Origin: Streptomyces violaceusniger Tu 4113
GTDB taxonomy: Bacteria > Actinomycetota > Actinomycetes > Streptomycetales > Streptomycetaceae
Reading direction: 5' to 3'
Assembly (NCBI RefSeq): GCF_000147815.2
Contig: NC_015957.1
Coordinates: forward strand, 1,178,001 to 1,242,000
DNA length: 64,000 nt
Of the stretch, positions 1-64,000 are shown piece after piece. The first letter of the stretch is position 1. The number at the start of each line of letters is the position of its first letter. A model generated the notes under the pieces. It was given only the letters and a program-made list of their open reading frames with translations, did not search any database and had not been told where the DNA came from. The translations under genes were made by a program, and so were the position numbers.

Positions 1-1
1 C

Positions 2-433
2 GCGGACGTGACCGACTGCCACGGGCCCGAGTTCCTGCCGACGTCCTTCACCGTCACCGTCAGGACGCAGAAGCCCGTGGGCAAGACCGTCATCCCCGGC
101 ACGGAGACCAAGCACGCGAAGGCGACGGCCAAGGCGGTCGTCACCCCGCGCTGCACGGCCGAGCCGCCCGCCCCGCCGACCAAGGGGCCCGACGACGGCG
201 GAGGCGGAGACGGCGGTAAGGGCGGCGGAGACGGCGGTAAGGGCGGCGGAGACGGCGGTAAGGGCGGCGGAGACGGCGGTAAGGGCGGCGGAGACGGCGG
301 TAAGGGCGACGGCAAGGACGACAAGCCGCCCATCGACCTCCGCTGCGACGGACTCGACCTGACCATCGACCCGACGCGTCTCGACCTCTTCCCCGACGCC
401 AAGGACCTCTTCTCCGTGCACCTTGCCGACTGA
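2..433 (+). CDS. C-terminal part of a secreted TadG/Flp-pilus-like protein (5' truncated by window edge)
   Basis: The reading frame is already open at the window edge, so only the C-terminal ~143 residues are seen. They hold a short beta-rich stretch with two cysteines (TDC, RCT), a run of five identical 7-residue Gly/Asp/Lys repeats (about residues 68-102), and an acidic C-terminus ending SVHLAD. The repeats come from a perfect 21-bp DNA repeat. I link it to TadE/TadG-like pilus proteins only by context: an OmpA-like gene follows, and an A24 prepilin peptidase lies 4 kb downstream, a common Streptomyces Tad arrangement. The Gly-rich run may be a flexible surface linker. The family assignment is inference. 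Confidence 0.55.
   Translation, partial: ADVTDCHGPEFLPTSFTVTVRTQKPVGKTVIPGTETKHAKATAKAVVTPRCTAEPPAPPTKGPDDGGGGDGGKGGGDGGKGGGDGGKGGGDGGKGGGDGGKGDGKDDKPPIDLRCDGLDLTIDPTRLDLFPDAKDLFSVHLAD
203..307 (+). repeat. five perfect 21-bp tandem repeats inside the TadG-like coding sequence
   Basis: Five copies of a 21-bp unit start at 203, 224, 245, 266 and 287. Each encodes Gly-Gly-Asp-Gly-Gly-Lys-Gly. The copies appear identical at DNA level, which implies recent expansion or homogenisation. The unit is a multiple of three, so copy-number change would lengthen or shorten the linker without shifting frame. Confidence 0.9.
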
Positions 434-475
434 CGGCCGACTGACGAGCGAACGAAGAGCAAAGGACAGCGAGCG

Positions 476-1060
476 ATGAGCATTCGGCACACGACGAAGG
501 CCCGGAGGGGGGCCGCCGCGACGGCGCTCGCCGCGGCCCTGGCCCTCGCCGTGGCCGGGTGCGGCAGCGGCGGCGGCGACGACAAGAAGCCCGGCGACGG
601 CGCGGACCGGACGTCGACCGCGCCCAAGGACGACGGCGGGGATCAGCAGCCCGCGGCGGACTCGTCCAAGACCATCGGCGAGATGAAGGGTCCCGGCGGG
701 ATCGTCGTCACCCTGCACTCCGCGGAGCGCGACGACGGCGGGTTCGTCACGGTGAGCGCCACCGTCACCAACCACGGCAGCCGGCTCTTCAACGCGATCG
801 ACTGGCGCTCGAAGGAGACCGAGGTGAAGTCCCTGTCGTCCGTCTCGGGAGCATCCCTCATCGACGAGAAGGGCAAGAAGCGCTATCTCGTCCTCCGGGA
901 CACCGACGGCCAGTGCCTGTGCACCACGGGGCTCTCGGGGATCAAGCCCAACGAGAGCCGTCCGCTGTTCGCCCAGTTCCCGGCCCCGCCGAAGAGCGTC
1001 ACGGAGGTCGACTTCCAGATCCCGACCATGCCGTCCGTCGGCATCACCCTCTCCGGATGA
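476..1060 (+). CDS. secreted lipoprotein, function unknown
   Basis: A 194-residue protein with a basic N-terminus, an Ala/Leu-rich hydrophobic stretch and a lipobox ending VAGC, so Cys29 would be the lipidated residue. A disordered Gly/Asp/Lys segment follows, then a compact ~130-residue domain (DGGFVTVSATVTNHG...) resembling the beta-rich domains of Streptomyces surface lipoproteins. A GGA-containing ribosome site lies just upstream of ATG 476. The stop overlaps the start of the OmpA-like gene by 4 nt (ATGA), so the two are translationally coupled. This suggests joint work at the cell surface, probably with the pilus-like protein before it. No specific function is recognised. Confidence 0.8.
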   Translation: MSIRHTTKARRGAAATALAAALALAVAGCGSGGGDDKKPGDGADRTSTAPKDDGGDQQPAADSSKTIGEMKGPGGIVVTLHSAERDDGGFVTVSATVTNHGSRLFNAIDWRSKETEVKSLSSVSGASLIDEKGKKRYLVLRDTDGQCLCTTGLSGIKPNESRPLFAQFPAPPKSVTEVDFQIPTMPSVGITLSG

Positions 1061-1704
1061 GCCGGGCCATGACACCGCAGACGACGGCCCGCCGCCCCGC
1101 GCGCCGCGGCCCCGTACTCGCCGCGCTGGCCTCCACCGCGCTCCTGGTCACCCTCACCGCCCCGGCGCCACCCGCCCACGCGGACAGCGGCCCCGGCGCG
1201 CCCGCCGACACCACCCCGCCCCTGAAGATCGACGCCAAGGACTCCGATCTGCGGATGCCCGAGGGCGCCAAGCTGGCGCCCGGCCGGGTCCTGGACATCA
1301 AGTCCGTGGTCGAGACGGACGACGGCGACGAGCGGCGGGAGGACACCAACGCCAAGGTGAAGTTCGCCCTCCAGGCCGAGGTGCTCTTCGGCAAGGACAG
1401 CGCCAAGCTGGGCGGCGAGGCGAAGGCCCGGATCAAGGAGATCGCCTCCGAGGCCGAGCGGCAGAACGCCAAGAGCGTCCGAGTCTTCGGCTTCACCGAC
1501 GACCTGGGCTCCGCGGGCCATGGCATCGTGCTGTCGAAGCAGCGGGCCAACGCGGTGCAGCAGGCGCTCGCCGAGGACCTCGAACCTTCCGTCAACTACG
1601 AGATCCGGGGCTACGGCGAGCAGTACCCGATCGCGGACAATGCGAGCGAGGAGGGCCGGAAGCGCAACCGCCGGGTGGAGGTCAGCTTCCCCAGGACCGC
1701 CTGA
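1057..1704 (+). CDS. OmpA-family peptidoglycan-binding protein, secreted
   Basis: A 215-residue protein with a signal peptide (hydrophobic ~residues 20-45, ending APAPPAHA) and a C-terminal OmpA-like domain (~residues 105-213). Visible hallmarks are the VFGFTDDLGS segment, SKQRANAVQQAL, the GYGE motif and the closing KRNRRVEV. These residues bind the meso-DAP peptide of peptidoglycan in this family. ATG 1057 is chosen for the ATGA overlap with the lipoprotein gene; a much longer upstream extension in this frame is only an antiparallel-free open frame. In Streptomyces such genes often close Tad/Flp pilus clusters, where the product may anchor machinery to the wall (inference). The stop codon lies inside the first unit of a tandem repeat. 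Confidence 0.88.
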   Translation: MSRAMTPQTTARRPARRGPVLAALASTALLVTLTAPAPPAHADSGPGAPADTTPPLKIDAKDSDLRMPEGAKLAPGRVLDIKSVVETDDGDERREDTNAKVKFALQAEVLFGKDSAKLGGEAKARIKEIASEAERQNAKSVRVFGFTDDLGSAGHGIVLSKQRANAVQQALAEDLEPSVNYEIRGYGEQYPIADNASEEGRKRNRRVEVSFPRTA

Positions 1705-1863
1705 GCGGCCTGGTTCCCGGCTCCCCAGGACGGGCGGGCCGAGCGGACCCGGCTCCCGGCTCCCCACACCGCCTGAGCAGTCCCGGCTCCCGGCTCCCGG
1801 CTCCCCACAACCGCCTGAGCGGACCCGGCTCCCGGCTCCCCACAACCGCCTGAGCAGTCCTGG
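1696..1863 (+). repeat. ~35-bp tandem minisatellite beginning at the OmpA-gene stop codon
   Basis: About five imperfect units read ACCGCCTGAGC, then AGTCC or GGACC, then GGCTCCCGGCTCCCCAC. The first unit includes the last codons and TGA stop of the OmpA-like gene. Each unit also carries a nested GGCTCCC duplication. It fills the space up to the permease gene and contains no gene. Confidence 0.85.
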
Positions 1864-1884
1864 CGGCGCGATGCCGCATCATGG

Positions 1885-3180
1885 GTGTGCCGATCGCACC
1901 ATCCGCCGGAGTCCGTTCTGAGTACCGCCGTCGCCGAGTCCCTTTCCGTCGTCCTGCTGCTCGGCGTACTGGCCTTCGCGGTGGCGCGCCCGCGGGGCCT
2001 GCCGGAAGCGGTCGCGGCCGTGCCCGCCGCCGGGATCGTCGTGGCCGCCGGGGCGGTCTCGCCCGCCCGGGCCTGGGCGGAGACCCGGGAGCTGCTGCCC
2101 GTCGTGGGCTTTCTGGCCGCCGTACTGCTGCTGGCCCGGATGTGCGCGGACGAGGGGCTCTTCGAGGCGGCGGGCCAGGCCGTGGCGCGGGCCTGCGCGG
2201 GGCGTACGGACCGGCTCCTGGGCGGGGTGTTCGCCGTCGCGGCCGTCGTCACCGCCGTGCTGAGCCTGGACGCCACCGTCGTGCTGCTCACGCCCGTGGT
2301 GTTCGCCACGGCGGGCAGGCTCGGGGCGCGGTCCCGGCCACATGTCTACGCCTGCGCCCATCTGTCGAACTCGGCGTCCCTGCTCCTTCCGGTCTCCAAC
2401 CTCACCAATCTGCTCGCCCTTCAGGCCGGCGGGGTCTCCTTCACCCGTTTCGCCGTGTTGATGGGGCCCGCCTGGCTGCTGACCATCGGCATCGAGTACC
2501 TGGTCTTCCGCCGCTTCTTCGCCGTCGATCTGGCCGCCGGGACCTCCGAGCCCCCGCCCGCCGACTGGCCCCGGGTGCCGGTCTTCGCGCTGACCGTGCT
2601 GCTGCTGACCCTCGCCGGGTTCGTCGGGACCTCGCTGGCGGGGCTCGACCCCCAGTGGGCGGCCTGGGCGGGCGCTCTCGTGCTCACCGTAAGGGCGCTA
2701 CGGCGCCGCGAGACGACCGTAAGGGGGGCCATCGGCGCGGCCGGGCCGCTGTTCTGCCTGTTCGTGCTGGCGCTCGGGGTGGTGGTCCAGGCCGTGCTGG
2801 CGGGCGGTCTCCAGGACGCGCTGACCCAGGTGCTGCCCACCGGGACGACCCTGCCCGCGCTGCTGGGGATCGCGGCGGTCGCGGCGGTGCTGGCCAACCT
2901 CATCAACAATCTGCCCGCCGTGCTGGCGCTGCTGCCGATCGCCTCCGCGGGCGGCACCGGGCCCGTGCTCGCTGTGCTGATCGGCGTCAACCTGGGGCCC
3001 AACCTCACCTATGTCGGCTCCCTGGCGACCCTGCTGTGGCGGCGCATAGTGCATCACCACGAGCCGGACACCGGCTCCGACCTGGGGGTGTTCACCCGTC
3101 TGGGGCTGCTGACCGCACCGGCGACCGTGGTGGCCGCGACGGCGGCGATGTGGATGATGCTGAAGGTCACCGGAAGCTGA
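1885..3180 (+). CDS. ArsB/SLC13-type (ion transporter superfamily) permease
   Basis: About 420-430 residues with roughly eleven hydrophobic segments and little else, so an integral membrane transporter. The helical-hairpin pattern of the IT superfamily is visible: SLDATVVLLTPVV and SNSASLLLPVSNLTNLLAL in the first half, and LANLINNLPAVLALLP and GVNLGPNLTYVGSLATLLW in the second. This symmetry is typical of ArsB, NhaD and SLC13 anion or sodium-coupled carriers. Substrate cannot be read: arsenite, other oxyanions or dicarboxylates are all possible, and no arsR or arsC is adjacent. GTG 1885 is the first in-frame start; CTG 1918 fits the natural N-terminus equally well. The stop codon lies within the first unit of a 17-bp tandem repeat. 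Confidence 0.8.
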   Translation: MCRSHHPPESVLSTAVAESLSVVLLLGVLAFAVARPRGLPEAVAAVPAAGIVVAAGAVSPARAWAETRELLPVVGFLAAVLLLARMCADEGLFEAAGQAVARACAGRTDRLLGGVFAVAAVVTAVLSLDATVVLLTPVVFATAGRLGARSRPHVYACAHLSNSASLLLPVSNLTNLLALQAGGVSFTRFAVLMGPAWLLTIGIEYLVFRRFFAVDLAAGTSEPPPADWPRVPVFALTVLLLTLAGFVGTSLAGLDPQWAAWAGALVLTVRALRRRETTVRGAIGAAGPLFCLFVLALGVVVQAVLAGGLQDALTQVLPTGTTLPALLGIAAVAAVLANLINNLPAVLALLPIASAGGTGPVLAVLIGVNLGPNLTYVGSLATLLWRRIVHHHEPDTGSDLGVFTRLGLLTAPATVVAATAAMWMMLKVTGS

Positions 3181-3286
3181 GAAGCACCGGAAGCCGAGGA
3201 GTGCCGGAAGCCGATAAGCACCGGAAGCCGAGGAGTGCCGGAAGCCGAGGAGTGCCGGGAGCTGAGGAGCGCCGGAACGCGAGGGG
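3168..3286 (+). repeat. seven 17-bp tandem repeats starting at the permease stop codon
   Basis: Seven consecutive 17-bp units of the form CACCGGAAGCCGAGGAG, with C/T changes at a few positions, run without gaps. Unit one is CACCGGAAGCTGAGAAG and supplies the final Thr-Gly-Ser codons and the TGA stop of the permease. A repeat seeded at the end of a reading frame is the simplest explanation. No gene lies between here and the cold-shock gene end at 3355. Confidence 0.9.
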
Positions 3287-3354
3287 CCGCCGTCGCGACG
3301 GCTCGTCGCGGCGGCGGCCCTCAGCCCGCTGTCAGGGCGCCATGCGGCCCGACG

Positions 3355-3759
3355 TCAGGATTCGATCCAGTTGTGCGCCTGGGCGAGCTCGATGACCCGC
3401 CTGCGCACCTGCTTGATCTGGTCGGCGGTCAGGCTGCCGCCCATCTCGACCAGCGCCTCGGTGAGCTCCTGCCGCAGCTCGGCGACCGACAGCACATCGC
3501 ACATGGTGTCGTCGCCGTCCGGCCCGGAGGGCCGTATGACCGGCGCGGCGGCGCGCTCGAGGACGCGGACCTCCGACGCCTTGGGCCCCTTGTCGCCGTA
3601 CTCGGGAACGAACCGCACCTTGGACCCCGGCTGGAACAGGTGCTTCTCGTCCAGCAGGTCGTTGGCGTGCATGAAGACGTCCTCGCCACCGTCGTCCGGA
3701 GCGATGAAGCCGTAGCCGCGGAACTCGTCGAAACGCAGAATCTTGCCCGTGGTCGTCAC
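3355..3759 (-). CDS. cold-shock-domain RNA-binding protein
   Basis: A 134-residue protein. The first ~65 residues are a cold-shock OB-fold with the RNP-1-like GYGFIAPDD and RNP-2-like DVFMHANDL motifs, which bind single-stranded nucleic acid. The ~65-residue C-terminal extension is helical and charged (LRQELTEALVEMGG...), a form common in actinobacterial long CspA-like proteins. GTG 3759 is chosen because the CSD begins four residues later; the upstream extension is Arg/Gly-rich low complexity. A likely role is RNA chaperoning or post-transcriptional regulation. It is a lone gene transcribed towards the permease. Confidence 0.88.
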   Translation of the reverse strand: MTTTGKILRFDEFRGYGFIAPDDGGEDVFMHANDLLDEKHLFQPGSKVRFVPEYGDKGPKASEVRVLERAAAPVIRPSGPDGDDTMCDVLSVAELRQELTEALVEMGGSLTADQIKQVRRRVIELAQAHNWIES

Positions 3760-3861
3760 CGTGCCACCCCTACCCCTACTACCTCTACCTCGATGATCCC
3801 GACCGCTACCTCGATGAATCTCGACCGCGATCGAGGGTGTCCCAACCATGACACCGAGAAG

Positions 3862-4335
3862 TCAGCGTACAGAAGGAGGGGGCGGCGCTGAAGGGCCGGG
3901 GGCGATCACGACGCGCACGCCCCGCCGCACGCCCCAGCGCTCCAACGTGCCCGCCTCCGCCTCCAGGACATGGCGGGAGCGCAGCCGGGGGCGCCCGAGC
4001 CGGCCGGGACGCAGGGTGTGGACGTCCACGACGGTGAGCCGCCGGTCCAGATACGCGACGTCGATGGCGAACCGCATCCGGAAGGTGTGCACCCCGCTCG
4101 CCGGGGTGAGGAGGAGCGCGCCGGTCAGCCCGTCCCGGCCGAGCAGACCGCGGGCGCGGGCGCGATAGGAGGCGGCGATGGTGAGCGGAATGCCCTCCGC
4201 GCGCCCCGCGCTCAAGCCCTCCGCGCGCCCCGCGCTGTCCTCCGCGCCCTCCCGGTCCTCCTCTGCGCCGTCCGCTCCGTCCGCGCCGCCGACCACGTGC
4301 AGCGTCCCCGTACCGTCCCGCCAGCGGCCCACCAT
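3862..4335 (-). CDS. DUF192 family protein
   Basis: A 157-residue protein. The C-terminal ~105 residues match the DUF192 pattern: ASYRARARGLLGRD near the start, then SGVHTFRMRFAIDVAYLD and the closing VVIAPG. In Streptomyces the N-terminal part is variable; here it is Ala/Gly/Glu-rich with a duplicated SAGRAEG peptide. The start at ATG 4335 is preceded by an AAGGGGGG ribosome site at suitable distance. The function of the family is unknown. It is often found near prepilin peptidase and Tad genes, and here it is divergent from the A24 peptidase 83 bp away. Confidence 0.8.
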   Translation of the reverse strand: MVGRWRDGTGTLHVVGGADGADGAEEDREGAEDSAGRAEGLSAGRAEGIPLTIAASYRARARGLLGRDGLTGALLLTPASGVHTFRMRFAIDVAYLDRRLTVVDVHTLRPGRLGRPRLRSRHVLEAEAGTLERWGVRRGVRVVIAPGPSAPPPPSVR

Positions 4336-4418
4336 CCGGCCCCCCTTCGGCCCTTCCCGCACCGTCCGCCCTTCCCGCGCAGTGTTCCACCGGCCGGGCG
4401 CTTCCGTAGGCTCGGCCC

Positions 4419-5165
4419 GTGCAACCGCTGCTGATCGTGCTCGCCGCCGCGTACGGCGCGGCCGCCGGGCTGCTCGTACCGCGCCCGCTCTACCGGCTGG
4501 CCGTCGATCCGGAGGAGCCCTGGCGCGGCGCCTGTCCGCGCGGGCACGCGCTCACCGGCCCGGCGCGCGGCTGGCTGGGCCCCGCCCGCTGCGCCGGCTG
4601 CCGGGGCGGCGAGCGGGACTACGGGACGGGCCCGGTGCCCGCCGCGGCGCTCTCCGCGCTGGTGTGCGCGGGCCTGGCGGCGGCCGTCGGCGCGCGCCCG
4701 GAGCTGGCGGTGTGGCTGCTGCTGGTGCCGCTGGGGGTGCTGCTCACGGCCGTGGACCTGGCGGTCAACCGGCTGCCGGACGTCCTCACCCTGCCCATGG
4801 CGGGCGGGGTCGCGATGCTGCTCGGCGCGGCGGCGCTGCTGCCGCACAGCGCCGGGTCCTGGCCGCGCGCGCTGCTGGGCGGCGCGGTGCTGGGCGGGGC
4901 GTATCTGGTGCTGTTCCTGATCAGCCCGAGCGGGATGGGGTTCGGCGACGTCAAGCTGGCGCTGACGCTGGGGGTGGCCCTGGGCTGGTACGGCTGGGAC
5001 GTGCTCTTCGTGGGCGCCTTCGCCGGGCTGCTGCTGGGCTCCTGCTGCGCCGCGGCCCTGGTGCTGACCCGGCGGGCCGGGCGCCGGACCGCGATGGCGT
5101 TCGGCCCGTTCATGATCCTCGGGGCGGGCGCGGGGCTGGTTCTGGGGGCGCTCGGGGCCGGATGA
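4419..5165 (+). CDS. A24 family prepilin peptidase
   Basis: A 248-residue polytopic membrane protein. The two catalytic aspartates of type IV prepilin peptidases are visible: Asp113 in AVDLAVNRLPD and Asp177 in the GMGFGDVKLA motif. A cytoplasmic Cys-containing loop (Cys39, Cys58, Cys61) recalls the metal-binding cysteines of long PilD-type enzymes. It would remove the leader peptide from Flp/type IV pilins on the cytoplasmic side. With the TadG-like and OmpA-like genes at the left edge it supports a Tad/Flp pilus or competence-like locus. Start is GTG 4419. A strong terminator hairpin follows at 5243. Confidence 0.88.
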   Translation: MQPLLIVLAAAYGAAAGLLVPRPLYRLAVDPEEPWRGACPRGHALTGPARGWLGPARCAGCRGGERDYGTGPVPAAALSALVCAGLAAAVGARPELAVWLLLVPLGVLLTAVDLAVNRLPDVLTLPMAGGVAMLLGAAALLPHSAGSWPRALLGGAVLGGAYLVLFLISPSGMGFGDVKLALTLGVALGWYGWDVLFVGAFAGLLLGSCCAAALVLTRRAGRRTAMAFGPFMILGAGAGLVLGALGAG

Positions 5166-5242
5166 CACCGACGCGCGAATTGCCGGCCCCGCCGATGCAT
5201 GGACATCCCCTCACGAAGCGTTATGGTGGAAGCCCCCCCCCT

Positions 5243-5285
5243 CGGGCCGGTCCGTACTCCCCCCCACGGACCGGCCCGCTTTATT
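5243..5285 (+). terminator. hairpin terminator after the prepilin peptidase gene
   Basis: A perfect 13-bp stem (CGGGCCGGTCCGT with ACGGACCGGCCCG) encloses a C-rich loop and is followed by CTTTATTT. The short T-run after the stem makes it a plausible intrinsic terminator. Confidence 0.8.
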
Positions 5286-5460
5286 TGGGGCATCTGGGGC
5301 CTCAGGGGCGGTACGTATCCCGCACGGTCGGCTACGAAGCGTGACGCAGGCCCGTCATTTGGCCGTCCCGGTTAGCCAGCCCCTCCGCCCCGCAGTAGGG
5401 TGTCGGCCTTGGGGCGGACTGCCATGGCAAGCCATGCGAGGCACTGAGGGGCTGGAAGAC

Positions 5461-6222
5461 GTGAAGTTGCGCGACCTGGTGTACGGGCTCTACGCACGCC
5501 GGGTGGAAGGCCGCCTCGATCACGCCCAGGTGCCCAAGCACATCGGCGTCATCCTCGACGGCAACCGCCGCTGGGCCCGCGCCGCCGGCGGCACCGCCGA
5601 GCAGGGGCACAAGGCGGGCGCCAGCAAGATCCAGGAGCTGCTCGGCTGGTGCAGCGAGACGGACGTCGAGGTCGTCACCCTCTGGCTGCTCTCCACCGAC
5701 AACCTGGACCGCCCCGAGAATGAGCTGGGCCCGCTCCTGAGCATCATCGAGGGCGCGGTGCGCGATCTGGCCACCGACGGCCGCTGGCGGGTGCACCACG
5801 TCGGCAACCGCGATCTGCTGCCTTCCCGGACCCAGACGGTCCTCAAGGAGGCCGAGCGGGACACCGAGCACATCGACGGAATACTGGTCAACGTGGCCGT
5901 CGGCTACGGCGGACGGCAGGAGATCGCCGACGCGGTGCGGTCGCTGCTGCTGGATCACGCCACCAAGGGCACCTCCTTCGAGGAGCTCGCCGAGGTCGTC
6001 GACATCGACCTCATCTCCGAACACCTGTACACCCGTGGGCAGCCCGATCCCGATCTGGTCATCCGCACCAGCGGTGAGCAGCGGCTCTCCGGCTTCATGC
6101 TGTGGCAGAGCGCCCATTCGGAGTACTACTTCTGTGAAGTTTTCTGGCCCGCTTTCCGCAAGGTCGACTTCCTCCGCGCACTGCGCGACTACGCCGCCCG
6201 TCACCGCAGGTACGGCAACTAG
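5461..6222 (+). CDS. isoprenyl (cis-prenyl) transferase, UppS family
   Basis: A 253-residue cytosolic cis-prenyltransferase that extends an allylic diphosphate with isopentenyl diphosphate to make polyprenyl carriers for cell-wall synthesis. Visible signatures are HIGVILDGNRRWA (Asp33 and Asn35 in the catalytic loop) and RTSGEQRLSGFMLWQ near the C-terminus. The N-terminus LRDLVYGLYARRVE is typical of the actinobacterial Z-prenyl synthase subgroup. GTG 5461 is chosen over ATG 5434 because it gives the usual family N-terminus and follows a GGAAG ribosome site. Chain length (C15, C50 or C55) cannot be read from sequence alone. A near-perfect 19-bp hairpin follows. Confidence 0.9.
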   Translation: MKLRDLVYGLYARRVEGRLDHAQVPKHIGVILDGNRRWARAAGGTAEQGHKAGASKIQELLGWCSETDVEVVTLWLLSTDNLDRPENELGPLLSIIEGAVRDLATDGRWRVHHVGNRDLLPSRTQTVLKEAERDTEHIDGILVNVAVGYGGRQEIADAVRSLLLDHATKGTSFEELAEVVDIDLISEHLYTRGQPDPDLVIRTSGEQRLSGFMLWQSAHSEYYFCEVFWPAFRKVDFLRALRDYAARHRRYGN

Positions 6223-6248
6223 TTCCGGTCTGTAGCACGGCAGTTCAC

Positions 6249-6290
6249 CGGCCCGGGGCCGGACGCCGACCGGCGTCCGGCCCGGGGCCG
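6249..6290 (+). terminator. long hairpin after the prenyltransferase gene
   Basis: Two 19-nt arms (6249-6267 and 6272-6290) pair with one mismatch across a 4-nt loop. TGTAGCACG occurs on both sides of the structure. There is no T-tract, but such GC-rich hairpins commonly terminate transcription in Streptomyces. The remaining ~330 bp up to the PhoH gene holds no recognisable gene and is taken as promoter and leader. Confidence 0.7.
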
Positions 6291-6618
6291 TGTAGCACGC
6301 TGGTTTCACAACGTTCATATCCGCGCCGTCATATGCCGTTGCATGCCCCCGCACGTTCGAGGGAATATCCCTTCCAGGTCGACGCCCTGTCCCACCTGTC
6401 CAGTCGGGTGTCGAACTGCCAGCGGACGGCATTGGGCCGTCCGTCCGGGAGGCCCTTTGCACACGGACGACTGTGCGGATCGTGCGTATGACGCGGAGGG
6501 CCGGCGCTCGGCCCTCCCAGTAGGGCCTGAGCCCGGTCCGTTCCCCGTCTACGGCGGGGATACCTCACTCCCGCGACGCCGTCGCACCCCAACCTCTCCC
6601 GAGGGGGTACGTCCACCC

Positions 6619-7953
6619 GTGGTGACCAGCAAGAAACGCCGCGAGCAAGACCGGCGCACCTATGTCCTCGACACCAGCGTCCTGCTGGCCGACCCCAATG
6701 CCATGGCCCGCTTCGACGAGCACGAAGTCGTGCTGCCGGTCGTGGTGGTCACGGAACTGGAGGCCAAACGGCATCACCCGGAGCTCGGGTACTTCGCACG
6801 GCAGGCGCTCCGCCTGCTGGACGAGTACCGCGTCCGCTTCGGCCGCCTGGACGCACCGATCCCGATCGGCGATCTGGGCGGGACCCTGCGTGTCGAGCTC
6901 AACCATTCCGACCCGGGTGTCCTGCCCGCGGCCTTCCTGCATCACGGCCGTATGCCGGACAACGACGCGCGGATCCTCGCGGTCGCCAGAAACCTGCAGG
7001 CCGAGGGGTATGACGTCACCGTCGTATCGAAGGACCTGCCACTGCGCATCAAGGCGTCCTCGGTGGGTCTGCTCGCCGAGGAGTACCGCGCGGAGCTGGC
7101 GATAACCGACTCGGGCTGGACCGGGATGGCGGAGCTCGCCATCTCGGCCGAACAGGTGGACGACCTGTTCGCCGCCGAGACCGCGTTTGTCCCCGAGGCG
7201 GCCGGACTGCCCGTGCACACCGGTCTGGTGCTGCAGTCCGAGCGTGGTAACGCGCTCGGCCGGGTCACCCCGGACGGGCAGGTGCGGCTGGTGCGCGGCG
7301 ACCGGGAGGCGTTCGGGATCCACGGGCGCAGCGCGGAGCAGCGCATCGCGCTGGACCTGCTGCTCGACCCGGAGGTCGGTATCATCTCGATGGGCGGCCG
7401 GGCCGGTACGGGCAAGTCGGCGCTGGCGCTGTGCGCCGGTCTCGAGGCCGTGCTGGAGCGGCGTCAGCACCGCAAGGTGATGATCTTCCGCCCGCTGTAC
7501 GCGGTGGGTGGCCAGGAGTTGGGCTATCTGCCCGGCTCCGAGGCCGAGAAGATGAGCCCTTGGGCTCAGGCGGTCTTCGACACCCTGTCCGCGGTGACCA
7601 GCGCCGAGGTGATCGAGGAGGTCGTGGGGCGCGGGATGCTGGAGGTGATGCCGCTGACGCATATCCGCGGCCGCTCGCTCCATGACGCCTTCGTCATCGT
7701 CGACGAGGCCCAGTCGCTCGAGCGGAATGTGCTGCTCACCGTGTTGTCCCGGATCGGCGCCAACTCCCGGGTGGTGCTGACCCACGACGTGGCCCAGCGG
7801 GACAACCTCCGCGTCGGGCGGTACGACGGTGTGGTGGCGGTCGTCGAGAAGCTGAAGGGGCATCCGCTGTTCGCGCATGTCACGCTGACCCGCTCCGAGC
7901 GTTCGCCGATCGCGGCACTGGTGACCGAAATGCTGGAGGACGGCCACATCTGA
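6619..7953 (+). CDS. PIN domain-PhoH ATPase fusion protein
   Basis: A 444-residue protein. The N-terminal PIN-like RNase domain (~residues 14-150) starts [12 protein letters not shown] (Asp18), with an acidic [11 protein letters not shown] segment and [11 protein letters not shown]. The C-terminal PhoH-type ATPase has a Walker A at about residues 259-267 (GGRAGTGKS) and Walker [10 protein letters not shown] near residue 358. This PhoH2 architecture is reported in actinobacteria as an RNA helicase/ribonuclease, which suggests RNA processing. GTG 6619 is selected because GAGGGGG precedes it by about 11 nt and it gives the familiar VTSKKR start. It is monocistronic. Confidence 0.88.
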
Positions 7954-8382
7954 GCTGGTTGAGTCGTTTGCGACCACAGGGCGCCGCGCGGAAAGGCCAA
8001 TGAGCCTAGCCGCGCGGCGTCTTGGCGCGCGGGGATTTCCAGAAATCCTAGGGCGTAAACGGGATGTGAGCTTTCACACCTGGCGGGGAATTGCCTCGGG
8101 GGCTCCGCGTCCGGCAGTCTGTGGGTTCCGTCAGGCCCCGCATACGGCACACCGGTACCCCCAGCGGTACAGAACCACAGCAACACCAGAATTGAAGAGA
8201 GTTCGCCGTATGCCGCCCGAGCACCTCGAGGATCTCCCGCGGGAGATCCCCACCGGGCCCGTGCCTCCCGTGACCAGCCGACCCCACCGTGTACCACCGG
8301 GGACGGAACAAGGGGAGGCCAGCGTCAGGGGCACGATTGCGCCCGCGAGGTCACCTAAGCGGGCGAGCTGGAAGGAAACCGA
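7954..8382 (+). promoter_or_regulatory. long 5' leader of the transglycosylase gene with two palindromes
   Basis: This 429-bp gap has no convincing gene. It contains TGTGA-N4-TCACA at 8065-8078, a CRP-site-like palindrome with a shorter spacer, and a perfect 18-bp palindrome GATCTCCCGCGGGAGATC at 8231-8248. A short open frame also runs into the transglycosylase start. Secreted wall-hydrolase genes in Streptomyces often have regulated leaders. I looked for the c-di-AMP (ydaO) aptamer signature and did not find it, so the mechanism is unknown. Confidence 0.45.
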
Positions 8383-9102
8383 GTGAGCCGGATTTCGGTC
8401 CGGGGATTCGCAGTGGCCTCGGCCACCGCGGTCACCACTGTGGGCGCCGTTGTCGGCGTCGCCGCGGGCGGACAGCAGCAGCAGGGCTCGTCCGACCCGA
8501 TCGAGGCGACAGCCGCCGACTCGACGCTCCTTGCGGACATACCCGCCGGGCAGCAGGCCGTTGCCCAGACCGCATCCCTGACGCAGCAGGCGGACGTCCA
8601 GTCCACCGCGGCCGACGCGGAGGCGCGCAAGTCCGCCGAGGAGGCAGCCCGCAAGCAGGCGGCCAAGGACGCGAAGGCCAAGAAGGCCGCCGCGGACAAG
8701 GCAGCCGCCGAAAAGCTGGCCAAGGAGCGGGAGGCGAAGCAGAAGAAGGACGACGTCGCGAGCCGTTCGGCCTCGCGCGACGTCGGCGACTTCCCCCAGC
8801 AGGCCTCCTACACGATCTCCGAAGTCCAGTCGATGGCGCGGCAGATCGTTCCGAGTGGCCAGTTCCAGTGCTTCAGCAACATCGTGGACCACGAGTCCAC
8901 CTGGAACTACCAGGCCAGCAACCCCTCGTCTGGTGCCTACGGTCTGGTACAGGCGCTGCCCGCCTCCAAGATGTCCTCGGCGGGCTCCGACTGGCAGACC
9001 AACCCGGCCACTCAGATCAAGTGGGGCGTGAACTACATGAACGAGCGCTATGGCAGCCCGTGTGACGCCTGGTCGTTCTGGCAGGCCAACGGCCACTACT
9101 GA
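8383..9102 (+). CDS. secreted lytic transglycosylase (SLT/APF-C-like domain)
   Basis: A 239-residue exported protein with a signal/anchor segment near residues 8-30 and a ~90-residue Ala/Lys/Glu-rich coiled-coil region (AARKQAAKDAKAKKAAADKA...). The C-terminal ~90-residue domain has IVDHESTWNYQASNPSSGAYGLVQALP, the glutamate-containing pattern of lysozyme-like transglycosylases and aggregation-promoting-factor C-terminal domains. The closing NYMNERYGSPCDAWSFWQANGHY is typical. It likely cleaves peptidoglycan during growth or sporulation. GTG 8383 follows a GGAAGGA ribosome site. A perfect palindromic terminator follows. Confidence 0.88.
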   Translation: MSRISVRGFAVASATAVTTVGAVVGVAAGGQQQQGSSDPIEATAADSTLLADIPAGQQAVAQTASLTQQADVQSTAADAEARKSAEEAARKQAAKDAKAKKAAADKAAAEKLAKEREAKQKKDDVASRSASRDVGDFPQQASYTISEVQSMARQIVPSGQFQCFSNIVDHESTWNYQASNPSSGAYGLVQALPASKMSSAGSDWQTNPATQIKWGVNYMNERYGSPCDAWSFWQANGHY

Positions 9103-9149
9103 GCCGATCGGACCGGGCCATCCCGGCAGCGGCGCACGCTCGCACACTT

Positions 9150-9185
9150 CACCAAACCCCCGGCCCATGGGCCGGGGGTTTGGTG
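9150..9185 (+). terminator. perfect 36-nt palindromic terminator
   Basis: An uninterrupted inverted repeat with 18-nt arms (CACCAAACCCCCGGCCCA and its complement) lies between the transglycosylase and the AI-2E family gene. In hairpin form it would be a very stable terminator without a U-tail. Confidence 0.85.
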
Positions 9186-9247
9186 CATCCCCAGCAGGTA
9201 ACGTCTCCTTGACGGCCGAGGGGGAACCTGGGGGTAGGAAACGAGAA

Positions 9248-10891
9248 ATGTCCAATTTGCCGCAGTGGGTCGGCAGGCTGGGAACCGGACTTACCCGGCT
9301 CGCCCACCGGCTGGAATCCCAACAGGCCGAGATGCGGGGGCGCGAGGGCGACGGCGACGCCGGCCCGAGGCCCCCGTCGGGGCCCGAACCATCCGAGGAA
9401 CGCCCACGGGGGGCACGGCCGTCCGGGGGCGCGCCCGGCACCGGAGCGGGCCGGGACCAGGGCGCCGGAGCCGCACGGGGTGAAGCCGAGAGCGCCAGGG
9501 AGACTGAGGGCGCCGAGAGCGCCAAGAGGGCTGAGGGCCGGGAGAGTTCCGTGAGCCCGGGGAGTCCCGAGGGTCCCCGGAGTTCCGCGAGCCCCGAGGG
9601 TCCCCAGAGTGCCGAGGGCGCCGCGGGGAAGGGCGCGGAGGGCGCGGCTCCCCGGCCGGAGCCGTCCAGCGTGCCCGCCCCGCCCGCCTACGCCCCCGCC
9701 GTCTCCGCCAAACCCGATCCGGTGGACGCCGTCCCCTGGGGCGTCCGCGTCGCCGCCGAGGCGGCCTGGCGGCTGCTGGTGCTCGGCGGCACGGTGTGGG
9801 TGCTCATGAGGGTCATCAGCTCCGTCGAGCTGGTGGTGCTCTCCTTCACCGTCGCGCTCCTCATCACCGCGCTGCTGGAACCCACCGTGACCCGGCTGCG
9901 CAGGCGCGGTGTGCCGCGTGGGCTGGCCACCGCGCTCACCTTCATCGCCGGCTTCGTCGTCATGGGCCTGGTCGTGTGGTTCGTGGTCTGGCAGGTCATG
10001 GAGAACGTCGACGAGGTCTCGGGCGAGGTCCAGGCCGGTATCGACGATCTGCGGCGCTGGCTGCTGCACAGCCCGTTCCATGTGACCGAGAAGCAGATCA
10101 ACCACATCGCCAAGAGTCTGCGCGAGGCGGTCGGCGCCAACACCGAGCAGATCACCTCGGCGGGGCTCGAGGGCGTCACGGTCGTCGTGGAGGTGCTGAC
10201 CGGCCTTCTGCTGACGATGTTCTCCACGCTCTTCCTGCTGTACGACGGCCCGAAGATCTGGAGCTGGACCCTCAAGCTGGTCCCCGCCCCGGCCCGCGAG
10301 GGCGTGGCGGGCGCGGGTCCGCGGGCGTGGGCGACGCTGACCGCCTATGTGCGCGGCACGGTGATCGTGGCGCTGATCGACGCGATCTTCATCGGCGTGG
10401 GTCTGTTCTTCCTCCATGTGCCGATGGCGGTGCCACTCGCCGTCTTCATCTTCCTCTTCGCCTTCATCCCGTTGGTGGGCGCGGTGGTCTCCGGCGCGCT
10501 CGCGGTGGTCGTGGCACTTGTCACCCAGGGCGTGTTCACGGGGGCGATGGTGCTGATCGTGGTGCTCGCCGTGCAGCAGATCGAGGGCCATATCCTGCAG
10601 CCCTTCATCCTCGGCCGGGCGGTGCGGGTCCATCCGCTGGCCGTGGTGCTCTCGGTCGCCGCCGGTTCGCTGATCGGCGGCATCGGCGGCGCGGTGGTGG
10701 CCGTTCCCTTGGTGGCGGTCGTCAACACGGCGGTCGGCTACCTGCGCAGCTACAGCCAGGAGAACGCGCTGCGCGCCGTCCCCGGCCCGCACGGCGCCAC
10801 CGCCTCCGGCGCGGCGCCCACCGACCCGCCGGACGCGCCGCCGGGGAAGGACGCCGAGCCCGGTAGCCCGGGCCCGGCCCGTGGCCGTTGA
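9248..10891 (+). CDS. AI-2E family transporter with long disordered N-terminus
   Basis: A 547-residue protein. Residues ~1-165 are low-complexity Glu/Gly/Pro/Ser/Arg with many near-repeats (SAKRAEG, SPEGP). Residues ~170-515 have the eight-helix layout of the AI-2E/YdiK/PerM permease family, with RRRGVPRGLATALTF after the first helices, the amphipathic middle (FHVTEKQINHIAKSL), and AVVAVPLVAVVNTAVGYLRSY at the end. The substrate in actinobacteria is unknown; family members include autoinducer and Na+(Li+)/H+ exporters. ATG 9248 fits the GGGGGTAGGAAACGAGAA upstream region. A perfect terminator separates it from convergent ahpD. Confidence 0.85.
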   Translation: MSNLPQWVGRLGTGLTRLAHRLESQQAEMRGREGDGDAGPRPPSGPEPSEERPRGARPSGGAPGTGAGRDQGAGAARGEAESARETEGAESAKRAEGRESSVSPGSPEGPRSSASPEGPQSAEGAAGKGAEGAAPRPEPSSVPAPPAYAPAVSAKPDPVDAVPWGVRVAAEAAWRLLVLGGTVWVLMRVISSVELVVLSFTVALLITALLEPTVTRLRRRGVPRGLATALTFIAGFVVMGLVVWFVVWQVMENVDEVSGEVQAGIDDLRRWLLHSPFHVTEKQINHIAKSLREAVGANTEQITSAGLEGVTVVVEVLTGLLLTMFSTLFLLYDGPKIWSWTLKLVPAPAREGVAGAGPRAWATLTAYVRGTVIVALIDAIFIGVGLFFLHVPMAVPLAVFIFLFAFIPLVGAVVSGALAVVVALVTQGVFTGAMVLIVVLAVQQIEGHILQPFILGRAVRVHPLAVVLSVAAGSLIGGIGGAVVAVPLVAVVNTAVGYLRSYSQENALRAVPGPHGATASGAAPTDPPDAPPGKDAEPGSPGPARGR

Positions 10892-10894
10892 ACG

Positions 10895-10932
10895 CCGAAG
10901 GGCGCCCCACCGATCGGTGGGGCGCCCTTCGG
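10895..10932. terminator. convergent bidirectional terminator
   Basis: A perfect 38-nt palindrome centred on CCGATCGG lies between the AI-2E family gene (+) and ahpD (-), so it can serve both directions. Confidence 0.85.
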
Positions 10933-10985
10933 GTCTCCGCGACCGTGCTGGTCTCCGCGACCGAACGGTCTCGTGACCGAGTGGG

Positions 10986-11525
10986 TCAGCCGTTGGCGGC
11001 CAGGACGCCCTCGGCGTCCAGGGTGGCGCCGACCGCCTGGAGGACAGAGGCGATCTTGAAGGCTTCCTGGATCGTCTCGCGGTCCACGCCCGCCTTGCGG
11101 AGCACCTGCTCATGCGAGTCGAGGCACATTCCGCAGCCGTTGATCGCGGACACGGCCAGCGACCACAGCTCGAAGTCGACCTTCTCGACACCCGGGTTGC
11201 CGATGACGTTCATCCGCAGCCCGGCGCGCAGGTTGTTGTACTCCGGGTCGGACAGCAGGTGCCGGGTCCGGTAGTAGACGTTGTTCATCGCCATGATGGC
11301 GGCCGCCGACTTGGCGGCGGTGTACGCCTCCGGCGAGAGGTTGGCCTTGGCCTCCGGCTCCAGCTCGGTCAGCACCCGCGCCGAGCGCGAGGCGATCGCG
11401 CAGGCCAGCACGGTGCCCCACAACTGCTGCTGCGGAAGCTCGGAGTTGCCGATCACCGAACCGAGGTTCAGCTTGAGGTCCTTGGCGTAGTCCGGAAGCG
11501 CGGACTTCAGCTCATCGAGTGCCAT
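10986..11525 (-). CDS. ahpD: alkyl hydroperoxide reductase AhpD
   Basis: A 179-residue AhpD-type carboxymuconolactone-decarboxylase-fold protein. The redox-active CxxC is at Cys131/Cys134 in [13 protein letters not shown], with the proton-relay His138; Glu118 and Asp117 lie in VDFEL as expected. In actinobacteria AhpD reduces AhpC during peroxide detoxification, supplied with electrons through a lipoyl adaptor. It is 11 nt downstream of ahpC on the same strand, forming an ahpC-ahpD operon, and is followed by a convergent terminator. Confidence 0.95.
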
Positions 11526-11536
11526 GGGGAATCAGC

Positions 11537-12091
11537 TCACTCACCGGAGAGGAGGGCCACCGGGTCCAGGGTGTCCTCGCCCTTGCTCCAGTTGCAGGGG
11601 CACAGCTCGTCGGTCTGCAGGGCGTCCAGCACCCGCAGGACCTCCTTGGGGTTACGGCCCACGGAACCGGCCGTCACCATGGTGAACTGGATCTCGTTGT
11701 TCTGGTCCACGATGAACACGGCGCGCTGTGCGAAGCCGTCCTCGCCCTCGATGCCCAGGTCGCGCATCAGCTCGTGCTTGGAGTCGGCCAGCATCGGGAA
11801 CGGCAGGTCGCGCAGGTCCGGGTGGTCCTTGCGCCAGGCGTGGTGGACGAACTCGGAGTCGCCGGAGAAGCCCAGGATCTGGGCGTCACGGTCGGCGAAC
11901 TCCTCGTTCAGCTTGCCGAAGGCGGCGATCTCCGTGGGGCACACGAAGGTGAAGTCCTTCGGCCACGCGAAGACGATCTTCCACTTGCCCTCGTAGGTCT
12001 TGTGGTTGATCTGCTCGAACTCCTTGCCGCTCTCCAGCGACACGCAGGCGGTCAGGTCGTACTCGGGGAACTTGTCACCGACGGTGAGCAC
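11537..12091 (-). CDS. ahpC: alkyl hydroperoxide reductase peroxiredoxin AhpC
   Basis: A 184-residue 2-Cys peroxiredoxin. The peroxidatic Cys51 is in FTFVCPTE and the resolving cysteine is in the C-terminal ELCPCNW (Cys164/Cys166). It reduces organic hydroperoxides and H2O2, with AhpD as reducing partner. GTG 12091 is the start: AAGGAG lies at proper spacing and translation begins MLTVGDKFPEYDL, the usual Streptomyces N-terminus. It is transcribed divergently from the oxyR gene across a 138-bp promoter region and is expected to be OxyR-activated. Confidence 0.96.
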   Translation of the reverse strand: MLTVGDKFPEYDLTACVSLESGKEFEQINHKTYEGKWKIVFAWPKDFTFVCPTEIAAFGKLNEEFADRDAQILGFSGDSEFVHHAWRKDHPDLRDLPFPMLADSKHELMRDLGIEGEDGFAQRAVFIVDQNNEIQFTMVTAGSVGRNPKEVLRVLDALQTDELCPCNWSKGEDTLDPVALLSGE

Positions 12092-12229
12092 GCACACTCC
12101 TTGCAGGTATTGCGTAGGAAAGGCCCGGTCGTCCGGGTTTTCCTGGGGTTGGACGGTCCCACCTTGGCACAGGGTGCATTGATCAGTGAAATAGCTACAC
12201 TCGGTGGGGTTGATTGGAGGTGGCTATCA
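12092..12229. promoter_or_regulatory. divergent ahpC/oxyR promoter region
   Basis: This 138-bp intergenic region serves both ahpCD (leftward) and oxyR (rightward). An AT-richer patch around 12,178-12,205 (TTGATCAGTGAAATAGCTAC) stands out and contains ATAG...CTA-like elements, the usual setting for a LysR/OxyR operator overlapping both promoters. Exact -35/-10 boxes are not assigned. Confidence 0.55.
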
Positions 12230-13225
12230 GTGGCCGCATCAGCCACACCGGCGGGCAAACCACGGCAGCCCAGCATTTCCCAGCTCAGAGCCTTTGTCGC
12301 GGTCGCGGAGCAGTTGCACTTCCGCGATGCCGCGGCCGCCATCGGGATGAGCCAGCCCGCGCTCTCGGGCGCCGTCGCGGCCCTCGAGGAGACACTCGGT
12401 GTCCAGCTTCTCGAGCGTACGACGCGCAAGGTGCTGCTCAGCCCGGCGGGGGAGCGGCTGGCGGTCCGGGCACGCACCGTGTTGGAGGCGGTCGGGGAGC
12501 TGCTGGAGGAGGCCGAGGCGGCGCGGGCGCCCTTCACCGGCGTACTGCGGCTCGGGGTGATCCCGACCGTGGCGCCGTATCTGCTGCCGACCGTGCTGCG
12601 GCTGGTGCATGAGCGCTATCCCCGGCTCGATCTCCAGGTGTACGAGGAGCAGACCGCCTCGCTGCTGGACGGGCTGGCCCACGGCCGCCTCGATCTGCTG
12701 CTGCTCGCGGTGCCGCTCGGCGCCCCCGGGGTGGTCGAAATGCCGCTGTTCGACGAGGACTTCGTCCTGGTCACGCCGCGGGACCACTGGCTGGGCGGAC
12801 GCGATGACATCCCCCGCGAGGCGCTCAAGGAGCTGGATCTGCTGCTGCTCGACGAGGGCCACTGCCTGCGTGACCAGGCCCTGGACATCTGCCGTGAGGC
12901 GGGCCGCGCCGAGGGCACCCCGGTGACCACCAGCGCCGCCGGGCTCTCCACCCTGGTGCAGCTTGTGGCGGGCGGTCTCGGGGTGACGCTGCTGCCGCGT
13001 ACCGCGCTGCGGGTGGAGACCGGGCGCAACGACCATCTGGCCACCGGCGACTTCGCCGATCCGGCACCCGCCCGCCGGATAGCCCTGGCCATGCGGGCGG
13101 GCGCGGCGCGCACGGAGGAGTTCGAGGCGCTCGCGGAGGCGCTGCGGGAAGCGCTGCGGCCACTGCCGGTACGGGTCGCCGGCCGGTCCGCCTCTGGAGG
13201 GTCCGCCTCCGGCCGGTCCGCCTGA
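12230..13225 (+). CDS. oxyR: LysR-type hydrogen-peroxide sensor OxyR
   Basis: A 331-residue LysR regulator. The N-terminal winged HTH (QLRAFVAVAEQLHFRDAAAAIGMSQPALSGAVAALE) is followed by a periplasmic-binding-like sensor domain. Two cysteines nine residues apart, Cys212 (LDEGHCLRD) and Cys221 (LDICREAG), match the peroxide-sensing pair of OxyR. GTG 12230 has a GGAGG site about 9 nt upstream. Divergence from ahpCD supports the role. The C-terminus ends in a duplicated GRSASGG/SGRSA tail; its coding DNA and stop codon form the first unit of a tandem repeat. A truncated copy of its 3' end sits at 43.98 kb. Confidence 0.93.
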   Translation: MAASATPAGKPRQPSISQLRAFVAVAEQLHFRDAAAAIGMSQPALSGAVAALEETLGVQLLERTTRKVLLSPAGERLAVRARTVLEAVGELLEEAEAARAPFTGVLRLGVIPTVAPYLLPTVLRLVHERYPRLDLQVYEEQTASLLDGLAHGRLDLLLLAVPLGAPGVVEMPLFDEDFVLVTPRDHWLGGRDDIPREALKELDLLLLDEGHCLRDQALDICREAGRAEGTPVTTSAAGLSTLVQLVAGGLGVTLLPRTALRVETGRNDHLATGDFADPAPARRIALAMRAGAARTEEFEALAEALREALRPLPVRVAGRSASGGSASGRSA

Positions 13226-13318
13226 ACACGCCGCCGGGGCTCGACCCGCCTGGACACGCCCCCGGGGCTCGATCCGCCTGGACACGCCCCCGGGGGCCGG
13301 TCCGCCTGGACATGCCGA
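13213..13318 (+). repeat. ~28-bp tandem repeats starting at the oxyR stop codon
   Basis: Four imperfect units begin CCGCCTGAACACGCC or CCGCCTGGACACGCC and end in CGGGGCTCGAT or GGGGGCCGGT. The first unit carries the oxyR TGA stop. Later units replace TGA by TGG, so only the first is a stop in that frame. The repeat leads directly into a terminator. Confidence 0.85.
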
Positions 13319-13352
13319 CGGGGGCCGTTCCCATGGTGGGGAACGGCCCCCG
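13319..13352. terminator. convergent terminator between oxyR and the ABC permease
   Basis: A 14-bp perfect stem (CGGGGGCCGTTCCC and its complement) with a 6-nt loop lies 24 bp from the end of the convergent permease gene. Confidence 0.85.
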
Positions 13353-13376
13353 GGCGAAGTGGGGCGGTAGGGGTGC

Positions 13377-15788
13377 CTACTCCGTCCGCAGACCCTCCGG
13401 CCGCATCATCCGCCACAGCGGCGGCAGGCTGACCAGGGTCACCAGCAGGATCACGCCGCCGCCGATACCGGTCATGGCGCCGAGCCCGGCCCAGTCCACG
13501 GCCAGCGGCTGGCCGACCATCTTCAGCAGCAGCACGCCCAGTGCCAGCCCGCCCGCGAGCGACAGCGCCAGGCCCAGCACCACCGGGACCGCGGTCTGCC
13601 ACAGCACCGACCAGCTCAGCGTGGTGCGCCGGGTACCGAAGGCCACCAGGACGGACAGCAGCCGCTTGCGCTCGCGCAGCTGCTCCAGGGTGGTCACGAT
13701 CATGCTGGCCCCGATGAGCAGCAGGGTCGCGGTGGCGCCGATGAACAGGGCCTTGCGGATGACCGCGAACTGATCCGACTGCGAGGTGCTGCTGAGCCGC
13801 ATGACATCCATGGCCGGGGAGAGCGCCGCGCTGGTGTTGCGCACGTACTCGGTCGCGTCCGGCACTTTCGGATCCATCCGCATCATGGCCACCGCCTGTG
13901 GCTTCCCCAGCTCGGCGACGTCGATGGCGCCGGGGGTGGCGAGGATGCCGGTGCGCTCACTGCCGATCGGGTCCAGCCGGGACTTCACCACCTTGGCCGA
14001 GCCGGGAATCGTCCACAGCTTCTTGTGGCGCAGGTCCGGCATGCTCTCGTCGTCGAAGGCGAGATTGACCTGGGCGCCCGGTTTGACGAACTTCTCCCCG
14101 GCCTCGTAGTAGTCGGGCGACGCGTCGACGAGGAAGACGTCGCCGTTCTTGCAGCTCGTGATGCGGGCCACCTCGCGCAGCGAGGGGCAGTCGGCGACGG
14201 TGAGGGACTCTACCGGGGCCGTCGACGGGTCGTCCTTGCTGTGGCGCAGAGCGGAGACGGAGCCGTCGGTGACACCGAGCATGTCGCGCACGCCCTTGGT
14301 CGCGCGGTACCGCGCGAAGGCGTCGCGGGCCTCGGCACCGTTGGACACCGGGATGTTCGCCATCAGCTGGGCGCGGTGCGGGTCCTGGCCGGTCGACTCG
14401 GTGCTCTGGGCCTCCACGCTGGCGAAGAGCATCTGGAGCGCGAGGGCCCCGGCCACGGCGACCGTGATGCCGCTGACCGCGCGCGAAGCGGTGCCGCTGC
14501 TGAGCTGGAGCCGGCGGGTGGCGAGCTGCCAGGGCACCGAGCCCTTGCCGCCGAACCGCTCCACCACGGCCTCGACGATCCAGGGCAGCAGCGCGGTGAC
14601 GCCGATGAGCAGCAGGATGGCGCCGGCCGCGGCCTGGTACGCCTTGGCGTCACCGCCCGCGCTGCCCGCCTGGAAGCCGCCCGCGAGCGGCGCCAGCAGG
14701 GCTATGCCCAGGAGCGGCAGCAGCAGCCGCCACCACAGACGGCGGCGCTTGGGCCTGGCGTTCCGTACGACCCCCAGCGGCTCGATGGCGATACCGCGCA
14801 GGGCGAGGAGCGTGACCATGACGGCCGAGGCGGGCACGGCCACCGCGATCGCCAGGGCGAGCGGGGCGGTCGGCACGATGTCGGAGGCGAAGAAGCTGAT
14901 GTCCCAGACCACGATCCCCTCGATGAACACGCGCACCAGCAGGAACAGTCCGGTGCCCACGGCCAGCCCGAGGAGGGAGCCGAAGAGCGACTCACCCGCG
15001 GCGATCCGCCGGGTCATATGGCTGTCGGCGCCGACCAGCCGCAGCGCGGCCAGCCGCCGGTCGCGCCGCTCACCGCCGAAGCGGGTGGCGGTGGCGATGA
15101 AGATGATCACGGGCAGCAACAACACCACACAGCCGATGATCACCAGCAGCAGCAGCGCGGGGTCGACGGGCTGGGGCTTGCCGACGTTCTTGGTGCCCCA
15201 GCGGTCGATGTGGTAGTCGGCGGCCACCCGGTCGAACGCCTTCTGGGTGATCCCCGCGTAGTAGCGCAGGTCGGTCGGGCCGGACAGTCCGTCGTGGGAG
15301 ATGGTGCCGATGGTGCGGTAGGGGAAGCGGTCGCGCAGCAGTTTGCCGTCGTCGGAGTCGAGCAGCTTCTTCAGCGCGGGCGAGACCCACATCTGACCGG
15401 GGCCCGGGATATGGCTGATGCCCGGCGGCTGGGGCGGGCTGTCGCCGTCGGGCGACATCACCAGGCCGTCGATGTCCTGGTTGCGGTACGTGGTGCTCGC
15501 CGGGCCGAGGCGGATGGTGCCGGGGCCGGGCTCGGGGTCCTCCTGGAAGCCCAGCGCGGCGCGGGCGTCGGACCGCTCACCGCGCTCCTGGTACGCGGTG
15601 GGGACGGAGGAGGCCACCAGCAGCAGCGCCACCCCCAGGCCGACGCCCACCGCCGTCATGATCGTCCTGGCCCAGCTCTCCCGGCCGCCGGTGACCGCGA
15701 ACCGGGCGCCCATGGCGAGGTCGGCGGCCCAGCGGGCGACGGAGGCGCGGGTGCGGGGCTCCTGCGCCGGGGCGTCCTGGCCGCTCAT
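13377..15788 (-). CDS. FtsX-like ABC transporter permease (copy A)
   Basis: An 803-residue MacB/FtsX-type permease. One helix lies near residue 45, followed by a ~150-residue extracytoplasmic region and an FtsX module (HMTRRIAAGESLFGSLLGLAVG). A second extracytoplasmic region precedes the last FtsX module (TLEQLRERKRLLSVLVAFGTRRTTLSW, then LALSLAGGLALGVLLLKMVGQPLAVDWAGL). It would pair with the ATPase whose stop overlaps its start by 4 nt. Such systems usually export or sense antibiotics and peptides and are PadR-controlled. A diverged paralogue (830 residues) is at 44,267-46,759. Confidence 0.88.
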   Translation of the reverse strand: MSGQDAPAQEPRTRASVARWAADLAMGARFAVTGGRESWARTIMTAVGVGLGVALLLVASSVPTAYQERGERSDARAALGFQEDPEPGPGTIRLGPASTTYRNQDIDGLVMSPDGDSPPQPPGISHIPGPGQMWVSPALKKLLDSDDGKLLRDRFPYRTIGTISHDGLSGPTDLRYYAGITQKAFDRVAADYHIDRWGTKNVGKPQPVDPALLLLVIIGCVVLLLPVIIFIATATRFGGERRDRRLAALRLVGADSHMTRRIAAGESLFGSLLGLAVGTGLFLLVRVFIEGIVVWDISFFASDIVPTAPLALAIAVAVPASAVMVTLLALRGIAIEPLGVVRNARPKRRRLWWRLLLPLLGIALLAPLAGGFQAGSAGGDAKAYQAAAGAILLLIGVTALLPWIVEAVVERFGGKGSVPWQLATRRLQLSSGTASRAVSGITVAVAGALALQMLFASVEAQSTESTGQDPHRAQLMANIPVSNGAEARDAFARYRATKGVRDMLGVTDGSVSALRHSKDDPSTAPVESLTVADCPSLREVARITSCKNGDVFLVDASPDYYEAGEKFVKPGAQVNLAFDDESMPDLRHKKLWTIPGSAKVVKSRLDPIGSERTGILATPGAIDVAELGKPQAVAMMRMDPKVPDATEYVRNTSAALSPAMDVMRLSSTSQSDQFAVIRKALFIGATATLLLIGASMIVTTLEQLRERKRLLSVLVAFGTRRTTLSWSVLWQTAVPVVLGLALSLAGGLALGVLLLKMVGQPLAVDWAGLGAMTGIGGGVILLVTLVSLPPLWRMMRPEGLRTE

Positions 15789-16471
15789 CGGACCCCTGCC
15801 ATGTCCCGGGCCTTGCCGTCGCGGACCACGACCTCGCGGTCGGAGTAGGCGGCGACCCGGGCCTCGTGGGTGACCAGCACCACGGCGGTACGGGACTCGC
15901 GGGCGGCCTCGGTCAGCAGCTCCATGACGCGCTCGCCGTTGAGCGAGTCCAGCGCGCCGGTCGGCTCGTCGGCGAACAGCACCCGCGGCGCGGTGACCAG
16001 CGACCGGGCGACGGCGACCCGCTGCCCCTGGCCGCCGGAGACCTCGCCGGGCCGCTTGTGGGCCACGTCCGCGACCTCCAGCCGCTCCATCCAGGACTCG
16101 GCGCGGGCCTCGGCCTCCTTGCGCTTGGTGCCGTTCAGCCGCAGCGGCAGGGCGACGTTCTCCACACAGCTCAGCTCGGGCACGAGCTGGCCGAATTGGA
16201 AGACGAAGCCGAACTCGCCGCGGCGCAGACCGCTGCGCTCGGTGTCCGACATGGCGGTCAGCTCGCGCCCGTTGTAGTGGACGGTGCCGGCGTCCGGCCG
16301 GACGATCCCGGCCAGGCAGTGGAGGAGCGTCGACTTGCCGGAGCCGGAGGGGCCCATGACGGCGACGACCTCGCCGGGGTGGATGGAGAAGTCCGCACCG
16401 TCCAGCGCGGGGGTGTGACCGTACGTCTTGTTCAGGGACGTGGCGATCAGCAAGGAGCCTGCCGGGGTCAT
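15785..16471 (-). CDS. ABC transporter ATP-binding protein (copy A)
   Basis: A 228-residue MacB/LolD-type ATPase. Walker A is GPSGSGKST (~residues 39-47), the signature is VSGGQGQRVAVAR, Walker B is RVLFADEPTGALDS and the switch His is in VLVTHEARVA. It overlaps the PadR gene upstream and the permease gene downstream by 4 nt each (ATGA), so the three genes form a tightly coupled padR-ATPase-permease operon. The closest relative in the window is the copy at 46,756-47,442. Confidence 0.93.
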   Translation of the reverse strand: MTPAGSLLIATSLNKTYGHTPALDGADFSIHPGEVVAVMGPSGSGKSTLLHCLAGIVRPDAGTVHYNGRELTAMSDTERSGLRRGEFGFVFQFGQLVPELSCVENVALPLRLNGTKRKEAEARAESWMERLEVADVAHKRPGEVSGGQGQRVAVARSLVTAPRVLFADEPTGALDSLNGERVMELLTEAARESRTAVVLVTHEARVAAYSDREVVVRDGKARDMAGVR

Positions 16472-17001
16472 GAACGCACCGCCTTGGCGAGTTGGCCGAG
16501 GCGGGCGGCGGTGAGTTCCAGCCAGCGCAGATCGGCCTCGAGATGGAAGAGGGCGTGGTCGCAGATGAGTTGGTCGCTGAGGTCGCCTTCGCGCTTGCGC
16601 TGGGTCAGTTCGCGCATCAGCCGCAGATGTTCGGCGCGTTGGACGTCGAGGAGATCGGCCGCGTCGCGCCCGGTGAGCAGGGCGATGACGACCTTGGTGT
16701 AGAGGACCGACTGGAGATAGGGCTCGGGCTTCTCCGGCTGGGTGAGCCAGTGCTGCACATCCGTGATGCCCGCGTCGGTGATGGCGTAGCGCTTGCGCTC
16801 CGGGCCACCGCCGTGCTCGATGCCGTCGACCTCCACCAGGCCGTTCTTCAGCAGCCGGGACATGGTCGAGTAGACCTGCCCGTAGTGCAGCGGGCGGTCG
16901 TGTCCAAATCGTTCGTCGAAGGCTCTCTTGAGGTCGTAGCCGTGGCGCGGGCCGCCCTCGAGGAGTCCGAGCAGGGTGTGGCCAATTGACATGCCCAGCA
17001 C
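16468..17001 (-). CDS. PadR family transcriptional regulator (copy A)
   Basis: A 177-residue PadR regulator. The N-terminal winged helix is SIGHTLLGLLEGGPRHGYDLKRAF with VYSTMSRLLKNGLVEV and the wing ERKRYAITDAG; the C-terminal helical domain mediates dimerisation. It likely represses its own operon until the transporter substrate binds. An inverted repeat TATAC-N7-GTATA lies only 14-30 nt upstream of GTG 17001. ATG 16992 is an alternative start. The copy at 47,439-47,972 differs at only two residues that I can see (Gln to Glu in DVQHWLTQP). Confidence 0.92.
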   Translation of the reverse strand: MLGMSIGHTLLGLLEGGPRHGYDLKRAFDERFGHDRPLHYGQVYSTMSRLLKNGLVEVDGIEHGGGPERKRYAITDAGITDVQHWLTQPEKPEPYLQSVLYTKVVIALLTGRDAADLLDVQRAEHLRLMRELTQRKREGDLSDQLICDHALFHLEADLRWLELTAARLGQLAKAVRS

Positions 17002-17014
17002 TCTACATCATGCG

Positions 17015-17031
17015 TATACCTGAAGTGTATA
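17015..17031. promoter_or_regulatory. probable PadR operator, copy A
   Basis: TATAC-CTGAAGT-GTATA is a perfect inverted repeat with a 7-nt spacer in the promoter of the padR-ABC operon. The same repeat, with one spacer change, is upstream of copy B. Position and sequence suit PadR autorepression (inference). Confidence 0.7.
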
Positions 17032-17079
17032 GCTGCACTGCGGGATGCGTTGCCGCAGGTCAGGGAGGTGTGAGCAGGG

Positions 17080-17379
17080 TCAGGGCTGGTTCGGTGTGCG
17101 GCCGGGGCTCTCCGGGCCCTCGGAGGGGCCCCCGCCCTCGGGGCCCTCGGCGGGCCGCCGCGGCGGGCGGCCCCGGCGCGGGATCGGGCGCACCGCGCCG
17201 GGCAGCCGGCCCGCGTCCGCGAGCGCCTTGCGCAGCAGGAACTCGATCTGCGCGTTGGCGCTGCGCAGCTCGTCGTTGGCCCAGCGCGCGAGCGCGTCAT
17301 GGATGGCCGGATCGAGCCGCAGCAGCATCTGCTTGCGCTGCCGCGGCTGCCGACCCTTCGGCCCGCTCTCGTCGGTCAC
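17080..17379 (-). CDS. small ribbon-helix-helix-like protein
   Basis: A 99-residue protein. The middle (RKQMLLRLDPAIHDALARWANDELRSANAQIEFLLRKALADAG) looks like an Arc/CopG-type RHH fold: a short strand (QMLLRLD), then two helices with RSANAQIEFLL as in HicB/Arc-like antitoxins. The C-terminus is a Pro/Gly/Arg-rich tail. It overlaps the stop of the SPFH gene upstream by 4 nt, so the two are translationally coupled. It may autoregulate the pair, binding the palindrome at 18,390-18,404 (inference). The gene is absent from the duplicated copy at 48 kb. Confidence 0.75.
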   Translation of the reverse strand: MTDESGPKGRQPRQRKQMLLRLDPAIHDALARWANDELRSANAQIEFLLRKALADAGRLPGAVRPIPRRGRPPRRPAEGPEGGGPSEGPESPGRTPNQP

Positions 17380-18332
17380 TGGTACAGCGTGCCCGTGTTC
17401 AGAACGGGCTGCGGGGAGCGGTCCCCGCAGAGCACCACCATCAGATTGCTGACCATCGCGGCCTTGCGCTCCTCGTCCAGTGCCACGATCCCCTCCTCGG
17501 TGATCCGGGCCAGCGCCGCCTCGACCATGCCGACCGCGCCGTCCACGATCTGCCGGCGGGCCGCCACCACCGCGCCCGCCTGCTGGCGCTGGAGCATCGC
17601 GGAGGCGATCTCCGGGGCGTAGGCGAGGTGGGTGAAGCGCGATTCGATGATGTGGACCCCGGCCGCCTCGACCCGGGCGTGCAGTTCGATGGCGAGCTTC
17701 TCGGTGATCTCCTCGGCGTTGCCGCGCAGCGACAGGGCGCCCTCGTCATGGGCGTCGTACGGGTACTCGATGGCGATATGCCGCACGGCGGCCTCGGTCT
17801 GGGTGGCGACGAACTCCAGGAAGTCGTCCACCTCGAACATCGCCTGGGCGGTGTCCTCGACCCTCCAGACGACGACCGCGGCGAGCTCGATCGGGTTGCC
17901 GTAGGCGTCGTTGACCTTGAGGACCGCCGTCTCGTGGTTGCGCACCCGGGTGGAGATCTTCTCGCGGCTGGTGAGCGGGTTCACCCAGCGCAGCCCGTCG
18001 GTGCGGATGGTGCCGCGGTAGCGGCCGAAGAGCTGGACCACCCGGGCCTCACCGGGGGCGATGGTGTTGAGGCCGCACATGGTGAGGATCGCGGCGACGA
18101 TCACCACGATGCCGGAGACGATCAGCAAGGTGGACCCGGCGCCCTTGTGGTCGGAGGCGACGGCGGCCCCCGCGAAGATCAGGCCGACCCCGCCCGCGAA
18201 TCCGGCCAGACCCCCGAGCAGGGCCAGCCCGCCGCTGACGTTGTGCGCGGGCCGCTCCCGGACCTTCGGCTCCGGAAGGGCCGGTATATCGGCCTGGTCG
18301 GTGATGCCCCCGGTGGAGGTGGCGTCGGACAT
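17376..18332 (-). CDS. SPFH/Band 7 membrane protein
   Basis: A 318-residue protein with two N-terminal hydrophobic helices (~residues 28-85) and an SPFH domain (~90-280: GEARVVQLFGRYRGTIRTDGLRWVNPL, ETAVLKVNDAYGNPIELAAVVVWRVEDTAQAMFEVDDF). Family members form oligomeric membrane microdomains and organise or protect other membrane proteins. The product is probably membrane-anchored with cytoplasmic oligomers. It is first in an operon with the RHH-like gene. A truncated copy sits at 48,051-48,668. Confidence 0.88.
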   Translation of the reverse strand: MSDATSTGGITDQADIPALPEPKVRERPAHNVSGGLALLGGLAGFAGGVGLIFAGAAVASDHKGAGSTLLIVSGIVVIVAAILTMCGLNTIAPGEARVVQLFGRYRGTIRTDGLRWVNPLTSREKISTRVRNHETAVLKVNDAYGNPIELAAVVVWRVEDTAQAMFEVDDFLEFVATQTEAAVRHIAIEYPYDAHDEGALSLRGNAEEITEKLAIELHARVEAAGVHIIESRFTHLAYAPEIASAMLQRQQAGAVVAARRQIVDGAVGMVEAALARITEEGIVALDEERKAAMVSNLMVVLCGDRSPQPVLNTGTLYQ

Positions 18333-18389
18333 GGATGGATCCCCGTTTCCGTTCGGTGGTGCGGTTGCGTTCTCGCGTTCTAGTGCGTC

Positions 18390-18404
18390 CTATCAAAGTG
18401 ATAG
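18390..18404. promoter_or_regulatory. palindromic operator candidate before the SPFH gene
   Basis: CTATCA-AAG-TGATAG is a perfect inverted repeat 58 bp upstream of the SPFH start. It sits in an AT-richer patch likely to be the SPFH promoter. An RHH or similar dimeric regulator could bind it. The 170 bp beyond it, up to the PBP start at 18,575, holds the divergent PBP promoter. Confidence 0.55.
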
Positions 18405-18574
18405 CACATTACGTGCTCCTGGCAACCCTTGGCACCCGTAAGCCGTCAGTTCCCTTGGAGTGGGTGCTTTTTGTCACCTTCGGAAAAAGCTAGATCGATG
18501 AGCATTTGAGGGTTGTTGCGGTGTTAGCTTCATGAGCTGACCTGGGGGGCTTATGGACTGGAGCGGCGGGAGCG

Positions 18575-20800
18575 ATGGGTAGAGCGGAAGAGCGACGCGC
18601 GCGGCAGAAGGGCGCTCGCCGAGCCAAGCGGGCGGCGAAGTCGGGGGGCATACGCCGCTTCTTCACCTGGAAATGGGTGCTCGGCTACGTCCTGGGGTTC
18701 TGCGCGTTGCTCATCGGGGCGTTCTTCGTCCTCTATCTGTGGGTCGATGTTCCGCCCGCCAACGCCGCGGCCAAGGCGGAGGCGAACATCTACAAGTACA
18801 GCGACGGCACGATCATGGCGAAGACGGGTGACGTCAACCGTGAGTCCGTACCGCTGTCCAAGATCCCCAAGAAGGTGCAGCACACCTTTGTCGCCGCCGA
18901 GAACAAGGACTTCTTCAGCGACTCCGGCGTCTCGTTCACCGGCACCGCCCGCGGTCTGATCAACACCGCGCTGGGCCGGGGCAAGCAGGGTGGGTCCACC
19001 ATCACCCAGCAGTACGTCAAGAACTACTACCTGAGCCAGGAACAGACCGTCAGCCGCAAGCTGAAGGAGCTGGTCATCTCGCTCAAGGTCGACCAGCAGA
19101 AGTCCAAGGACTACATCCTCGCGGGCTACATCAACACCAGCTACTACGGCCGCGGCGCCTACGGCATCCAGGCCGCCGCCCGCGCGTACTACGACAAGGA
19201 CGTCGAGGACCTCAGCGTCCAGCAGGGCGCCTATCTCGCGTCGGTGCTCCAGTCGCCCAGCCAGTACGACTGGTCGGCGGCGGGCCCCAACGGCAAGCGG
19301 CTCGTGAAGGCCCGCTGGAACTACGTCCTCGACAACATGGTGGAGAAGGACTGGCTGCCCAAGAGCGAGCGCGAGGGCATGAAGTTCCCGGTGCCCATCG
19401 AGCCCCGCCCCATCCCGGGCCTCGACGGCCAGGCGGGCTACTTCGTCGATTCCGCGAAGAAGGAGCTGTACAAGGCAGGGGTGGACGAGAACGAGTTCGA
19501 GGCCGGCGGCTGGACGGTCACCCTCAACATCGACCGGAAGAAGCAGAAGGCGCTGGAGAAGGCGGTCCGCACCGAGCTGACCGACAAGCTGGACCCGAAG
19601 AAGCGCAAGGTGGACGGCGACGCTCAGGTGGGCGCGGTTTCGGTGGACCCCAAGTCCGGCGGCGTCGTGGCGATGTATGGCGGTGCCGGTGCGACCGAGC
19701 ACTGGACCAACAACGCCACCCGCTCGGACTACCAGCCCGCCTCCACTTTCAAGCCGCTCATCCTCGCCTCGGCCCTGGAGAACGGCTCGGCCACCCAGGA
19801 CGGCACGCCGATCACGGCGAGCACCATCTACGATGGCACCAGCAGGCGGCCCGTCAAGGGCAGTGACACCGCCTTCGCCCCGCCGAACGAGGACAACAAG
19901 TCCTACGGGCCCATCTCCGTCCAGAAGGCCATGAACAACTCGGTCAACTCCGTCTTCGCCCAGATGGCGGTGGACGTGGGGCTGAGCAAGGTCAAGGACA
20001 CCGCCATGGACCTCGGCATGGACGGCAGGGTGGACAACGGCTTCGACGTGCGCCCCGCGATGTCGCTGGGCGTGATGGGCGCCAGCCCCAAGCAGATGGC
20101 GGGGGTCTACGCGACCCTCGACAACCACGGCAAGACCGTCACCCCGGCGATCGTGAAGTCCGCCGAGAAGGGCGATGAACGGCCCCAGTTGCCCGATCCG
20201 GTCAACGGCCAGTCGATAAGCCGCGGCGCCGCCGACTCCGTCACCTCCGTCCTCACCGGAGTGGTCGACGACGGCACCGGCCAGGCGGTGCGGCAGCAGG
20301 GCCAGGCAGTCGCGGGCAAGACCGGCACCTCGGACGACAACAAGTCGGCCTGGTTCTCCGGCTACACCCCCGACCTGGTGACCTCCGTCGGCATGTTCGG
20401 CGAGGGCGAGAAGAAGCAGGTGTCGCTCAAGGGCACCGCGGGCGGCGGCCGGGTCAATGGCGGTGGCTTCCCGGCCCAGATCTGGGCCGCGTACACCAAG
20501 ACCGCGCTGAGCGGCCAGAAGGCCTCGAAGTTCGACCTGGACACCGACATGGGGGCGGCGGTCAAGCCGCCGCCGTCGCCGAGCACGAGCGACACCTCGG
20601 AGTCGCCGTCGTCCAGCCCGTCGGCGAGCGAGTCCACCAGTGAGTCGCCCTCGTCGTCCCCGTCGGCCAGCGAGTCCACGAGCGAGTCGCCCACGTCGTC
20701 CCCGTCGGGGTCGCCGTCGGACGACGCCTCCCCGAGCGCCCCCGACCCGTCGAGTTCGTCCTCGGCCGAGGGCGGCTTCCTCCGCAGAGACCAACAGTGA
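18575..20800 (+). CDS. bifunctional class A penicillin-binding protein
   Basis: A 741-residue protein. A basic cytoplasmic N-terminus and one helix (~residues 28-52) precede a GT51 glycosyltransferase domain with catalytic Glu109 (AAENKDFFSD) and GGSTITQQYVKNYYL. The transpeptidase domain has Ser390-Thr-Phe-Lys393, the SVN motif (MNNSVNSVF) and Lys582-Thr-Gly. It polymerises and crosslinks peptidoglycan outside the membrane. The C-terminal ~75 residues are a Ser/Pro/Glu tail with repeated SASESTSESPSSSP units. It is followed by a strong terminator and a TetR gene. Confidence 0.93.
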   Translation: MGRAEERRARQKGARRAKRAAKSGGIRRFFTWKWVLGYVLGFCALLIGAFFVLYLWVDVPPANAAAKAEANIYKYSDGTIMAKTGDVNRESVPLSKIPKKVQHTFVAAENKDFFSDSGVSFTGTARGLINTALGRGKQGGSTITQQYVKNYYLSQEQTVSRKLKELVISLKVDQQKSKDYILAGYINTSYYGRGAYGIQAAARAYYDKDVEDLSVQQGAYLASVLQSPSQYDWSAAGPNGKRLVKARWNYVLDNMVEKDWLPKSEREGMKFPVPIEPRPIPGLDGQAGYFVDSAKKELYKAGVDENEFEAGGWTVTLNIDRKKQKALEKAVRTELTDKLDPKKRKVDGDAQVGAVSVDPKSGGVVAMYGGAGATEHWTNNATRSDYQPASTFKPLILASALENGSATQDGTPITASTIYDGTSRRPVKGSDTAFAPPNEDNKSYGPISVQKAMNNSVNSVFAQMAVDVGLSKVKDTAMDLGMDGRVDNGFDVRPAMSLGVMGASPKQMAGVYATLDNHGKTVTPAIVKSAEKGDERPQLPDPVNGQSISRGAADSVTSVLTGVVDDGTGQAVRQQGQAVAGKTGTSDDNKSAWFSGYTPDLVTSVGMFGEGEKKQVSLKGTAGGGRVNGGGFPAQIWAAYTKTALSGQKASKFDLDTDMGAAVKPPPSPSTSDTSESPSSSPSASESTSESPSSSPSASESTSESPTSSPSGSPSDDASPSAPDPSSSSSAEGGFLRRDQQ

Positions 20801-20804
20801 CGGC

Positions 20805-20840
20805 CCGGTGCGGGCGTGCCCCTCGGCACGCCCGCACCGG
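20805..20840 (+). terminator. terminator after the PBP gene
   Basis: A perfect 16-bp stem (CCGGTGCGGGCGTGCC and complement) closes a 4-nt loop directly after the PBP stop codon. Confidence 0.85.
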
Positions 20841-20882
20841 ACCGCATGGCCGGAAAGGCCACTGCACGTAGAGTGGGCCAGC

Positions 20883-21536
20883 ATGAGCGATCAGCCGCCG
20901 AAGAACAGCCGCCTCCGCGACGCCGTCCGCACCCAGGCCGAGATCCTGGACGTAGCGACCCGGGAATTTGCCGAGCGCGGCTACGCCGGGGCCCGCGTGG
21001 ACGAGATAGCCACCCTCACCCGCACCACCAAGCGGATGATCTACTACTACTTCGGCGGCAAGGAGCAGCTCTACATCAAGGTCCTGGAGCGCGCCTACAC
21101 CGGTATCCGCGAGGCCGAACAGGCCGTGGACGTCACCGGTCTGGACCCCGCCGAGGCCATCCGGCACCTGGCCGAGCTGACCTTCGACCACCACACCGCA
21201 CACGCCGACTTCATCCGGCTGGTGTCCATCGAGAACATCCACCGGGCCGAGCACCTGACCAAGTCCGAGACGCTGGCCAAGGCGGGTACCCCGGTGATCG
21301 ACCTGATCTCCGGGATCCTCGCCCGCGGCCGTGAGCAGGGCGTCTTCCGCGACGACACCGACACGGACGCCGTCGACGTGCACATGATGATCAGCTCGTT
21401 CGCCGTCTTCCCGGTGGCCAACCAGTACACCTTCGGCACCCTCTTCGGCCGCGACCCCCTGGACCCGGAGCGCCGCGCCCACTACCGCCGGATGCTCGGC
21501 GACATGGTCGTGGCCTACCTCAGCGCGAGGTCCTGA
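20883..21536 (+). CDS. TetR family transcriptional regulator
   Basis: A 217-residue TetR regulator. The N-terminal HTH is ILDVATREFAERGYAGARVDEIATLTRTTKRMIYYYFGGKEQLY, where YYYFGGKE is the family hallmark. The C-terminal domain (TFDHHTAHADFIRLVSIENIHRAEHL) resembles the TetR_C_15/41-type ligand domain. ATG 20883 begins right after the PBP terminator. The neighbour it controls is not obvious; the convergent SpoIIE-type gene and the upstream PBP are the only nearby candidates. Confidence 0.9.
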   Translation: MSDQPPKNSRLRDAVRTQAEILDVATREFAERGYAGARVDEIATLTRTTKRMIYYYFGGKEQLYIKVLERAYTGIREAEQAVDVTGLDPAEAIRHLAELTFDHHTAHADFIRLVSIENIHRAEHLTKSETLAKAGTPVIDLISGILARGREQGVFRDDTDTDAVDVHMMISSFAVFPVANQYTFGTLFGRDPLDPERRAHYRRMLGDMVVAYLSARS

Positions 21537-21591
21537 ACCGTACGGCCCCGCACCGGGCGGCCCGGGACCGTACGCCTCACGACCGTGCGCC

Positions 21592-24039
21592 TCACGGCAT
21601 CGCGAGCTCGAACCAGACGACCTTGCCCGTGGACAGCCGGGTCGCGCCCCAGCGCCGCGCCATCCGGTTCACCAGATACAGCCCGCGGCCGCCCTCGTCG
21701 GACGGCCGGGCCTGGCGCAGCCGCGGCAACTGGGGGACGTCGTCCCCGACCTCGCAGCGCAGGACGTCCGTGCGCAGCAGCCGCAGGGTGATCGGCCGCT
21801 CGGCGTAGCGCACCGCGTTGGTCACCACCTCGCTGACCAGCAGCTCCACCGCGTCGGTCAGATCCTCCAGGTCCCAGCGGGCCAGTGCCCGGCGGGCCAG
21901 TCGGCGCGCCTGCCCGGCGGTCTGCGCCTTCGGGTCCAGGAACCAGTAGGCGACATCGCTGGGCGCGATGCCCTCGAAGCGGGCGGCGAGCAGCGCCACG
22001 TCGTCGTCGCGGTCGCCGGGGCCGAGCATGTCCAGCACCTCGTCGCACAGCGGCTCCAGCGGCGGCGGGTTGGGGCCGGTGAGCCGGGCGGTGGCGGTCA
22101 GCCGCTCCCGCAACTGCTCGATCCCGGTCCACACATCGCGCATCCGCGATTCGACAAGACCGTCGGTGTAGAGCATCAGGGTGGCCCCGGCCGGGGCGTC
22201 CAGCTCGACCGCCTCGAAGTCGACCCCGCCGACCCCGATCGGCGCCCCCGGCGGCACCCGCAGCACCTCGGCGCGGCCGCCCCGGTGCAGCAGAATGGGC
22301 GGCGGATGGCCCGCGTTGGCGACCACGATGCGGTGCGCGACCGGGTCGTAGACCGCGTACAGACAGGTGGCCATGCGGTCGGTGCCCAGCCGCTGGGCCT
22401 GCTCGTCGAGGTGGTGCAGCACCTCCTGCGGCGGCAGATCGAGCCCGGCCAGGGTCTGCGCGGTGGTGCGGAGCTGGCCCATGATCGCGGCGGAGGTCAT
22501 CGAATGGCCCATCACATCGCCGACCACCAGCGCCACCCGGTTGCCCGGCAGCGGGATCGCGTCGTACCAGTCGCCGCCGACCCGCGCGGTCTCGGCCGCG
22601 GGCAGATAGCGGCTGGCCAGCCGGACGCCGGTGGGCTGCGGCAGCGAGTCGGGCAGCATGGTGCGCTGCAGCTCGTCCGCGATGTACACCTCGCGCCCGT
22701 AGAGCACGGCCTTGTCGACGCCGAGCGCGGTGTGGGTGGCGAGCTGCGCGGCCACCAGCAGATCGTCCGGTTCGAACGGCGGCCGGTCCGGGCGGCGTAC
22801 GAACACGGCCGCGCCGATCACCCGGCGGCGGCCGCGCAGCGGCGCCAGCACGGTGCGCTGACCGGTCGCCACCGAGGGGCCCTCGCCGAGCAGTTCCGGC
22901 AGCGCGGCGCGGGCGGCCTGCGAGTCGCCGAACACCGGCCGCACCCCGCGCAGCACCTCGGCCAGCGGACCGCCCGCCTCCACCTCGCACAGCTCGGCGG
23001 CCGGGCCGCCGCCCACGGCGGGCGACAGATCCGGCTGGGAGGGCAGCAGGGAGAGCCGGCCGCTTTCGGTGTCCGGGTCCAGCGGGATCCGGTCGGTGCG
23101 GCGCAGCCGCAGCACCACCGGGCCGACCGGGCGCTCGTCGCCGACCGGCAGCGGATCGCGCAGATATACCAGGATCGCGTCGGCGAAGGTGGGCACGGTG
23201 GCCCGGCACAGGCCCAGCACGATCTCGTCCAGGTCGATGCCCCGGGCGATCCGCCGGGTCGCGGCCCCCACGAACCGCAGCCGGTCGCCGCCCCGGTCGC
23301 GCGTGGCGGCCTCGGCGGCGGCGGTGCCGCTCGCGGGCGGCACCGTGGGCACTCCGCCCTCCGGAGCGCTGTACGCCACCTCGCCCGCGGCGGCGGCCGC
23401 CGCGTGGGTCTCACCGGCCCGCTCCGGGTGCTCGCCGGCACCGGCTCCCCGGCGCGCCACTCCCCGGCCCCGGCCGCCGCTCTGGGCGGCCGGGGGCTGT
23501 TCATCGGGGCCGGTGCCGCCGCTCGGCCCTCCGGGCCGGCCCGACGCGCCTCTTGCGGCATTGCGATCCGCGTCCCACACAGGCTCGCCCTCCGGTGTGC
23601 CGTGCTCCGGCTGCGCCGGGTGCTCGCTCTCCGCCGTGTTCCGGCGCTCCCTGCCTCCGCCACCGCGCGCCGCGGCGGCGCCTCCCTGCCCGTCGGTGCC
23701 GTCGGCTCCGCTCCGGCCACGGCGCCCGCGCCCCGTCCGGTCGGCGCTGTCGCCGCGCTCGGGGGCGCCGCCGCGCTCTCTGGCGCGCGGCACGGGCTCC
23801 CCTTCGGGGCCCGGGGGTCCGTCATGGGCCGCCGGGCCCGCGGGGCCGGCGCCGACCGGACGGGGCTCAGCAGGACGCGGGCGGCCGCCGCCGGGCTCCT
23901 GGCCGGGGGCAGCCGTCTGCCGCACGGCGGTCCGCGGGTCCGGGACCGCGCCGTGCGCGTCGTCGGGCGCGGGCGCGCCCGGGGCGGCGGCAGAGGTGGC
24001 CGCCTGCCGCCTGTTGTGGGAGGTGGGGTGCTCCGTCAC
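21592..24039 (-). CDS. SpoIIE-type PP2C phosphatase with GAF and anti-sigma kinase-like domains
   Basis: An 815-residue signalling protein. Residues ~1-230 are disordered and rich in Gly/Ala/Pro/Glu. A GAF-like sensor follows (LCRATVPTFADAILVYLRD ... VLAPLRGRRRVIGAAVFVRR). The SpoIIE/RsbU PP2C phosphatase domain has ASRYLPAAETARVGGDWYDAIPLPGNRVALVVGDVMGH and MLYTDGLVESR. The C-terminal HATPase_c domain, like anti-sigma kinases, has LVSEVVTNAVRYAE and DEGGRGLYLVNRMA. Fusion of phosphatase and kinase suggests self-contained control of an STAS anti-anti-sigma factor. GTG 24039 is chosen because residues VTEHPTSHNRRQ fit the start of such proteins. Confidence 0.9.
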   Translation of the reverse strand: MTEHPTSHNRRQAATSAAAPGAPAPDDAHGAVPDPRTAVRQTAAPGQEPGGGRPRPAEPRPVGAGPAGPAAHDGPPGPEGEPVPRARERGGAPERGDSADRTGRGRRGRSGADGTDGQGGAAAARGGGGRERRNTAESEHPAQPEHGTPEGEPVWDADRNAARGASGRPGGPSGGTGPDEQPPAAQSGGRGRGVARRGAGAGEHPERAGETHAAAAAAGEVAYSAPEGGVPTVPPASGTAAAEAATRDRGGDRLRFVGAATRRIARGIDLDEIVLGLCRATVPTFADAILVYLRDPLPVGDERPVGPVVLRLRRTDRIPLDPDTESGRLSLLPSQPDLSPAVGGGPAAELCEVEAGGPLAEVLRGVRPVFGDSQAARAALPELLGEGPSVATGQRTVLAPLRGRRRVIGAAVFVRRPDRPPFEPDDLLVAAQLATHTALGVDKAVLYGREVYIADELQRTMLPDSLPQPTGVRLASRYLPAAETARVGGDWYDAIPLPGNRVALVVGDVMGHSMTSAAIMGQLRTTAQTLAGLDLPPQEVLHHLDEQAQRLGTDRMATCLYAVYDPVAHRIVVANAGHPPPILLHRGGRAEVLRVPPGAPIGVGGVDFEAVELDAPAGATLMLYTDGLVESRMRDVWTGIEQLRERLTATARLTGPNPPPLEPLCDEVLDMLGPGDRDDDVALLAARFEGIAPSDVAYWFLDPKAQTAGQARRLARRALARWDLEDLTDAVELLVSEVVTNAVRYAERPITLRLLRTDVLRCEVGDDVPQLPRLRQARPSDEGGRGLYLVNRMARRWGATRLSTGKVVWFELAMP

Positions 24040-24096
24040 GCGTGGGTTTCCATCCGTCCGGGGCCGTGCGCCCGCAGGTCGTGGGCGCACCGAGTG

Positions 24097-24816
24097 TCAG
24101 GCACGTCGTCGGCAGTTCAGATAGAGCTGGATCTCGGGTGGTACGTCCGTGCTGGCCGGGGCGTACGCGTGTGAGTCCTCCCCGAGGATCTCGAAGCCCG
24201 CTTCACGTACGACCTGGCGCAGCTCGTCCCGCAGATAACCGGATACCCGGACCGAGTTGCCGAGGAACGGGATGGGGAAGTCGTCGATGTCCGCCTCCAC
24301 CATGCCCAGCCCCAGCAGCCCCCCGGGTCTGAGCACCGCGTGCAGGGTCCGCAGTGCGTACGGGATCTCCGGGCGGGGCAGCAGCAGCAGCGTGAAGTAG
24401 CCGGCGATGCCGTCGAAGGGGCCGAGCTCCAGGGGGCCTCCCGGGCCGTACCGTCCGCCCACCCGCAGATCGACGATGTCCACATGGTGGAAGGTGGCCT
24501 CCGGCACATTGTCCCGGGCCAGCTTGAGCATCCCCGGGGAGATGTCGATCCCGACCACCTCGTGCCCCGCGTCCACAAGCTGACGGGCCGTGGGCAGGCC
24601 CGTACCGCAGCCGACGTCGAGCAGCCGGGAGCCGGGCGGCAGCGATTCGGCCAGCCACTGACCGGCCGCGATCTGGCCCTCCTTGTACGGAAAGGCCTCG
24701 TCATAGCGGTCGCTGATGGTGTCGAAGGCGTCCGCCTGACCGCTGCGGTCCAGTGCGAGGCGGTCGAAGTCCTCGTAGCCCTCGTAACCGTCCCTGCACG
24801 CGTCCTCACCGCTCAC
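24097..24816 (-). CDS. class I SAM-dependent methyltransferase
   Basis: A 239-residue protein with a Rossmann methyltransferase fold. Motif I is LLDVGCGTGLPTARQLVDAG and motif II is VVGIDISPGMLKLAR, with an acidic FDGIAGYFTLLLLPRPEI region and VLRPGGLLGLGMVEAD. The acceptor is unknown. It lies 57 bp upstream of the SpoIIE-type gene on the same strand, so the two may be co-transcribed. Confidence 0.88.
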   Translation of the reverse strand: MSGEDACRDGYEGYEDFDRLALDRSGQADAFDTISDRYDEAFPYKEGQIAAGQWLAESLPPGSRLLDVGCGTGLPTARQLVDAGHEVVGIDISPGMLKLARDNVPEATFHHVDIVDLRVGGRYGPGGPLELGPFDGIAGYFTLLLLPRPEIPYALRTLHAVLRPGGLLGLGMVEADIDDFPIPFLGNSVRVSGYLRDELRQVVREAGFEILGEDSHAYAPASTDVPPEIQLYLNCRRRA

Positions 24817-24950
24817 GACTCCGCCCCCTCCTGTGACAATACGTCAGATCTTGTGCGTCGCCCGTGACTTGCGCCGGCGTCTGGTGTCCCGCATGGGCAG
24901 TGTTCCGGACGACGATCCTACGTTTGAAACACTGGGACACGACAAGAGGT

Positions 24951-25652
24951 TCATGACCTCGAGTGTGCCGAGGTGTGCTTCTTGTCCGTACGGCCCCAGT
25001 CCGCCGGAAGGGCGGGCACGGACCATGCGGGGTCGGGCCGCCAGTCCTCCCATCCGTCCCGGAACGGCGGTCCCCAGGACTCGATGGCCGCCACGGCCGC
25101 CCGGCCCGCGGTCCGGACCCGCTCCGCCTGCTCGGGGCCCATCAGCCCGGCCCGCTGCGCCTGCGCGAACTCGTCCTCGTCCTTCCATTCCCAGCTATGG
25201 TCGGGGTAGACCGCGATGTCCAGGAAGTGGTCCTCGGAGTCCACCCCGCGGGCCCAGCGGACCAGCGGCTCCTCCAGGTTCACGTACCAGTTCTTGAACT
25301 GCCAGCCCTGGTCCCAGAACAGCCACACCGACCACGGCTCGCCGGGCCGGGCCAGCTTCAGCACCCCGGTGCCGAACCACTGGGACAGCGCGGTGGTCCG
25401 CGGCTTGGTGTAACGGGTGGACAGCGGCTCGTGGTGCACCGAGGTGCCGTCGGTGAGCTGCGGTTTGACGCAGGGGGTGCCGGGGGCGAGCCAGACGGCG
25501 AGCAGCTCGGCGGTGTCCTCGACGACGGTCACGGGACGGCAGATGTGGATGAGCTCGGAGGCGTTGGCCCGATAGCGCCACAGGATATGGTCACCCGGTG
25601 CCCACCGGGCGATGTCCGCCGTCCCCGTCGTCTCCGCGATGTCCGCTGTCAT
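24951..25652 (-). CDS. DUF402 domain protein
   Basis: A 233-residue cytosolic protein of the DUF402 family (fold shared with the phosphohydrolase FomD and NTP phosphatase Ntdp). Visible features are the GDHILWRYRAN start, WFGTGVLKLARPGEPWSVWLFWD, the WKFKNWYVNLEEP-like segment and YPDHSWEWKDEDEFAQA, where aromatic and acidic residues form the metal/nucleotide site. It probably hydrolyses a nucleotide-type phosphate bond; the substrate is unknown. The 134 bp between it and the methyltransferase gene contains no other gene. Confidence 0.8.
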   Translation of the reverse strand: MTADIAETTGTADIARWAPGDHILWRYRANASELIHICRPVTVVEDTAELLAVWLAPGTPCVKPQLTDGTSVHHEPLSTRYTKPRTTALSQWFGTGVLKLARPGEPWSVWLFWDQGWQFKNWYVNLEEPLVRWARGVDSEDHFLDIAVYPDHSWEWKDEDEFAQAQRAGLMGPEQAERVRTAGRAAVAAIESWGPPFRDGWEDWRPDPAWSVPALPADWGRTDKKHTSAHSRS

Positions 25653-25720
25653 GAGCAGATCTTAGGTGCGCCGGGGCCGCGATGCCGTGACCTATGCCGC
25701 AACCGGTGGCCAACGCCCGG

Positions 25721-27139
25721 CTAAGGATGTGTCATGCGCAGGACGTCGAGCGCCTCGTCCAACTGCTCCAGGGTCAGCAGCCCGCGCTCCACATAGCCGG
25801 ACTCCAGCACCACCTCCCGGATGGTCTTGCGCTCCGCCAGCGACCGCTTGGCCACCTTCGCCGCCTCCTCGTAGCCGAGGTAGCGGTTCAGCGGGGTGAC
25901 GATGGCCGGCGAGGACTCCGCGTACTCTCGGGCCCGCTCGACGTTGGCGGTGATCCCGTCGATGGTGCGGTCCGCGAGCAGCCGGGAGACATTGGTCAGC
26001 AGCCGGATCGACTCCAGCAGATTCCTGGCGATCACCGGGAGCATCACATTGAGCTCGAAGTTCCCGGCGGCCCCGGCCATGGCGACGGTGGTGTCATTGC
26101 CGGTGACCTGCGCCGCGACCATCAGCGTGGCCTCGGGGATCACCGGGTTGACCTTCCCCGGCATGATCGAGGAGCCGGGCTGCAGATCGGGCAGCGCGAT
26201 CTCGGCGAGCCCGGTGCGGGGGCCCGACGCCATCCAGCGCAGATCGTTGGAGATCTTGGTGAGGCCGACCGCGATCGTCCGCAGTTGCCCGGACGTCTCG
26301 ACCAGCCCGTCCCGCGCGCCCTGCGCCTCGAAGTGGTCCCGGGCCTCGGTCAGCGGCAGCCCGGTGGTGCGGGCCAGCTCGGCGATGACGGCGGCGGCGA
26401 ACCCGGGCGGGGTGTTGATCCCGGTGCCCACCGCCGTACCGCCCAGCGGCAGCTCGGCCAGCCGGGGGAGCGCGGCGCGCAGCCGCTCGATCCCGTACCG
26501 CACCTGGGCCGCGTAGCCGCCGAACTCCTGACCGAGGGTCACCGGAGTGGCGTCCATCAGATGGGTGCGCCCCGCCTTGACCACCTCCGCGAACTCGGCC
26601 GCCTTGCGCTCCAGCGCCTCCGCCAGATGGGCCAGGGCCGGGATCAGATCGCGGGTGACGGCCGCGGTGGCCGCGATGTGGATCGACGAGGGGAAGACGT
26701 CGTTGGAGGACTGGCTGGCGTTCACATGGTCATTGGGGTGCACCGGACGGCCCAGGCGCTCGGTCGCCAGGGTGGCCAGCACCTCATTGGTGTTCATATT
26801 GGACGAGGTGCCGGAGCCGGTCTGGAAGACGTCCACCGGGAAGTGATCGTCCCAGCGGCCCTCGGCGACCTGAGCCGCCACCTCCGCGATGGCCCCCGCG
26901 ATGTCCTTGTCCACCACGCCCAGATCCGCGTTGACCAGGGCGGCCGCGCCCTTGATGCGGGCCAGCGCCTCGATATGCGCCCGCTCCAGCCGCTGCCCGC
27001 TGACGGGAAAGTTCTCCACCGCCCGCTGGGTCTGGGCGCGCCACTTGGCGTGCGCCGGGACCCTGACCTCTCCCATCGAGTCGTGCTCGATGCGGTAGCC
27101 CTCCCGGGGGCTGTCGTCGCGGTGGCTCTCGTCGGTCAT
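25721..27139 (-). CDS. fumC: class II fumarate hydratase FumC
   Basis: A 472-residue fumarase of the aspartase/fumarase superfamily, interconverting fumarate and L-malate in the TCA cycle without an iron-sulfur cluster. Signatures are [25 protein letters not shown], the catalytic-loop [12 protein letters not shown] and [14 protein letters not shown] 27139 follows GGAGGTG at good spacing; an ATG 21 nt upstream is less likely. A second, unrelated class I fumarase is encoded 5 kb away, as is usual in Streptomyces. Confidence 0.95.
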
Positions 27140-27217
27140 GGGGACACCTCCGTCCAGCACAGCGTCATCACGCCACCCCGTGTTCCCGCGCCCGCCGTGC
27201 CGAACAAGTGAGCCCGG

Positions 27218-29560
27218 TCACCGTACGGCCTCCGGCGCCCGCGGCGTGTCCACCTCGCCGGTGCGCTTGAGCTTCTGCCACGGCAGCAGGGCGCCGGTCG
27301 CCGCGGTGACACAGGAGTGCAGCAGCACCAGATACATCAACTGGCGGTAGGCGATCTGCTGCAGCGGCAGTACGGCCAGTGCCCGGTAGTCCTCCCGGTC
27401 CAGCCGGAACGCGTACGCCGCGCCCAGGAGTTGCACCAGCAGCAGCGCGCCCCAGGCCAGCAGCGAGCGCACCGGGTCCAGGAAGATCACCCCGTAGAGG
27501 GTGAAGAGGTCGATCAGCGGCGCGCACAGCGGGGTGAGGATCTGGAACAGCACCACCAGCGGCATCCCCACCCGGCCGAACCGCCCCGAGGGCCCCCGGT
27601 CGATCAGCGAGCGGCGGTGCTTCCACAGCGCCTGCATGGTGCCGTAACTCCAGCGGTAGCGCTGCTTCCACAACTGGCCGAGGGAGCTGGGCGCCTCGGT
27701 CCAGGCGCGGGCGTGCTCCTGGTAGACCACCTGCCACCCGGCCCGGTGCAGGGCGATGGTGATGTCGGTGTCCTCGGCCAGGGTGTCCGCGCTCATGCCC
27801 CCCGCCTCCAGCAGCGCCCGGCGGCGGAAGGCGCCGATCGCGCCGGGGATGGTGGGCATGCAGCGCAGCAGGTCGTACATCCGCCGGTCGAGGTTGAAGC
27901 CCATCACATACTCGATGTGCTGCCAGGCGCCGATCAGCTTGCCCCGGTTGCCCACCTTGGCGTTGCCCGCGACCGCGCCCACCCGCGAGTCGGCGAACGG
28001 ACGGACCAGCTCACGGATGGTGGTGGGCTCGAAGACGGTGTCGCCGTCCATCATCACGATCAGCTCGTGGCCGGCGTGGGCGATGCCCCGGTTGAGCGCG
28101 GCGGGCTTGCCCGCGTTGGCCTGGCGCAGCACTCGCACGTTGGGCAGCCCCATCGCCTCGGCGATATCGGCGGTGCCGTCGGTGGAGCCGTCGTCCACAA
28201 CCAGGATCTCGATCGGGTGGGTGGAGGCGGACAGCGACCTCAGGGTGTTGGCGATGCACTCCTTCTCGTTGTACGCGGGCACGATCACGCTCACCGGATC
28301 GGTCACCTCCTGCACCCGGCTCCAGCGCCGCCGCTCCCGCGAGCGCCGGTGCCACCAGGCGAGGAGCACCATCAGCAGCAGCCGCCCGATCACCGAGAAG
28401 CCCACCAGGCCCAGCAGCCCCATCAGGAACGGGAGCGCGTCGTGGGTGAACGCGGCGGCCCAGATCAGCGCCCGGCCCTCCCAGATCGGCAGGGTGTGCG
28501 CCGGGTGGTTGGCGCTGTGGGCGCCGAGCGCGCCGGTGACGGTGGTGAAGGAGTAGCCCTTCTTCTGCATCCGCTCGATGTACAGCCCCAGGGCCGTCAC
28601 GGTCCGCGCGCGGTTGCCGCCCGCGTCGTGGAAGAGCACGGACGCGCCCTTCTTCCCCTCGGGAGTGGCGTTCTGGACGATCTCCTTGACCGGGGGCCGC
28701 TGCCAGTCCTCGCTGTCGGCGTCCACGAACGCGCTGATGTAGCCCTTGGAGCCGATGTGCTGCTGCACCGGCCAGGTGCGGTCGTCCAGCGCGCGGACCT
28801 TGGAGGCGTACGGCGCCCGGAAGAGCGAGCTGGTGATGCCCGCCGCACCGGCCAGGGCGAGCTGGGACTGGGCCAGTTCGCGGTCCATGCGCCCCTTGTC
28901 CTGGTACGACAGGTCGACATGGGAGAAGGTGTGCACCCCGACCTCATGGCCCGCGGCCCGCATCCGGCGGACCAGCTCCGGATGGCGGATCACCATCTGG
29001 CCCAGCACGAAGAAGGTCCCCCGCACCTTGTGGCGGCGCAGTACGTCGAGGATCTTCGGGGTCCAGCGGGGGTCCGGGCCGTCGTCGAAGGTCAGCGCGA
29101 TGGTCCTGGACGGGATGGCGTGCTCGGTGGCCTTCCCCTTCCGGCCGAAGGTGATCACCGGCCCGCCCTTGCGCAGCCGGTCGGGGACGGTGCGCGAGGC
29201 GTGTGAGCGGTACACCCGGGCGTCGTTGCCGACCTCGGCGTGCAGATAGCCGTCCAGCAGCAGGGTGCATACCAGCGCGAGCAGGGTCGCGAGGGCGAGC
29301 ACCATGCGGGTGCGGGTACGGAGCTTTCGCAGCTTGACGGTACGGAGCTTGGGAGTGTGGCCGTCAGCTTTGGACAGCTTGGGGGTGCGGAGCCTGCCCG
29401 TGAGCCTGAGCCTGCCCATGACCCGGAGTCTGCCGGTGAGCCTCGCGGCGCGGCGCCCGGAGCCGGTCAGCCGGAACGCCGTGCGGGACGAGCCGTCCTG
29501 ACGGGGCGCGGGGGGTCGGCGGCGCGGCCTGGGCAGCCTCGGCGGTCTGCCGCCGGTCAT
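27218..29560 (-). CDS. fused polysaccharide deacetylase / family 2 glycosyltransferase, membrane protein
   Basis: A 780-residue fusion. The Arg-rich N-terminus is followed by one helix (~residues 90-110) and a NodB deacetylase domain (~145-345) with TFDDGPDPRW, the HTFSH zinc motif and FRAPYASK. A hydrophobic block precedes a GT2 domain (~425-660) with VSVIVPAYNEKE, VVDDGSTDG, the MDGDTVFEP DxD motif, EDTDIT and QRYRWSYGT. C-terminal helices form an export channel. It resembles an IcaA-plus-IcaB fusion, so a partly deacetylated beta-1,6-GlcNAc-type surface polymer is the best guess. It overlaps the upstream gene by 4 nt. Confidence 0.88.
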   Translation of the reverse strand: MTGGRPPRLPRPRRRPPAPRQDGSSRTAFRLTGSGRRAARLTGRLRVMGRLRLTGRLRTPKLSKADGHTPKLRTVKLRKLRTRTRMVLALATLLALVCTLLLDGYLHAEVGNDARVYRSHASRTVPDRLRKGGPVITFGRKGKATEHAIPSRTIALTFDDGPDPRWTPKILDVLRRHKVRGTFFVLGQMVIRHPELVRRMRAAGHEVGVHTFSHVDLSYQDKGRMDRELAQSQLALAGAAGITSSLFRAPYASKVRALDDRTWPVQQHIGSKGYISAFVDADSEDWQRPPVKEIVQNATPEGKKGASVLFHDAGGNRARTVTALGLYIERMQKKGYSFTTVTGALGAHSANHPAHTLPIWEGRALIWAAAFTHDALPFLMGLLGLVGFSVIGRLLLMVLLAWWHRRSRERRRWSRVQEVTDPVSVIVPAYNEKECIANTLRSLSASTHPIEILVVDDGSTDGTADIAEAMGLPNVRVLRQANAGKPAALNRGIAHAGHELIVMMDGDTVFEPTTIRELVRPFADSRVGAVAGNAKVGNRGKLIGAWQHIEYVMGFNLDRRMYDLLRCMPTIPGAIGAFRRRALLEAGGMSADTLAEDTDITIALHRAGWQVVYQEHARAWTEAPSSLGQLWKQRYRWSYGTMQALWKHRRSLIDRGPSGRFGRVGMPLVVLFQILTPLCAPLIDLFTLYGVIFLDPVRSLLAWGALLLVQLLGAAYAFRLDREDYRALAVLPLQQIAYRQLMYLVLLHSCVTAATGALLPWQKLKRTGEVDTPRAPEAVR

Positions 29561-30417
29561 GACCCCTCGCCGTCGGCTTCGGGGGCGCCCGGCCCACCGG
29601 CCGGGGCGCCGCCTCCGGCGGGCCCCTGGGGGCCCTTCGGGGGCTTGGGCGGGTCGGCCTGCGGGGGCTTCTGGGTCTGGGGCTTCTGGGGGGACTTGGC
29701 GTGGCCGGGCTTCGTGGTGCGGCCGGGGGCCTGCGGGTGGCCGGAGCCCTTGGCCGGTGGCTCGGCGGCGTCGGAGTGCTTCTTCGGCGGGGTGTGCGAC
29801 GCGTCCGCGGGGTGCTTGGCGGACGGGTGGGCGGCCGGATGCGAGGGCGCGTGGGCGTGCTTGCGGTGCTTGGCGGGCCGGTGCCCCTCGGCGGACTCGC
29901 GGGCGCCGGGGCGGGGGTGCGCGGGGGAGTGCCGCGGCGCCGCGCGGTGGGCCTTGGGCGGGGCGGGCTGCGGAGGCGCGGGCCGCGGCCGGGTGGTGAC
30001 GGGGGGAAGGGCGATGGGCTGCCGGGCGGACTGGGGCTCCGGGCGCTCGGAGTCGTACCGGTGGCGCTGATGCTGACGGTGGGTCGGCGCGTACTCGTAC
30101 TCGTCGTCGGGCCGCTCATGCGATCCGGAGGGCCCCGAACGCCCCTCCGGGGTGTGCTTCGGCTCCCGGCCGAACGCCTCGGTGGCGACGGGATGCCCGG
30201 GGATCAGCGTCTGCGGCGCGAATGGCGTACCGCCCGCGTAGCCCAACCCCAGGACCGCCGAATAGCCGAGGCAGGCGGCCCCCGCGACTACGCCCACATG
30301 TCGTACGAATCGGCCACGGCGCCCGGAGAGGTCCACGAACACGGGCCCCTTCCGGGCCACGTCAGCGCGGAGGGGACGCGAAGGCGCGCGCTCGGCCACA
30401 TCTGACTGAGGATCCAT
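29557..30417 (-). CDS. Pro/Lys/His-rich single-pass membrane protein
   Basis: A 286-residue protein with a short basic cytoplasmic part, one helix (~residues 39-62, HVGVVAGAACLGYSAVLGLGYAGG) and then more than 200 residues of Pro/Ala/Lys/His/Arg-rich low complexity (APPQPAPPKAHRAA, KPPQADPPKPPKG). Such tails are thought to span the actinobacterial wall. Its stop overlaps the deacetylase/glycosyltransferase start by 4 nt, so it probably supports that polymer machine at the surface. ATG 30417 is assumed; a start 63 nt upstream is possible. No known family is recognised. Confidence 0.6.
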   Translation of the reverse strand: MDPQSDVAERAPSRPLRADVARKGPVFVDLSGRRGRFVRHVGVVAGAACLGYSAVLGLGYAGGTPFAPQTLIPGHPVATEAFGREPKHTPEGRSGPSGSHERPDDEYEYAPTHRQHQRHRYDSERPEPQSARQPIALPPVTTRPRPAPPQPAPPKAHRAAPRHSPAHPRPGARESAEGHRPAKHRKHAHAPSHPAAHPSAKHPADASHTPPKKHSDAAEPPAKGSGHPQAPGRTTKPGHAKSPQKPQTQKPPQADPPKPPKGPQGPAGGGAPAGGPGAPEADGEGS

Positions 30418-30583
30418 ACGGAAGAGGCTAATGCAGAAAATACGACATGCGACATATAAGTCAAACATGCGGTGTGTCATAGTTCAGTAGGCTTCACTGA
30501 ATATGCGAGGTTTGGCGCGGAGAACGGCACGGGCGGCGCAGCCCCCGGCGCCTCGTACCGGACCTCAAGAAGGAGCCAGAGCC
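30418..30583. promoter_or_regulatory. divergent promoter region with inverted repeat
   Basis: This 166-bp region separates the polysaccharide operon (-) from the GH18 gene (+). It is AT-rich for this genome (AAAATACGACATGCGACATA). It contains TTCAGT-N7-ACTGAA at 30,483-30,501, a candidate operator shared by both promoters. Confidence 0.5.
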
Positions 30584-31678
30584 ATGAGGGCCAGCCCCCG
30601 CATGAGCGGAATCGCCGTGGCCGGCGCGGTGGTCTGCGCCACCATCGCCGTATGGGCGGGACACCACAAGCAGTCGCCCGAGCCGCACGCCGCGCCCTCA
30701 CAGCCGCAGGCGTCGCAGCCCCCCGCGGCACGGACGCCCGCCGAGTTCGTGCCGTACGTCAACGCCTGGTCGGACTCGGCGTACGACATGGCCGCCGCGG
30801 CCGCGCGCGGAGTCAAGGAGTTCACGCTGGGCTTCGTCGTCGCGGGCGACGGCTGCACCCCGGCGTGGGACGGCGGCACCTCGCCCGAGGACCCGGCGCT
30901 CGAGGCCCGGGTCGAGGGCGTCCGCCGGGCGGGCGGCGACGTACGGATCTCCTTCGGCGGCGCCGAGGGCACCGAGCTCGCCACCGTCTGCACCGACGTC
31001 CCCGAACTCGCCTCCGCCTACACCGAGGTGATCGAGCGATACCAGGCGCACCGGATCGACTTCGACCTCGAGGGCGAGGCGCTCGCCAACACCGAGGCGG
31101 CCGCCCGCCGCGCCCAGGCGCTCGCGCTGATCCAGCGCACCCACGAGGGCCTGAACATCTCCTTCACCCTGCCCGCCATGCCCGACGGGCTGACCGCCGA
31201 GAGCGTCGCCCAGTTGGAGGCCGCCAAACAGGAGGGGGTCATCCTCTCGACCGTCAACATCATGGCGATGAACTACAGCGGGGACCATACGGGCGACATG
31301 GGCGACTACGCCGTCCAGGCGGCCACCGCCGCGCAGGCCCGGATCCGCGAGGTGCTCGGCATGTCCGACGCCGCCGCCTGGAAGGTGCTCGCCGTGACGC
31401 CGATGATCGGGGTCAACGACGTCACCGGCGAGACCTTCACGCTGGAGGACGCGTCCGGGCTGGCGCGGTTCGCCGCGGACAAGGGGATCGGACGGCTGTC
31501 GATGTGGTCCGCCGAACGCGACCAGCCGTGCACCCCGGAAATGACCCAGTCGGCCACCCCCGCCGCCCCCACGGCCGGTGCCGCGGGCCCCGAGACGGCC
31601 GAGAACGTCGTCCCGAACACGCGCTGCAGCGGCGTCCTCCAGCGCCCCGGCGCCTTCGAGGCAGCACTGAGAGGCTGA
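30584..31678 (+). CDS. exported GH18-like (chitinase-type) protein
   Basis: A 364-residue protein with a signal/anchor helix (~residues 13-31), a Pro/Gln-rich linker and a GH18 TIM-barrel. The catalytic DxDxE is present as Asp159-Phe-Asp161-Leu-Glu163 (RIDFDLEG), with VRISFGGAEG and NIMAMNYSG strands and a terminal LSMWSAERD. Family members cleave beta-GlcNAc polymers. Being divergent from the GlcNAc-type polymer operon, it may trim that polymer or chitin (inference). ATG 30584 is preceded by AAGGAG. Confidence 0.85.
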   Translation: MRASPRMSGIAVAGAVVCATIAVWAGHHKQSPEPHAAPSQPQASQPPAARTPAEFVPYVNAWSDSAYDMAAAAARGVKEFTLGFVVAGDGCTPAWDGGTSPEDPALEARVEGVRRAGGDVRISFGGAEGTELATVCTDVPELASAYTEVIERYQAHRIDFDLEGEALANTEAAARRAQALALIQRTHEGLNISFTLPAMPDGLTAESVAQLEAAKQEGVILSTVNIMAMNYSGDHTGDMGDYAVQAATAAQARIREVLGMSDAAAWKVLAVTPMIGVNDVTGETFTLEDASGLARFAADKGIGRLSMWSAERDQPCTPEMTQSATPAAPTAGAAGPETAENVVPNTRCSGVLQRPGAFEAALRG

Positions 31679-31679
31679 A

Positions 31680-31920
31680 TGCCCAGCCCGTCCCGCCTTT
31701 GGACGAGCCCCGCCCAGGCCCCTGTCCCAGCCCGTCCGGCGCTTGAGGACAGGGCGGTCCCGGGTAATCCAGCCCGTCCGGCGCTTGAGGACGAGTCCCG
31801 CCCAGGGCCGGTCGGCGGTCCAGGGGGCGGAGCCCCTGATCCAGCCCGTCCGGCGCTTGAGGACAAGGCCCGTCCCGGGCCGGGCGGGGGCCTGGGGGCG
31901 GAGCCCCCGGGATGGGACGG
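31680..31920 (+). repeat. dispersed intergenic repeats with CAGCCCGTCCGGCGCTTGAG core
   Basis: Four copies, the first degenerate, of a ~23-bp motif CAGCCCGTCCGGCGCTTGAG occur at about 31,685, 31,731, 31,770 and 31,841. They are joined by GGGGCGGAGCCCC hairpins and CCCGGG-rich spacers. I recognise this motif from many Streptomyces intergenic regions, where it behaves like a REP-type element. No gene is present. Confidence 0.8.
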
Positions 31921-31924
31921 GTAA

Positions 31925-31958
31925 GGGCGGCGGGGGCGCATCCACGCCCCCGCCGCCC
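31925..31958. terminator. terminator between GH18 gene and fumarase
   Basis: A 14-bp perfect stem (GGGCGGCGGGGGCG and complement) with a 6-nt loop lies 9 bp from the end of the convergent class I fumarase. Confidence 0.85.
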
Positions 31959-31966
31959 CGCAGGCG

Positions 31967-33679
31967 TTACGCCACCCCCGGCCCCCGCACCGGAATACTC
32001 GTGAACGTCGGCTGCGGCGCCGGATCCTGGAAGAAGTCGTTCCCCTTGTCGTCCACCACGATGAACGCCGGGAAGTTCTCGACCTCGATCCTCCAGACCG
32101 CCTCCATGCCCAGCTCCTCGTACTCGAGGACCTCCACCTTCTTGATGCAGTCCTGGGCCAGCCGCGCCGCCGGACCGCCGATCGAGCCCAGGTAGAAGCC
32201 GCCGTGCGCGGCACACGCGTCGGTGACCTGCTTCGAGCGGTTGCCCTTGGCCAGCATGACCTTCGAGCCGCCCGCCGCCTGGAACTGCTCGACGTACGCG
32301 TCCATCCGGCCCGCCGTCGTCGGGCCGAACGAACCGGAGGCGTAGCCCTCGGGGGTCTTGGCCGGGCCCGCGTAGTAGACCGGGTGGTTCTTCAGGTACT
32401 CGGGCATCTCCTCGCCCGCGTCCAGCCGCTCCTTGATCTTCGCGTGCGCGATGTCCCGGGCGACGACCAGCGTGCCGGTGAGCGAGAGCCGGGTCTTGAC
32501 CGGGTGCCTGGTCAGCTCGGCCAGGACGTCGTCCATCGGCCGGTTGAGGTCGATGGCGACCGCGTCCAGGTCCGGGCCCGCGCCCTTGGTCAGCTCCTCG
32601 TCCGTCGTCTCCGGCAGGAAGCGCGCCGGGTCGGTCTCGAGCTGCTCCAGGAAGACGCCCTCCGGCGTGATCTTGGCGAGCGCCTGGCGGTCGGCGGAGC
32701 ACGAGACGGCGATCGCGACCGGGCAGGAGGCGCCGTGGCGCGGCAGCCGGACCACCCGGACGTCATGGCAGAAGTACTTGCCGCCGAACTGCGCGCCGAT
32801 CCCGATCTTCTGCGTCAGCTCGAAGACCTTCTCCTCCAGCTCCTTGTCGCGGAAGCCGTGGCCGGTCGGGGAGCCCTCGGCGGGCAGTTCGTCCAGGTAG
32901 TGCGCGGAGGCGTACTTGGCGGTCTTGAGCGCGTACTCGGCGCTGGTGCCGCCGACCACGATCGCCAGGTGGTACGGCGGGCAGGCGGCCGTGCCCAGCG
33001 AGCGGATCTTCTCCTCCAGGAACTTCATCATCGATGCCTCGTTCAGCACCGCCTTCGTCTCCTGGTAGAGGAAGGACTTGTTGGCCGAACCGCCGCCCTT
33101 GGCCATGAAGAGGAACTTGTAGGCGCCGCCGTCGGTCGCGTACAGCTCGATCTGCGCGGGCAGGTTGGAGCCGGTGTTCTTCTCCTCCCACATGGTCAGC
33201 GGGGCCATCTGGGAGTAGCGCAGATTGAGCTTGGTGTACGCGTCGAAGACGCCCCGCGACAGGGCCTCCTCGTCGCCGCCTTCGGTCAGCACGTTCTGCC
33301 CGCGCTTGCCCATGACGATCGCGGTGCCGGTGTCCTGGCACATCGGGAGCACCCCGGCGGCCGCGATGTTGGCGTTCTTCAGCAGGTCCAGCGCGACGAA
33401 GCGGTCGTTGGCGCTGGCCTCCGGGTCGTCGAGGATGCGGCGGAGCTGGGCGAGGTGGGCGGGGCGCAGATAGTGCGAGATGTCGCGCATCGCCGCGGCC
33501 GCGAGCCTGCGCAGCGCCTCCGGCTCGACCTTCAGGAAGGTGCGCCCATCGGCCTCGAAGGTGCTCACGCCGTCGGAGGTCACCAGGCGGTAGGGCGTGG
33601 TGTCTTCTCCCAGGGGCAGCAGGTCCGCATAGGCAAACGCTGGGTGGGCGGGACGGGAGACGGGGGGCATCGCGGCCAT
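31967..33679 (-). CDS. class I fumarate hydratase (iron-sulfur)
   Basis: A 570-residue class I fumarase with N-terminal alpha-type and C-terminal beta-type domains fused. Cluster ligands are likely the cysteines in [24 protein letters not shown] and KYFCHDVR. The C-terminal beta domain has [27 protein letters not shown]. It hydrates fumarate to malate in the TCA cycle and is oxygen-sensitive, complementing FumC. Start ATG 33679 is given; GAGGA spacing favours ATG 33670 slightly. It is monocistronic and convergent with the GH18 gene. Confidence 0.92.
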
Positions 33680-33866
33680 TCCTCACTCGACAGGGCTTCG
33701 GCTGACTTCGTCGACAGCGCGTCCACAAGCGTAGAACGGGGCGGCGGAACGGGACCTGTGAGGTAGGGCTCAGTAGCGGGCGCGGGGACCGGTAGGGGAA
33801 AGGATCAGGGAGACGTCAGGGATCGTCCCCTAGTCGCGATAGATCGCGACTGGATACCCTGAGTCC

Positions 33867-34577
33867 GTGGATGAGCAGCAGCCCGTGACCCTGACCAAAT
33901 CCGCCCCCGCACCCGCCCCCGCGGCCGCCTCGGCTCCGACCCCGGTCCCGGTCCCGGCGTCCGCGCCCGTCGCGGAGGCGGAGCTTCGCGCGTCCGACGC
34001 GGACCGCGACCGGATCGCGGACATCCTGCGGGAGGCCCTCGCCGAGGGGCGGCTGGAGCCCGAGGAGCACGCCGAGCGGATCGACGCGGTCTATCGCGCC
34101 AAGACCCTCGGCGAGCTGGAGCCCCTGGTGCGCGATCTGCCCGTCGCCCCCGCCCGCGGCGCCGGCTCGGCGCAGGCGCGCGACGCGGAGACGGACTGGG
34201 CGCGCACCGTGCCCGAGTCGGAGAACCTGGTGGCGGTCTTCGGCGGTTCGACGCGCAAGGGCCGCTGGCGGGTCAGGCGCCGTACGAACGCCCTGGCGGT
34301 CTTCGGCGGCGTCGAAATCGATCTGACCGAGGCGGTCTTCGAGCACCGGGAGATCGTCATCAATGTCGTGGCCGCCTTCGGTGGCGTGGACATCAAGGTC
34401 CCGGAGAACGTCTCGCTCCGCGGCTCGGGCGCGGGCATCCTCGGCGGCTTCGACGTCAGGACGTACGAGGCGCAGGACCCCGACGCACCGGTGATCCACG
34501 TCACCGGGTTCGCGGTCTTCGGCGGTGTCGAGGCCAAGCCCAAGCGGGGGAAGCGGCTGAAGAACCTTCGGGCATAA
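33867..34577 (+). CDS. DUF1707 domain protein with LiaF-like C-terminus
   Basis: A 236-residue protein. After an Ala/Pro-rich start, the DUF1707 segment reads LRASDADRDRIADILREALAEGRLEPEEHAERIDAVYRAKTLGEL (~residues 34-85). The C-terminal half has repeated VFGG/AFGG turns (LVAVFGGSTRKG, ALAVFGGVEID, VAAFGGVDI, FAVFGGVE), the beta-helical pattern of cell-wall-active-antibiotic-response proteins. It has no TM helix, so it is probably cytosolic or membrane-peripheral. GTG 33867 is the start. The 178 bp to the WhiB gene appears to be promoter only. Confidence 0.85.
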   Translation: MDEQQPVTLTKSAPAPAPAAASAPTPVPVPASAPVAEAELRASDADRDRIADILREALAEGRLEPEEHAERIDAVYRAKTLGELEPLVRDLPVAPARGAGSAQARDAETDWARTVPESENLVAVFGGSTRKGRWRVRRRTNALAVFGGVEIDLTEAVFEHREIVINVVAAFGGVDIKVPENVSLRGSGAGILGGFDVRTYEAQDPDAPVIHVTGFAVFGGVEAKPKRGKRLKNLRA

Positions 34578-34756
34578 GCCCTGAAGAACGAGCATGCGCG
34601 CGGGAAGTTCCGGGTGGGACAACGGTGTGCATAAGCGCGCGCACAGCGGGTAAGGCTTGGTGCATCGTCTCTCGTACGGCTGATGGGGGTGCTCACGGGG
34701 CCGTACACCTCGAGGCGGGCAAGGGTGACCACCGGAGCCGTCGTCAGGAGTAGACC

Positions 34757-35113
34757 GTGCTGCAACCGCATCAGCCCCTGCTGGAAGCCGCCGTGCCCCC
34801 GCAGCGCGTCCCCGCGCGGGATCAGGCCGGCCCCTGGCACTCGGAGGCGGTGTGCCGACGGGACGAGGCCGGGCTGTTCTTCGCTCCTTCCAAGGAGCCC
34901 ACGGCTGCCAGGCTGTCGCGGGAAGAGGCCGCCAAGCGCGTCTGTGCGCGCTGCCCGGTCATGGTCGAGTGCAGGGAGCACGCACTGCTGCAGCCCGAGC
35001 CGTACGGCGTGTGGGGCGGGCTGACCGCGGCCGAGCGCCGGGTCGTGCTGGCCCGCCGCCGGCGGCGGGAGGCGGAGCTGCAGCGCGCGGTGCAGGTCGC
35101 CGCCGCGGGCTGA
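34757..35113 (+). CDS. WhiB family iron-sulfur transcription factor
   Basis: A 118-residue Wbl protein. The four conserved cysteines for a [4Fe-4S] cluster are visible (AVC, then VCARC and VEC), with the YGVWGGLT turn and a basic C-terminal AERRVVLARRRRREAEL region for DNA binding. Wbl proteins bind the principal sigma factor region 4 and regulate development or redox responses. Its location between the DUF1707 gene and glpX matches the gene I recall as wblI in S. coelicolor; I do not assert the symbol. Confidence 0.9.
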   Translation: MLQPHQPLLEAAVPPQRVPARDQAGPWHSEAVCRRDEAGLFFAPSKEPTAARLSREEAAKRVCARCPVMVECREHALLQPEPYGVWGGLTAAERRVVLARRRRREAELQRAVQVAAAG

Positions 35114-35128
35114 ACTCTTCGGGACCTG

Positions 35129-35166
35129 GGCCGGGCCCCGCCGGGAGGCGGGACCCGGCCCTTGTC
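35129..35166 (+). terminator. terminator after the WhiB gene
   Basis: GGGCCGGG-C-CCCGCC pairs with GGCGGG-A-CCCGGCCC, one mismatch in 15 positions with a 4-nt loop, followed by TTGTC. Confidence 0.8.
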
Positions 35167-35230
35167 ATGTGCCGTCCGCGCTAGGCGCCGTCCGCGTGAG
35201 ATCCTGTTCGCGTTACGTGCTGTCGCGCGC

Positions 35231-36262
35231 TCAGCTTGGCCGTTCGAAGTCGACGGCGGCGTAGGCGCGCAGCTTGGCCAGCCGGTGGGTGGAGTCGATC
35301 TGCCGGATGGTCCCCGACTTGGACCGCATGACCAGCGACTGGGTGGTGGCGGTCTCCGCGCGGTACCGCACCCCGCGCAGCAGATCCCCATCGGTGATGC
35401 CGGTCGCGACGAAGAACACATTGTCGCCGCTGACCAGGTCGTCGGTCTCGAGGACCTGGTCGAGGTCGTGGCCCGCGTCGAGGGCGCGCTGCCGCTCCTC
35501 GTCGTCCTTGGGCCACAGCTTGGCCTGGATGGTGCCGCCGAGGCACTTGATCGCGCAGGCCGCGATGATGCCCTCCGGCGTACCGCCGACGCCCAGCAGC
35601 AGGTCCACACCGGTGCTCTCGCGCGCGGCCATGATCGCGCCGGCCACATCGCCGTCGGAGATGAACTTGATCCGGGCGCCCGCCTCCCGGATCTCCTTGA
35701 CGATGCCCTCGTGGCGGGGGCGGTCGAGGACCACGACGGTGACGTCCTCGGGGCTGGACTTCTTGGCCTTGGCGATCCGGCGGATGTTCACGCCGGGGGG
35801 CGCCGTGATGTCGACGAACTCGGCGGCGTCGGGGCCGGTGACCAGCTTGTCCATGTAGAAGACGGCCGACGGGTCGAACATGGTGCCGCGCTCGGCGACC
35901 GCGAGCACGGAGACGGCGTTGGCCATGCCCTTCGCGGTGAGCGTGGTGCCGTCCACGGGGTCCACGGCCACGTCGCACTCCGGGCCGGTGCCATCGCCCA
36001 CGCGCTCACCGTTGAAGAGCATCGGCGCCTCGTCCTTCTCCCCCTCTCCGATGACGACGACGCCGTTCATCGAGACGGTGTGCACGAGGGAGCGCATGGC
36101 CTTCACGGCGGCGCCGTCGGCGCCGTTCTTGTCGCCGCGGCCCACCCAGCGGCCGGAGGCCATGGCGCCCGCCTCGGTGACCCGGACGAGTTCCAGGGCG
36201 AGGTTGCGATCGGGAGCCTCGGGGCTGACCTCGAGCGGGGAGGGGAGATGATGCTCGGTCAT
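35231..36262 (-). CDS. glpX: class II fructose-1,6-bisphosphatase GlpX
   Basis: A 343-residue metal-dependent phosphatase hydrolysing fructose-1,6-bisphosphate to fructose-6-phosphate, the committed gluconeogenic step in actinobacteria. Signatures are [25 protein letters not shown], the metal site [11 protein letters not shown] and [11 protein letters not shown]. Length and motifs are standard. It is transcribed convergently with the WhiB gene and divergently from the DUF4245 gene. Confidence 0.95.
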
Positions 36263-36438
36263 CGGAGCGCACCTTTCTGTACGGCGACGGACCGGGAAGT
36301 CCCTCCTTCCCGCAGGGGGCTAGGAGGGTGAGGGTGTTCATGACCTTATCCGCTGATTGGCTAAGTGAGCAGACAGCCCCACGCATGAGCACGGCCCTGT
36401 TGCGAGGTGCGGCGACCGGATGAGGGACGATAGGGGGC

Positions 36439-36987
36439 GTGGCAGGTATGCGTGGCAAAGAGACGGTCCGGGACATGGTGCTGTCGCTGGCGGCGATCGG
36501 CGTCGTCGCGGCGGGCATCTACCTCTTCGGCATCCCGCACGACGAGGGCGCCAAGGGCTCCGGGGTGAAGACGGTGGACTACCGCGTGGAGCTGGACACG
36601 GCCCGCCGCGCCGCCCCGTACCCGGTGGCCGCCCCCGAGTCCGGGAGCCTGCCCAAGGGCTGGCGCGCGACGTCGGTGACCTACCGCCCGGCCGCCGAGC
36701 CGGACGGCGCGCTCTGGCACCTCGGCTTCCTCGACCAGGACGAGGAGTACATCGCGGTCGAGCAGAGCGACGGCAAGCCCGTGCCGTTCGTGGAAGAGGT
36801 CACACAGCAGGCGCGGGAGACGAAGCGCACACAGCGGATCGACGGCGATGAGTGGGTCCGCTACGAGGGCGACAAGTACGACGCGCTGGTGCGCCAGAAG
36901 CCGGGCGTGACGACGGTGGTCACCGGGACGGCGTCGTACGGGCAACTGACGAAGATGGCCGCCGCGCTCACCGAGAAGAAGGGCTGA
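36439..36987 (+). CDS. DUF4245 membrane-anchored protein
   Basis: A 182-residue protein with one N-terminal helix (~residues 11-31, DMVLSLAAIGVVAAGIYLFGIP) and an extracytoplasmic domain. The visible conserved segments are VDYRVELDTARRAAPYPVAAPE, LPKGWRATSVTYRP, WHLGFLDQDEEYIAVEQ and TVVTGTASYGQL. Function is unknown. The neighbouring order glpX-DUF4245 is conserved in Streptomyces as I recall it. GTG 36439 is the start. A long terminator follows. Confidence 0.85.
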   Translation: MAGMRGKETVRDMVLSLAAIGVVAAGIYLFGIPHDEGAKGSGVKTVDYRVELDTARRAAPYPVAAPESGSLPKGWRATSVTYRPAAEPDGALWHLGFLDQDEEYIAVEQSDGKPVPFVEEVTQQARETKRTQRIDGDEWVRYEGDKYDALVRQKPGVTTVVTGTASYGQLTKMAAALTEKKG

Positions 36988-36996
36988 GCGCGACGG

Positions 36997-37041
36997 CCGA
37001 AGGGCGTGGCCCGGACCGATGGTTCGGGCCACGCCCTTCGG
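36997..37041. terminator. convergent terminator, DUF4245 / nitroreductase
   Basis: A 17-bp stem (CCGAAGGGCGTGGCCCG and complement) plus a wobble pair closes an 9-11-nt loop between two convergent genes. Confidence 0.88.
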
Positions 37042-37081
37042 CTTGTGGCTTGTGGCTCGTGTCTCTGTGGCCTGTGGCCGA

Positions 37082-37672
37082 TCAGACCGTGGTGATGACC
37101 TCGTCGTAGTCCAGGCGCGGGCCACGGGGGAACCAGGCGTCCTCGCCCGGCTTGCCGATGTTGATGACCACCAGCGGGGTGTGGTCCTCGTCCAGGAACT
37201 CCTTCTGGACCCCGGCGGCGTCGAAACCGGTCATCGGGCCGGCGGCGAGACCGGCGGCGCGGATGCCCAGGATGAAGTAACCGGCCTGCAGCGAGGCGTT
37301 CAGCCCGGCGGCCTGCTCACGGGCGGCGCGCTCGGCGAAGAAGACGTCCTTGGCCTGCGGGAAGTGCGGGAAGAGCGCGGGCAGCTCCTCGTGGAACTCG
37401 TTGTCCGCGGCGAGGATCGCCACCAGCGGCGCGGTGGAGGTCTTGGCCTGGTTGCCCTCGGCCATGTGCTGGACCAGACGCTCACGGGCCTCGGGGGAAC
37501 GGACCAGCACGACGCGCAGCGGCGACTGGTTGAACGCGGTCGGCGCGTACTTGATCAGGTCGTAGATCGCCTGGACCTGCTCCTCGGTCACCGGCTCGTC
37601 GGTGAAGGTGTTCGCGGTGCGGGCCTCACGGAAGAGAAGGTCCTGAGCGGCGGGGTCGAGTACGAGTGCCAT
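37082..37672 (-). CDS. nitroreductase family protein (RutE/HadB-like malonic semialdehyde reductase)
   Basis: A 196-residue FMN-dependent reductase. It starts ALVLDPAAQDLLFREARTANTF, typical of the RutE-like subgroup, with the YAPTAFNQSPLRVVLVRS flavin-binding stretch, LNASLQAGYFILGIRAAGL and PLVVINIGKPGE. It would reduce a small carbonyl or nitro substrate with NAD(P)H; the physiological substrate is not evident. A short AT-rich patch at 37,710-37,750 is its likely promoter. Confidence 0.85.
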   Translation of the reverse strand: MALVLDPAAQDLLFREARTANTFTDEPVTEEQVQAIYDLIKYAPTAFNQSPLRVVLVRSPEARERLVQHMAEGNQAKTSTAPLVAILAADNEFHEELPALFPHFPQAKDVFFAERAAREQAAGLNASLQAGYFILGIRAAGLAAGPMTGFDAAGVQKEFLDEDHTPLVVINIGKPGEDAWFPRGPRLDYDEVITTV

Positions 37673-37789
37673 GGAAGAAACCTCTGCATAAGCGGGGATA
37701 TCGCTGACGGCTTCTACTGTACGGCGCTTAGATTAATGTTCAACTAAAAAGTTGGCGCAGGGTGCGGATGGTGCTCCGAATCACAGTGC

Positions 37790-38262
37790 GCAGCGCGCCT
37801 GGGCGGGGCGCGGTCAACCGAGTGCGGCCGTGCGACGGCGGTGGGTCGAGGGGGGCCGGGGTCGACGGCGGCCGGGACCGACTGCGGACGGTGAAGGGCG
37901 GCCGTCGACGGCGGGTGATCGAGCGCGGCCGGTGGACGGCTGGCGGTCGACGGCGGCCGGTCGAAGACGGCCAGCAATCGGGCGCGGCAGGTGGACGGCG
38001 CGATGAGCGCGGCCGTGGACGGCGTGATCGACTGCGGCCGGTCGGCGGCGCGGGCGAGGTCGACGGTGCCAATCGAGCGCGGCCGTTAGACGGCGGACAG
38101 CAAGCGAGCGCGATATGTGGACGGCGCGATCGAGCAGGGCCGGGCCGACGGCGGGCAACAACCGAGCCCGGCCGTGCGACGGCGGGCATAATCCGAGCCG
38201 GGCCGGTCGGTCCCGGCCATAAACCCAGCCGGGCCGGTCGGCGGCGCGCAATAAGGGGCGAG
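37790..38262 (+). repeat. ~470-bp field of degenerate ~26-30-bp repeats
   Basis: The gap between the nitroreductase gene and xseB is filled by many degenerate units like GACGGCGTGATCGAGCGCGG or CGGCCGGTGGACGGC. Variants such as GAGCGCGGCCG, GACTGCGGCCG and GAGCCGGGCCG recur about every 26-30 bp. All six frames are open in places only because of base composition. I see no gene here. Confidence 0.8.
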
Positions 38263-38279
38263 CGATAGACCGCCGGCGG

Positions 38280-38594
38280 TCATCCCTCCGCCGCGCGCTC
38301 CGCGCCTTCGGCGCCCCCGCCCCCGCCCCCGCCCCCGTCCTCGTCCGCGTCCGTCTCGTCCGCCAGCGCCGCGTCCAGCCGCGCCCGCGCGCCCTCCAGC
38401 CAGCGGCGGCAGACCTTCGCCAGCTCCTCGCCCCGCTCCCACAGCGCGAGCGACTCCTCCAGGCTGGTGCCGCCCGCCTCCAGGCGGCGGACCACCTCGA
38501 CCAGCTCGTCCCGCGCCTGCTCATAGCCGAGCGTGGTCTCCGCCCGCGGTGCGCTCTGCGCGGTCTGCTCGGCCTGCTCGTCCGTCTTCGCCAT
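38280..38594 (-). CDS. xseB: exodeoxyribonuclease VII small subunit XseB
   Basis: A 104-residue protein. The core [56 protein letters not shown] is the XseB helical hairpin that binds XseA. Short acidic and Gly-rich tails flank it; the C-terminal run of eight glycines comes from a simple GCC/CCC tract. It starts 10 nt after the xseA stop, so the pair is an operon. Confidence 0.93.
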
Positions 38595-38604
38595 GCCCCT
38601 CACC

Positions 38605-39825
38605 CTATTCAGCCGGACCGACAGCGACACGCGCCCGGAACTCGCCCTCGGCGACCCGCGCCCGCAGCTCCTCGCCCTCCGTGACCTCGTCGGCCGCCCG
38701 CACCACCGAGCCGTCGGGATGCTGCAGCACCGCATAGCCCCGCCGCAGCGTCGCGGCGGGGGAGAGGGCCACCACCCGCGCCTGGGTGTGGGCCAGCTCG
38801 GAGTCGGCCCGGTCCAGCAGATGGCCCAGGCAGCGGCGGGCGCGCTCCAGCACCGCCGTGATCCGCTCCGCGCGCTCGTCCACCATGCGGTGCGGCTCCC
38901 GCATGCACGGGCGGGCCAGCGCGGCGGCCAGCCCGCGCTCCTCCCGGTCCAGCAGCCCGTGCACACTGCGCAGCGCGCGCTCCCGAAGCTGCTGGACGCG
39001 CATCAGCTCCTCGCCCACATCCGGCACGATCTTCTTCGCCGCGTCGGTGGGCGTGGAGGCGCGCAGATCGGCGACCAGGTCGAGCAGCGGTGAGTCCGGC
39101 TCATGGCCGATCGCGGAGACCACCGGCGTACGGCACGCGGCCACCGCCCGCACCAGCTGCTCATCGGAGAACGGCAGCAGATCCTCCACACTGCCGCCGC
39201 CGCGCGCCACCACGATCACATCCACTTCCGGCAGCGCGTCGAGCTCCTTGACCGCCTCGATCACCTGCGGCACCGCGTGCACCCCCTGCACCGCCACATT
39301 GCGCACCTCGAAGCGGACGGCGGGCCAGCGCAGCCGTGCGTTCTCCAGCACATCGCGCTCGGCGGCCGAGGCGCGCCCGCAGACCAGCCCTATCAACTGC
39401 GGCAGAAACGGCAGCGGCTTCTTGCGGTCGGCCGCGAACAGCCCCTCCGCCGCCAGCGCCTTCTTCAACTGCTCGAGGCGCGCGAGCAGTTCGCCCACTC
39501 CCACCGGGCGGATCTCGGCGGCCCGCAGGGAGAGCTGGCCCCGCGGCGCGTACCACTCCGGCTTGGCGTGCACCACGACCCGCGCGCCCTCGGTGACCGT
39601 GTCCGCGATTCTGTCGAAGACGGCGCGGAAGCAGGTGACGGTCAGCGAGATGTCGTAACTGGGGTCGCGCAGGGTCAGAAACACCACACCGGCGCCCGGG
39701 CGCCGGGAAAGCTGGGTGATCTGCCCCTCGACCCACACCGCGCCGAGCCGGTCGATCCAGCTCCCGATCAGCCGGGACACCTCGCCGACCGGGATCGGCG
39801 CCTCCGCGGACGTGTTGACAGCCAT
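38605..39825 (-). CDS. xseA: exodeoxyribonuclease VII large subunit XseA
   Basis: A 406-residue catalytic subunit that degrades single-stranded DNA in both directions. The N-terminal OB-fold has [27 protein letters not shown]. The nuclease core has [22 protein letters not shown] and [31 protein letters not shown], followed by coiled-coil helices and the [12 protein letters not shown] closing strand. ATG 39825 ([10 protein letters not shown]) is preferred over ATG 39849. It is divergent from ispH. Confidence 0.95.
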
Positions 39826-39887
39826 GACCGCGAGGGTATCGGTCACCACCGACAGACCCCGGGGTCATCGCCCCTACCATGGGGGAC

Positions 39888-40922
39888 ATGACTGCAACCT
39901 CCGCCCGCCGGGTCCTGCTCGCGGCCCCCCGTGGCTACTGTGCCGGTGTCGACCGTGCCGTGATCGCCGTCGAGAAGGCCCTGGAGCAGTACGGCGCGCC
40001 GATCTATGTGCGCAAGGAGATCGTCCACAACAAGTACGTCGTCCGGACCCTGGAGAAAAAGGGCGCCATCTTCGTCGACGAGACGGAGGAGGTGCCCGAG
40101 GGCTCCATCGTGATCTTCTCGGCGCACGGTGTCGCGCCGGTGGTCCACGAGGAGGCCGCCGAGCGCAAGCTGGCCACCGTCGATGCCACCTGTCCTCTGG
40201 TGACCAAGGTCCACAAGGAAGCAGTCCGGTTCGCCAAGGAGGACTACGACATCCTCCTGATCGGTCATGAGGGCCATGAGGAGGTCATCGGCACCAGCGG
40301 TGAGGCCCCGGACCACATCACCCTGGTCGACGGCCCCGACGATGTGAAGAACGTCGAGGTGCGCGACGAGTCCAAGGTCGTCTGGCTCTCCCAGACCACC
40401 CTCTCGGTCGACGAGACCATGGAGACCGTGGACGCGCTCAAGGAGCGCTTCCCGCAGCTCATCAGCCCGCCCAGCGACGACATCTGCTACGCCACCCAGA
40501 ACCGCCAGATCGCCATCAAGCAGGTGGCCGCCGAGTCCGACCTGGTCATCGTGGTCGGCTCCAAGAACTCCTCCAACTCGGTGCGGCTGGTGGAGGTCGC
40601 CATCGGCGCGGGCGCCAAGGACGGCCATCTGGTCGACTACGCGAGCGAGATCGACGAGGCATGGCTGGAAGGCGTCACCACGGTCGGCGTGACCTCGGGC
40701 GCCTCCGTGCCGGACGTGCTCGTCGAGGGCGTCCTGGAGTGGCTGGCGGAGCGCGGCTTCGGCGATGTCGAGGTCGTCCAGCCCATGCAGGAGTCCCTGA
40801 CCTTCTCGCTCCCCAAGGAGCTGCGCCGGGATCTGCGGGCGGAGGCGGCAGCGGCCGCGACGTCCGCCGGTGAGCCGGAGGCCGCGGCGGTCGCCGCCGA
40901 CGCGGAGGGATCCCAGCGGTGA
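39888..40922 (+). CDS. ispH: 4-hydroxy-3-methylbut-2-enyl diphosphate reductase IspH
   Basis: A 344-residue iron-sulfur enzyme of the MEP pathway, reducing HMBPP to IPP and DMAPP. The three cluster cysteines are in [10 protein letters not shown] (Cys18), [11 protein letters not shown] and [11 protein letters not shown]; the catalytic Glu lies in [16 protein letters not shown] context. The C-terminal ~35 residues are an Ala/Glu-rich tail. ATG 39888 is preferred over ATG 39879 because the GGGGGA between them serves as ribosome site. It overlaps ppgK by 4 nt. Confidence 0.94.
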
Positions 40923-41710
40923 CGCAGGACCAGGGGGCCACGGGGGCGTCCGCGGCGAAGGTGTTCGGCATCGACATCGGCGGTTCGGGCATCAAGGGCG
41001 CCCCGGTGGACCTGAACCGGGGCGAGCTCGTGGAGGAGCGCCATAAGGTCCTCACCCCGCACCCGTCCACGCCCGAGGCGGTCCTGGACGGTGTGGTGGA
41101 GGTCGTCCGGCATTTCGACTGGTCCGGGCGGCCGGTCGGGGTGACCTTCCCGGGCGTGGTGAAGAACGGTGTCACCCTTACCGCCGCGAATGTCGACAAG
41201 AGCTGGATCGGCACCGATCTGGCGTCACAGCTCGGCGAGCGGCTGGACTGCCCCGTCACGGTGCTGAACGACGCGGACGCGGCCGGGGTCGCGGAGGTGG
41301 CCTTCGGCGCCGCCCGTGGCGTCAAGGGCACCGTGATCGTGCTCACCCTCGGCACCGGCATCGGCAGCGCGCTCTTCACCGACGGGCATCTGCTGGCCAA
41401 CACCGAGCTGGGCCATCTGGAGCTGGACGGCCACGAGGCGGAGAAGCGGGCCTCGACCAAGGTCAAGGACGATCACGAGCTGAGCTGGTCGCACTGGGCG
41501 CGCCGGGTGCAGAAGTACCTCCATCACCTGGAGATGCTCTTCTCACCGGAGCGCTTCGTGCTGGGCGGCGGGGTGAGCCGTAAGGCGGACAAGTTCCTGC
41601 CGCTGATCGAGGGCGTCAGGGCCGAGATCGTGCCTGCGCAGCTGCAGAATAACGCGGGGATCGTGGGTGCCGCGATGGCCGCGGCCGCTGCTGCCGACGA
41701 CGCCGGGTGA
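40919..41710 (+). CDS. ppgK: polyphosphate glucokinase PpgK (ROK family)
   Basis: A 263-residue ROK kinase that phosphorylates glucose with polyphosphate or ATP. The phosphate loop is [16 protein letters not shown] and the catalytic Asp lies in [12 protein letters not shown], with [13 protein letters not shown] and ELGHLELDG. The [31 protein letters not shown] region is typical of polyphosphate-using members. GTG 40919 overlaps the ispH stop (GTGA). Its last 95 nt overlap a convergent gene on the other strand. Confidence 0.93.
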
Positions 41711-42284
41711 CCAGCACGGCCCGCCGTACGAGCACGATCACCACGGTCAGCAGCGTCCCCGCGTAGAGCCAGCCGGCCTGCAGCGACAGTGCGGTGAACA
41801 CCCCCACCGCCTGTCCGCCGAACCCGGCGGAACCGTCGTTGATCGGCAGCAGCCCGGCCGTATAGGCCAGCGGCGCCGTCACCGGCGCCGCCAGCAGATC
41901 GGCCGGGCGCACCCACAGTCCGCAGGCCGCGCAGGCCGGCAGGAACAGCACGCTGTACACGGTGGGTGAGCTGGAGAACAGCAGCGCGTCCAGGCAGCCG
42001 ATGCCCAGCATCGTGAGCGCGGTCAGCAGCCCCGCGCCCAGCCCGGTCAGCCGGGGGCCCGGGAGGGACAGCCCCCGGGCCCGCCGCAGGGCGGCGGGCA
42101 GCGCCGCGGCCGGACCGGACGGCCCCGTCCGCCGCGCGGGCGGCCGGGCATCCCGGACCGGGCCGCCGGGCCGCCCACGGCCCTGGCCCGTGCCTCGGCC
42201 CCGGCCGGTATACGTGTCGTCCGCGGCCGGGCGGGGCGACGGGGCCGCCGCGCGGCGGGGCGTACGCGTGCTGTATTGCTCCAC
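41616..42284 (-). CDS. DUF6542-like polytopic membrane protein
   Basis: A 222-residue protein. The Arg/Pro/Gly-rich N-terminus (~70 residues) is followed by four or five helices ([77 protein letters not shown]), the layout of Streptomyces DUF6542 proteins. The very basic C-terminal tail is encoded antisense to the ppgK 3' end, so the two genes overlap tail to tail by 95 nt. Function is unknown. Confidence 0.78.
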
Positions 42285-42492
42285 CCGACCAACGTAGGCG
42301 GCTGGAGGGCGGGAATCCGGTCTTGGACACGCCCTTCGCAGGACCTTGGCAGTGTGTTCGACCGATTGTCAGCCCGGCCGGGTGATCGGCCGGGTGATCG
42401 GGGGCGGCCCCGTAGACTGGTGGACCGGCCCCGCCGGGGTCCGTCCTCTGTCCTCACATCCCGACCACGGGAAGTTACGGGAAGTCGCCAAC

Positions 42493-43581
<1,089 letters not shown>

Positions 43582-43628
43582 TCACCGCCCTAGCATCGAC
43601 GTGACGATCTGGCAAATGCGCAGGTCAG

Positions 43629-43660
43629 GCGGGGTCGGTCCCTAGCGGGGCCGACCCCGC
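43629..43660 (+). terminator. hairpin after ychF, inside the element
   Basis: GCGGGGTCGG pairs with CCGACCCCGC over a 12-nt loop 48 bp after the ychF stop. A similarly placed hairpin (52,895-52,920) follows the middle att site, so it belongs to the element end and supplies a terminator to ychF. Confidence 0.7.
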
Positions 43661-43980
43661 CGCCATAGCCATTGCTGGATCACCTGACGTCTCGTCACCT
43701 GTTGTCATCCCTGATCATCCCTACCGCTGCTGGATCCGTGCTGGATCGAGCTGACGGGGCGGCAGTCGGATGTGGCGCTGCCTGGTCGCGGATGGTGTCG
43801 CGATGGCCTCTGCGCTGTCGGGGACGTCCGTTGGCGGCTGGTGTGGGGACCTGCTCGCCTGGCGGGAGGCCCAGTGGCTCCGGGGGCGGAACTCGCCCGG
43901 AATCGTACCCACGACTTTGAGGCCGGCACCGCCATACGAGCGGGGCGTTCTTCTGGAGCCTTCAGATCGAGGCGTCCCAG

Positions 43981-44189
43981 GGGCCGCCGGGCTCTCCACG
44001 CTGGTGCAACTCGTCGGCGGCGGGCTCGGGGTGACGCTGCTGCCGCGTACCGCGCTACGGGTCGAGACCGGCCGTAACGAGGACCTGGCCACCGGCGACT
44101 TCGCCGACCCGGCCCCCGCCCGCCGCATCGCCCTGGCCACCACGCTCCGGGATGCGGTGCGACCGCTGCCGGTGCAGGTCGCGCGCTGA
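43981..44189 (+). pseudogene. oxyR 3'-end fragment (duplicate)
   Basis: The translated remnant AAGLSTLVQLVGGGLGVTLLPRTALRVETGRNEDLATGDFADPAPARRIALA matches the C-terminal part of OxyR (12.94-13.09 kb). A short internal deletion then joins it to LRDAVRPLPVQVAR and a stop. The N-terminal two thirds, including the HTH and both cysteines, are absent. The upstream 220 bp shows no similarity I can detect. It marks the left edge of the duplicated ABC/PadR region. Confidence 0.85.
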
Positions 44190-44266
44190 CGCGGGCCGCG
44201 CGCCGACGCGCCGTCGCGGCGGGGGTCCCTCCCCGCCGCGACGGCGCGTGTTCTGCCAGTAGGGGG

Positions 44267-46759
44267 CTACTCGGTGCGCAGGCCCTCCGGGCGCATCATG
44301 CGCCACAGCGGCGGCAGGCTGGCCAGGGTCACCACCAGGATGACGCCCGCGCCGATGCCGGTCATCGCGGCGAGTCCGGCCCAGTCCACGGCCAGCGGCT
44401 GGCCGACCATCTTCAGCAGCAGGACGCCCAGTGCCAGCCCGCCCGCGAGCGACAGTGCGAGGCCCAGCACCACCGGGACCGCGGTCTGCCACAGGATCGA
44501 CCAGCTCAGCGTGGAGCGCCGGGTGCCGAAGGCGACCAGGACCGAGAGCAGTCGCTTGCGGTCCCGCAGTTGCTCCAGGGTGGTCACGATCATGCTGGCC
44601 CCGATGAGCAGCAGGGTCGAGGTGGCGCCGATGAACAGGACGTTGCGGATCGTCTGGAACTCGGACGACTGCGACGAGCTGGTGATTTGCGTCACGTCCA
44701 GCGTCGGGGCGATCGTCACGCTGGCGTTGCGTACGTACTCGTCGGCGTCCGGCACCTTCGGGTCCAGCCTGAGCATCGCCACCGCCTGCGGGTTGGCCAG
44801 GTCCGAGACGTCGAAGGCGCCGGGGGTGGCGAAGATGCCGGAGTGCAGGGCGCCGGTCGGGTCCTCCCTGGACTCCACCTTCTTGGCCGAGCGGGGGACC
44901 GTCCACAGCTTCTGCTTGCCGGGCGTGGGCATGTCCTCGTCGTCGAAGGCCACATTGACCTGCGCGCCGGGCTTCGCGAAGGCGTTGTCGGGGCCCGTGT
45001 ACTCCGGGTCTCGGGTGACGATGAAGGCATCGCCGTCCCGGCAGCTCGTGATGTGGGCCAGCTCGCGCAGCGCCGGGCAGCCGGCGACGGTGAGGGAGTT
45101 GGTCCGGATGTCGGCCGGGTCCTTCGCCTTGCTGTGCGCGTCGGAGATGGAGCCCTCGGTGATCTCGAGCACGCTGCGCACGCCCTTGGCCGCGCCGAGC
45201 CGGTCGAAGGCGTCGCGGGCCTGGGCGCCGTTGTCCACCTTCATGTTCATCATCAGCTGGGCGCGGTTCGGGTCCTGGTTCGTCTCCTCGGTGCTCTGGC
45301 CCTCCACGCTCGCGAAGAGCATCTGGAGCGCGATGGCCCCGGCGACCGCCACCGTGATGCCGCTGACCGCGCGAGCCGCGGTGCCGCTGCTGAGCTGGAG
45401 CCGCCGGGTGGCGAGCAGCCAGGGCACCGAGCCCTTGCCGAAGCGCTCCACGACGGACTCGACCAGCCACGGCAGCAGCGCGGTGGTGCCGATGAGGAGC
45501 AGCGCGGCACCGGCCGCGGCCTGGTACGACTGGAAGTCACCGCCCGAACTGCCCACCCCGAAACCGCCCGCGAGCGGAGCCAGCAGCCCGATGCCGAGGA
45601 GCGGCAGCAGCAGCCGCCACCACAGCCGCCGCCGCTTGGGGGTGGCGTTCCGTACGACGCCCAGCGGTTCGATGGCGATGGCGCGCAGGGCGATGAGCGT
45701 GACGGCGACGGCCGAGGCGGGCACGGTCAGCACGATCGCCAGGGCGAGCGGGAAGGAGGGCATGATGTCGGAGGTGAAGAAGCTCAGGCCCATCATCGAG
45801 GCACCGCCGACGGCCTCCCGCAGCAGCAGGAAGAGCGTGGCGCCGACCGCGAGCCCGAGGATCGAGCCGAAGAGCGACTCGCCCGCGGCGATCCGCCGGG
45901 TCATGTGGATATCGGCGCCCACCAGCCGCAGCGCGGCCAGTCTCCGGTCGCGCCGCTCGCCGCCGAAGCGTGCGGCGGTGGCGATGAAGATGAGCACCGG
46001 CAGCAGCAGCACCACACAGCCCATGACGACCAGCAGCACCAGCGCGGGGTCCAGCTCGTCCCCGCTGGTGTCCTGGGCACCCCAGCTGTCGAGGTGGTAG
46101 CTGGAGGGGACGCTGTCGAACTGCTTCGGGGTGATCCCCGCGTAATAGCGCAGCTCGGTGGGGCCGGACAGTCCGCTGTCGCCGATCACCCCGGCGACGC
46201 GGTACGGGAAGCGGTCCCGGAGCAGCTTGCCCTCGTCGGAGTCGAGCAGCTTCTTCAGCGCGGGGGAGACATACATCTCCCCGGCGGCCGGAACGCCGCT
46301 GACGCCCGGCGGGTGGGGCGGACGGGCGCCGTCGGGCGCCATCACCATGCCCGAGATGTCCACGTCGCGGAAGTCGGTGTCCGCCTGGGCGACGTGGACC
46401 GTGCCGGGGCCGGGCTCCGGCTCCTCCCCGAAGCCGAAGGCCGCGATGGCGTTGGACCGCTCGGTGCGCCCGGCGTCCATGGTGGGGACGGAGGCGGCGA
46501 ACAGCAGCAGTGTGACGCCAAGGCCCACCCCGACCGCCGTCATGATCGTCCTGGCCCAGCTCTCCCGGCCGCCGGTGACCGCGAACCGCCCGCCCATGGC
46601 GAGGTCCGCGGCCCAGCGGGTGATGCCGGGGCGCTGCGGGGGCTCCTCGGGGGTCGGGGGCCGGGGCGGTACGGCCGTCAGGGTCGCCTGGCCGGTGCGG
46701 CCGCTCGTACCGGTGTGGCCGTCGTCGGGGCCGGCGTGGCCGTCGTCCGGGCCGCTCAT
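44267..46759 (-). CDS. FtsX-like ABC transporter permease (copy B)
   Basis: An 830-residue paralogue of the permease at 13,377-15,788 with the same FtsX modules and matching TM segments. The extracytoplasmic loops differ clearly, and it has a longer N-terminus with a duplicated GPDDGHAGPDDGHTG peptide. The frame is intact and Streptomyces-like. It overlaps its ATPase gene by 4 nt. The loops are the most diverged part, so the two transporters may recognise different ligands (inference). Confidence 0.87.
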   Translation of the reverse strand: MSGPDDGHAGPDDGHTGTSGRTGQATLTAVPPRPPTPEEPPQRPGITRWAADLAMGGRFAVTGGRESWARTIMTAVGVGLGVTLLLFAASVPTMDAGRTERSNAIAAFGFGEEPEPGPGTVHVAQADTDFRDVDISGMVMAPDGARPPHPPGVSGVPAAGEMYVSPALKKLLDSDEGKLLRDRFPYRVAGVIGDSGLSGPTELRYYAGITPKQFDSVPSSYHLDSWGAQDTSGDELDPALVLLVVMGCVVLLLPVLIFIATAARFGGERRDRRLAALRLVGADIHMTRRIAAGESLFGSILGLAVGATLFLLLREAVGGASMMGLSFFTSDIMPSFPLALAIVLTVPASAVAVTLIALRAIAIEPLGVVRNATPKRRRLWWRLLLPLLGIGLLAPLAGGFGVGSSGGDFQSYQAAAGAALLLIGTTALLPWLVESVVERFGKGSVPWLLATRRLQLSSGTAARAVSGITVAVAGAIALQMLFASVEGQSTEETNQDPNRAQLMMNMKVDNGAQARDAFDRLGAAKGVRSVLEITEGSISDAHSKAKDPADIRTNSLTVAGCPALRELAHITSCRDGDAFIVTRDPEYTGPDNAFAKPGAQVNVAFDDEDMPTPGKQKLWTVPRSAKKVESREDPTGALHSGIFATPGAFDVSDLANPQAVAMLRLDPKVPDADEYVRNASVTIAPTLDVTQITSSSQSSEFQTIRNVLFIGATSTLLLIGASMIVTTLEQLRDRKRLLSVLVAFGTRRSTLSWSILWQTAVPVVLGLALSLAGGLALGVLLLKMVGQPLAVDWAGLAAMTGIGAGVILVVTLASLPPLWRMMRPEGLRTE

Positions 46760-47442
46760 CGGGCGCCCGCCATGTCCCGCGCCTTGCCGTCGCGCACGAC
46801 GACCTCGCGGTCGGAGTACGCGGCGACCCGCGCCTCATGGGTGACCAGGACGACGGCCGTACGGGTCTCCCGGGCCGCCTCGGTCAGCAGCTCCATGACC
46901 CGCTCGCCGTTGAGCGAGTCCAGCGCGCCGGTCGGCTCGTCGGCGAACAGCACCCGCGGCCCGGTGACCAGCGAGCGGGCCACCGCCACGCGCTGCCCCT
47001 GACCGCCGGAGACCTCGCCGGGCCGCTTGGCCGCCACGGCGTCGACCTCCAGCCGCTCCATCCAGGACAGCGACCGGGCCTCCGCCTCCTTGCGCTTGAC
47101 CCCGTTGAGCCGCAGCGGCAGCGCGACGTTCTCCACACAGGTCAGCTCGGGGACGAGCTGGCCGAACTGGAAGACGAAGCCGAACTCGCCACGGCGCAGG
47201 CTGCTGCGCTCGCTGTCCGACATGGCGGACAGCTCGCGCCCGCCGTAGTGCACCGAGCCGGAGTCCGGCCGGACGATCCCGGCCAGGCAGTGCAGCAGGG
47301 TCGACTTGCCGGAGCCGGAGGGGCCCATGACGGCGACGACCTCGCCGGGGTGGATGGAGAACTCCGCGCCGTCCAGCGCGGGCGTAGGGCCGTACGACTT
47401 GTGCAGGTCGTCGGCCATCAGCAGGGATCCTGTCGGGGTCAT
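46756..47442 (-). CDS. ABC transporter ATP-binding protein (copy B)
   Basis: A 228-residue ATPase, the same length as copy A and largely identical. Walker A is GPSGSGKST, the signature VSGGQGQRVAVARSLV and Walker B RVLFADEPTGALDS. Differences cluster in the N-terminal strand (MADDLHKSYGPTPALDGAEF) and near LSWMERLEVDAVAAKRPG. It overlaps padR copy B and permease copy B by 4 nt each. Confidence 0.92.
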   Translation of the reverse strand: MTPTGSLLMADDLHKSYGPTPALDGAEFSIHPGEVVAVMGPSGSGKSTLLHCLAGIVRPDSGSVHYGGRELSAMSDSERSSLRRGEFGFVFQFGQLVPELTCVENVALPLRLNGVKRKEAEARSLSWMERLEVDAVAAKRPGEVSGGQGQRVAVARSLVTGPRVLFADEPTGALDSLNGERVMELLTEAARETRTAVVLVTHEARVAAYSDREVVVRDGKARDMAGAR

Positions 47443-47972
47443 GAACGCACCGCCTTGGCGAGTTGGCCGAGGCGGGCGGCGGTGAGTTCCAGCCAGCGCA
47501 GATCGGCCTCGAGATGGAAGAGGGCGTGGTCGCAGATGAGTTGGTCGCTGAGGTCGCCTTCGCGCTTGCGCTGGGTCAGTTCGCGCATCAGCCGCAGATG
47601 TTCGGCGCGTTGGACGTCGAGGAGATCGGCCGCGTCGCGCCCGGTGAGCAGGGCGATGACGACCTTGGTGTAGAGGACCGACTGGAGATAGGGCTCGGGC
47701 TTCTCGGGCTCGGTGAGCCAGTGCTCCACATCGGTGATGCCCGCGTCGGTGATGGCGTAGCGCTTGCGCTCCGGGCCACCCCCGTGCTCGATGCCGTCGA
47801 CCTCCACCAGGCCGTTCTTCAGCAGCCGGGACATGGTCGAGTAGACCTGCCCGTAGTGCAGCGGGCGGTCGTGTCCGAATCGTTCGTCGAAGGCTCTCTT
47901 GAGGTCGTAGCCGTGGCGCGGGCCGCCCTCGAGGAGTCCGAGCAGGGTGTGGCCAATTGACATGCCCAGCAC
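47439..47972 (-). CDS. PadR family transcriptional regulator (copy B)
   Basis: A 177-residue protein identical to PadR copy A except DVEHWLTEP for DVQHWLTQP. The nucleotide sequence is also nearly identical, in contrast to the permease. The operator TATAC-N7-GTATA is retained upstream. The two regulators should therefore bind both operators and may form mixed dimers. ATG 47963 is an alternative start. Confidence 0.92.
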   Translation of the reverse strand: MLGMSIGHTLLGLLEGGPRHGYDLKRAFDERFGHDRPLHYGQVYSTMSRLLKNGLVEVDGIEHGGGPERKRYAITDAGITDVEHWLTEPEKPEPYLQSVLYTKVVIALLTGRDAADLLDVQRAEHLRLMRELTQRKREGDLSDQLICDHALFHLEADLRWLELTAARLGQLAKAVRS

Positions 47973-47985
47973 TCTACATCATGCG

Positions 47986-48002
47986 TATACCTGGAGTGTA
48001 TA
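47986..48002. promoter_or_regulatory. probable PadR operator, copy B
   Basis: TATAC-CTGGAGT-GTATA has the same arms as the copy A operator with one spacer substitution, at the same distance from padR. Confidence 0.7.
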
Positions 48003-48050
48003 GCTGCGCTGCGGGGTGCGTTATCGCAGGTCAGGCAGGTGCGAGCGGGG

Positions 48051-48668
48051 TCAGGGCTGATTCGCCTCGACCATGCCGGCCGCGCCGTCCACGATCTGCC
48101 GGCGGGCCGCCACCACCGCGCCCGCCTGCTGGCGCTGGAGCATCGCGGAGGCAATCTCGGGGGCGTAGGCGAGGTGGGTGAAGCGCGATTCGATGATGCG
48201 GACCCCGGCCGCCTCGACCCGGGCGTGCAGTTCGATGGCGAGCTTCTCGGTGATCTCCTCGGCGTTGCCGCGCAGCGAGAGGGCGTCCTCGTCATGGGCG
48301 TCGTACGGGTACTCGATGGCGATATGCCGCACCGCGGCCTCGGTCTGGGTGGAGACGAACTCCAGGAAGTCGTCCACCTCGAACATCGCCTGGGCGGTGT
48401 CCTCGACCCTCCAGACGACGACCGCGGCGAGCTCGATCGGGTTGCCGTAGGCGTCGTTGACCTTGAGGATCGGGGTCTCGTGGTTGCGCACCCGGGTGGA
48501 GATCTTCTCGCGGCTGGTGAGCGGGTTCACCCAGCGCAGCCCGTCGGTGCGGATGGTGCCGCGGTAGCGGCCGAAGAGCTGGACCACCCGGGCCTCACCG
48601 GGGGCGATGGTGTTGAGGCCGCACATGGTGAGGATCGCGGCGACGATTTTCGCGTGTCCCTTTCTCAT
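48051..48668 (-). pseudogene. truncated SPFH/Band 7 gene (duplicate)
   Basis: About 190 codons match the central SPFH domain of the protein at 17,376-18,332. Both N-terminal helices are lost: similarity stops at GCGGCGACGAT, 48,647, and the frame is now preceded by unrelated codons MRKGHAKI. The C-terminal ~50 residues and the RHH partner gene are removed by a deletion, so the frame ends MVEANQP. Without its anchor it is unlikely to function as a membrane scaffold, although the frame is open. Confidence 0.8.
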
Positions 48669-49094
48669 TGACGATGGCCCTCGTCCGGCCCAAGGGACAA
48701 CACTGTGAGACGTACGCCTGTCCTGTCGCATTGAAGCTGTCGGATTCGCACTCGTTCTCGTTCAAGCTGTCGGATTCTCATCGCATCACGCGCTGAGCGG
48801 CGAACGAGACTCCCCCGAGGTGACAAACGGGACAGGTTCGGGCCGTGGGCGAGTCCGCTGCCGTGAAAGCCATGTCCTTTGAGAAGGCCGAGGGTCAGCC
48901 GGAGCGGTGGCGTAGAGCTGTGCTGGCTGTAGGCATGCCGGGCGAGCTTGGCGGAGCAGGTCGTGGGTCGACAAAGGCAAGACCGTCGGTGCCGCGCACA
49001 GTCGCAGCGCGGGCCGGAGGTAACTGGAGCTGGTCGCGTGGCACGTACTGTCCGACCTGGTGGGGTAGTTGACCTTGCTCTAGGGTCATCATGC
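48669..49094. other. gene-poor stretch with a 30-bp-spaced direct repeat
   Basis: No gene recognised. AAGCTGTCGGATTC occurs at 48,734-48,747 and 48,764-48,777. Open frames on both strands lack conserved motifs and have irregular codon use; they could be transposase debris. Confidence 0.5.
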
Positions 49095-49946
49095 ATGAGC
49101 TCTGCTGACGATCAGAATTTCGGTGTCCAGGTCGACGTCCGGGTGCGGCAGGCCGATCTTGGCCAAGACGGCTGGGCAAGCACGATCGGCATGGCCCGCT
49201 GGCTGGAAGACGCCCGGATTCGGCTGCCACTGCGCCGCTTCGAACGCCTCACCGGTACGGGCGGGTTCGGCCCGTACCAGATACTGCTCGTCGGCCAACG
49301 GGTCAACCGGCTCGCTCAGGCTGGACCGACCGGTACCCGCGTGCAGGTGCACACCGGCGTTCGCCGGGTCGGGCGCTCCTCATTCACCTTCGAACAGGCG
49401 ATCGTGGTCGGCGGCAAGCATGTGGGGAGTGGCGACGCCACTGTCGTGCTGGCCGACAACTCGGGGCCGCTCCAGCTTCCCGACGAGTTGATCGACGATC
49501 TCGCCGAGATACAGCTACCGGAGACAGGATCGTCGGCAGCTGCCCGTCCACGCCCAGAGCGCCTGCAACGTGCCCACTACCTGTATTGGGCCCCGCTGCG
49601 TTCCCGGATCGGTGACGTCGACTCCAACCAGCACGTCAACTTCATCGCACTGGCCACTTGGTACGACGAGGCCGTCGCCACGTTCACCTTGCACTCGATC
49701 GGGACGAGTGGTGCGGGCTCGGTGCCAGATCTACCCCCGTGGTCGTACCAGATCCAGTATCTCGGTGAGGTGACCTACCCGGGCGACTACGAGATCGGGC
49801 TCACGGTCCGCTCCGTCGACACCGAGTCCGTGCACTACGAACTCGGTGTCTTCCGCGACAGCACCTGCCTGGGCGTGGCCGACGCCGTCGGCCCACTCGG
49901 CAAACTGACGGCCGAAGCTCTGGAAACGGCCCGGGCAGCGGACTAG
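49095..49946 (+). CDS. double-hotdog acyl-CoA thioesterase-like protein
   Basis: A 283-residue protein with two hotdog (4HBT-like) repeats. The first half has VDVRVRQADLGQDGWASTIGMARWLEDARIRLPL; the second has YWAPLRSRIGDVDSNQHVNFIALATWYDEAVATF with the HVN and YDEA positions typical of thioesterases. It would hydrolyse an acyl-CoA or acyl-ACP. ATG 49095 is taken; no strong ribosome site is visible. It is intact cargo of the left element, flanked by debris, with no pathway partner nearby. Confidence 0.75.
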   Translation: MSSADDQNFGVQVDVRVRQADLGQDGWASTIGMARWLEDARIRLPLRRFERLTGTGGFGPYQILLVGQRVNRLAQAGPTGTRVQVHTGVRRVGRSSFTFEQAIVVGGKHVGSGDATVVLADNSGPLQLPDELIDDLAEIQLPETGSSAAARPRPERLQRAHYLYWAPLRSRIGDVDSNQHVNFIALATWYDEAVATFTLHSIGTSGAGSVPDLPPWSYQIQYLGEVTYPGDYEIGLTVRSVDTESVHYELGVFRDSTCLGVADAVGPLGKLTAEALETARAAD

Positions 49947-50317
49947 CCACAGTCTCTCGGGGGGCAGGCTCAGGTTCATCCCGACATCGCGGCGCCTTTG
50001 GCCCCCGATTCGCCGACGGCAGCGGCGTGTCCTGGCCGGGCCATTGGCCGAAGCAGCACCGTCGGTGCCGCAGCAGGCCTCGTCCGAGCAGGGGGACACT
50101 CTTCGACGGGCCTGACGAGGCTGCGGCCTCCCCTGCCGGACCAGGCCGCCTCCCCTAACGCGGCCTGGTCAGCTCGCCCTGCCAAGCATGTCTTCCACAT
50201 TGCACAGTCGGTGCCGACGGCCCGTAGAGAACCGTCGGCACTGACCTTCCGACGACCCGGAGGGTCACGTCCGCTGGAGTGGTGTATCGACGGCCACTCG
50301 GTGATCCGTTGTTGAGG
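49947..50317. other. gene-free stretch with a GTGCCGACGG hairpin
   Basis: No gene seen. GTGCCGACGG at 50,211-50,220 pairs with CCGTCGGCAC at 50,232-50,241. The last ~100 bp before the IS256-like fragment probably includes that element's terminal repeat. Confidence 0.45.
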
Positions 50318-50488
50318 CTATGCGGTGAGTTCGGTGGGCAGGTCGGGTTGGTCGGTTCCTGACTCGATCGGGTGGAGGCGGGCCTTGGCGAGGAGTTCGC
50401 GGCCCATGTAGCGGCGGGCTTCGGTCCATTCGTCGTTCTGTTCGGCCAGGACGGCACCGATCAGACGAATCGCGGCGGTTCGGTCAGG
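50318..50488 (-). pseudogene. C-terminal fragment of an IS256-family (mutator) transposase
   Basis: Fifty-six codons ending in TAG read AAIRLIGAVLAEQNDEW TEARRYMG and continue RELLAKARLHPIESG, the usual C-terminus of actinobacterial mutator-type transposases. The fragment stops exactly at the terminal inverted repeat of an IS3-family element at 50,489, so the IS3 element inserted into it and the rest is gone. Confidence 0.75.
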
Positions 50489-50519
50489 TGAGGTTCCCCC
50501 GCTGTACGGGGGTGGCTGA

Positions 50520-51440
50520 CTAGCTGGTCAGGGAGGGTTGACGTGGTTTCAGGTTCACTTGTTCGGCCGTTGCCTGGCTGGCGTAATGCTTCTCCTCGTA
50601 CTCGATCGGGCTGAGGTAGCCGAGCCGTTTCTGGATGCGGCGGGGGTTATAGAAGCCGTCGATGTACTCGAAGAGCGTGAGGTTCGCTTCGGCTCTGGTG
50701 GGGAAGACGCGGCCGCGGATGCACTCGGTCTTGATGACCATCCACAGGTTCTCCGCCAGGGCATTGTCGAACGAGTCGCCGACCGAGCCCATGGACGCCT
50801 GGATACCGGCCCTGACCAGGCGTGTCGTGAGCTTCACGGACGTGTACTGACAGCCGTGGTCGGCATGGTGAATGAGCTCACCGGGGGCGACTTCGCGGCT
50901 GGCCAGGGCATACTCCAGCGTGGTCAGGACCAGATCGGCGTCTGCGCGGGCGGAGGTTTCCCAGGCCACCACCCGGCGGGAGAACGCGTCGCGGATCGCG
51001 GACAGCCACAGCGGGCCCTCCTCCGTCGCGATCATGGTCAGGTCCGTGACCCACAGCCGGTTCGGCACGTTCGCGGTGAAGTCGCGTTGCACCAGGTCAG
51101 GGGCCGGTTCCGCGTCCGGGTCACGTCGGGTGAAGCCCTTGCCCCGCCGGGGACTGATCCCGGCCAGGCCGGCTTGGCGCATGAGCCGTTCAATGCGTTT
51201 GCGGCCGACGTGGATGCCTTCACGCCGGAGGACGGCGTGCACGCGGGGTGAGCCGTAGATCCCGCCGGAGTCGGCGTGGACCTGCCGGATCTTCCCGGTG
51301 AGCTCGGCGTCCTGGCGGCGTCGCTCGCATGGCTCCTTCTCGGCCTGGCGCCAGCGGTAGTAGGTGGAGGAGGGGATGGAAAGTTCCCGGAGTACGGGCT
51401 CGACCCCCAGGTGCGGGTGCGCATCGACGAGCGCGGTCAC
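50520..51440 (-). CDS. IS3-family transposase OrfB (integrase catalytic domain)
   Basis: A 306-residue OrfB. The HTH_21 region is GGIYGSPRVHAVLRREGIHVGRKRIERLMRQAGL. The rve DDE core has WVTDLTMI (first Asp), the LIHHADHGCQYTS second Asp, and GSVGDSFDNALAENLWMVIKTE supplying the Glu. Normally it is made with OrfA as a frameshift fusion; here OrfA is truncated to its last residues, so the element is probably immobile. Confidence 0.92.
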   Translation of the reverse strand: MTALVDAHPHLGVEPVLRELSIPSSTYYRWRQAEKEPCERRRQDAELTGKIRQVHADSGGIYGSPRVHAVLRREGIHVGRKRIERLMRQAGLAGISPRRGKGFTRRDPDAEPAPDLVQRDFTANVPNRLWVTDLTMIATEEGPLWLSAIRDAFSRRVVAWETSARADADLVLTTLEYALASREVAPGELIHHADHGCQYTSVKLTTRLVRAGIQASMGSVGDSFDNALAENLWMVIKTECIRGRVFPTRAEANLTLFEYIDGFYNPRRIQKRLGYLSPIEYEEKHYASQATAEQVNLKPRQPSLTS

Positions 51441-51523
51441 CTGGGCCGGGTCGGGTCGAGCTGGGCCGCGAAAAAAGCTGAGGCCGTCCGCAGGACCTCG
51501 TTCGCCCGCTTGAGCTGGGCATG
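51441..51523 (-). pseudogene. orfA 3' remnant of the IS3 element
   Basis: In the frame running up to orfB the codons read AQLKRANEVLRTASAFFAAQLDPTRP, the standard leucine-zipper-like C-terminus of IS3 OrfA. Similarity ends at the misplaced terminal repeat at 51,524. Confidence 0.75.
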
Positions 51524-51634
51524 TGAGGTTCCCCCGAGATGCGGGGAGAGGTGACAGCAGGTCGGGTAGGTCTCACGAGAGGAGCCCAGACGATGCCTGC
51601 CCCGAGGAAATACCCGCTGGAGGGAAGTCACTGA

Positions 51635-52003
51635 AGAGGCGTCCGGTCCTCGTGTTCGGTTTCGCGATCTTTTGGTGGACCCGGCTGGGAACAGGTACGG
51701 CCACCATGTGATCATCGGGAGTTGCGCGAACTCCTGAAGATCGTGCGGAGGCCGTGGGCCAAAGCGTGGCCCTGTCCGCTAGCGAGCGATGCTCGACCAG
51801 GCCATAGCCCGGATCGCGGGCCGGTCAGGGTGCTTGCCGGGAGACGCCTCGGGCTCGCCGGTCGTGCGTGCGTTCTCTCCAGTGGTTGTGCGGGTGCTTG
51901 CGTTATCCGTAACGGGTGGCAGTGGGGGTCGGTTCAATGTGGGTTTCATCGCTCCCGCCGGAACCTGAGGAATGGCCACAACCTGTGGACCAGTTGAGGT
52001 GGT
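51635..52003. other. gene-free stretch
   Basis: About 370 bp between the IS remnant and the sigma-factor fragment. No motif, promoter or coding pattern is convincing. An in-frame tail ending GRLVGRPKAHAA and a stop at 52,004 on the minus strand may be another gene fragment. Confidence 0.4.
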
Positions 52004-52101
52004 TCAGGCTGCGTGAGCTTTGGGGCGCCCGACGAGCCGGCCGAGCGAGTCCCAAGACCGTTGGTCGGTGATCCGGCCTTGCCCGCTTCGCTCACCGGCT
52101 T

Positions 52102-52222
52102 CAGTGCCGCAGGTCGTTCTCTTCCCGCAGGTGCGACAGCTTCTCGGGGTTGCGCACCGCGTTGAGCCCGGTGATCAGGCCGTCGTCGATGCGCACCGCC
52201 ATGACGGTGTCGATCGCGCCGC
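52102..52222 (-). pseudogene. C-terminal fragment of an ECF41/SigJ-like sigma factor
   Basis: Forty codons read IDTVMAVRIDDGLITGLNAV then RNPEKLSHL and end at TGA. This is the closing strand-helix of the SnoaL-like domain in SigJ/ECF41 sigma factors (recalled pattern DDGLITGLYYVRNPEKL). All sigma-2 and sigma-4 regions are missing. It abuts the integrase fragment directly. Confidence 0.65.
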
Positions 52223-52727
52223 TGCAAGACCAGGCTCGTCCCGCTCAAGCACCGGCGGGAGGGCGAGTACCGCGATGTGCTGGTGGCGCCGTTCATCGTC
52301 GAGGAATGTCATGGGCATGAGGCCATGTGCCGACCGATCCCTCCTGAGTTTCAGGACAAGGCCGGACGGCCACGGGTGGTCGAGTTCTTCTTCGCCGCCG
52401 CGGGATCGCGGGAAGGGCGTCATGCCCACGGCCACCACCTACGCGTACCACTTTCGGAAGGGGCAGATCGCGGCCGGCATCACCAAGCCCGACGGGACCG
52501 CGAAGTACACCCCGCACTCGCTGCGGCACTTCTTCGCCTCGACCGCATGGGCAAACGGCGGACCGATCCACGAGGTCTCGCGCTGGCTCGGCCACAAGTC
52601 GATCAAGACCACCGTGGACATCTACGGTCACCTGGTCCCCGAAGCGTGGGACCGTTGTCGGGACGTCATGCGGAACGCCATGCGCCCGGCTGTGACAGAC
52701 TCGCAGGCGCCTGCCTCCGCAGCGTGA
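52223..52727 (+). pseudogene. 5'-truncated, frameshifted tyrosine integrase
   Basis: The segment starts mid-gene with KTRLVPLKHRREGEYRDV. Near 52,410-52,425 it shifts to another frame and continues MPTATTYAYHFRKGQIAAGI. The catalytic C-terminus is present: TPHSLRHFFASTAWANGG (HxLRH with the Arg) and VSRWLGHKSIKTTVDIYGHLVPEAWD (His and the nucleophilic Tyr). The N-terminal arm-binding and core-binding domains are gone. It ends 100 bp before the middle att site, the usual int-att arrangement. Confidence 0.85.
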
Positions 52728-52817
52728 CGTACTGGATGTGCTGGATGAGTTCCGACGGTGCTGGATCGGTGCTGGATACGATCAGCGTGACCGACGTTTT
52801 TGCAGGTGGGAGCACTG

Positions 52818-52840
52818 CGTTGAACGTTCCGCTTCAACGT
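52818..52840 (+). other. middle att site with symmetrical core (attP-like junction)
   Basis: Inverted CGTTGAA and TTCAACG flank an 8-nt spacer, and 15 bp (GTTCCGCTTCAACGT) match the ychF core. GTGCTGGATC-type arm repeats occur on both sides (52,757-52,780 and 52,932-53,026). Having element sequence on both sides is what a joint between two tandem elements should look like. Confidence 0.75.
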
Positions 52841-52842
52841 GT

Positions 52843-53360
52843 AGTGGCTGACGCATCACCACGTCGCTGATCTGGCAAACATGCAGGTCAGATAGGGTCC
52901 GACTCTTCGGCGTCGGGCCCCTGGTCTTTTCCTGTGCTGGGATGGTGCTGGGAAACCTGACCTGTCGTCACCTGTTATCACCCCTGCTCATCCCTACCGT
53001 GCTGGAATCGTGCTGGGATGCCGGTGGGGTCCCCGTGCTGAATCGCGGGCAGATTCCCGCGAGAGTGCGCGCGGCCTCGGGCGGCGCCGGTCGCCGGTAC
53101 TGAGGGGGCGAGGCCGAGCTGTTTGGCTGGTAGGGGGAGCGGTCGGATCAGGCGATGGTCTGGTGACACAAGCGCGCGGTCGCCCGTGCAAGCATCGTCT
53201 GGTCGACCCCTTCGGCTGCACCGCCTGGACAGATCTCGGTCGCCGTGACAGCCCGCCACGGCGATTGAGTTCGTTCGTCTCCCGCTCCCCTCCTCCCCGC
53301 CCTTGCCCGGGTCAGCGTCCCAGCGAGTGATGGTCTCGCCCAGGTCTCGGGACAGGAGGA
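52843..53360. other. element end region without genes
   Basis: It holds the hairpin 52,895-52,920, a block similar to 43,681-43,733 and arm-type repeats GTGCTGGGATGGTGCTGGGA and GTGCTGGAATCGTGCTGGGA. From ~53,030 on nothing is recognised. Confidence 0.5.
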
Positions 53361-53395
53361 GGCTCCCCCGGCTGCGGTGCGTGGTGAGGGGAGCC
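53361..53395 (-). terminator. hairpin downstream of the TIR operon
   Basis: GGCTCCCC pairs with GGGGAGCC across a 19-nt loop, 25 bp after the last gene of the operon. Confidence 0.5.
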
Positions 53396-53419
53396 CCGGA
53401 GAGCCGACCGCCTACCGGA

Positions 53420-54778
53420 TCAGCCCCCGTCCTCGTCTTCCTCGTCCCTTACGCGAGGTGCGGCGGCCCGGTGCGGGCTGTGCGAGGTGTCCCAGAGGTG
53501 CGGAGGTGTCATGTCGTCCTCGCTTGTCTCCCACCAGCCTTGGTTTTGTTCGCCCGCGCCGCTCTCCGCCGCCCCCGGCCTGAACGTGTCCGCGCCCGCG
53601 TCGGCATCCGGGGCCGCGGCCGCGTCGCTGAACGGCGAGCCCTCGGGGGCTGGGAAGCCCGCCGACCAGGGCCCCGTGGTGTCCCCCTCGCCCGATGGGC
53701 CACCCTCCGTCCCCTCGCCCCCGTCCTCGTCGTGTGCCGGCAGAAGGGTCCGCCTGATCTCCTCGGCGGCCTCGTCCAGCCCGGCCGCTTCCAGACTCCG
53801 CACCACACGGTGCACGAACACCGTGTACTCGTCCATGTCCGGCTTCAGGCCCACCGCCGCCAGCAACAGGAGCAGCCGATCCGAAACCCCTACCTCCTCC
53901 TCGCGTTCGAACGTCCCTTTTCCCTGGCCGTGTCCCTCCCACAGCGGGCCCCCGACGGTCGCTTCGCTCCGCGCGCCCACAGGCGGGACGAGCAGGTGGC
54001 GGAAGAGCTCGGGCACCTCCTCGTCGTTGGCCGCCGCCGCGATCTGGGCGAGCGGGCCGATCATGTCGACCGCCTTCTCGATTTCGTTCTCGTGACGGGA
54101 CAGCCACCACACCACCGCGCTGCCCGCGCTCTTGAGCACGTCGTCACCGAGATAGCGCCGCTTGTTGCGCTCGTGCTGACGCTCGTACTCCCAGATCTCC
54201 TCTTCCTTGCGAAGGTCGTTCAACTTCCGCAGACGCTCACGGTCGGCGGGGGCGAGGGTCAGCGTCACATCGGCCGCCAGGGCCTTCACCCGTCCGCTCC
54301 GGTCCGGGAGCGGGACGCCCAGCTCCCCCTCCAGGAGATACCGCGCGAAGCTCGCCCGGCCGGGCTCTTCCTGGCGGACGACCTCCAGGGCCCGGTTGAC
54401 GATCGAGGACAGGGCGAGGGCCGGGGAGGCGCCGTTGGACCGTTCGGCGTGGTTGAGGGCCGGCCTCCACCACACGGTGGCGGAGAAGAGGAAGTCGTAG
54501 CCGTCCGCCGCGCTCGGCAGTGCCGCGTCGACCACCCGCGTCTCCTGGTACGGCTGCTCCGTCGGCACCGCTGGTGGCTCAGGCTCCCCGGGCTCGTACG
54601 GGTCGGCTGACGCGCCGCCACCGATGAAGACCGTCATCACGAGCAGCAGGGAGCCAGAGGCCGTGACCATGGACATGAAGCCCCACAGCCACGCCGACCA
54701 GTGCAGGAGGTTTCCGAGAACAGCCGGTGCGAGGCTGCAGAGAGCGACGAACAGCAGGCTGCGAAAGCGGTGTTTCAT
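53420..54778 (-). CDS. membrane-anchored protein, third gene of the TIR operon
   Basis: A 452-residue protein of no known family. Two N-terminal helices (~residues 7-25 and 28-52, LLFVALCSLAPAVLGNLLHW and GFMSMVTASGSLLLVMTVFIGGG) precede a soluble region. A conserved-looking N-terminal part has DGYDFLFSATVWWRPALNHAERS; then come charged helices (RLRKLNDLRKEEEIWEYERQ) and SAVVWWLSRHENEIEKAVDMIG. The last ~110 residues are acidic and disordered, ending DEEDEDGG. ATG 54778 overlaps the stop of the upstream gene by 4 nt. In conflict systems a two-helix protein beside a TIR gene often acts at the membrane; that role here is inference. Confidence 0.72.
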   Translation of the reverse strand: MKHRFRSLLFVALCSLAPAVLGNLLHWSAWLWGFMSMVTASGSLLLVMTVFIGGGASADPYEPGEPEPPAVPTEQPYQETRVVDAALPSAADGYDFLFSATVWWRPALNHAERSNGASPALALSSIVNRALEVVRQEEPGRASFARYLLEGELGVPLPDRSGRVKALAADVTLTLAPADRERLRKLNDLRKEEEIWEYERQHERNKRRYLGDDVLKSAGSAVVWWLSRHENEIEKAVDMIGPLAQIAAAANDEEVPELFRHLLVPPVGARSEATVGGPLWEGHGQGKGTFEREEEVGVSDRLLLLLAAVGLKPDMDEYTVFVHRVVRSLEAAGLDEAAEEIRRTLLPAHDEDGGEGTEGGPSGEGDTTGPWSAGFPAPEGSPFSDAAAAPDADAGADTFRPGAAESGAGEQNQGWWETSEDDMTPPHLWDTSHSPHRAAAPRVRDEEDEDGG

Positions 54779-56763
54779 TGTGCCTCTTCCGTGGTCCGTG
54801 GTCCGGCGCCCGCACGCTCCGTACTCTCCGTGCGGGCGTACTGTGCGTGGTCGATGTGCTGCCAGAAGAGGGCGGCGACGGCCGTCGCCTGGGAGGGACG
54901 GCGCGCGGTCCCCGCCCAGTCGCAGGCGATGGCGTAGAGGCGGTGGAGAGCGGCCGCGCGGCCGCGCGTCGCACCGACCATCACGCCCAGCGCCATCTCC
55001 CGCGTGCTGTCGCCCGCCGCGGCGGTCAGCCAACTGATCACCAGCGGCTTCCAGAGCTCCGTCGGCGGCTGGGAGAAAACCGTCTCCCAGCCCAGGAACA
55101 GGTCCGGCCACGGCGGCGGGTCCGGTGCCCGGTCGCTCCTCAACAGCTCCGTGAGCAGCCGGAGATGGGGATCCGCCCCGCGCGGCTCCCGACGCGTCCG
55201 GTCCCGCAGGCGGTCGATCAACAGCCGGTAGAGTCGACGGTCGCGACCGCCGAGGTCGAGAAGGGCCTCCCGGGCTTCGCGCGCCGCCTCCCCCTTCCGT
55301 ACGGCGAGGTAGTGGAGCCGCACCATCGCCTGATTCGGGTGTGTAGCGCCAAGGCTCTGTCGGCACGCGACGGTCAGGACGCGGACGAGGCCGTCCGACA
55401 AGGGGCCGGACCTCGCGCACTCGTACATCCGCCTGCGGAACCAGCCCCCGAACCTCTCGTGGCTGAGACCGAGTTCGAGGGCCGCGACGGCTCGCGGGTC
55501 GCAGGACGCACCGGTCGCGCTGTTCGCCCAGCGGACCACAAGGTCGAAGAGGTGGTCGGGCCGCCCGACGGCCAGGGACCGCTCGCCGAAGCGGACGACG
55601 ACGCTCACCCGGTCGTCGGCGGTCAGACCGCGGAGCCCGGCGACATGGCCGATCCAGTCCTTGAGGTCGTCGCGCGTCCCGGGGAAGTTCGCCCAGAAGT
55701 ACGTCCGTACCGCGTCGGCGTAGGCCAGCCGCTCGAAGCGGAGCCGTCCGTCCGGGTCTCGCTCGATCCCGAGCGCCGCCAATCGCTCCCCGAAATCCGC
55801 CCGTGCGAGCTCGGTCGTCGTTTCTTCCTCGTGCCTCACCGTCCTCATCAGGCCGTGCCACGCCTCGTAGACGGTGTCGGCGCGGGCCTCCTCGAACACC
55901 GCCGTCGCGAGCAGCAGGGCCCGCTCGGGCGCGGTGCGGACCGTGGCCACCTGTCGGCCCACCTCACCGGCACGGTCGGTCACCGCGTGCAGCGCCTGGT
56001 CGAGCCATCCCGCGAAGTCGGCACCGAACCGGCCGCTGTCGCGAGCGGCCCTCACCAGCCCCGCGAGCCGCGCCAGTTCCCGCATGGGGGAGCGGTCGTA
56101 CAGGCGCTGGAGGTCGGCGCTCCCCAGGTCCGCGGGGCGGAAGGTCATCTGGTCCATGCGGAGGTACCGGGTGACGACGGCGACGCCCCGGGGTCGCCCC
56201 AGCGTCACCGTGGGCGGTTCGAGGTCCGTCGCGTGGGCGTGCTCCATGCCCGACGGCAGGACGACGACCATGTGGGCCCCCGCCTCCTGGACCTGTGACC
56301 GGCGCACGGCCAGGTGGCGCTGGGCCTTGGCGTACGCCTCCTCATCGGCGATCCCGGAGAGGTCAAGGAGGAAGCGGTCCCCCTCACCGGGGGCGAGAGG
56401 GGCCTCGTCCTTGTCCGTGGCGGGAAGCTCCTCGAACCGGACCGCCTCATCGTTGGCGCCCTCGTGCTCACCGAGCTCGTGCAGCAGCATGATCGCCGCG
56501 GCGCGGCGGCCGCTGCCGGGCGGAGCTCCCAGCAGCACCACCGATCCGGGCTTCTCCAGGCGGTCGGCGGCGACGCGGTAGCCCACCGGCGGAACGAACC
56601 GGTCGGCCAGGCGCATCCGGTCCTCGCGGACGATCCGGAGAGACTCGACCCCTTTTCGGAGCATCCAATCCGCGCCGACGCCGTAAAAGACGTACTGGGG
56701 CCCCGGGCCGTTGTTCACCGGGCCACGCGGATCGTTGACGGTGACGCGGTCCTGCTCGGTCAT
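54775..56763 (-). CDS. large divergent P-loop NTPase-like protein of the TIR operon
   Basis: A 662-residue protein. Near residue 79 GSVVLLGAPPGSGRRAAAIML has the shape of a Walker A loop, but the invariant Lys and Ser/Thr are replaced by Arg86 and Arg87. FLLDLSG at ~residue 128 may be a degenerate Walker B. The remaining ~450 residues are Arg/Ala/Leu-rich helices with a repeat-like or STAND-sensor look. Residues 11-24 (DPRGPVNNGPGPQY) match a motif in the TIR protein. Start and stop overlap both neighbours by 4 nt, so the three proteins are probably made in fixed ratio. Family not recognised. Confidence 0.72.
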   Translation of the reverse strand: MTEQDRVTVNDPRGPVNNGPGPQYVFYGVGADWMLRKGVESLRIVREDRMRLADRFVPPVGYRVAADRLEKPGSVVLLGAPPGSGRRAAAIMLLHELGEHEGANDEAVRFEELPATDKDEAPLAPGEGDRFLLDLSGIADEEAYAKAQRHLAVRRSQVQEAGAHMVVVLPSGMEHAHATDLEPPTVTLGRPRGVAVVTRYLRMDQMTFRPADLGSADLQRLYDRSPMRELARLAGLVRAARDSGRFGADFAGWLDQALHAVTDRAGEVGRQVATVRTAPERALLLATAVFEEARADTVYEAWHGLMRTVRHEEETTTELARADFGERLAALGIERDPDGRLRFERLAYADAVRTYFWANFPGTRDDLKDWIGHVAGLRGLTADDRVSVVVRFGERSLAVGRPDHLFDLVVRWANSATGASCDPRAVAALELGLSHERFGGWFRRRMYECARSGPLSDGLVRVLTVACRQSLGATHPNQAMVRLHYLAVRKGEAAREAREALLDLGGRDRRLYRLLIDRLRDRTRREPRGADPHLRLLTELLRSDRAPDPPPWPDLFLGWETVFSQPPTELWKPLVISWLTAAAGDSTREMALGVMVGATRGRAAALHRLYAIACDWAGTARRPSQATAVAALFWQHIDHAQYARTESTERAGAGPRTTEEAQ

Positions 56764-57554
56764 CGTTCGTCGTCCGAGCGCCGGGGCTCACGCTCGAAGC
56801 GCTGGTGGACCGTACCGCCGTTGTCACCCGCGGTGAATTGCACCCCGGTGTTGTCGCCCTGGAAGTGGGGGGCGTTGTATTGGTGGCCGCGACCGGTGTT
56901 CACGGGCCCTTGCGGCTCGTTGACGAAGGTGCCGGACAGATCTCCGTTGAGGTTTCCGATGCCGCCGCGCACGCGCTGCTCGACGTCGCGCGTCCGCATC
57001 CTGGTGTGCCCGACATCCTGGGCCGACTTCTTGCGGGACTTCGCCTCCGCCCCCTCCCGCGCCGCACGGGCATCGCGGTCCACCGCGCCCAGGTCGGGCA
57101 GCAGCCGGGCGAGGGCGTCGCCGAGCGCCGTCAGGTCCGACTCGGCGTTGCGGTGGGCGAACCGCCTGTACTGGCAGTCCGCCAGCTCCCGCAGGTCGTC
57201 CGGGAGAAGGGCGCGGTCGATCCGCGTGGCCTTTCCGACGAGCACGGGAATCACCAGGATCCCGCGGTCGAGCGCGGTCTGGATCTCACGTCGGGTCCAG
57301 TCCTGCTCGGCTTCGAGGGAGGGGCGGCCGTCGGCCCTCCGCACCCCCGCCCAGCGCGGGCCGATCACGGCGAGGAGCGCCTCGCACTCTTCCACCGCCC
57401 TGACCAGTTCCACCGGGAAGCGGTGTCCGAGCTCGATCGAGTTGCTGGCGAAGAAGATCCGCTCGGCGCCGAACCGCCGGGCGAGCTCCCGAGCGATCAT
57501 GGTCGCGGCGGATTCCTCGTCGCCTGTGCGGTAGTTGACGAAGACGTCGAGCAT
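56760..57554 (-). CDS. TIR-domain protein, first gene of the operon
   Basis: A 264-residue protein. The TIR domain spans ~residues 1-150: LDVFVNYRTGDEES, FFASNSIELGHRFP, ALLAVIGPRWAG, and DWTRREIQTAL, where Glu90 occupies the position of the catalytic glutamate of NAD-cleaving TIRs (WxxxE). A charged linker follows, then a Gly/Asn-rich tail with GTFVNEPQGPVNTGRGHQY and GDNTGVQFTAGDNGGTV. The tail motif is shared with the next protein. ATG 57554 follows GAAGGGA. It is likely an NADase or signal-producing effector; location in a mobile element supports a defence role (inference). Confidence 0.85.
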   Translation of the reverse strand: MLDVFVNYRTGDEESAATMIARELARRFGAERIFFASNSIELGHRFPVELVRAVEECEALLAVIGPRWAGVRRADGRPSLEAEQDWTRREIQTALDRGILVIPVLVGKATRIDRALLPDDLRELADCQYRRFAHRNAESDLTALGDALARLLPDLGAVDRDARAAREGAEAKSRKKSAQDVGHTRMRTRDVEQRVRGGIGNLNGDLSGTFVNEPQGPVNTGRGHQYNAPHFQGDNTGVQFTAGDNGGTVHQRFEREPRRSDDER

Positions 57555-57885
57555 GAAGGTTCCCTTCGTGAGAGGAAGACGGAAGACGGGGGTGAATGGG
57601 TACGAGCGGGGGCTGCGGACCTGGGCTCCGAGGCCCCGGTCCGCATGGGCCATGAGGTCCCGACCGTGTGACGGCATGGCGCGTCCACGGGAGGGCGTAC
57701 GGATGGAGGTGCGCCGCCCGGCGCGTCGCTGGCCGCGGGCAGCCCGAAGAAGCTGGGGGCGCGGTGCGACGCATCGGACGGGGATCAGAGGGTTCCGCCG
57801 GGGACCGTGGGATCCGGAGGGCTGGAGGGACCGGGTAGTCCGGCAAGCCGGGCGGCTCGAGCCGGTGCCGGTCGTGGAGCCGGTG
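57555..57885. promoter_or_regulatory. promoter region of the TIR operon
   Basis: This 331-bp gap between two same-strand genes holds no gene. TGCGGACC-T-GGG pairs with CCC-C-GGTCCGCA near 57,616-57,647, a terminator or attenuator just upstream of the TIR gene. Several GGAACC and GGTACC-like short repeats occur near 57,795-57,880. Confidence 0.45.
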
Positions 57886-59133
57886 TCAGTCGTGCGCGGG
57901 GGCGAGTACCCCTGCCAGAGCCGGCTGCAGATCGCGTACGGCCCGGCTGCTCCGGAACCGGGAGAGTTCCCGGGCGAGACGCCGGACGTCGCTGTTCACC
58001 GTCGCCGAGGGCACGGCCGGCATCACCGCCAGGAGCTCCCCGGCGATCGTGCACGCGTGCTCGACCTCTCCGGAGGCGGCGTGGGCCAAGGACCTGCGGA
58101 AGCCGTACCGGGCACGGGTGCGCAGCGCGTGCGGCGGGAGGCGGCGGTACTCCTGGTCGAGGACCTCGGTGGCGGCCTTGGGGCGACCGAGGTCGTGCAG
58201 GCACCAGCCGGTCGTCATCGCCGCCGGATCGCTCACGTGGGTGGTGCCGATCACGGGCTCCGCGCCGCTGCGGGCGTCATCGCTGTCGAGCAGCTCCCTC
58301 GCCCTGTCGAGGCTGCGGAGGCAGTCGCGTTCGTCGCCGACGAGCGCATGTCCCTGCGCCTCCCGCTGGGCCGCGAGTCCCCGGATGCGCGGCGGGAGTT
58401 CGTCGCTCTGGGCCCGGCGGGCCAGGGCGACGGTGCCCGCGGCGTCCCCGCCGTAGAGCGTGACCAGGGCGCGTCGCACGAGCGCGTAGGAACCGAGGTA
58501 CGGATCGCCCCCGGCGCGCGCCAGTTCGGCGGCCTCACCGGTCCAGCTGAGCGCCGCGCCGCTGTCCCCGGCCTCCTGGGCCATCCAGCCGGTGAACTCC
58601 GCGAACCGCGACGCGAGCAGGAGCGCGGGGGCCCGAGTGGCGGACGGGGCGTCGGCGGCCAGCCCGGCGACCGTGCGCGTTTGCGTCTCCAGCAGGGGAA
58701 GCAGGACCTTCGGCGCGGTGGACTGGCCGAGCTGTCGTAGCTGGTCGAACTGCATGCGGAAGAAGGGAAGGAGGGGATCGGCTGCAGAGGGCGCCTGACC
58801 GCCGAGTTTCAGGCCGAGGTCGATCAGCGACCCCGTACCCGCCGCGAGGACCCCCCGACGCCCGACGAGCCAGAGGCTCGGGGTGGCGGGGGGTTCGGTG
58901 GTGTCCGAGTCGGTCTCGGGGCGGACGACCAGGCGCTGCAGCTCACCTTTCGCGCCGAGGAAGGCGTCGCACCGCCGGGCCAGTTCGGGGGACGCGGAAC
59001 GCTCCCCGCGCTCCACCTTGCTGAGGTGCCCCTTGTCGTAATTGAGCGCCACGGAGAACTCGGTCAGAGTAAGCCCCGTTTCCTGTCGCAGACGGCGAAG
59101 TTCCGGGCCGAAACGTAAAGTTGCACTCATCAT
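57886..59133 (-). CDS. XRE-family HTH regulator with TPR-like C-terminus
   Basis: A 415-residue protein. The N-terminal HTH_3/HTH_31 is LRFGPELRRLRQETGLTLTEFSVALNYDKGHLSKVERGERSASPELARRCDAFL. Residues ~100-410 are Ala/Leu/Arg-rich paired helices with periodic small residues, as in TPR sensors of Streptomyces regulators. It sits directly upstream of the TIR operon on the same strand and is the obvious candidate regulator. ATG 59133 is chosen because AAGGGG lies 6 nt upstream; other ATGs are adjacent at 59,139 and 59,130. Confidence 0.85.
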   Translation of the reverse strand: MMSATLRFGPELRRLRQETGLTLTEFSVALNYDKGHLSKVERGERSASPELARRCDAFLGAKGELQRLVVRPETDSDTTEPPATPSLWLVGRRGVLAAGTGSLIDLGLKLGGQAPSAADPLLPFFRMQFDQLRQLGQSTAPKVLLPLLETQTRTVAGLAADAPSATRAPALLLASRFAEFTGWMAQEAGDSGAALSWTGEAAELARAGGDPYLGSYALVRRALVTLYGGDAAGTVALARRAQSDELPPRIRGLAAQREAQGHALVGDERDCLRSLDRARELLDSDDARSGAEPVIGTTHVSDPAAMTTGWCLHDLGRPKAATEVLDQEYRRLPPHALRTRARYGFRRSLAHAASGEVEHACTIAGELLAVMPAVPSATVNSDVRRLARELSRFRSSRAVRDLQPALAGVLAPAHD

Positions 59134-59590
59134 TAACATCCCCTTGAACAGCGACCGTGAGAGCCGTGCGCCCTCACGGGGAACTTTCATGCGACGTTCA
59201 CTGGCTGACACGAAGACCGACCGCGAACACTTGGCGTGACGGAGTTGTTTCGCTTCGCATCCGAAAGTAAGTTTGGCACGAGGTGCGCCTCAAGAATCGG
59301 GGTTCGACGGGGTTGCCCGTTGCCTCTTCTGCTCTCCGTCCGTTCCTTGTAGTGACCGGAGTCGACCACTGGAGTCCGCGCTCCAGGGCGAGATCGCCGA
59401 CCACCTCCTCGGCATCCACCTGGACAACGAAAGCGTGAATTCCGCCTACGGCGCCGGCGTGGCCTTCGGTGACGCGGCATTTGCCTGGGGTGCCGGCCTT
59501 GACCCCTGCTTGGCACTACCGACTCGGTGGCCGCACGGTCCGTAGGGCGCGGGTCCATGACTCGTGACCGGGAGCCACAACTGGCGAAAG
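59134..59590. other. gene-poor spacer
   Basis: About 450 bp between the XRE gene and the ATPase promoter. A fragment in the plus frame reads ALQGEIADHLLGIHLDNESV with Streptomyces-like codons (59,380-59,545) and could be a decayed gene. Nothing else is recognised. Confidence 0.4.
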
Positions 59591-59593
59591 TGA

Positions 59594-59629
59594 TATACTA
59601 ACGTCGATGTTAGTAACATCGTCGTTAGT
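59594..59629 (+). promoter_or_regulatory. promoter with large palindromic operator
   Basis: TATACT at 59,594-59,599 is a good -10 box. It overlaps a near-perfect inverted repeat, 59,597-59,629 (ACTAACGTCGATGTTA, centre G, TAACATCGTCGTTAGT; one mismatch in 16 pairs). It is the most AT-rich patch in this part of the window. A dimeric repressor bound here would block transcription of the ATPase gene. Confidence 0.75.
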
Positions 59630-59652
59630 TTCGTGAGTGGAGGTCGACAGAC

Positions 59653-61071
59653 GTGGTGGATTTTGTGGGCCGTCGCCAGGAGCTGGCGACGTTGGAGCGA
59701 GAGCTGCAGAAGGTGGCGGCAGGGGTTGGCGGGGAGCGGCCCGGTCGGTGCGTGATGTTGCGTGGGCGGCGCCGGGTGGGCAAGTCGCGACTGGTCGAGC
59801 GGTTTGCGGAGCGCTCCGGAGCCCCGTTCTTGTTCTACGCGGCGACCGGTGCGTCCCCCAGAGATGATCTGGCACGGCTGGCCCGGGACGCCCAAGCATC
59901 GACGCTGCCGTTGGCGGGGCTGGTGGCCGCCGCGCGGCCGGAGAGCTGGGATGCCGCGTTCGATGTGCTGGCCGCGGCGCTGCCCGCCGACCGGGCGAGC
60001 GTGCTGGTCATCGACGAGGTGCCGTACTTGATGGATGTCGATGGCACCTTTGAGGGGATGCTGCAACGGGCCTGGGACCGGGTGCTGGAGACCAAGCCGG
60101 TGCTGCTGGTTCTCATCGGCTCCGATCTGTCAATGATGGAGGCTCTGAACAGCTACGGGCGACCCTTCCATCAACGCGGCCGGGAGATGGTGCTGGGGCC
60201 GCTGAACCCCGCCGAGGTGGGGCGCATGCTCGGGCTGGATCCGGCGGAAGCCTTCGACGCTGCGCTGGTCACCGGGGGATTGCCGCTGATCTGCGCGGAG
60301 TGGCCACACGGCGCGGGGCTGTGGGACTTCCTCAATGAGGCGCTGAACGATCCGGTCTCCGCCCTGCTGGTGTCCGCCGAGCGCTCGCTGGCTGCCGAAT
60401 TCCCCCCGCAGGCTCAGGCCCGTACGGTGCTGGCGGCTATCGGCAGTGGTGAGCGGACCTTCACCAACATCGCCCGTGCGGCCGGCGGGATCGGGGCGAC
60501 GCCGCTGCAGCGAGCGTTGGAGCTGCTTACGGACAAGCGGATCGTGGCCGCGGAGCTGCCCGTATCGCTGCGTCCGTCGAAGGATCGCCGCTACCGGGTG
60601 ACAGATCCCTACCTGCGGTTTTGGCTGCACCTGCTTGGCCCGTCCATGGAGGAGATCGAGCGGGGGCGCGGCGATCTGACCTTGGCGCGGATCAGGGAAA
60701 ACTGGACCAGCTGGCGCGGCCGTGCGATCGAGCCCCTTGTCCGCGAGGCCCTGGCGCGGATACTGCCAGACGACCGGCTGCCCGCGGCCCGCGCAGTGGG
60801 CGGCTACTGGACCCGTACCAACAATGTCGAGATCGATATCGTCGGGGCGGATCGCGCCCCCATCGCCAAGGAGCTGTTTTTCGTCGGCTCCATCAAGTGG
60901 CTGGAGCAGTCGCCCTTCGACCGGCACGATCTGGCAGCTCTCCACCGCCACCGCGCCGCCCTCACCGACGAACCTGTCCCCGTCGTGGCGGTCTCGCGCA
61001 GCGGCGTCGACTGTGCGGGGCTCGATGCCGCCTACGGCCCCCGCGATTTGTTGACCGCTTGGTCGCTGTGA
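59653..61071 (+). CDS. AAA ATPase with DUF234-like C-terminal domain
   Basis: A 472-residue protein of the archaeal-type/MNS-like ATPase group. It starts VDFVGRRQELATLE; Walker A is LRGRRRVGKSR (Lys44-Ser45), Walker B VLVIDEVPYL, with sensor-like VLIGSDLSMME. A winged-helix region (TFTNIARAAGGIGATPLQRALELL) precedes a DUF234-like domain with REALARIL, NNVEIDIVGADRAPIAKELFFVGSIKW, whose E-x-D ... K pattern recalls PD-(D/E)xK nucleases. GTG 59653 follows GGAGG. It is the last gene before attR. Function unknown; a defence or toxin role is possible. Confidence 0.82.
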   Translation: MVDFVGRRQELATLERELQKVAAGVGGERPGRCVMLRGRRRVGKSRLVERFAERSGAPFLFYAATGASPRDDLARLARDAQASTLPLAGLVAAARPESWDAAFDVLAAALPADRASVLVIDEVPYLMDVDGTFEGMLQRAWDRVLETKPVLLVLIGSDLSMMEALNSYGRPFHQRGREMVLGPLNPAEVGRMLGLDPAEAFDAALVTGGLPLICAEWPHGAGLWDFLNEALNDPVSALLVSAERSLAAEFPPQAQARTVLAAIGSGERTFTNIARAAGGIGATPLQRALELLTDKRIVAAELPVSLRPSKDRRYRVTDPYLRFWLHLLGPSMEEIERGRGDLTLARIRENWTSWRGRAIEPLVREALARILPDDRLPAARAVGGYWTRTNNVEIDIVGADRAPIAKELFFVGSIKWLEQSPFDRHDLAALHRHRAALTDEPVPVVAVSRSGVDCAGLDAAYGPRDLLTAWSL

Positions 61072-61268
61072 GTGGCGGATGGTAGGCGCGGCACGGAAGT
61101 TGGGGAACGCGATCAGGCTGAACAGACGTTGCGGAGAAGTTCTGGGACCTCGGCTCCTTGCCGGCGCTGTTGTGTAACGTTGGTGATCCTGAGCCTTCTC
61201 GTACCCTGTCGTGGATCCCGTGCTGGGACGGTGCTGGGATGGCGCGGCATTTCCGCAGGTCAAAGGCT

Positions 61269-61292
61269 CGTGGTGGAGTTCCGCTTCAACGT
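61269..61292 (+). other. attR core: 24-bp copy of the ychF 3' end
   Basis: Identical to 43,554-43,577. It is followed by ATGACCTCCCCCGCG, so the uninterrupted ychF would have ended GTA-TGA. GTGCTGGGACGGTGCTGGGA arm-type repeats lie 50 bp to the left (61,218-61,241). Confidence 0.85.
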
Positions 61293-61508
61293 ATGACCTC
61301 CCCCGCGTCGCTGACCTGGGAAGATGAGGTCTCCGCGGTAAGTGCGGCCGGCGATGCCGGGTCGGTTCGGCCCGGCGCCGAGCCTTCACGGCTGTCCTCC
61401 GTGACAGGGCCGAACAGCGTTGCCGCGGCCCGCGCAGGAGCCTGACCGCCGGGGCCGCCGCGTCCGGTGGGGTACAGCCGGCCGGACCGATGAATAAAAT
61501 CGGCTCTC

Positions 61509-61883
61509 ATGTCGAACACTGACGAACTGCTCGTTGACCTGGCCGCCACGGTGGAGTCCGAGCAGAGCAATCAGATGTCCCTGACCGTGGTCACCGGCGG
61601 CGCTGTCATCACCGGACGGTTGGCTCCCGAAGCCGTATGGAGGCAGCGTGTGTCGGAGATCCTGAGGGACTCGGACCGCCTCGGCCCCTTCTCCGGCGTC
61701 TTCACCGCCGACCAGACGCAGGGCCGGCCCGACCGCGGTGGGCCGCCCACCCATCTGCATTTTCACGTCGCCCGAATCCTGCAAGGAAGCATGGCAATCC
61801 CCGAGACGGGCGGGATGTACCGCGTCGCGATCAAGGACGTCAGCGGCTGGACCGTTGGCGACTTCAGCTACTCCGACTCATGA
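61509..61883 (+). CDS. GvpU-like small protein
   Basis: A 124-residue cytosolic protein. MSLTVVTGGAVITGRLAPEAVWRQRVSEILRDSD and ILQGSMAIPETGGMYRVAIKDVSGWTVGDFSYS fit the compact beta fold of gas-vesicle accessory GvpU-type proteins that are common as stand-alone genes in Streptomyces. There are no other gas vesicle genes in view, so the role is uncertain. A very strong terminator follows at 61,942. Confidence 0.6.
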   Translation: MSNTDELLVDLAATVESEQSNQMSLTVVTGGAVITGRLAPEAVWRQRVSEILRDSDRLGPFSGVFTADQTQGRPDRGGPPTHLHFHVARILQGSMAIPETGGMYRVAIKDVSGWTVGDFSYSDS

Positions 61884-61941
61884 GTCGCGGACCCCTGGTC
61901 GGCACTGGAGGAGGCGCTGTCTTGCCGACCGGACACTGAAC

Positions 61942-61985
61942 GCGTTGAGGGTTCGACCGGCGCGCGCCGGTCGAGCCCTCAACGC
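61942..61985 (+). terminator. 44-nt near-perfect palindromic terminator
   Basis: GCGTTGAGGGTTCGACCGGC and its complement pair over 22 bp with one G-T wobble and essentially no loop. It ends the GvpU-like gene. The 230 bp beyond it up to 62,220 holds no gene. Confidence 0.88.
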
Positions 61986-62219
61986 TGTCCTGGTCTCGGC
62001 TTTCGCCTGACCCGCCGGTCACATCTCCTTTGGGGGCAGTGCCCGGTGCCCGCGCTGTGCGGACTCCGCGTCGCGCGATGATGGCCCAATCCGGAAAACG
62101 GCCGGAAATGCAGAAGAACTGCCATTGGCATGGAAAGCCCGTGAGGGCTCTTTCCGCCCGGAACACGGCCCAGTAAGGCCGGGTGCAGCCACTGGCCGGC
62201 CCTGCCATCGACGGCTCTG

Positions 62220-62375
62220 CTACCAGTAGTGCCGACGCCCACCGATCGCGTGCCCGGTGGCGCCCAGGACCCAGAGGATCGCTCCGATGACGAGAAGGAC
62301 GATTCCAATGGTCCACAGGATGGAGATGCCGGTCACAAAGCCGACGACGAGGAGAATGATCCCGAGGGCGATCAT
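62220..62375 (-). CDS. 51-residue two-helix membrane protein (DUF6131-like)
   Basis: A complete small gene: ATG 62375 follows GGAGGAATCC and the stop is TAG. The product MIALGIILLVVGFVTGISIL then WTIGIVLLVIGAILWVLGATGHAIGG ends RRHYW. It has two hydrophobic helices and a basic aromatic tail, the pattern of Streptomyces DUF6131 proteins. Function unknown. Confidence 0.8.
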   Translation of the reverse strand: MIALGIILLVVGFVTGISILWTIGIVLLVIGAILWVLGATGHAIGGRRHYW

Positions 62376-62577
62376 GGATTCCTCCGATCCTTCGAGAACG
62401 CTCCAATTTCAGTATCCTCTCGAATCAGCTCCACGCCAACTCGTTCCCCTGTTACGGCCGGACGTAATGGCCCTTGGGCGGGCCTTTTGCGGAAAGCGTG
62501 TCGCAGTTCCGTTTCTCCTCGTTCGATCGCTCGGGGTCTCGAATCCAACCGAGCCCAAGAGAAAAGCAGTGGTGCGT

Positions 62578-63060
62578 TCACCCCGCCCAGCCCGGGAAGC
62601 GGCCCGTCGACCGCAGCTGCTGGCGCCGCTCGGCGTAGGCTGGGACGTCCCGGCATAGCCGCCCGGCCGTGGCGCGCACCAGGGGGCGCGGCAGCGGCGC
62701 GGATCGGCGGGCGGCGGGGAAGCCCGGACGGTCCGAGGCGGCGACCACCGTCTCCATGACGGTGGTGCGGGGGTGGCCGGAACCGTCCGCGCCGAGCGGG
62801 ATGGCGTGCCTCCCCACGACGGAGCCCGCGCCCGCGCCCTCGGTGATGCGCAGCAGTGCGGGGTGGACCGGCACGACCAGCCGGCCCGCCACCTTGAAGG
62901 ACACGTCGAGGGTGAGGGCCTCCGCGCCGTCGTCCGCCGTACAGGCCGGGCCGCCGGGCGCGCCCCCGTCGGCAGGAGATGAGGACCATGAGGACAAGCG
63001 GACGAGGACTCGGCCGCCGCGGCATCGCCCGCTCCCCGAGCCCGCACACCGGTGTCTCAC
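62578..63060 (-). CDS. hypothetical protein, start uncertain
   Basis: From ~62,960 to the stop at 62,578 the codons have the G/C third positions of a real gene. The product segment reads LTLDVSFKVAGRLVVPVHPA, SVVGRHAIPLGADGSGHPRTTVMETVVAAS and RTTGRFPGWAG-like end. I do not recognise the family. Upstream of ~62,960 the frame is low quality and overlaps the start of the divergent SDR gene, so the true 5' end may be shorter or the gene may be truncated. Confidence 0.4.
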   Translation of the reverse strand: MRHRCAGSGSGRCRGGRVLVRLSSWSSSPADGGAPGGPACTADDGAEALTLDVSFKVAGRLVVPVHPALLRITEGAGAGSVVGRHAIPLGADGSGHPRTTVMETVVAASDRPGFPAARRSAPLPRPLVRATAGRLCRDVPAYAERRQQLRSTGRFPGWAG

Positions 63061-63956
63061 CGCTGAGCGGACGCGTGGCCGTCGTCACCGGAGCCGCCCG
63101 CGGCGTCGGCGCGGCCGTCGCCACCGCGCTGTCCGAGGCCGGTGCACGGGTGGCGCTGCTCGGCCGGGAGGAGGAGAGGCTGCGGGAGGCGGCGGCCGGG
63201 CTGCCCACGCCCACCCTGTGCGTCGAGGCGGACGTCACCGACCCGGCCGCCCTGGACGCCGCCGCACGCGAGGTCGAAACACGGCTCGGCCCCGCCGACG
63301 TGGTCGTGGCCAACGCGGGCATCGCCGTCAGCGGGCCCTTCCGCGACACCGAGGCCGACCTGTGGCAGCGGGTCGTCGACGTCAACCTGACCGGCGCGGC
63401 CAACACCGCCAGGGCCTTCCTGCCCCACCTCACCCGCACCCGCGGCTACTTCCTCCAGGTCGCCTCCACTGCCTCGTTCGGCTCCGCGCCCATGATGAGC
63501 GCGTACTGCGCCTCCAAGGCGGGTGCGGAGTCCTTCGCCCAATCCCTGCGCTGCGAGCTCGAACCCGACGGCATCGCCGTCGGCGTCGCCTACCTGCACT
63601 GGACCGGCACCGACATGATCGGCGGCATCGACGACAACCCGGTACTGCGGGCCCTGCGCGCGCACCAGCCCCGGTTCGCCCGCCGCGTCCAGACTCCGGC
63701 GCGGGTGGCCGGCCTGCTCACCGACGGCATCGTCCGCCGCGCTCCCCGCGTCCACGCGCCGCCCTGGCTGCGCTGGTGCCAGGCGCTGCGCCCGGTCTTC
63801 CCCGCCCTCGTCGCCCACATCTCCCGGCGCGAGCTGCGGTGCCGGAGCGGGGCCGAGTTCGCCGCAGGCACCGGAGCAATGGGCGCGGGCGGCCGCGCCG
63901 ACTGGACCGCGCACCGGTCCGCGCCGACTCCGCGGCCGGGCGGGCAGGCGGACTGA
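62988..63956 (+). CDS. short-chain dehydrogenase/reductase
   Basis: A 322-residue classical SDR with NAD(P)-binding VVTGAARGVGAAVA, the VANAGIAVSG (NAG) motif, and the catalytic Ser (VASTASFGSA), Tyr and Lys (YCASKAG). The C-terminal ~60 residues form an extra segment (WLRWCQALRPVFPALVAHISRREL) typical of SDRs near Baeyer-Villiger monooxygenase genes. ATG 62988 has AGGAG 9 nt upstream; ATG 62979 is too close to it. It oxidises or reduces an unknown alcohol or ketone. Another gene begins 3 nt after its stop. Confidence 0.88.
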   Translation: MRTSGRGLGRRGIARSPSPHTGVSPLSGRVAVVTGAARGVGAAVATALSEAGARVALLGREEERLREAAAGLPTPTLCVEADVTDPAALDAAAREVETRLGPADVVVANAGIAVSGPFRDTEADLWQRVVDVNLTGAANTARAFLPHLTRTRGYFLQVASTASFGSAPMMSAYCASKAGAESFAQSLRCELEPDGIAVGVAYLHWTGTDMIGGIDDNPVLRALRAHQPRFARRVQTPARVAGLLTDGIVRRAPRVHAPPWLRWCQALRPVFPALVAHISRRELRCRSGAEFAAGTGAMGAGGRADWTAHRSAPTPRPGGQAD

Positions 63957-63958
63957 CC

Positions 63959-64000
63959 GTGTTCGGCACGGATCCCGAGCGCATCCTGCTGGTCAACCAC
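63959..64000 (+). CDS. start of a gene cut by the window edge
   Basis: GTG 63959 follows the SDR stop by 2 nt and runs open for 14 codons (FGTDPERILLVNH) to the edge. It is likely co-transcribed with the SDR gene. Too little is visible for a function. Confidence 0.5.
   Translation, partial: MFGTDPERILLVNH

Follow-up and report, generated by a model that had tools for sequence, protein, structure and literature searches.

Fungal amyloid NLR pairs, such as NWD2/HET-S and the sigma and PP pairs, consist of an effector and a receptor, and the tail of the effector is templated by the N-terminal motif of the receptor. Amyloid NLR signalosomes of the BASS type were reportedly described by Dyrka et al. 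in J Mol Biol in 2020. According to the accessible part of PMC7889193, in BASS systems a motif is located at the C-terminus of the effector and at the N-terminus of the NLR, and the two are encoded by adjacent or overlapping genes. The same text lists TIR domains among the less frequent BASS effectors, and it sees a major blind spot in the biological role of these NLR cascades.

Here we describe an operon of three genes in a window of 64,000 nt (the whole stretch of DNA that was analysed) from the 11.1-Mb genome of Streptomyces violaceusniger Tu 4113. We propose, by analogy, that the encoded trio could work like a BASS signalosome with a pseudo-STAND receptor (gene 2) and an SPFH partner (gene 3). 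As in BASS, so far as the accessible text describes it, the genes are adjacent and overlapping, belong to an actinobacterium, and carry a motif at the effector C-terminus and the receptor N-terminus. Unlike in BASS, the receptor has neither a Pfam NACHT/NB-ARC match nor the P-loop Lys, and almost every locus of this kind also has a third gene for an SPFH protein and an NsdA-type regulator. Those portions of the BASS literature that were available do not mention the altered P-loop, a third gene for SPFH or regulators matched to the effector, which are, to this extent, new relative to BASS. Our literature searches on the topics touched by the trio found no paper on it. The features of the locus, in transcriptional order, are as follows.

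57886..59211, minus strand: NsdA-family HTH/TPR-like transcriptional regulator (NCBIfam NF053720, HTH_31)
56760..57554, minus strand: TIR protein, 264 aa, with a TIR domain (residues ~1-150) and a low-complexity Gly/Asn-rich C-terminal tail (TIR_2, SARM1 TIR)
57285..57299, minus strand: putative catalytic motif W86-xxx-E90 of the TIR protein (alignment of 80 TIRs)
56799..56966, minus strand: TIR C-terminal tail, residues 197-252, candidate amyloid-type signalling region (conservation)
56877..56924, minus strand: core of the shared motif, TIR tail residues 211-226 (local alignment to the gene 2 N-terminus)
56760..56763, minus strand: ATGA start/stop overlap of the TIR gene and gene 2 (sequence)
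54775..56763, minus strand: gene 2, 662 aa, predicted pseudo-STAND protein (AF2, Foldseek)
56692..56739, minus strand: core of the shared motif, gene 2 N-terminal residues 9-24 (local alignment, conservation)
56503..56529, minus strand: degenerate P-loop GAPPGSGRR, gene 2 residues 79-87 (alignment of 79 sequences)
54775..54778, minus strand: ATGA overlap of gene 2 and gene 3 (sequence)
53420..54778, minus strand: gene 3, 452 aa, with predicted TM hairpin, SPFH domain, long helix and disordered variable tail (AF2, Foldseek, VIA-align)
54623..54772, minus strand: two-helix hairpin, gene 3 residues 3-52, read as a membrane anchor (AF2 helices, hydrophobicity)
54251..54556, minus strand: predicted SPFH domain, gene 3 residues 75-176

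The regulator gene is separated from the TIR gene by 331 bp and is located on the same strand. Both junctions within the trio are 4-nt ATGA overlaps, as the original prediction, made from the sequence of the window, had stated. An overlap of this length was found between the TIR gene and gene 2 in 58 of the 62 named loci with TIR, and between genes 2 and 3 in 55 of the 66 named loci with gene 3; these counts are biased towards overlap, since the start codon nearest to the upstream stop was chosen. Genes in the GC-rich loci were found with a simple script.

The TIR protein matches Pfam TIR_2 with 38.1 bits (cutoff 28 bits, E 2.5e-9), and its residues 3-140 match the TIR domain of SARM1 (E 0.0015). 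D85, W86 and E90 are each invariant in the 80 aligned TIRs, in which, as in the 79 aligned gene 2 sequences, some genomes are counted twice, and the W86-xxx-E90 region aligns with DWVHKE of SARM1. Thus, the WxxxE-type Glu90 pointed out earlier stood up to the comparison, and at the sequence level the TIR protein is probably a NAD-cutting enzyme. A TIR domain with a catalytic Glu and an operon partner are common to the trio, Thoeris and other TIR defence systems. Unlike Thoeris, however, the trio gave no PADLOC match, and NCBIfam ThcB4 reached 14.2 bits against a cutoff of 220. Indeed, no PADLOC model matched any of the three genes at E<=1, so the trio, which the original prediction could not match to a known system, corresponds to none of those modelled there.

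Genes 2 and 3 had no Pfam or NCBIfam match above cutoff, and their assignment relies on structure prediction. The AF2 model of gene 2 (pLDDT 85.5, pTM 0.84) can in our reading be divided into a disordered N-terminal tail (residues 1-39), an AAA+/STAND-like domain (~45-265), a winged helix (~300-345) and a helical solenoid reaching to residue ~645. Foldseek retrieved SAMD9 (1.2e-4), ORC (4.3e-4) and the STAND-TPR structure 6mfv (1.2e-3), with Dark, CED-4 and NOD2 lower and many generic AAA+ proteins. Since the TM-scores on the query are low, with values of 0.14-0.24 among the 50 rows listed, and most rows are generic AAA+, the predicted STAND/NLR-like fold is suggested by the domain order together with weak matches. 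In Pfam, gene 2 showed no NACHT/NB-ARC match, and nSTAND3 stayed below its cutoff (15.3 vs 27.2 bits). The prediction of a Walker-like loop devoid of Lys was borne out: the loop reads GAPPGSGRR, the position of the Lys is occupied by Arg (R86) in 75 of the 79 sequences and by Lys in none, and the Walker A pattern GxxxxGK[ST] is absent from gene 2 in this set. G85 is kept in 79/79 and D134 in 74/79 sequences, and because of the latter the degenerate loop may still bind nucleotide. Bacterial NLR/STAND immune proteins such as Avs and bNACHT differ from the trio, in which the effector has its own gene and is linked to gene 2 through a tail motif, the P-loop carries Arg and nSTAND3 is below cutoff. 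The possibility that gene 2 is an ordinary enzyme, against which the original prediction was to be weighed, is not what the predicted fold suggests.

The AF2 model of gene 3 (pLDDT 76) contains a hairpin of two helices (residues 3-25 and 29-52) and a disordered tail (residues 353-452, nearly all with pLDDT < 50), in agreement with the two-helix protein with a disordered tail foreseen originally. Judging from its hydrophobicity, the hairpin could be a membrane anchor. The predicted fold following it and the long helix after this fold (AF2, Foldseek, VIA-align) suggest an SPFH protein of the prohibitin/HflK-like type; at the sequence level SPFH was not seen, with no Pfam match and nothing significant in the PDB. 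The N-terminal hairpin, the SPFH domain and the long helix would resemble prohibitin, HflK/C, stomatin and flotillin, while the missing Pfam match, the long variable disordered tail and the location of the gene with those of a TIR and a STAND-like protein set gene 3 apart from known SPFH proteins. A TIR effector accompanied by an NTPase-like and a membrane protein, as combined in the original prediction, is supported, but the view of the membrane protein as effector or sensor gives way to that of a putative SPFH scaffold. Neither the SPFH domain nor the tail motif shared by genes 1 and 2 was part of that prediction.

The trio is not confined to one strain. A protein search for gene 2 yielded 295 relatives; identity is 81-95% in the best 120 of these 295, the query aside, and those among them with a named source are from Streptomyces. 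With the window's own genome included, a threshold of E<=1e-30 gave gene 2 in 63 of 295 Streptomyces genomes, and one of E<=1e-3 gave it in 29 of 394 genomes of the class; G549 is a genome in which it matched three times. Relatives were found in Streptosporangium, Sphaerisporangium, Microbispora, Planomonospora, Frankia and others. Among 67 named loci, which are not a random sample because they were found through one conserved gene 2 peptide, TIR is present in 62, gene 3 in 66 and the whole trio in 62; the co-occurrence exceeds chance and extends to other actinobacteria.

In many Streptomyces the trio occupies a fixed place in the chromosome, next to ychF. A convergent ychF follows gene 3 in 18 of 56 long named loci, in 17 of them at a distance of 44-2285 bp and in one at 7.5 kb. 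In the window, ychF (YchF-GTPase_C, 132.5 bits, Pfam) ends at position 43581, approximately 9.8 kb from gene 3, with the same gene order as in related loci and the same neighbours beyond ychF. The intervening stretch harbours ABC transporter and PadR genes as well as a Band_7 protein, together with a transposase of the IS3-like (rve) type and a fragment of a phage integrase, and comparison with the related loci suggests that it is an insert. Based on this comparison of ychF sites, the mobile DNA adjoins the operon without enclosing it, which speaks against the original placement of the trio in an integrative element.

The TPR-type XRE regulator noticed earlier upstream of the operon belongs to the NsdA-family 'TPR-like' proteins (NCBIfam NF053720, 181.3 bits against a cutoff of 75; HTH_31, 1.8e-12). 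An NsdA-type ORF is located at most 1.5 kb upstream of TIR in 59 of the 60 testable named TIR loci (58/60 by tblastn), and a Crp-type ORF was found within 3 kb upstream of TIR in none of the 60. We also inspected 25 loci in which the partner of the gene 2 relative is not a TIR. In 20 of them, a profile built from 8 of these same 20 proteins detected an upstream protein in which VD and GDG signatures are conserved and which we read as putatively class III cyclase-like; their match to a solved cyclase is weak (E 0.25). A Crp-type regulator is encoded upstream in 18 of these 20 loci, in one case (L114) with a Pfam cNMP-binding domain, and an NsdA-type ORF was found in none of the 25 non-TIR loci. 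Since both pairings, TIR with NsdA-type and cyclase with Crp, may be co-inherited in two clades, they should not be counted as independent events. Of the other non-TIR loci, three (L143, L145 and L146) contain an upstream ORF that is small, about 155-195 aa, and that we take to resemble Bell domains; those of L145 and L146 are without a Pfam match over cutoff. In L128 and L137 a partner was not found. A gene-3-like ORF follows gene 2 in 12/25 non-TIR loci according to a profile, and was additionally detected by tblastn in L123 and L129 (= L020).

As for its role, the trio could be a developmental or metabolic switch and not an immune system, in which the product of TIR or a drop in NAD+ would inform the NsdA-type regulator and so change differentiation or antibiotic production. 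In S. coelicolor, NsdA is a repressor of differentiation and antibiotics according to the accessible part of PMC12243394, and the regulator preceding TIR, the fixed chromosomal site, the high identity among the best gene 2 matches and the cyclase-like variants with their Crp-type regulators are all in line with such a switch. On the other hand, the regulator is distinct from NsdA proper (23.2 bits against a cutoff of 830), and the patchy presence in Streptomyces is more like that of a dispensable conflict system. We hold this reading, which would be compatible with either of the tail mechanisms considered below, as tentative. The role may still be abortive infection, one of the two envisaged originally.

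The key to how the proteins may be coupled lies in a short Gly/Asn/Gln-rich motif which the TIR tail and the N-terminus of gene 2 have in common. Besides TIRs, tblastn with the window TIR revealed, through the core of this motif (residues 211-226), gene 2 N-termini in three relatives, with 12/16 matching residues, and the alignment of this core to the N-terminus of gene 2 is the best local one (score 63 vs a row mean of 46). The tail tests were made with those loci that have a 4-nt overlap, 76 of the 80 with TIR, and duplicate genomes were removed by clustering at 60% or 50% identity in gene 2 before permutation. In 35 operons below 60% identity, the mean local-alignment score was 53.0 for cognate and 40.1 for non-cognate pairs, a difference reached in 0 of 20,000 permutations, and the 26 operons below 50% identity gave 54.2 vs 39.8, again with 0/20,000. 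The double-centred diagonal was positive in 29/35 TIR operons (Wilcoxon p 2e-6). All controls were null: TIR body against the gene 2 N-terminus (20.3 vs 20.8), TIR tail against the gene 2 interior (21.1 vs 20.9) and TIR tail against the gene 3 tail (25.6 vs 25.8). Since the motif does not reach gene 3, the suggested role of gene 3 is drawn from gene order alone.

The specificity of the match is limited. Seven of the 35 TIR operons (L008, L014, L104, L106, L115, L120 and L121) scored below their own row mean, and the cognate gene 2 motif was the single best match in only 5/35 rows and 10/35 columns. Part of the signal is probably co-divergence, because the advantage over the motif of the nearest relative's gene 2 is modest (21/35 with one tie; means 53.0 vs 49.6). 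Selection at the protein level explains the match best, since codons are shared at 202 of the 383 identical residues in matched tails, close to the 186.1 expected from codon usage. In 33 close operons (some genomes counted twice) the tail is the most conserved of four TIR stretches compared (0.94 vs 0.87 for the TIR domain), and the gene 2 motif is more conserved (0.88) than the next linker (0.73), though it lies in the part of the AF2 model that is unfolded (residues 1-39).

Tail matching is also found where the effector is exchanged. For the non-TIR loci, partners were picked by coding potential and not by motif; 24 loci were given, with L128 left out, and since L137 had no candidate partner, 23 pairs were scored. 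The cognate score was 69.2 vs 37.9 (0/20,000 permutations; two controls null), the cognate was single best in 10/23 rows and 10/23 columns, and in L123 the partner tail and gene 2 share 27 of 29 core motif residues, with L148 also near identity. Scores at or near background were obtained for L126, L135, L136, L143, L145 and L146, and the codon test on the non-TIR set was made without these 6 of the 23.

Matching and constraint of this kind are equally expected if the tails are ordinary, non-amyloid docking peptides that hold TIR on gene 2 at rest, for example by beta-strand pairing, with activation by conventional STAND oligomerisation. The STAND-like predicted fold of gene 2 and its conserved D134 would suit such a mechanism. 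However, both partners carry the same motif (homotypic) and not complementary ones. The tails are rich in Gly (0.16-0.20) and Asn+Gln (0.15-0.16) and poor in charged residues (0.12-0.16) when compared to the folded parts (0.07, 0.04-0.05 and 0.28-0.30, respectively). The arrangement moreover matches that of amyloid signalosomes, as far as these are described in the accessible text. Docking peptides are thus a rather unlikely explanation. Like in the fungal pairs, the window effector has, in our reading, the longer tail and the receptor one copy; unlike in these pairs, TIR takes the place of the HeLo pore domain, and the known amyloid-motif families of Pfam, the fungal ones among them, were absent from all 35 TIR tails at E<=0.1, one weak sub-threshold sigma match being found in a non-TIR tail. 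The motif contains Pro in many members; in BASS3, proline substitution in the motif abolishes foci, according to the part of PMC9815663 that was accessible.

An anti-phage gene set of a mobile island, to which the PDC-S27-like ATPase upstream (E 2.7e-22), the nearby transposase and integrase fragment and the TIR/STAND-like pairing, common in immunity, could point, is very improbable in view of the ychF-adjacent site with mobile genes confined to the neighbouring stretch, the occurrence of gene 2 in 0 of 50,697 phage records and 1 of 72,556 plasmid records (on a 2.8-Mb replicon), the lack of a PADLOC model and the ever-present partner from a family of regulators with known roles in development.

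Based on the shared homotypic motif and the overlapping genes, which together are the BASS signature, we propose that gene 2 seeds a beta or amyloid fold in the TIR tail. We thus favour, with a probability of roughly 0.6, a membrane-linked, prion-like signalling module in which gene 2 templates the TIR tail and switches on the TIR NADase. Gene 2 would be the receptor or seed, STAND/NLR-like with a degenerate, Arg-containing nucleotide loop, and an SPFH assembly of gene 3 might be the place where it is activated or clustered. Its disordered N-terminal motif could then adopt a beta/amyloid fold and template the matching motif in the TIR tail, whereby TIR would be clustered and switched on to cleave NAD+. 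The output may be NAD+ depletion with regulated cell death, or a nucleotide signal, and the NsdA-family protein encoded upstream may control or read the system.

It is tempting to speculate further that a pseudo-STAND/SPFH core with a private prion-like motif and a swappable nucleotide-handling effector constitutes a general amyloid-gated second-messenger switch, the product of which is read by the dedicated transcription factor encoded upstream. This generalisation is doubtful at present, but if it is true, proteins of the NsdA family would sense a nucleotide made by TIR, and the influence of bacterial prions would extend beyond death to the control of transcription.

For the prion-like module itself, the implications are more immediate. 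The trio is a concrete, conserved and genetically tractable system for testing prion-like templating in bacteria. With it, the amyloid-NLR theme would gain an SPFH partner and effector-matched regulators, and the receptor side would be widened to proteins with a crippled nucleotide loop, which would be missed by NACHT/NB-ARC searches. This suggests that Streptomyces and related actinobacteria harbour in the trio a little-explored bacterial cousin of the fungal and animal cell-death switches.

Within the non-TIR set, where the relative of gene 2 (the pseudo-STAND gene) has another upstream partner, mostly cyclase-like, the N-terminal tail of the gene-2 protein and the tail of the effector are nearly identical down to the codons at two loci, L123 (27/30) and L148 (16/17). 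This near identity suggests that the tail motif was recently moved between the adjacent genes at the DNA level. At L114 (8827-9846), the tail of the cyclase-like effector weakly matches NACHT_sigma, a family of fungal prion motifs, below the threshold (E 0.011).

At three loci, a distant relative of gene 2 is preceded by a small ORF that we take to be Bell-like (oriented coordinates):
L143, 721-1308
L145, 5425-5892
L146, 5000-5488
By eye, the tails of the ORFs in L145 and L146 resemble the gene-2 N-terminal region, but their tail-match scores are near background.

In S. violaceusniger Tu 4113, the stretch adjoining ychF (window 43770-53300), the gene at the conserved chromosomal site of the operon, contains:
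46756-47442, ABC transporter ATPase
47439-47972, PadR regulator
48051-48731, Band_7/SPFH protein (81 bits)
50520-51440, rve transposase
52020-52727, phage-integrase fragment
Near the operon there is also:
59653-61071, plus strand, AAA/DUF234-type ATPase matching the PADLOC candidate PDC-S27 (2.7e-22)
Of the 56 long loci, 6 have a relative of this ATPase close to the operon.

One Streptomyces genome (G549) has three gene-2 matches, one close (86%) and two divergent, the latter about 20 kb apart. At L135, a TIR domain ORF is located just upstream of a short, seemingly decayed gene-2 relative, on the opposite strand to it:
9983-10462, plus strand, TIR_2 (118 bits)
Gene 2 seems to be split or interrupted in Streptomyces diastatochromogenes (L093), Streptomyces sp. 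HNM0574 (L122) and genome G601, a sign that the system has apparently decayed in certain strains.
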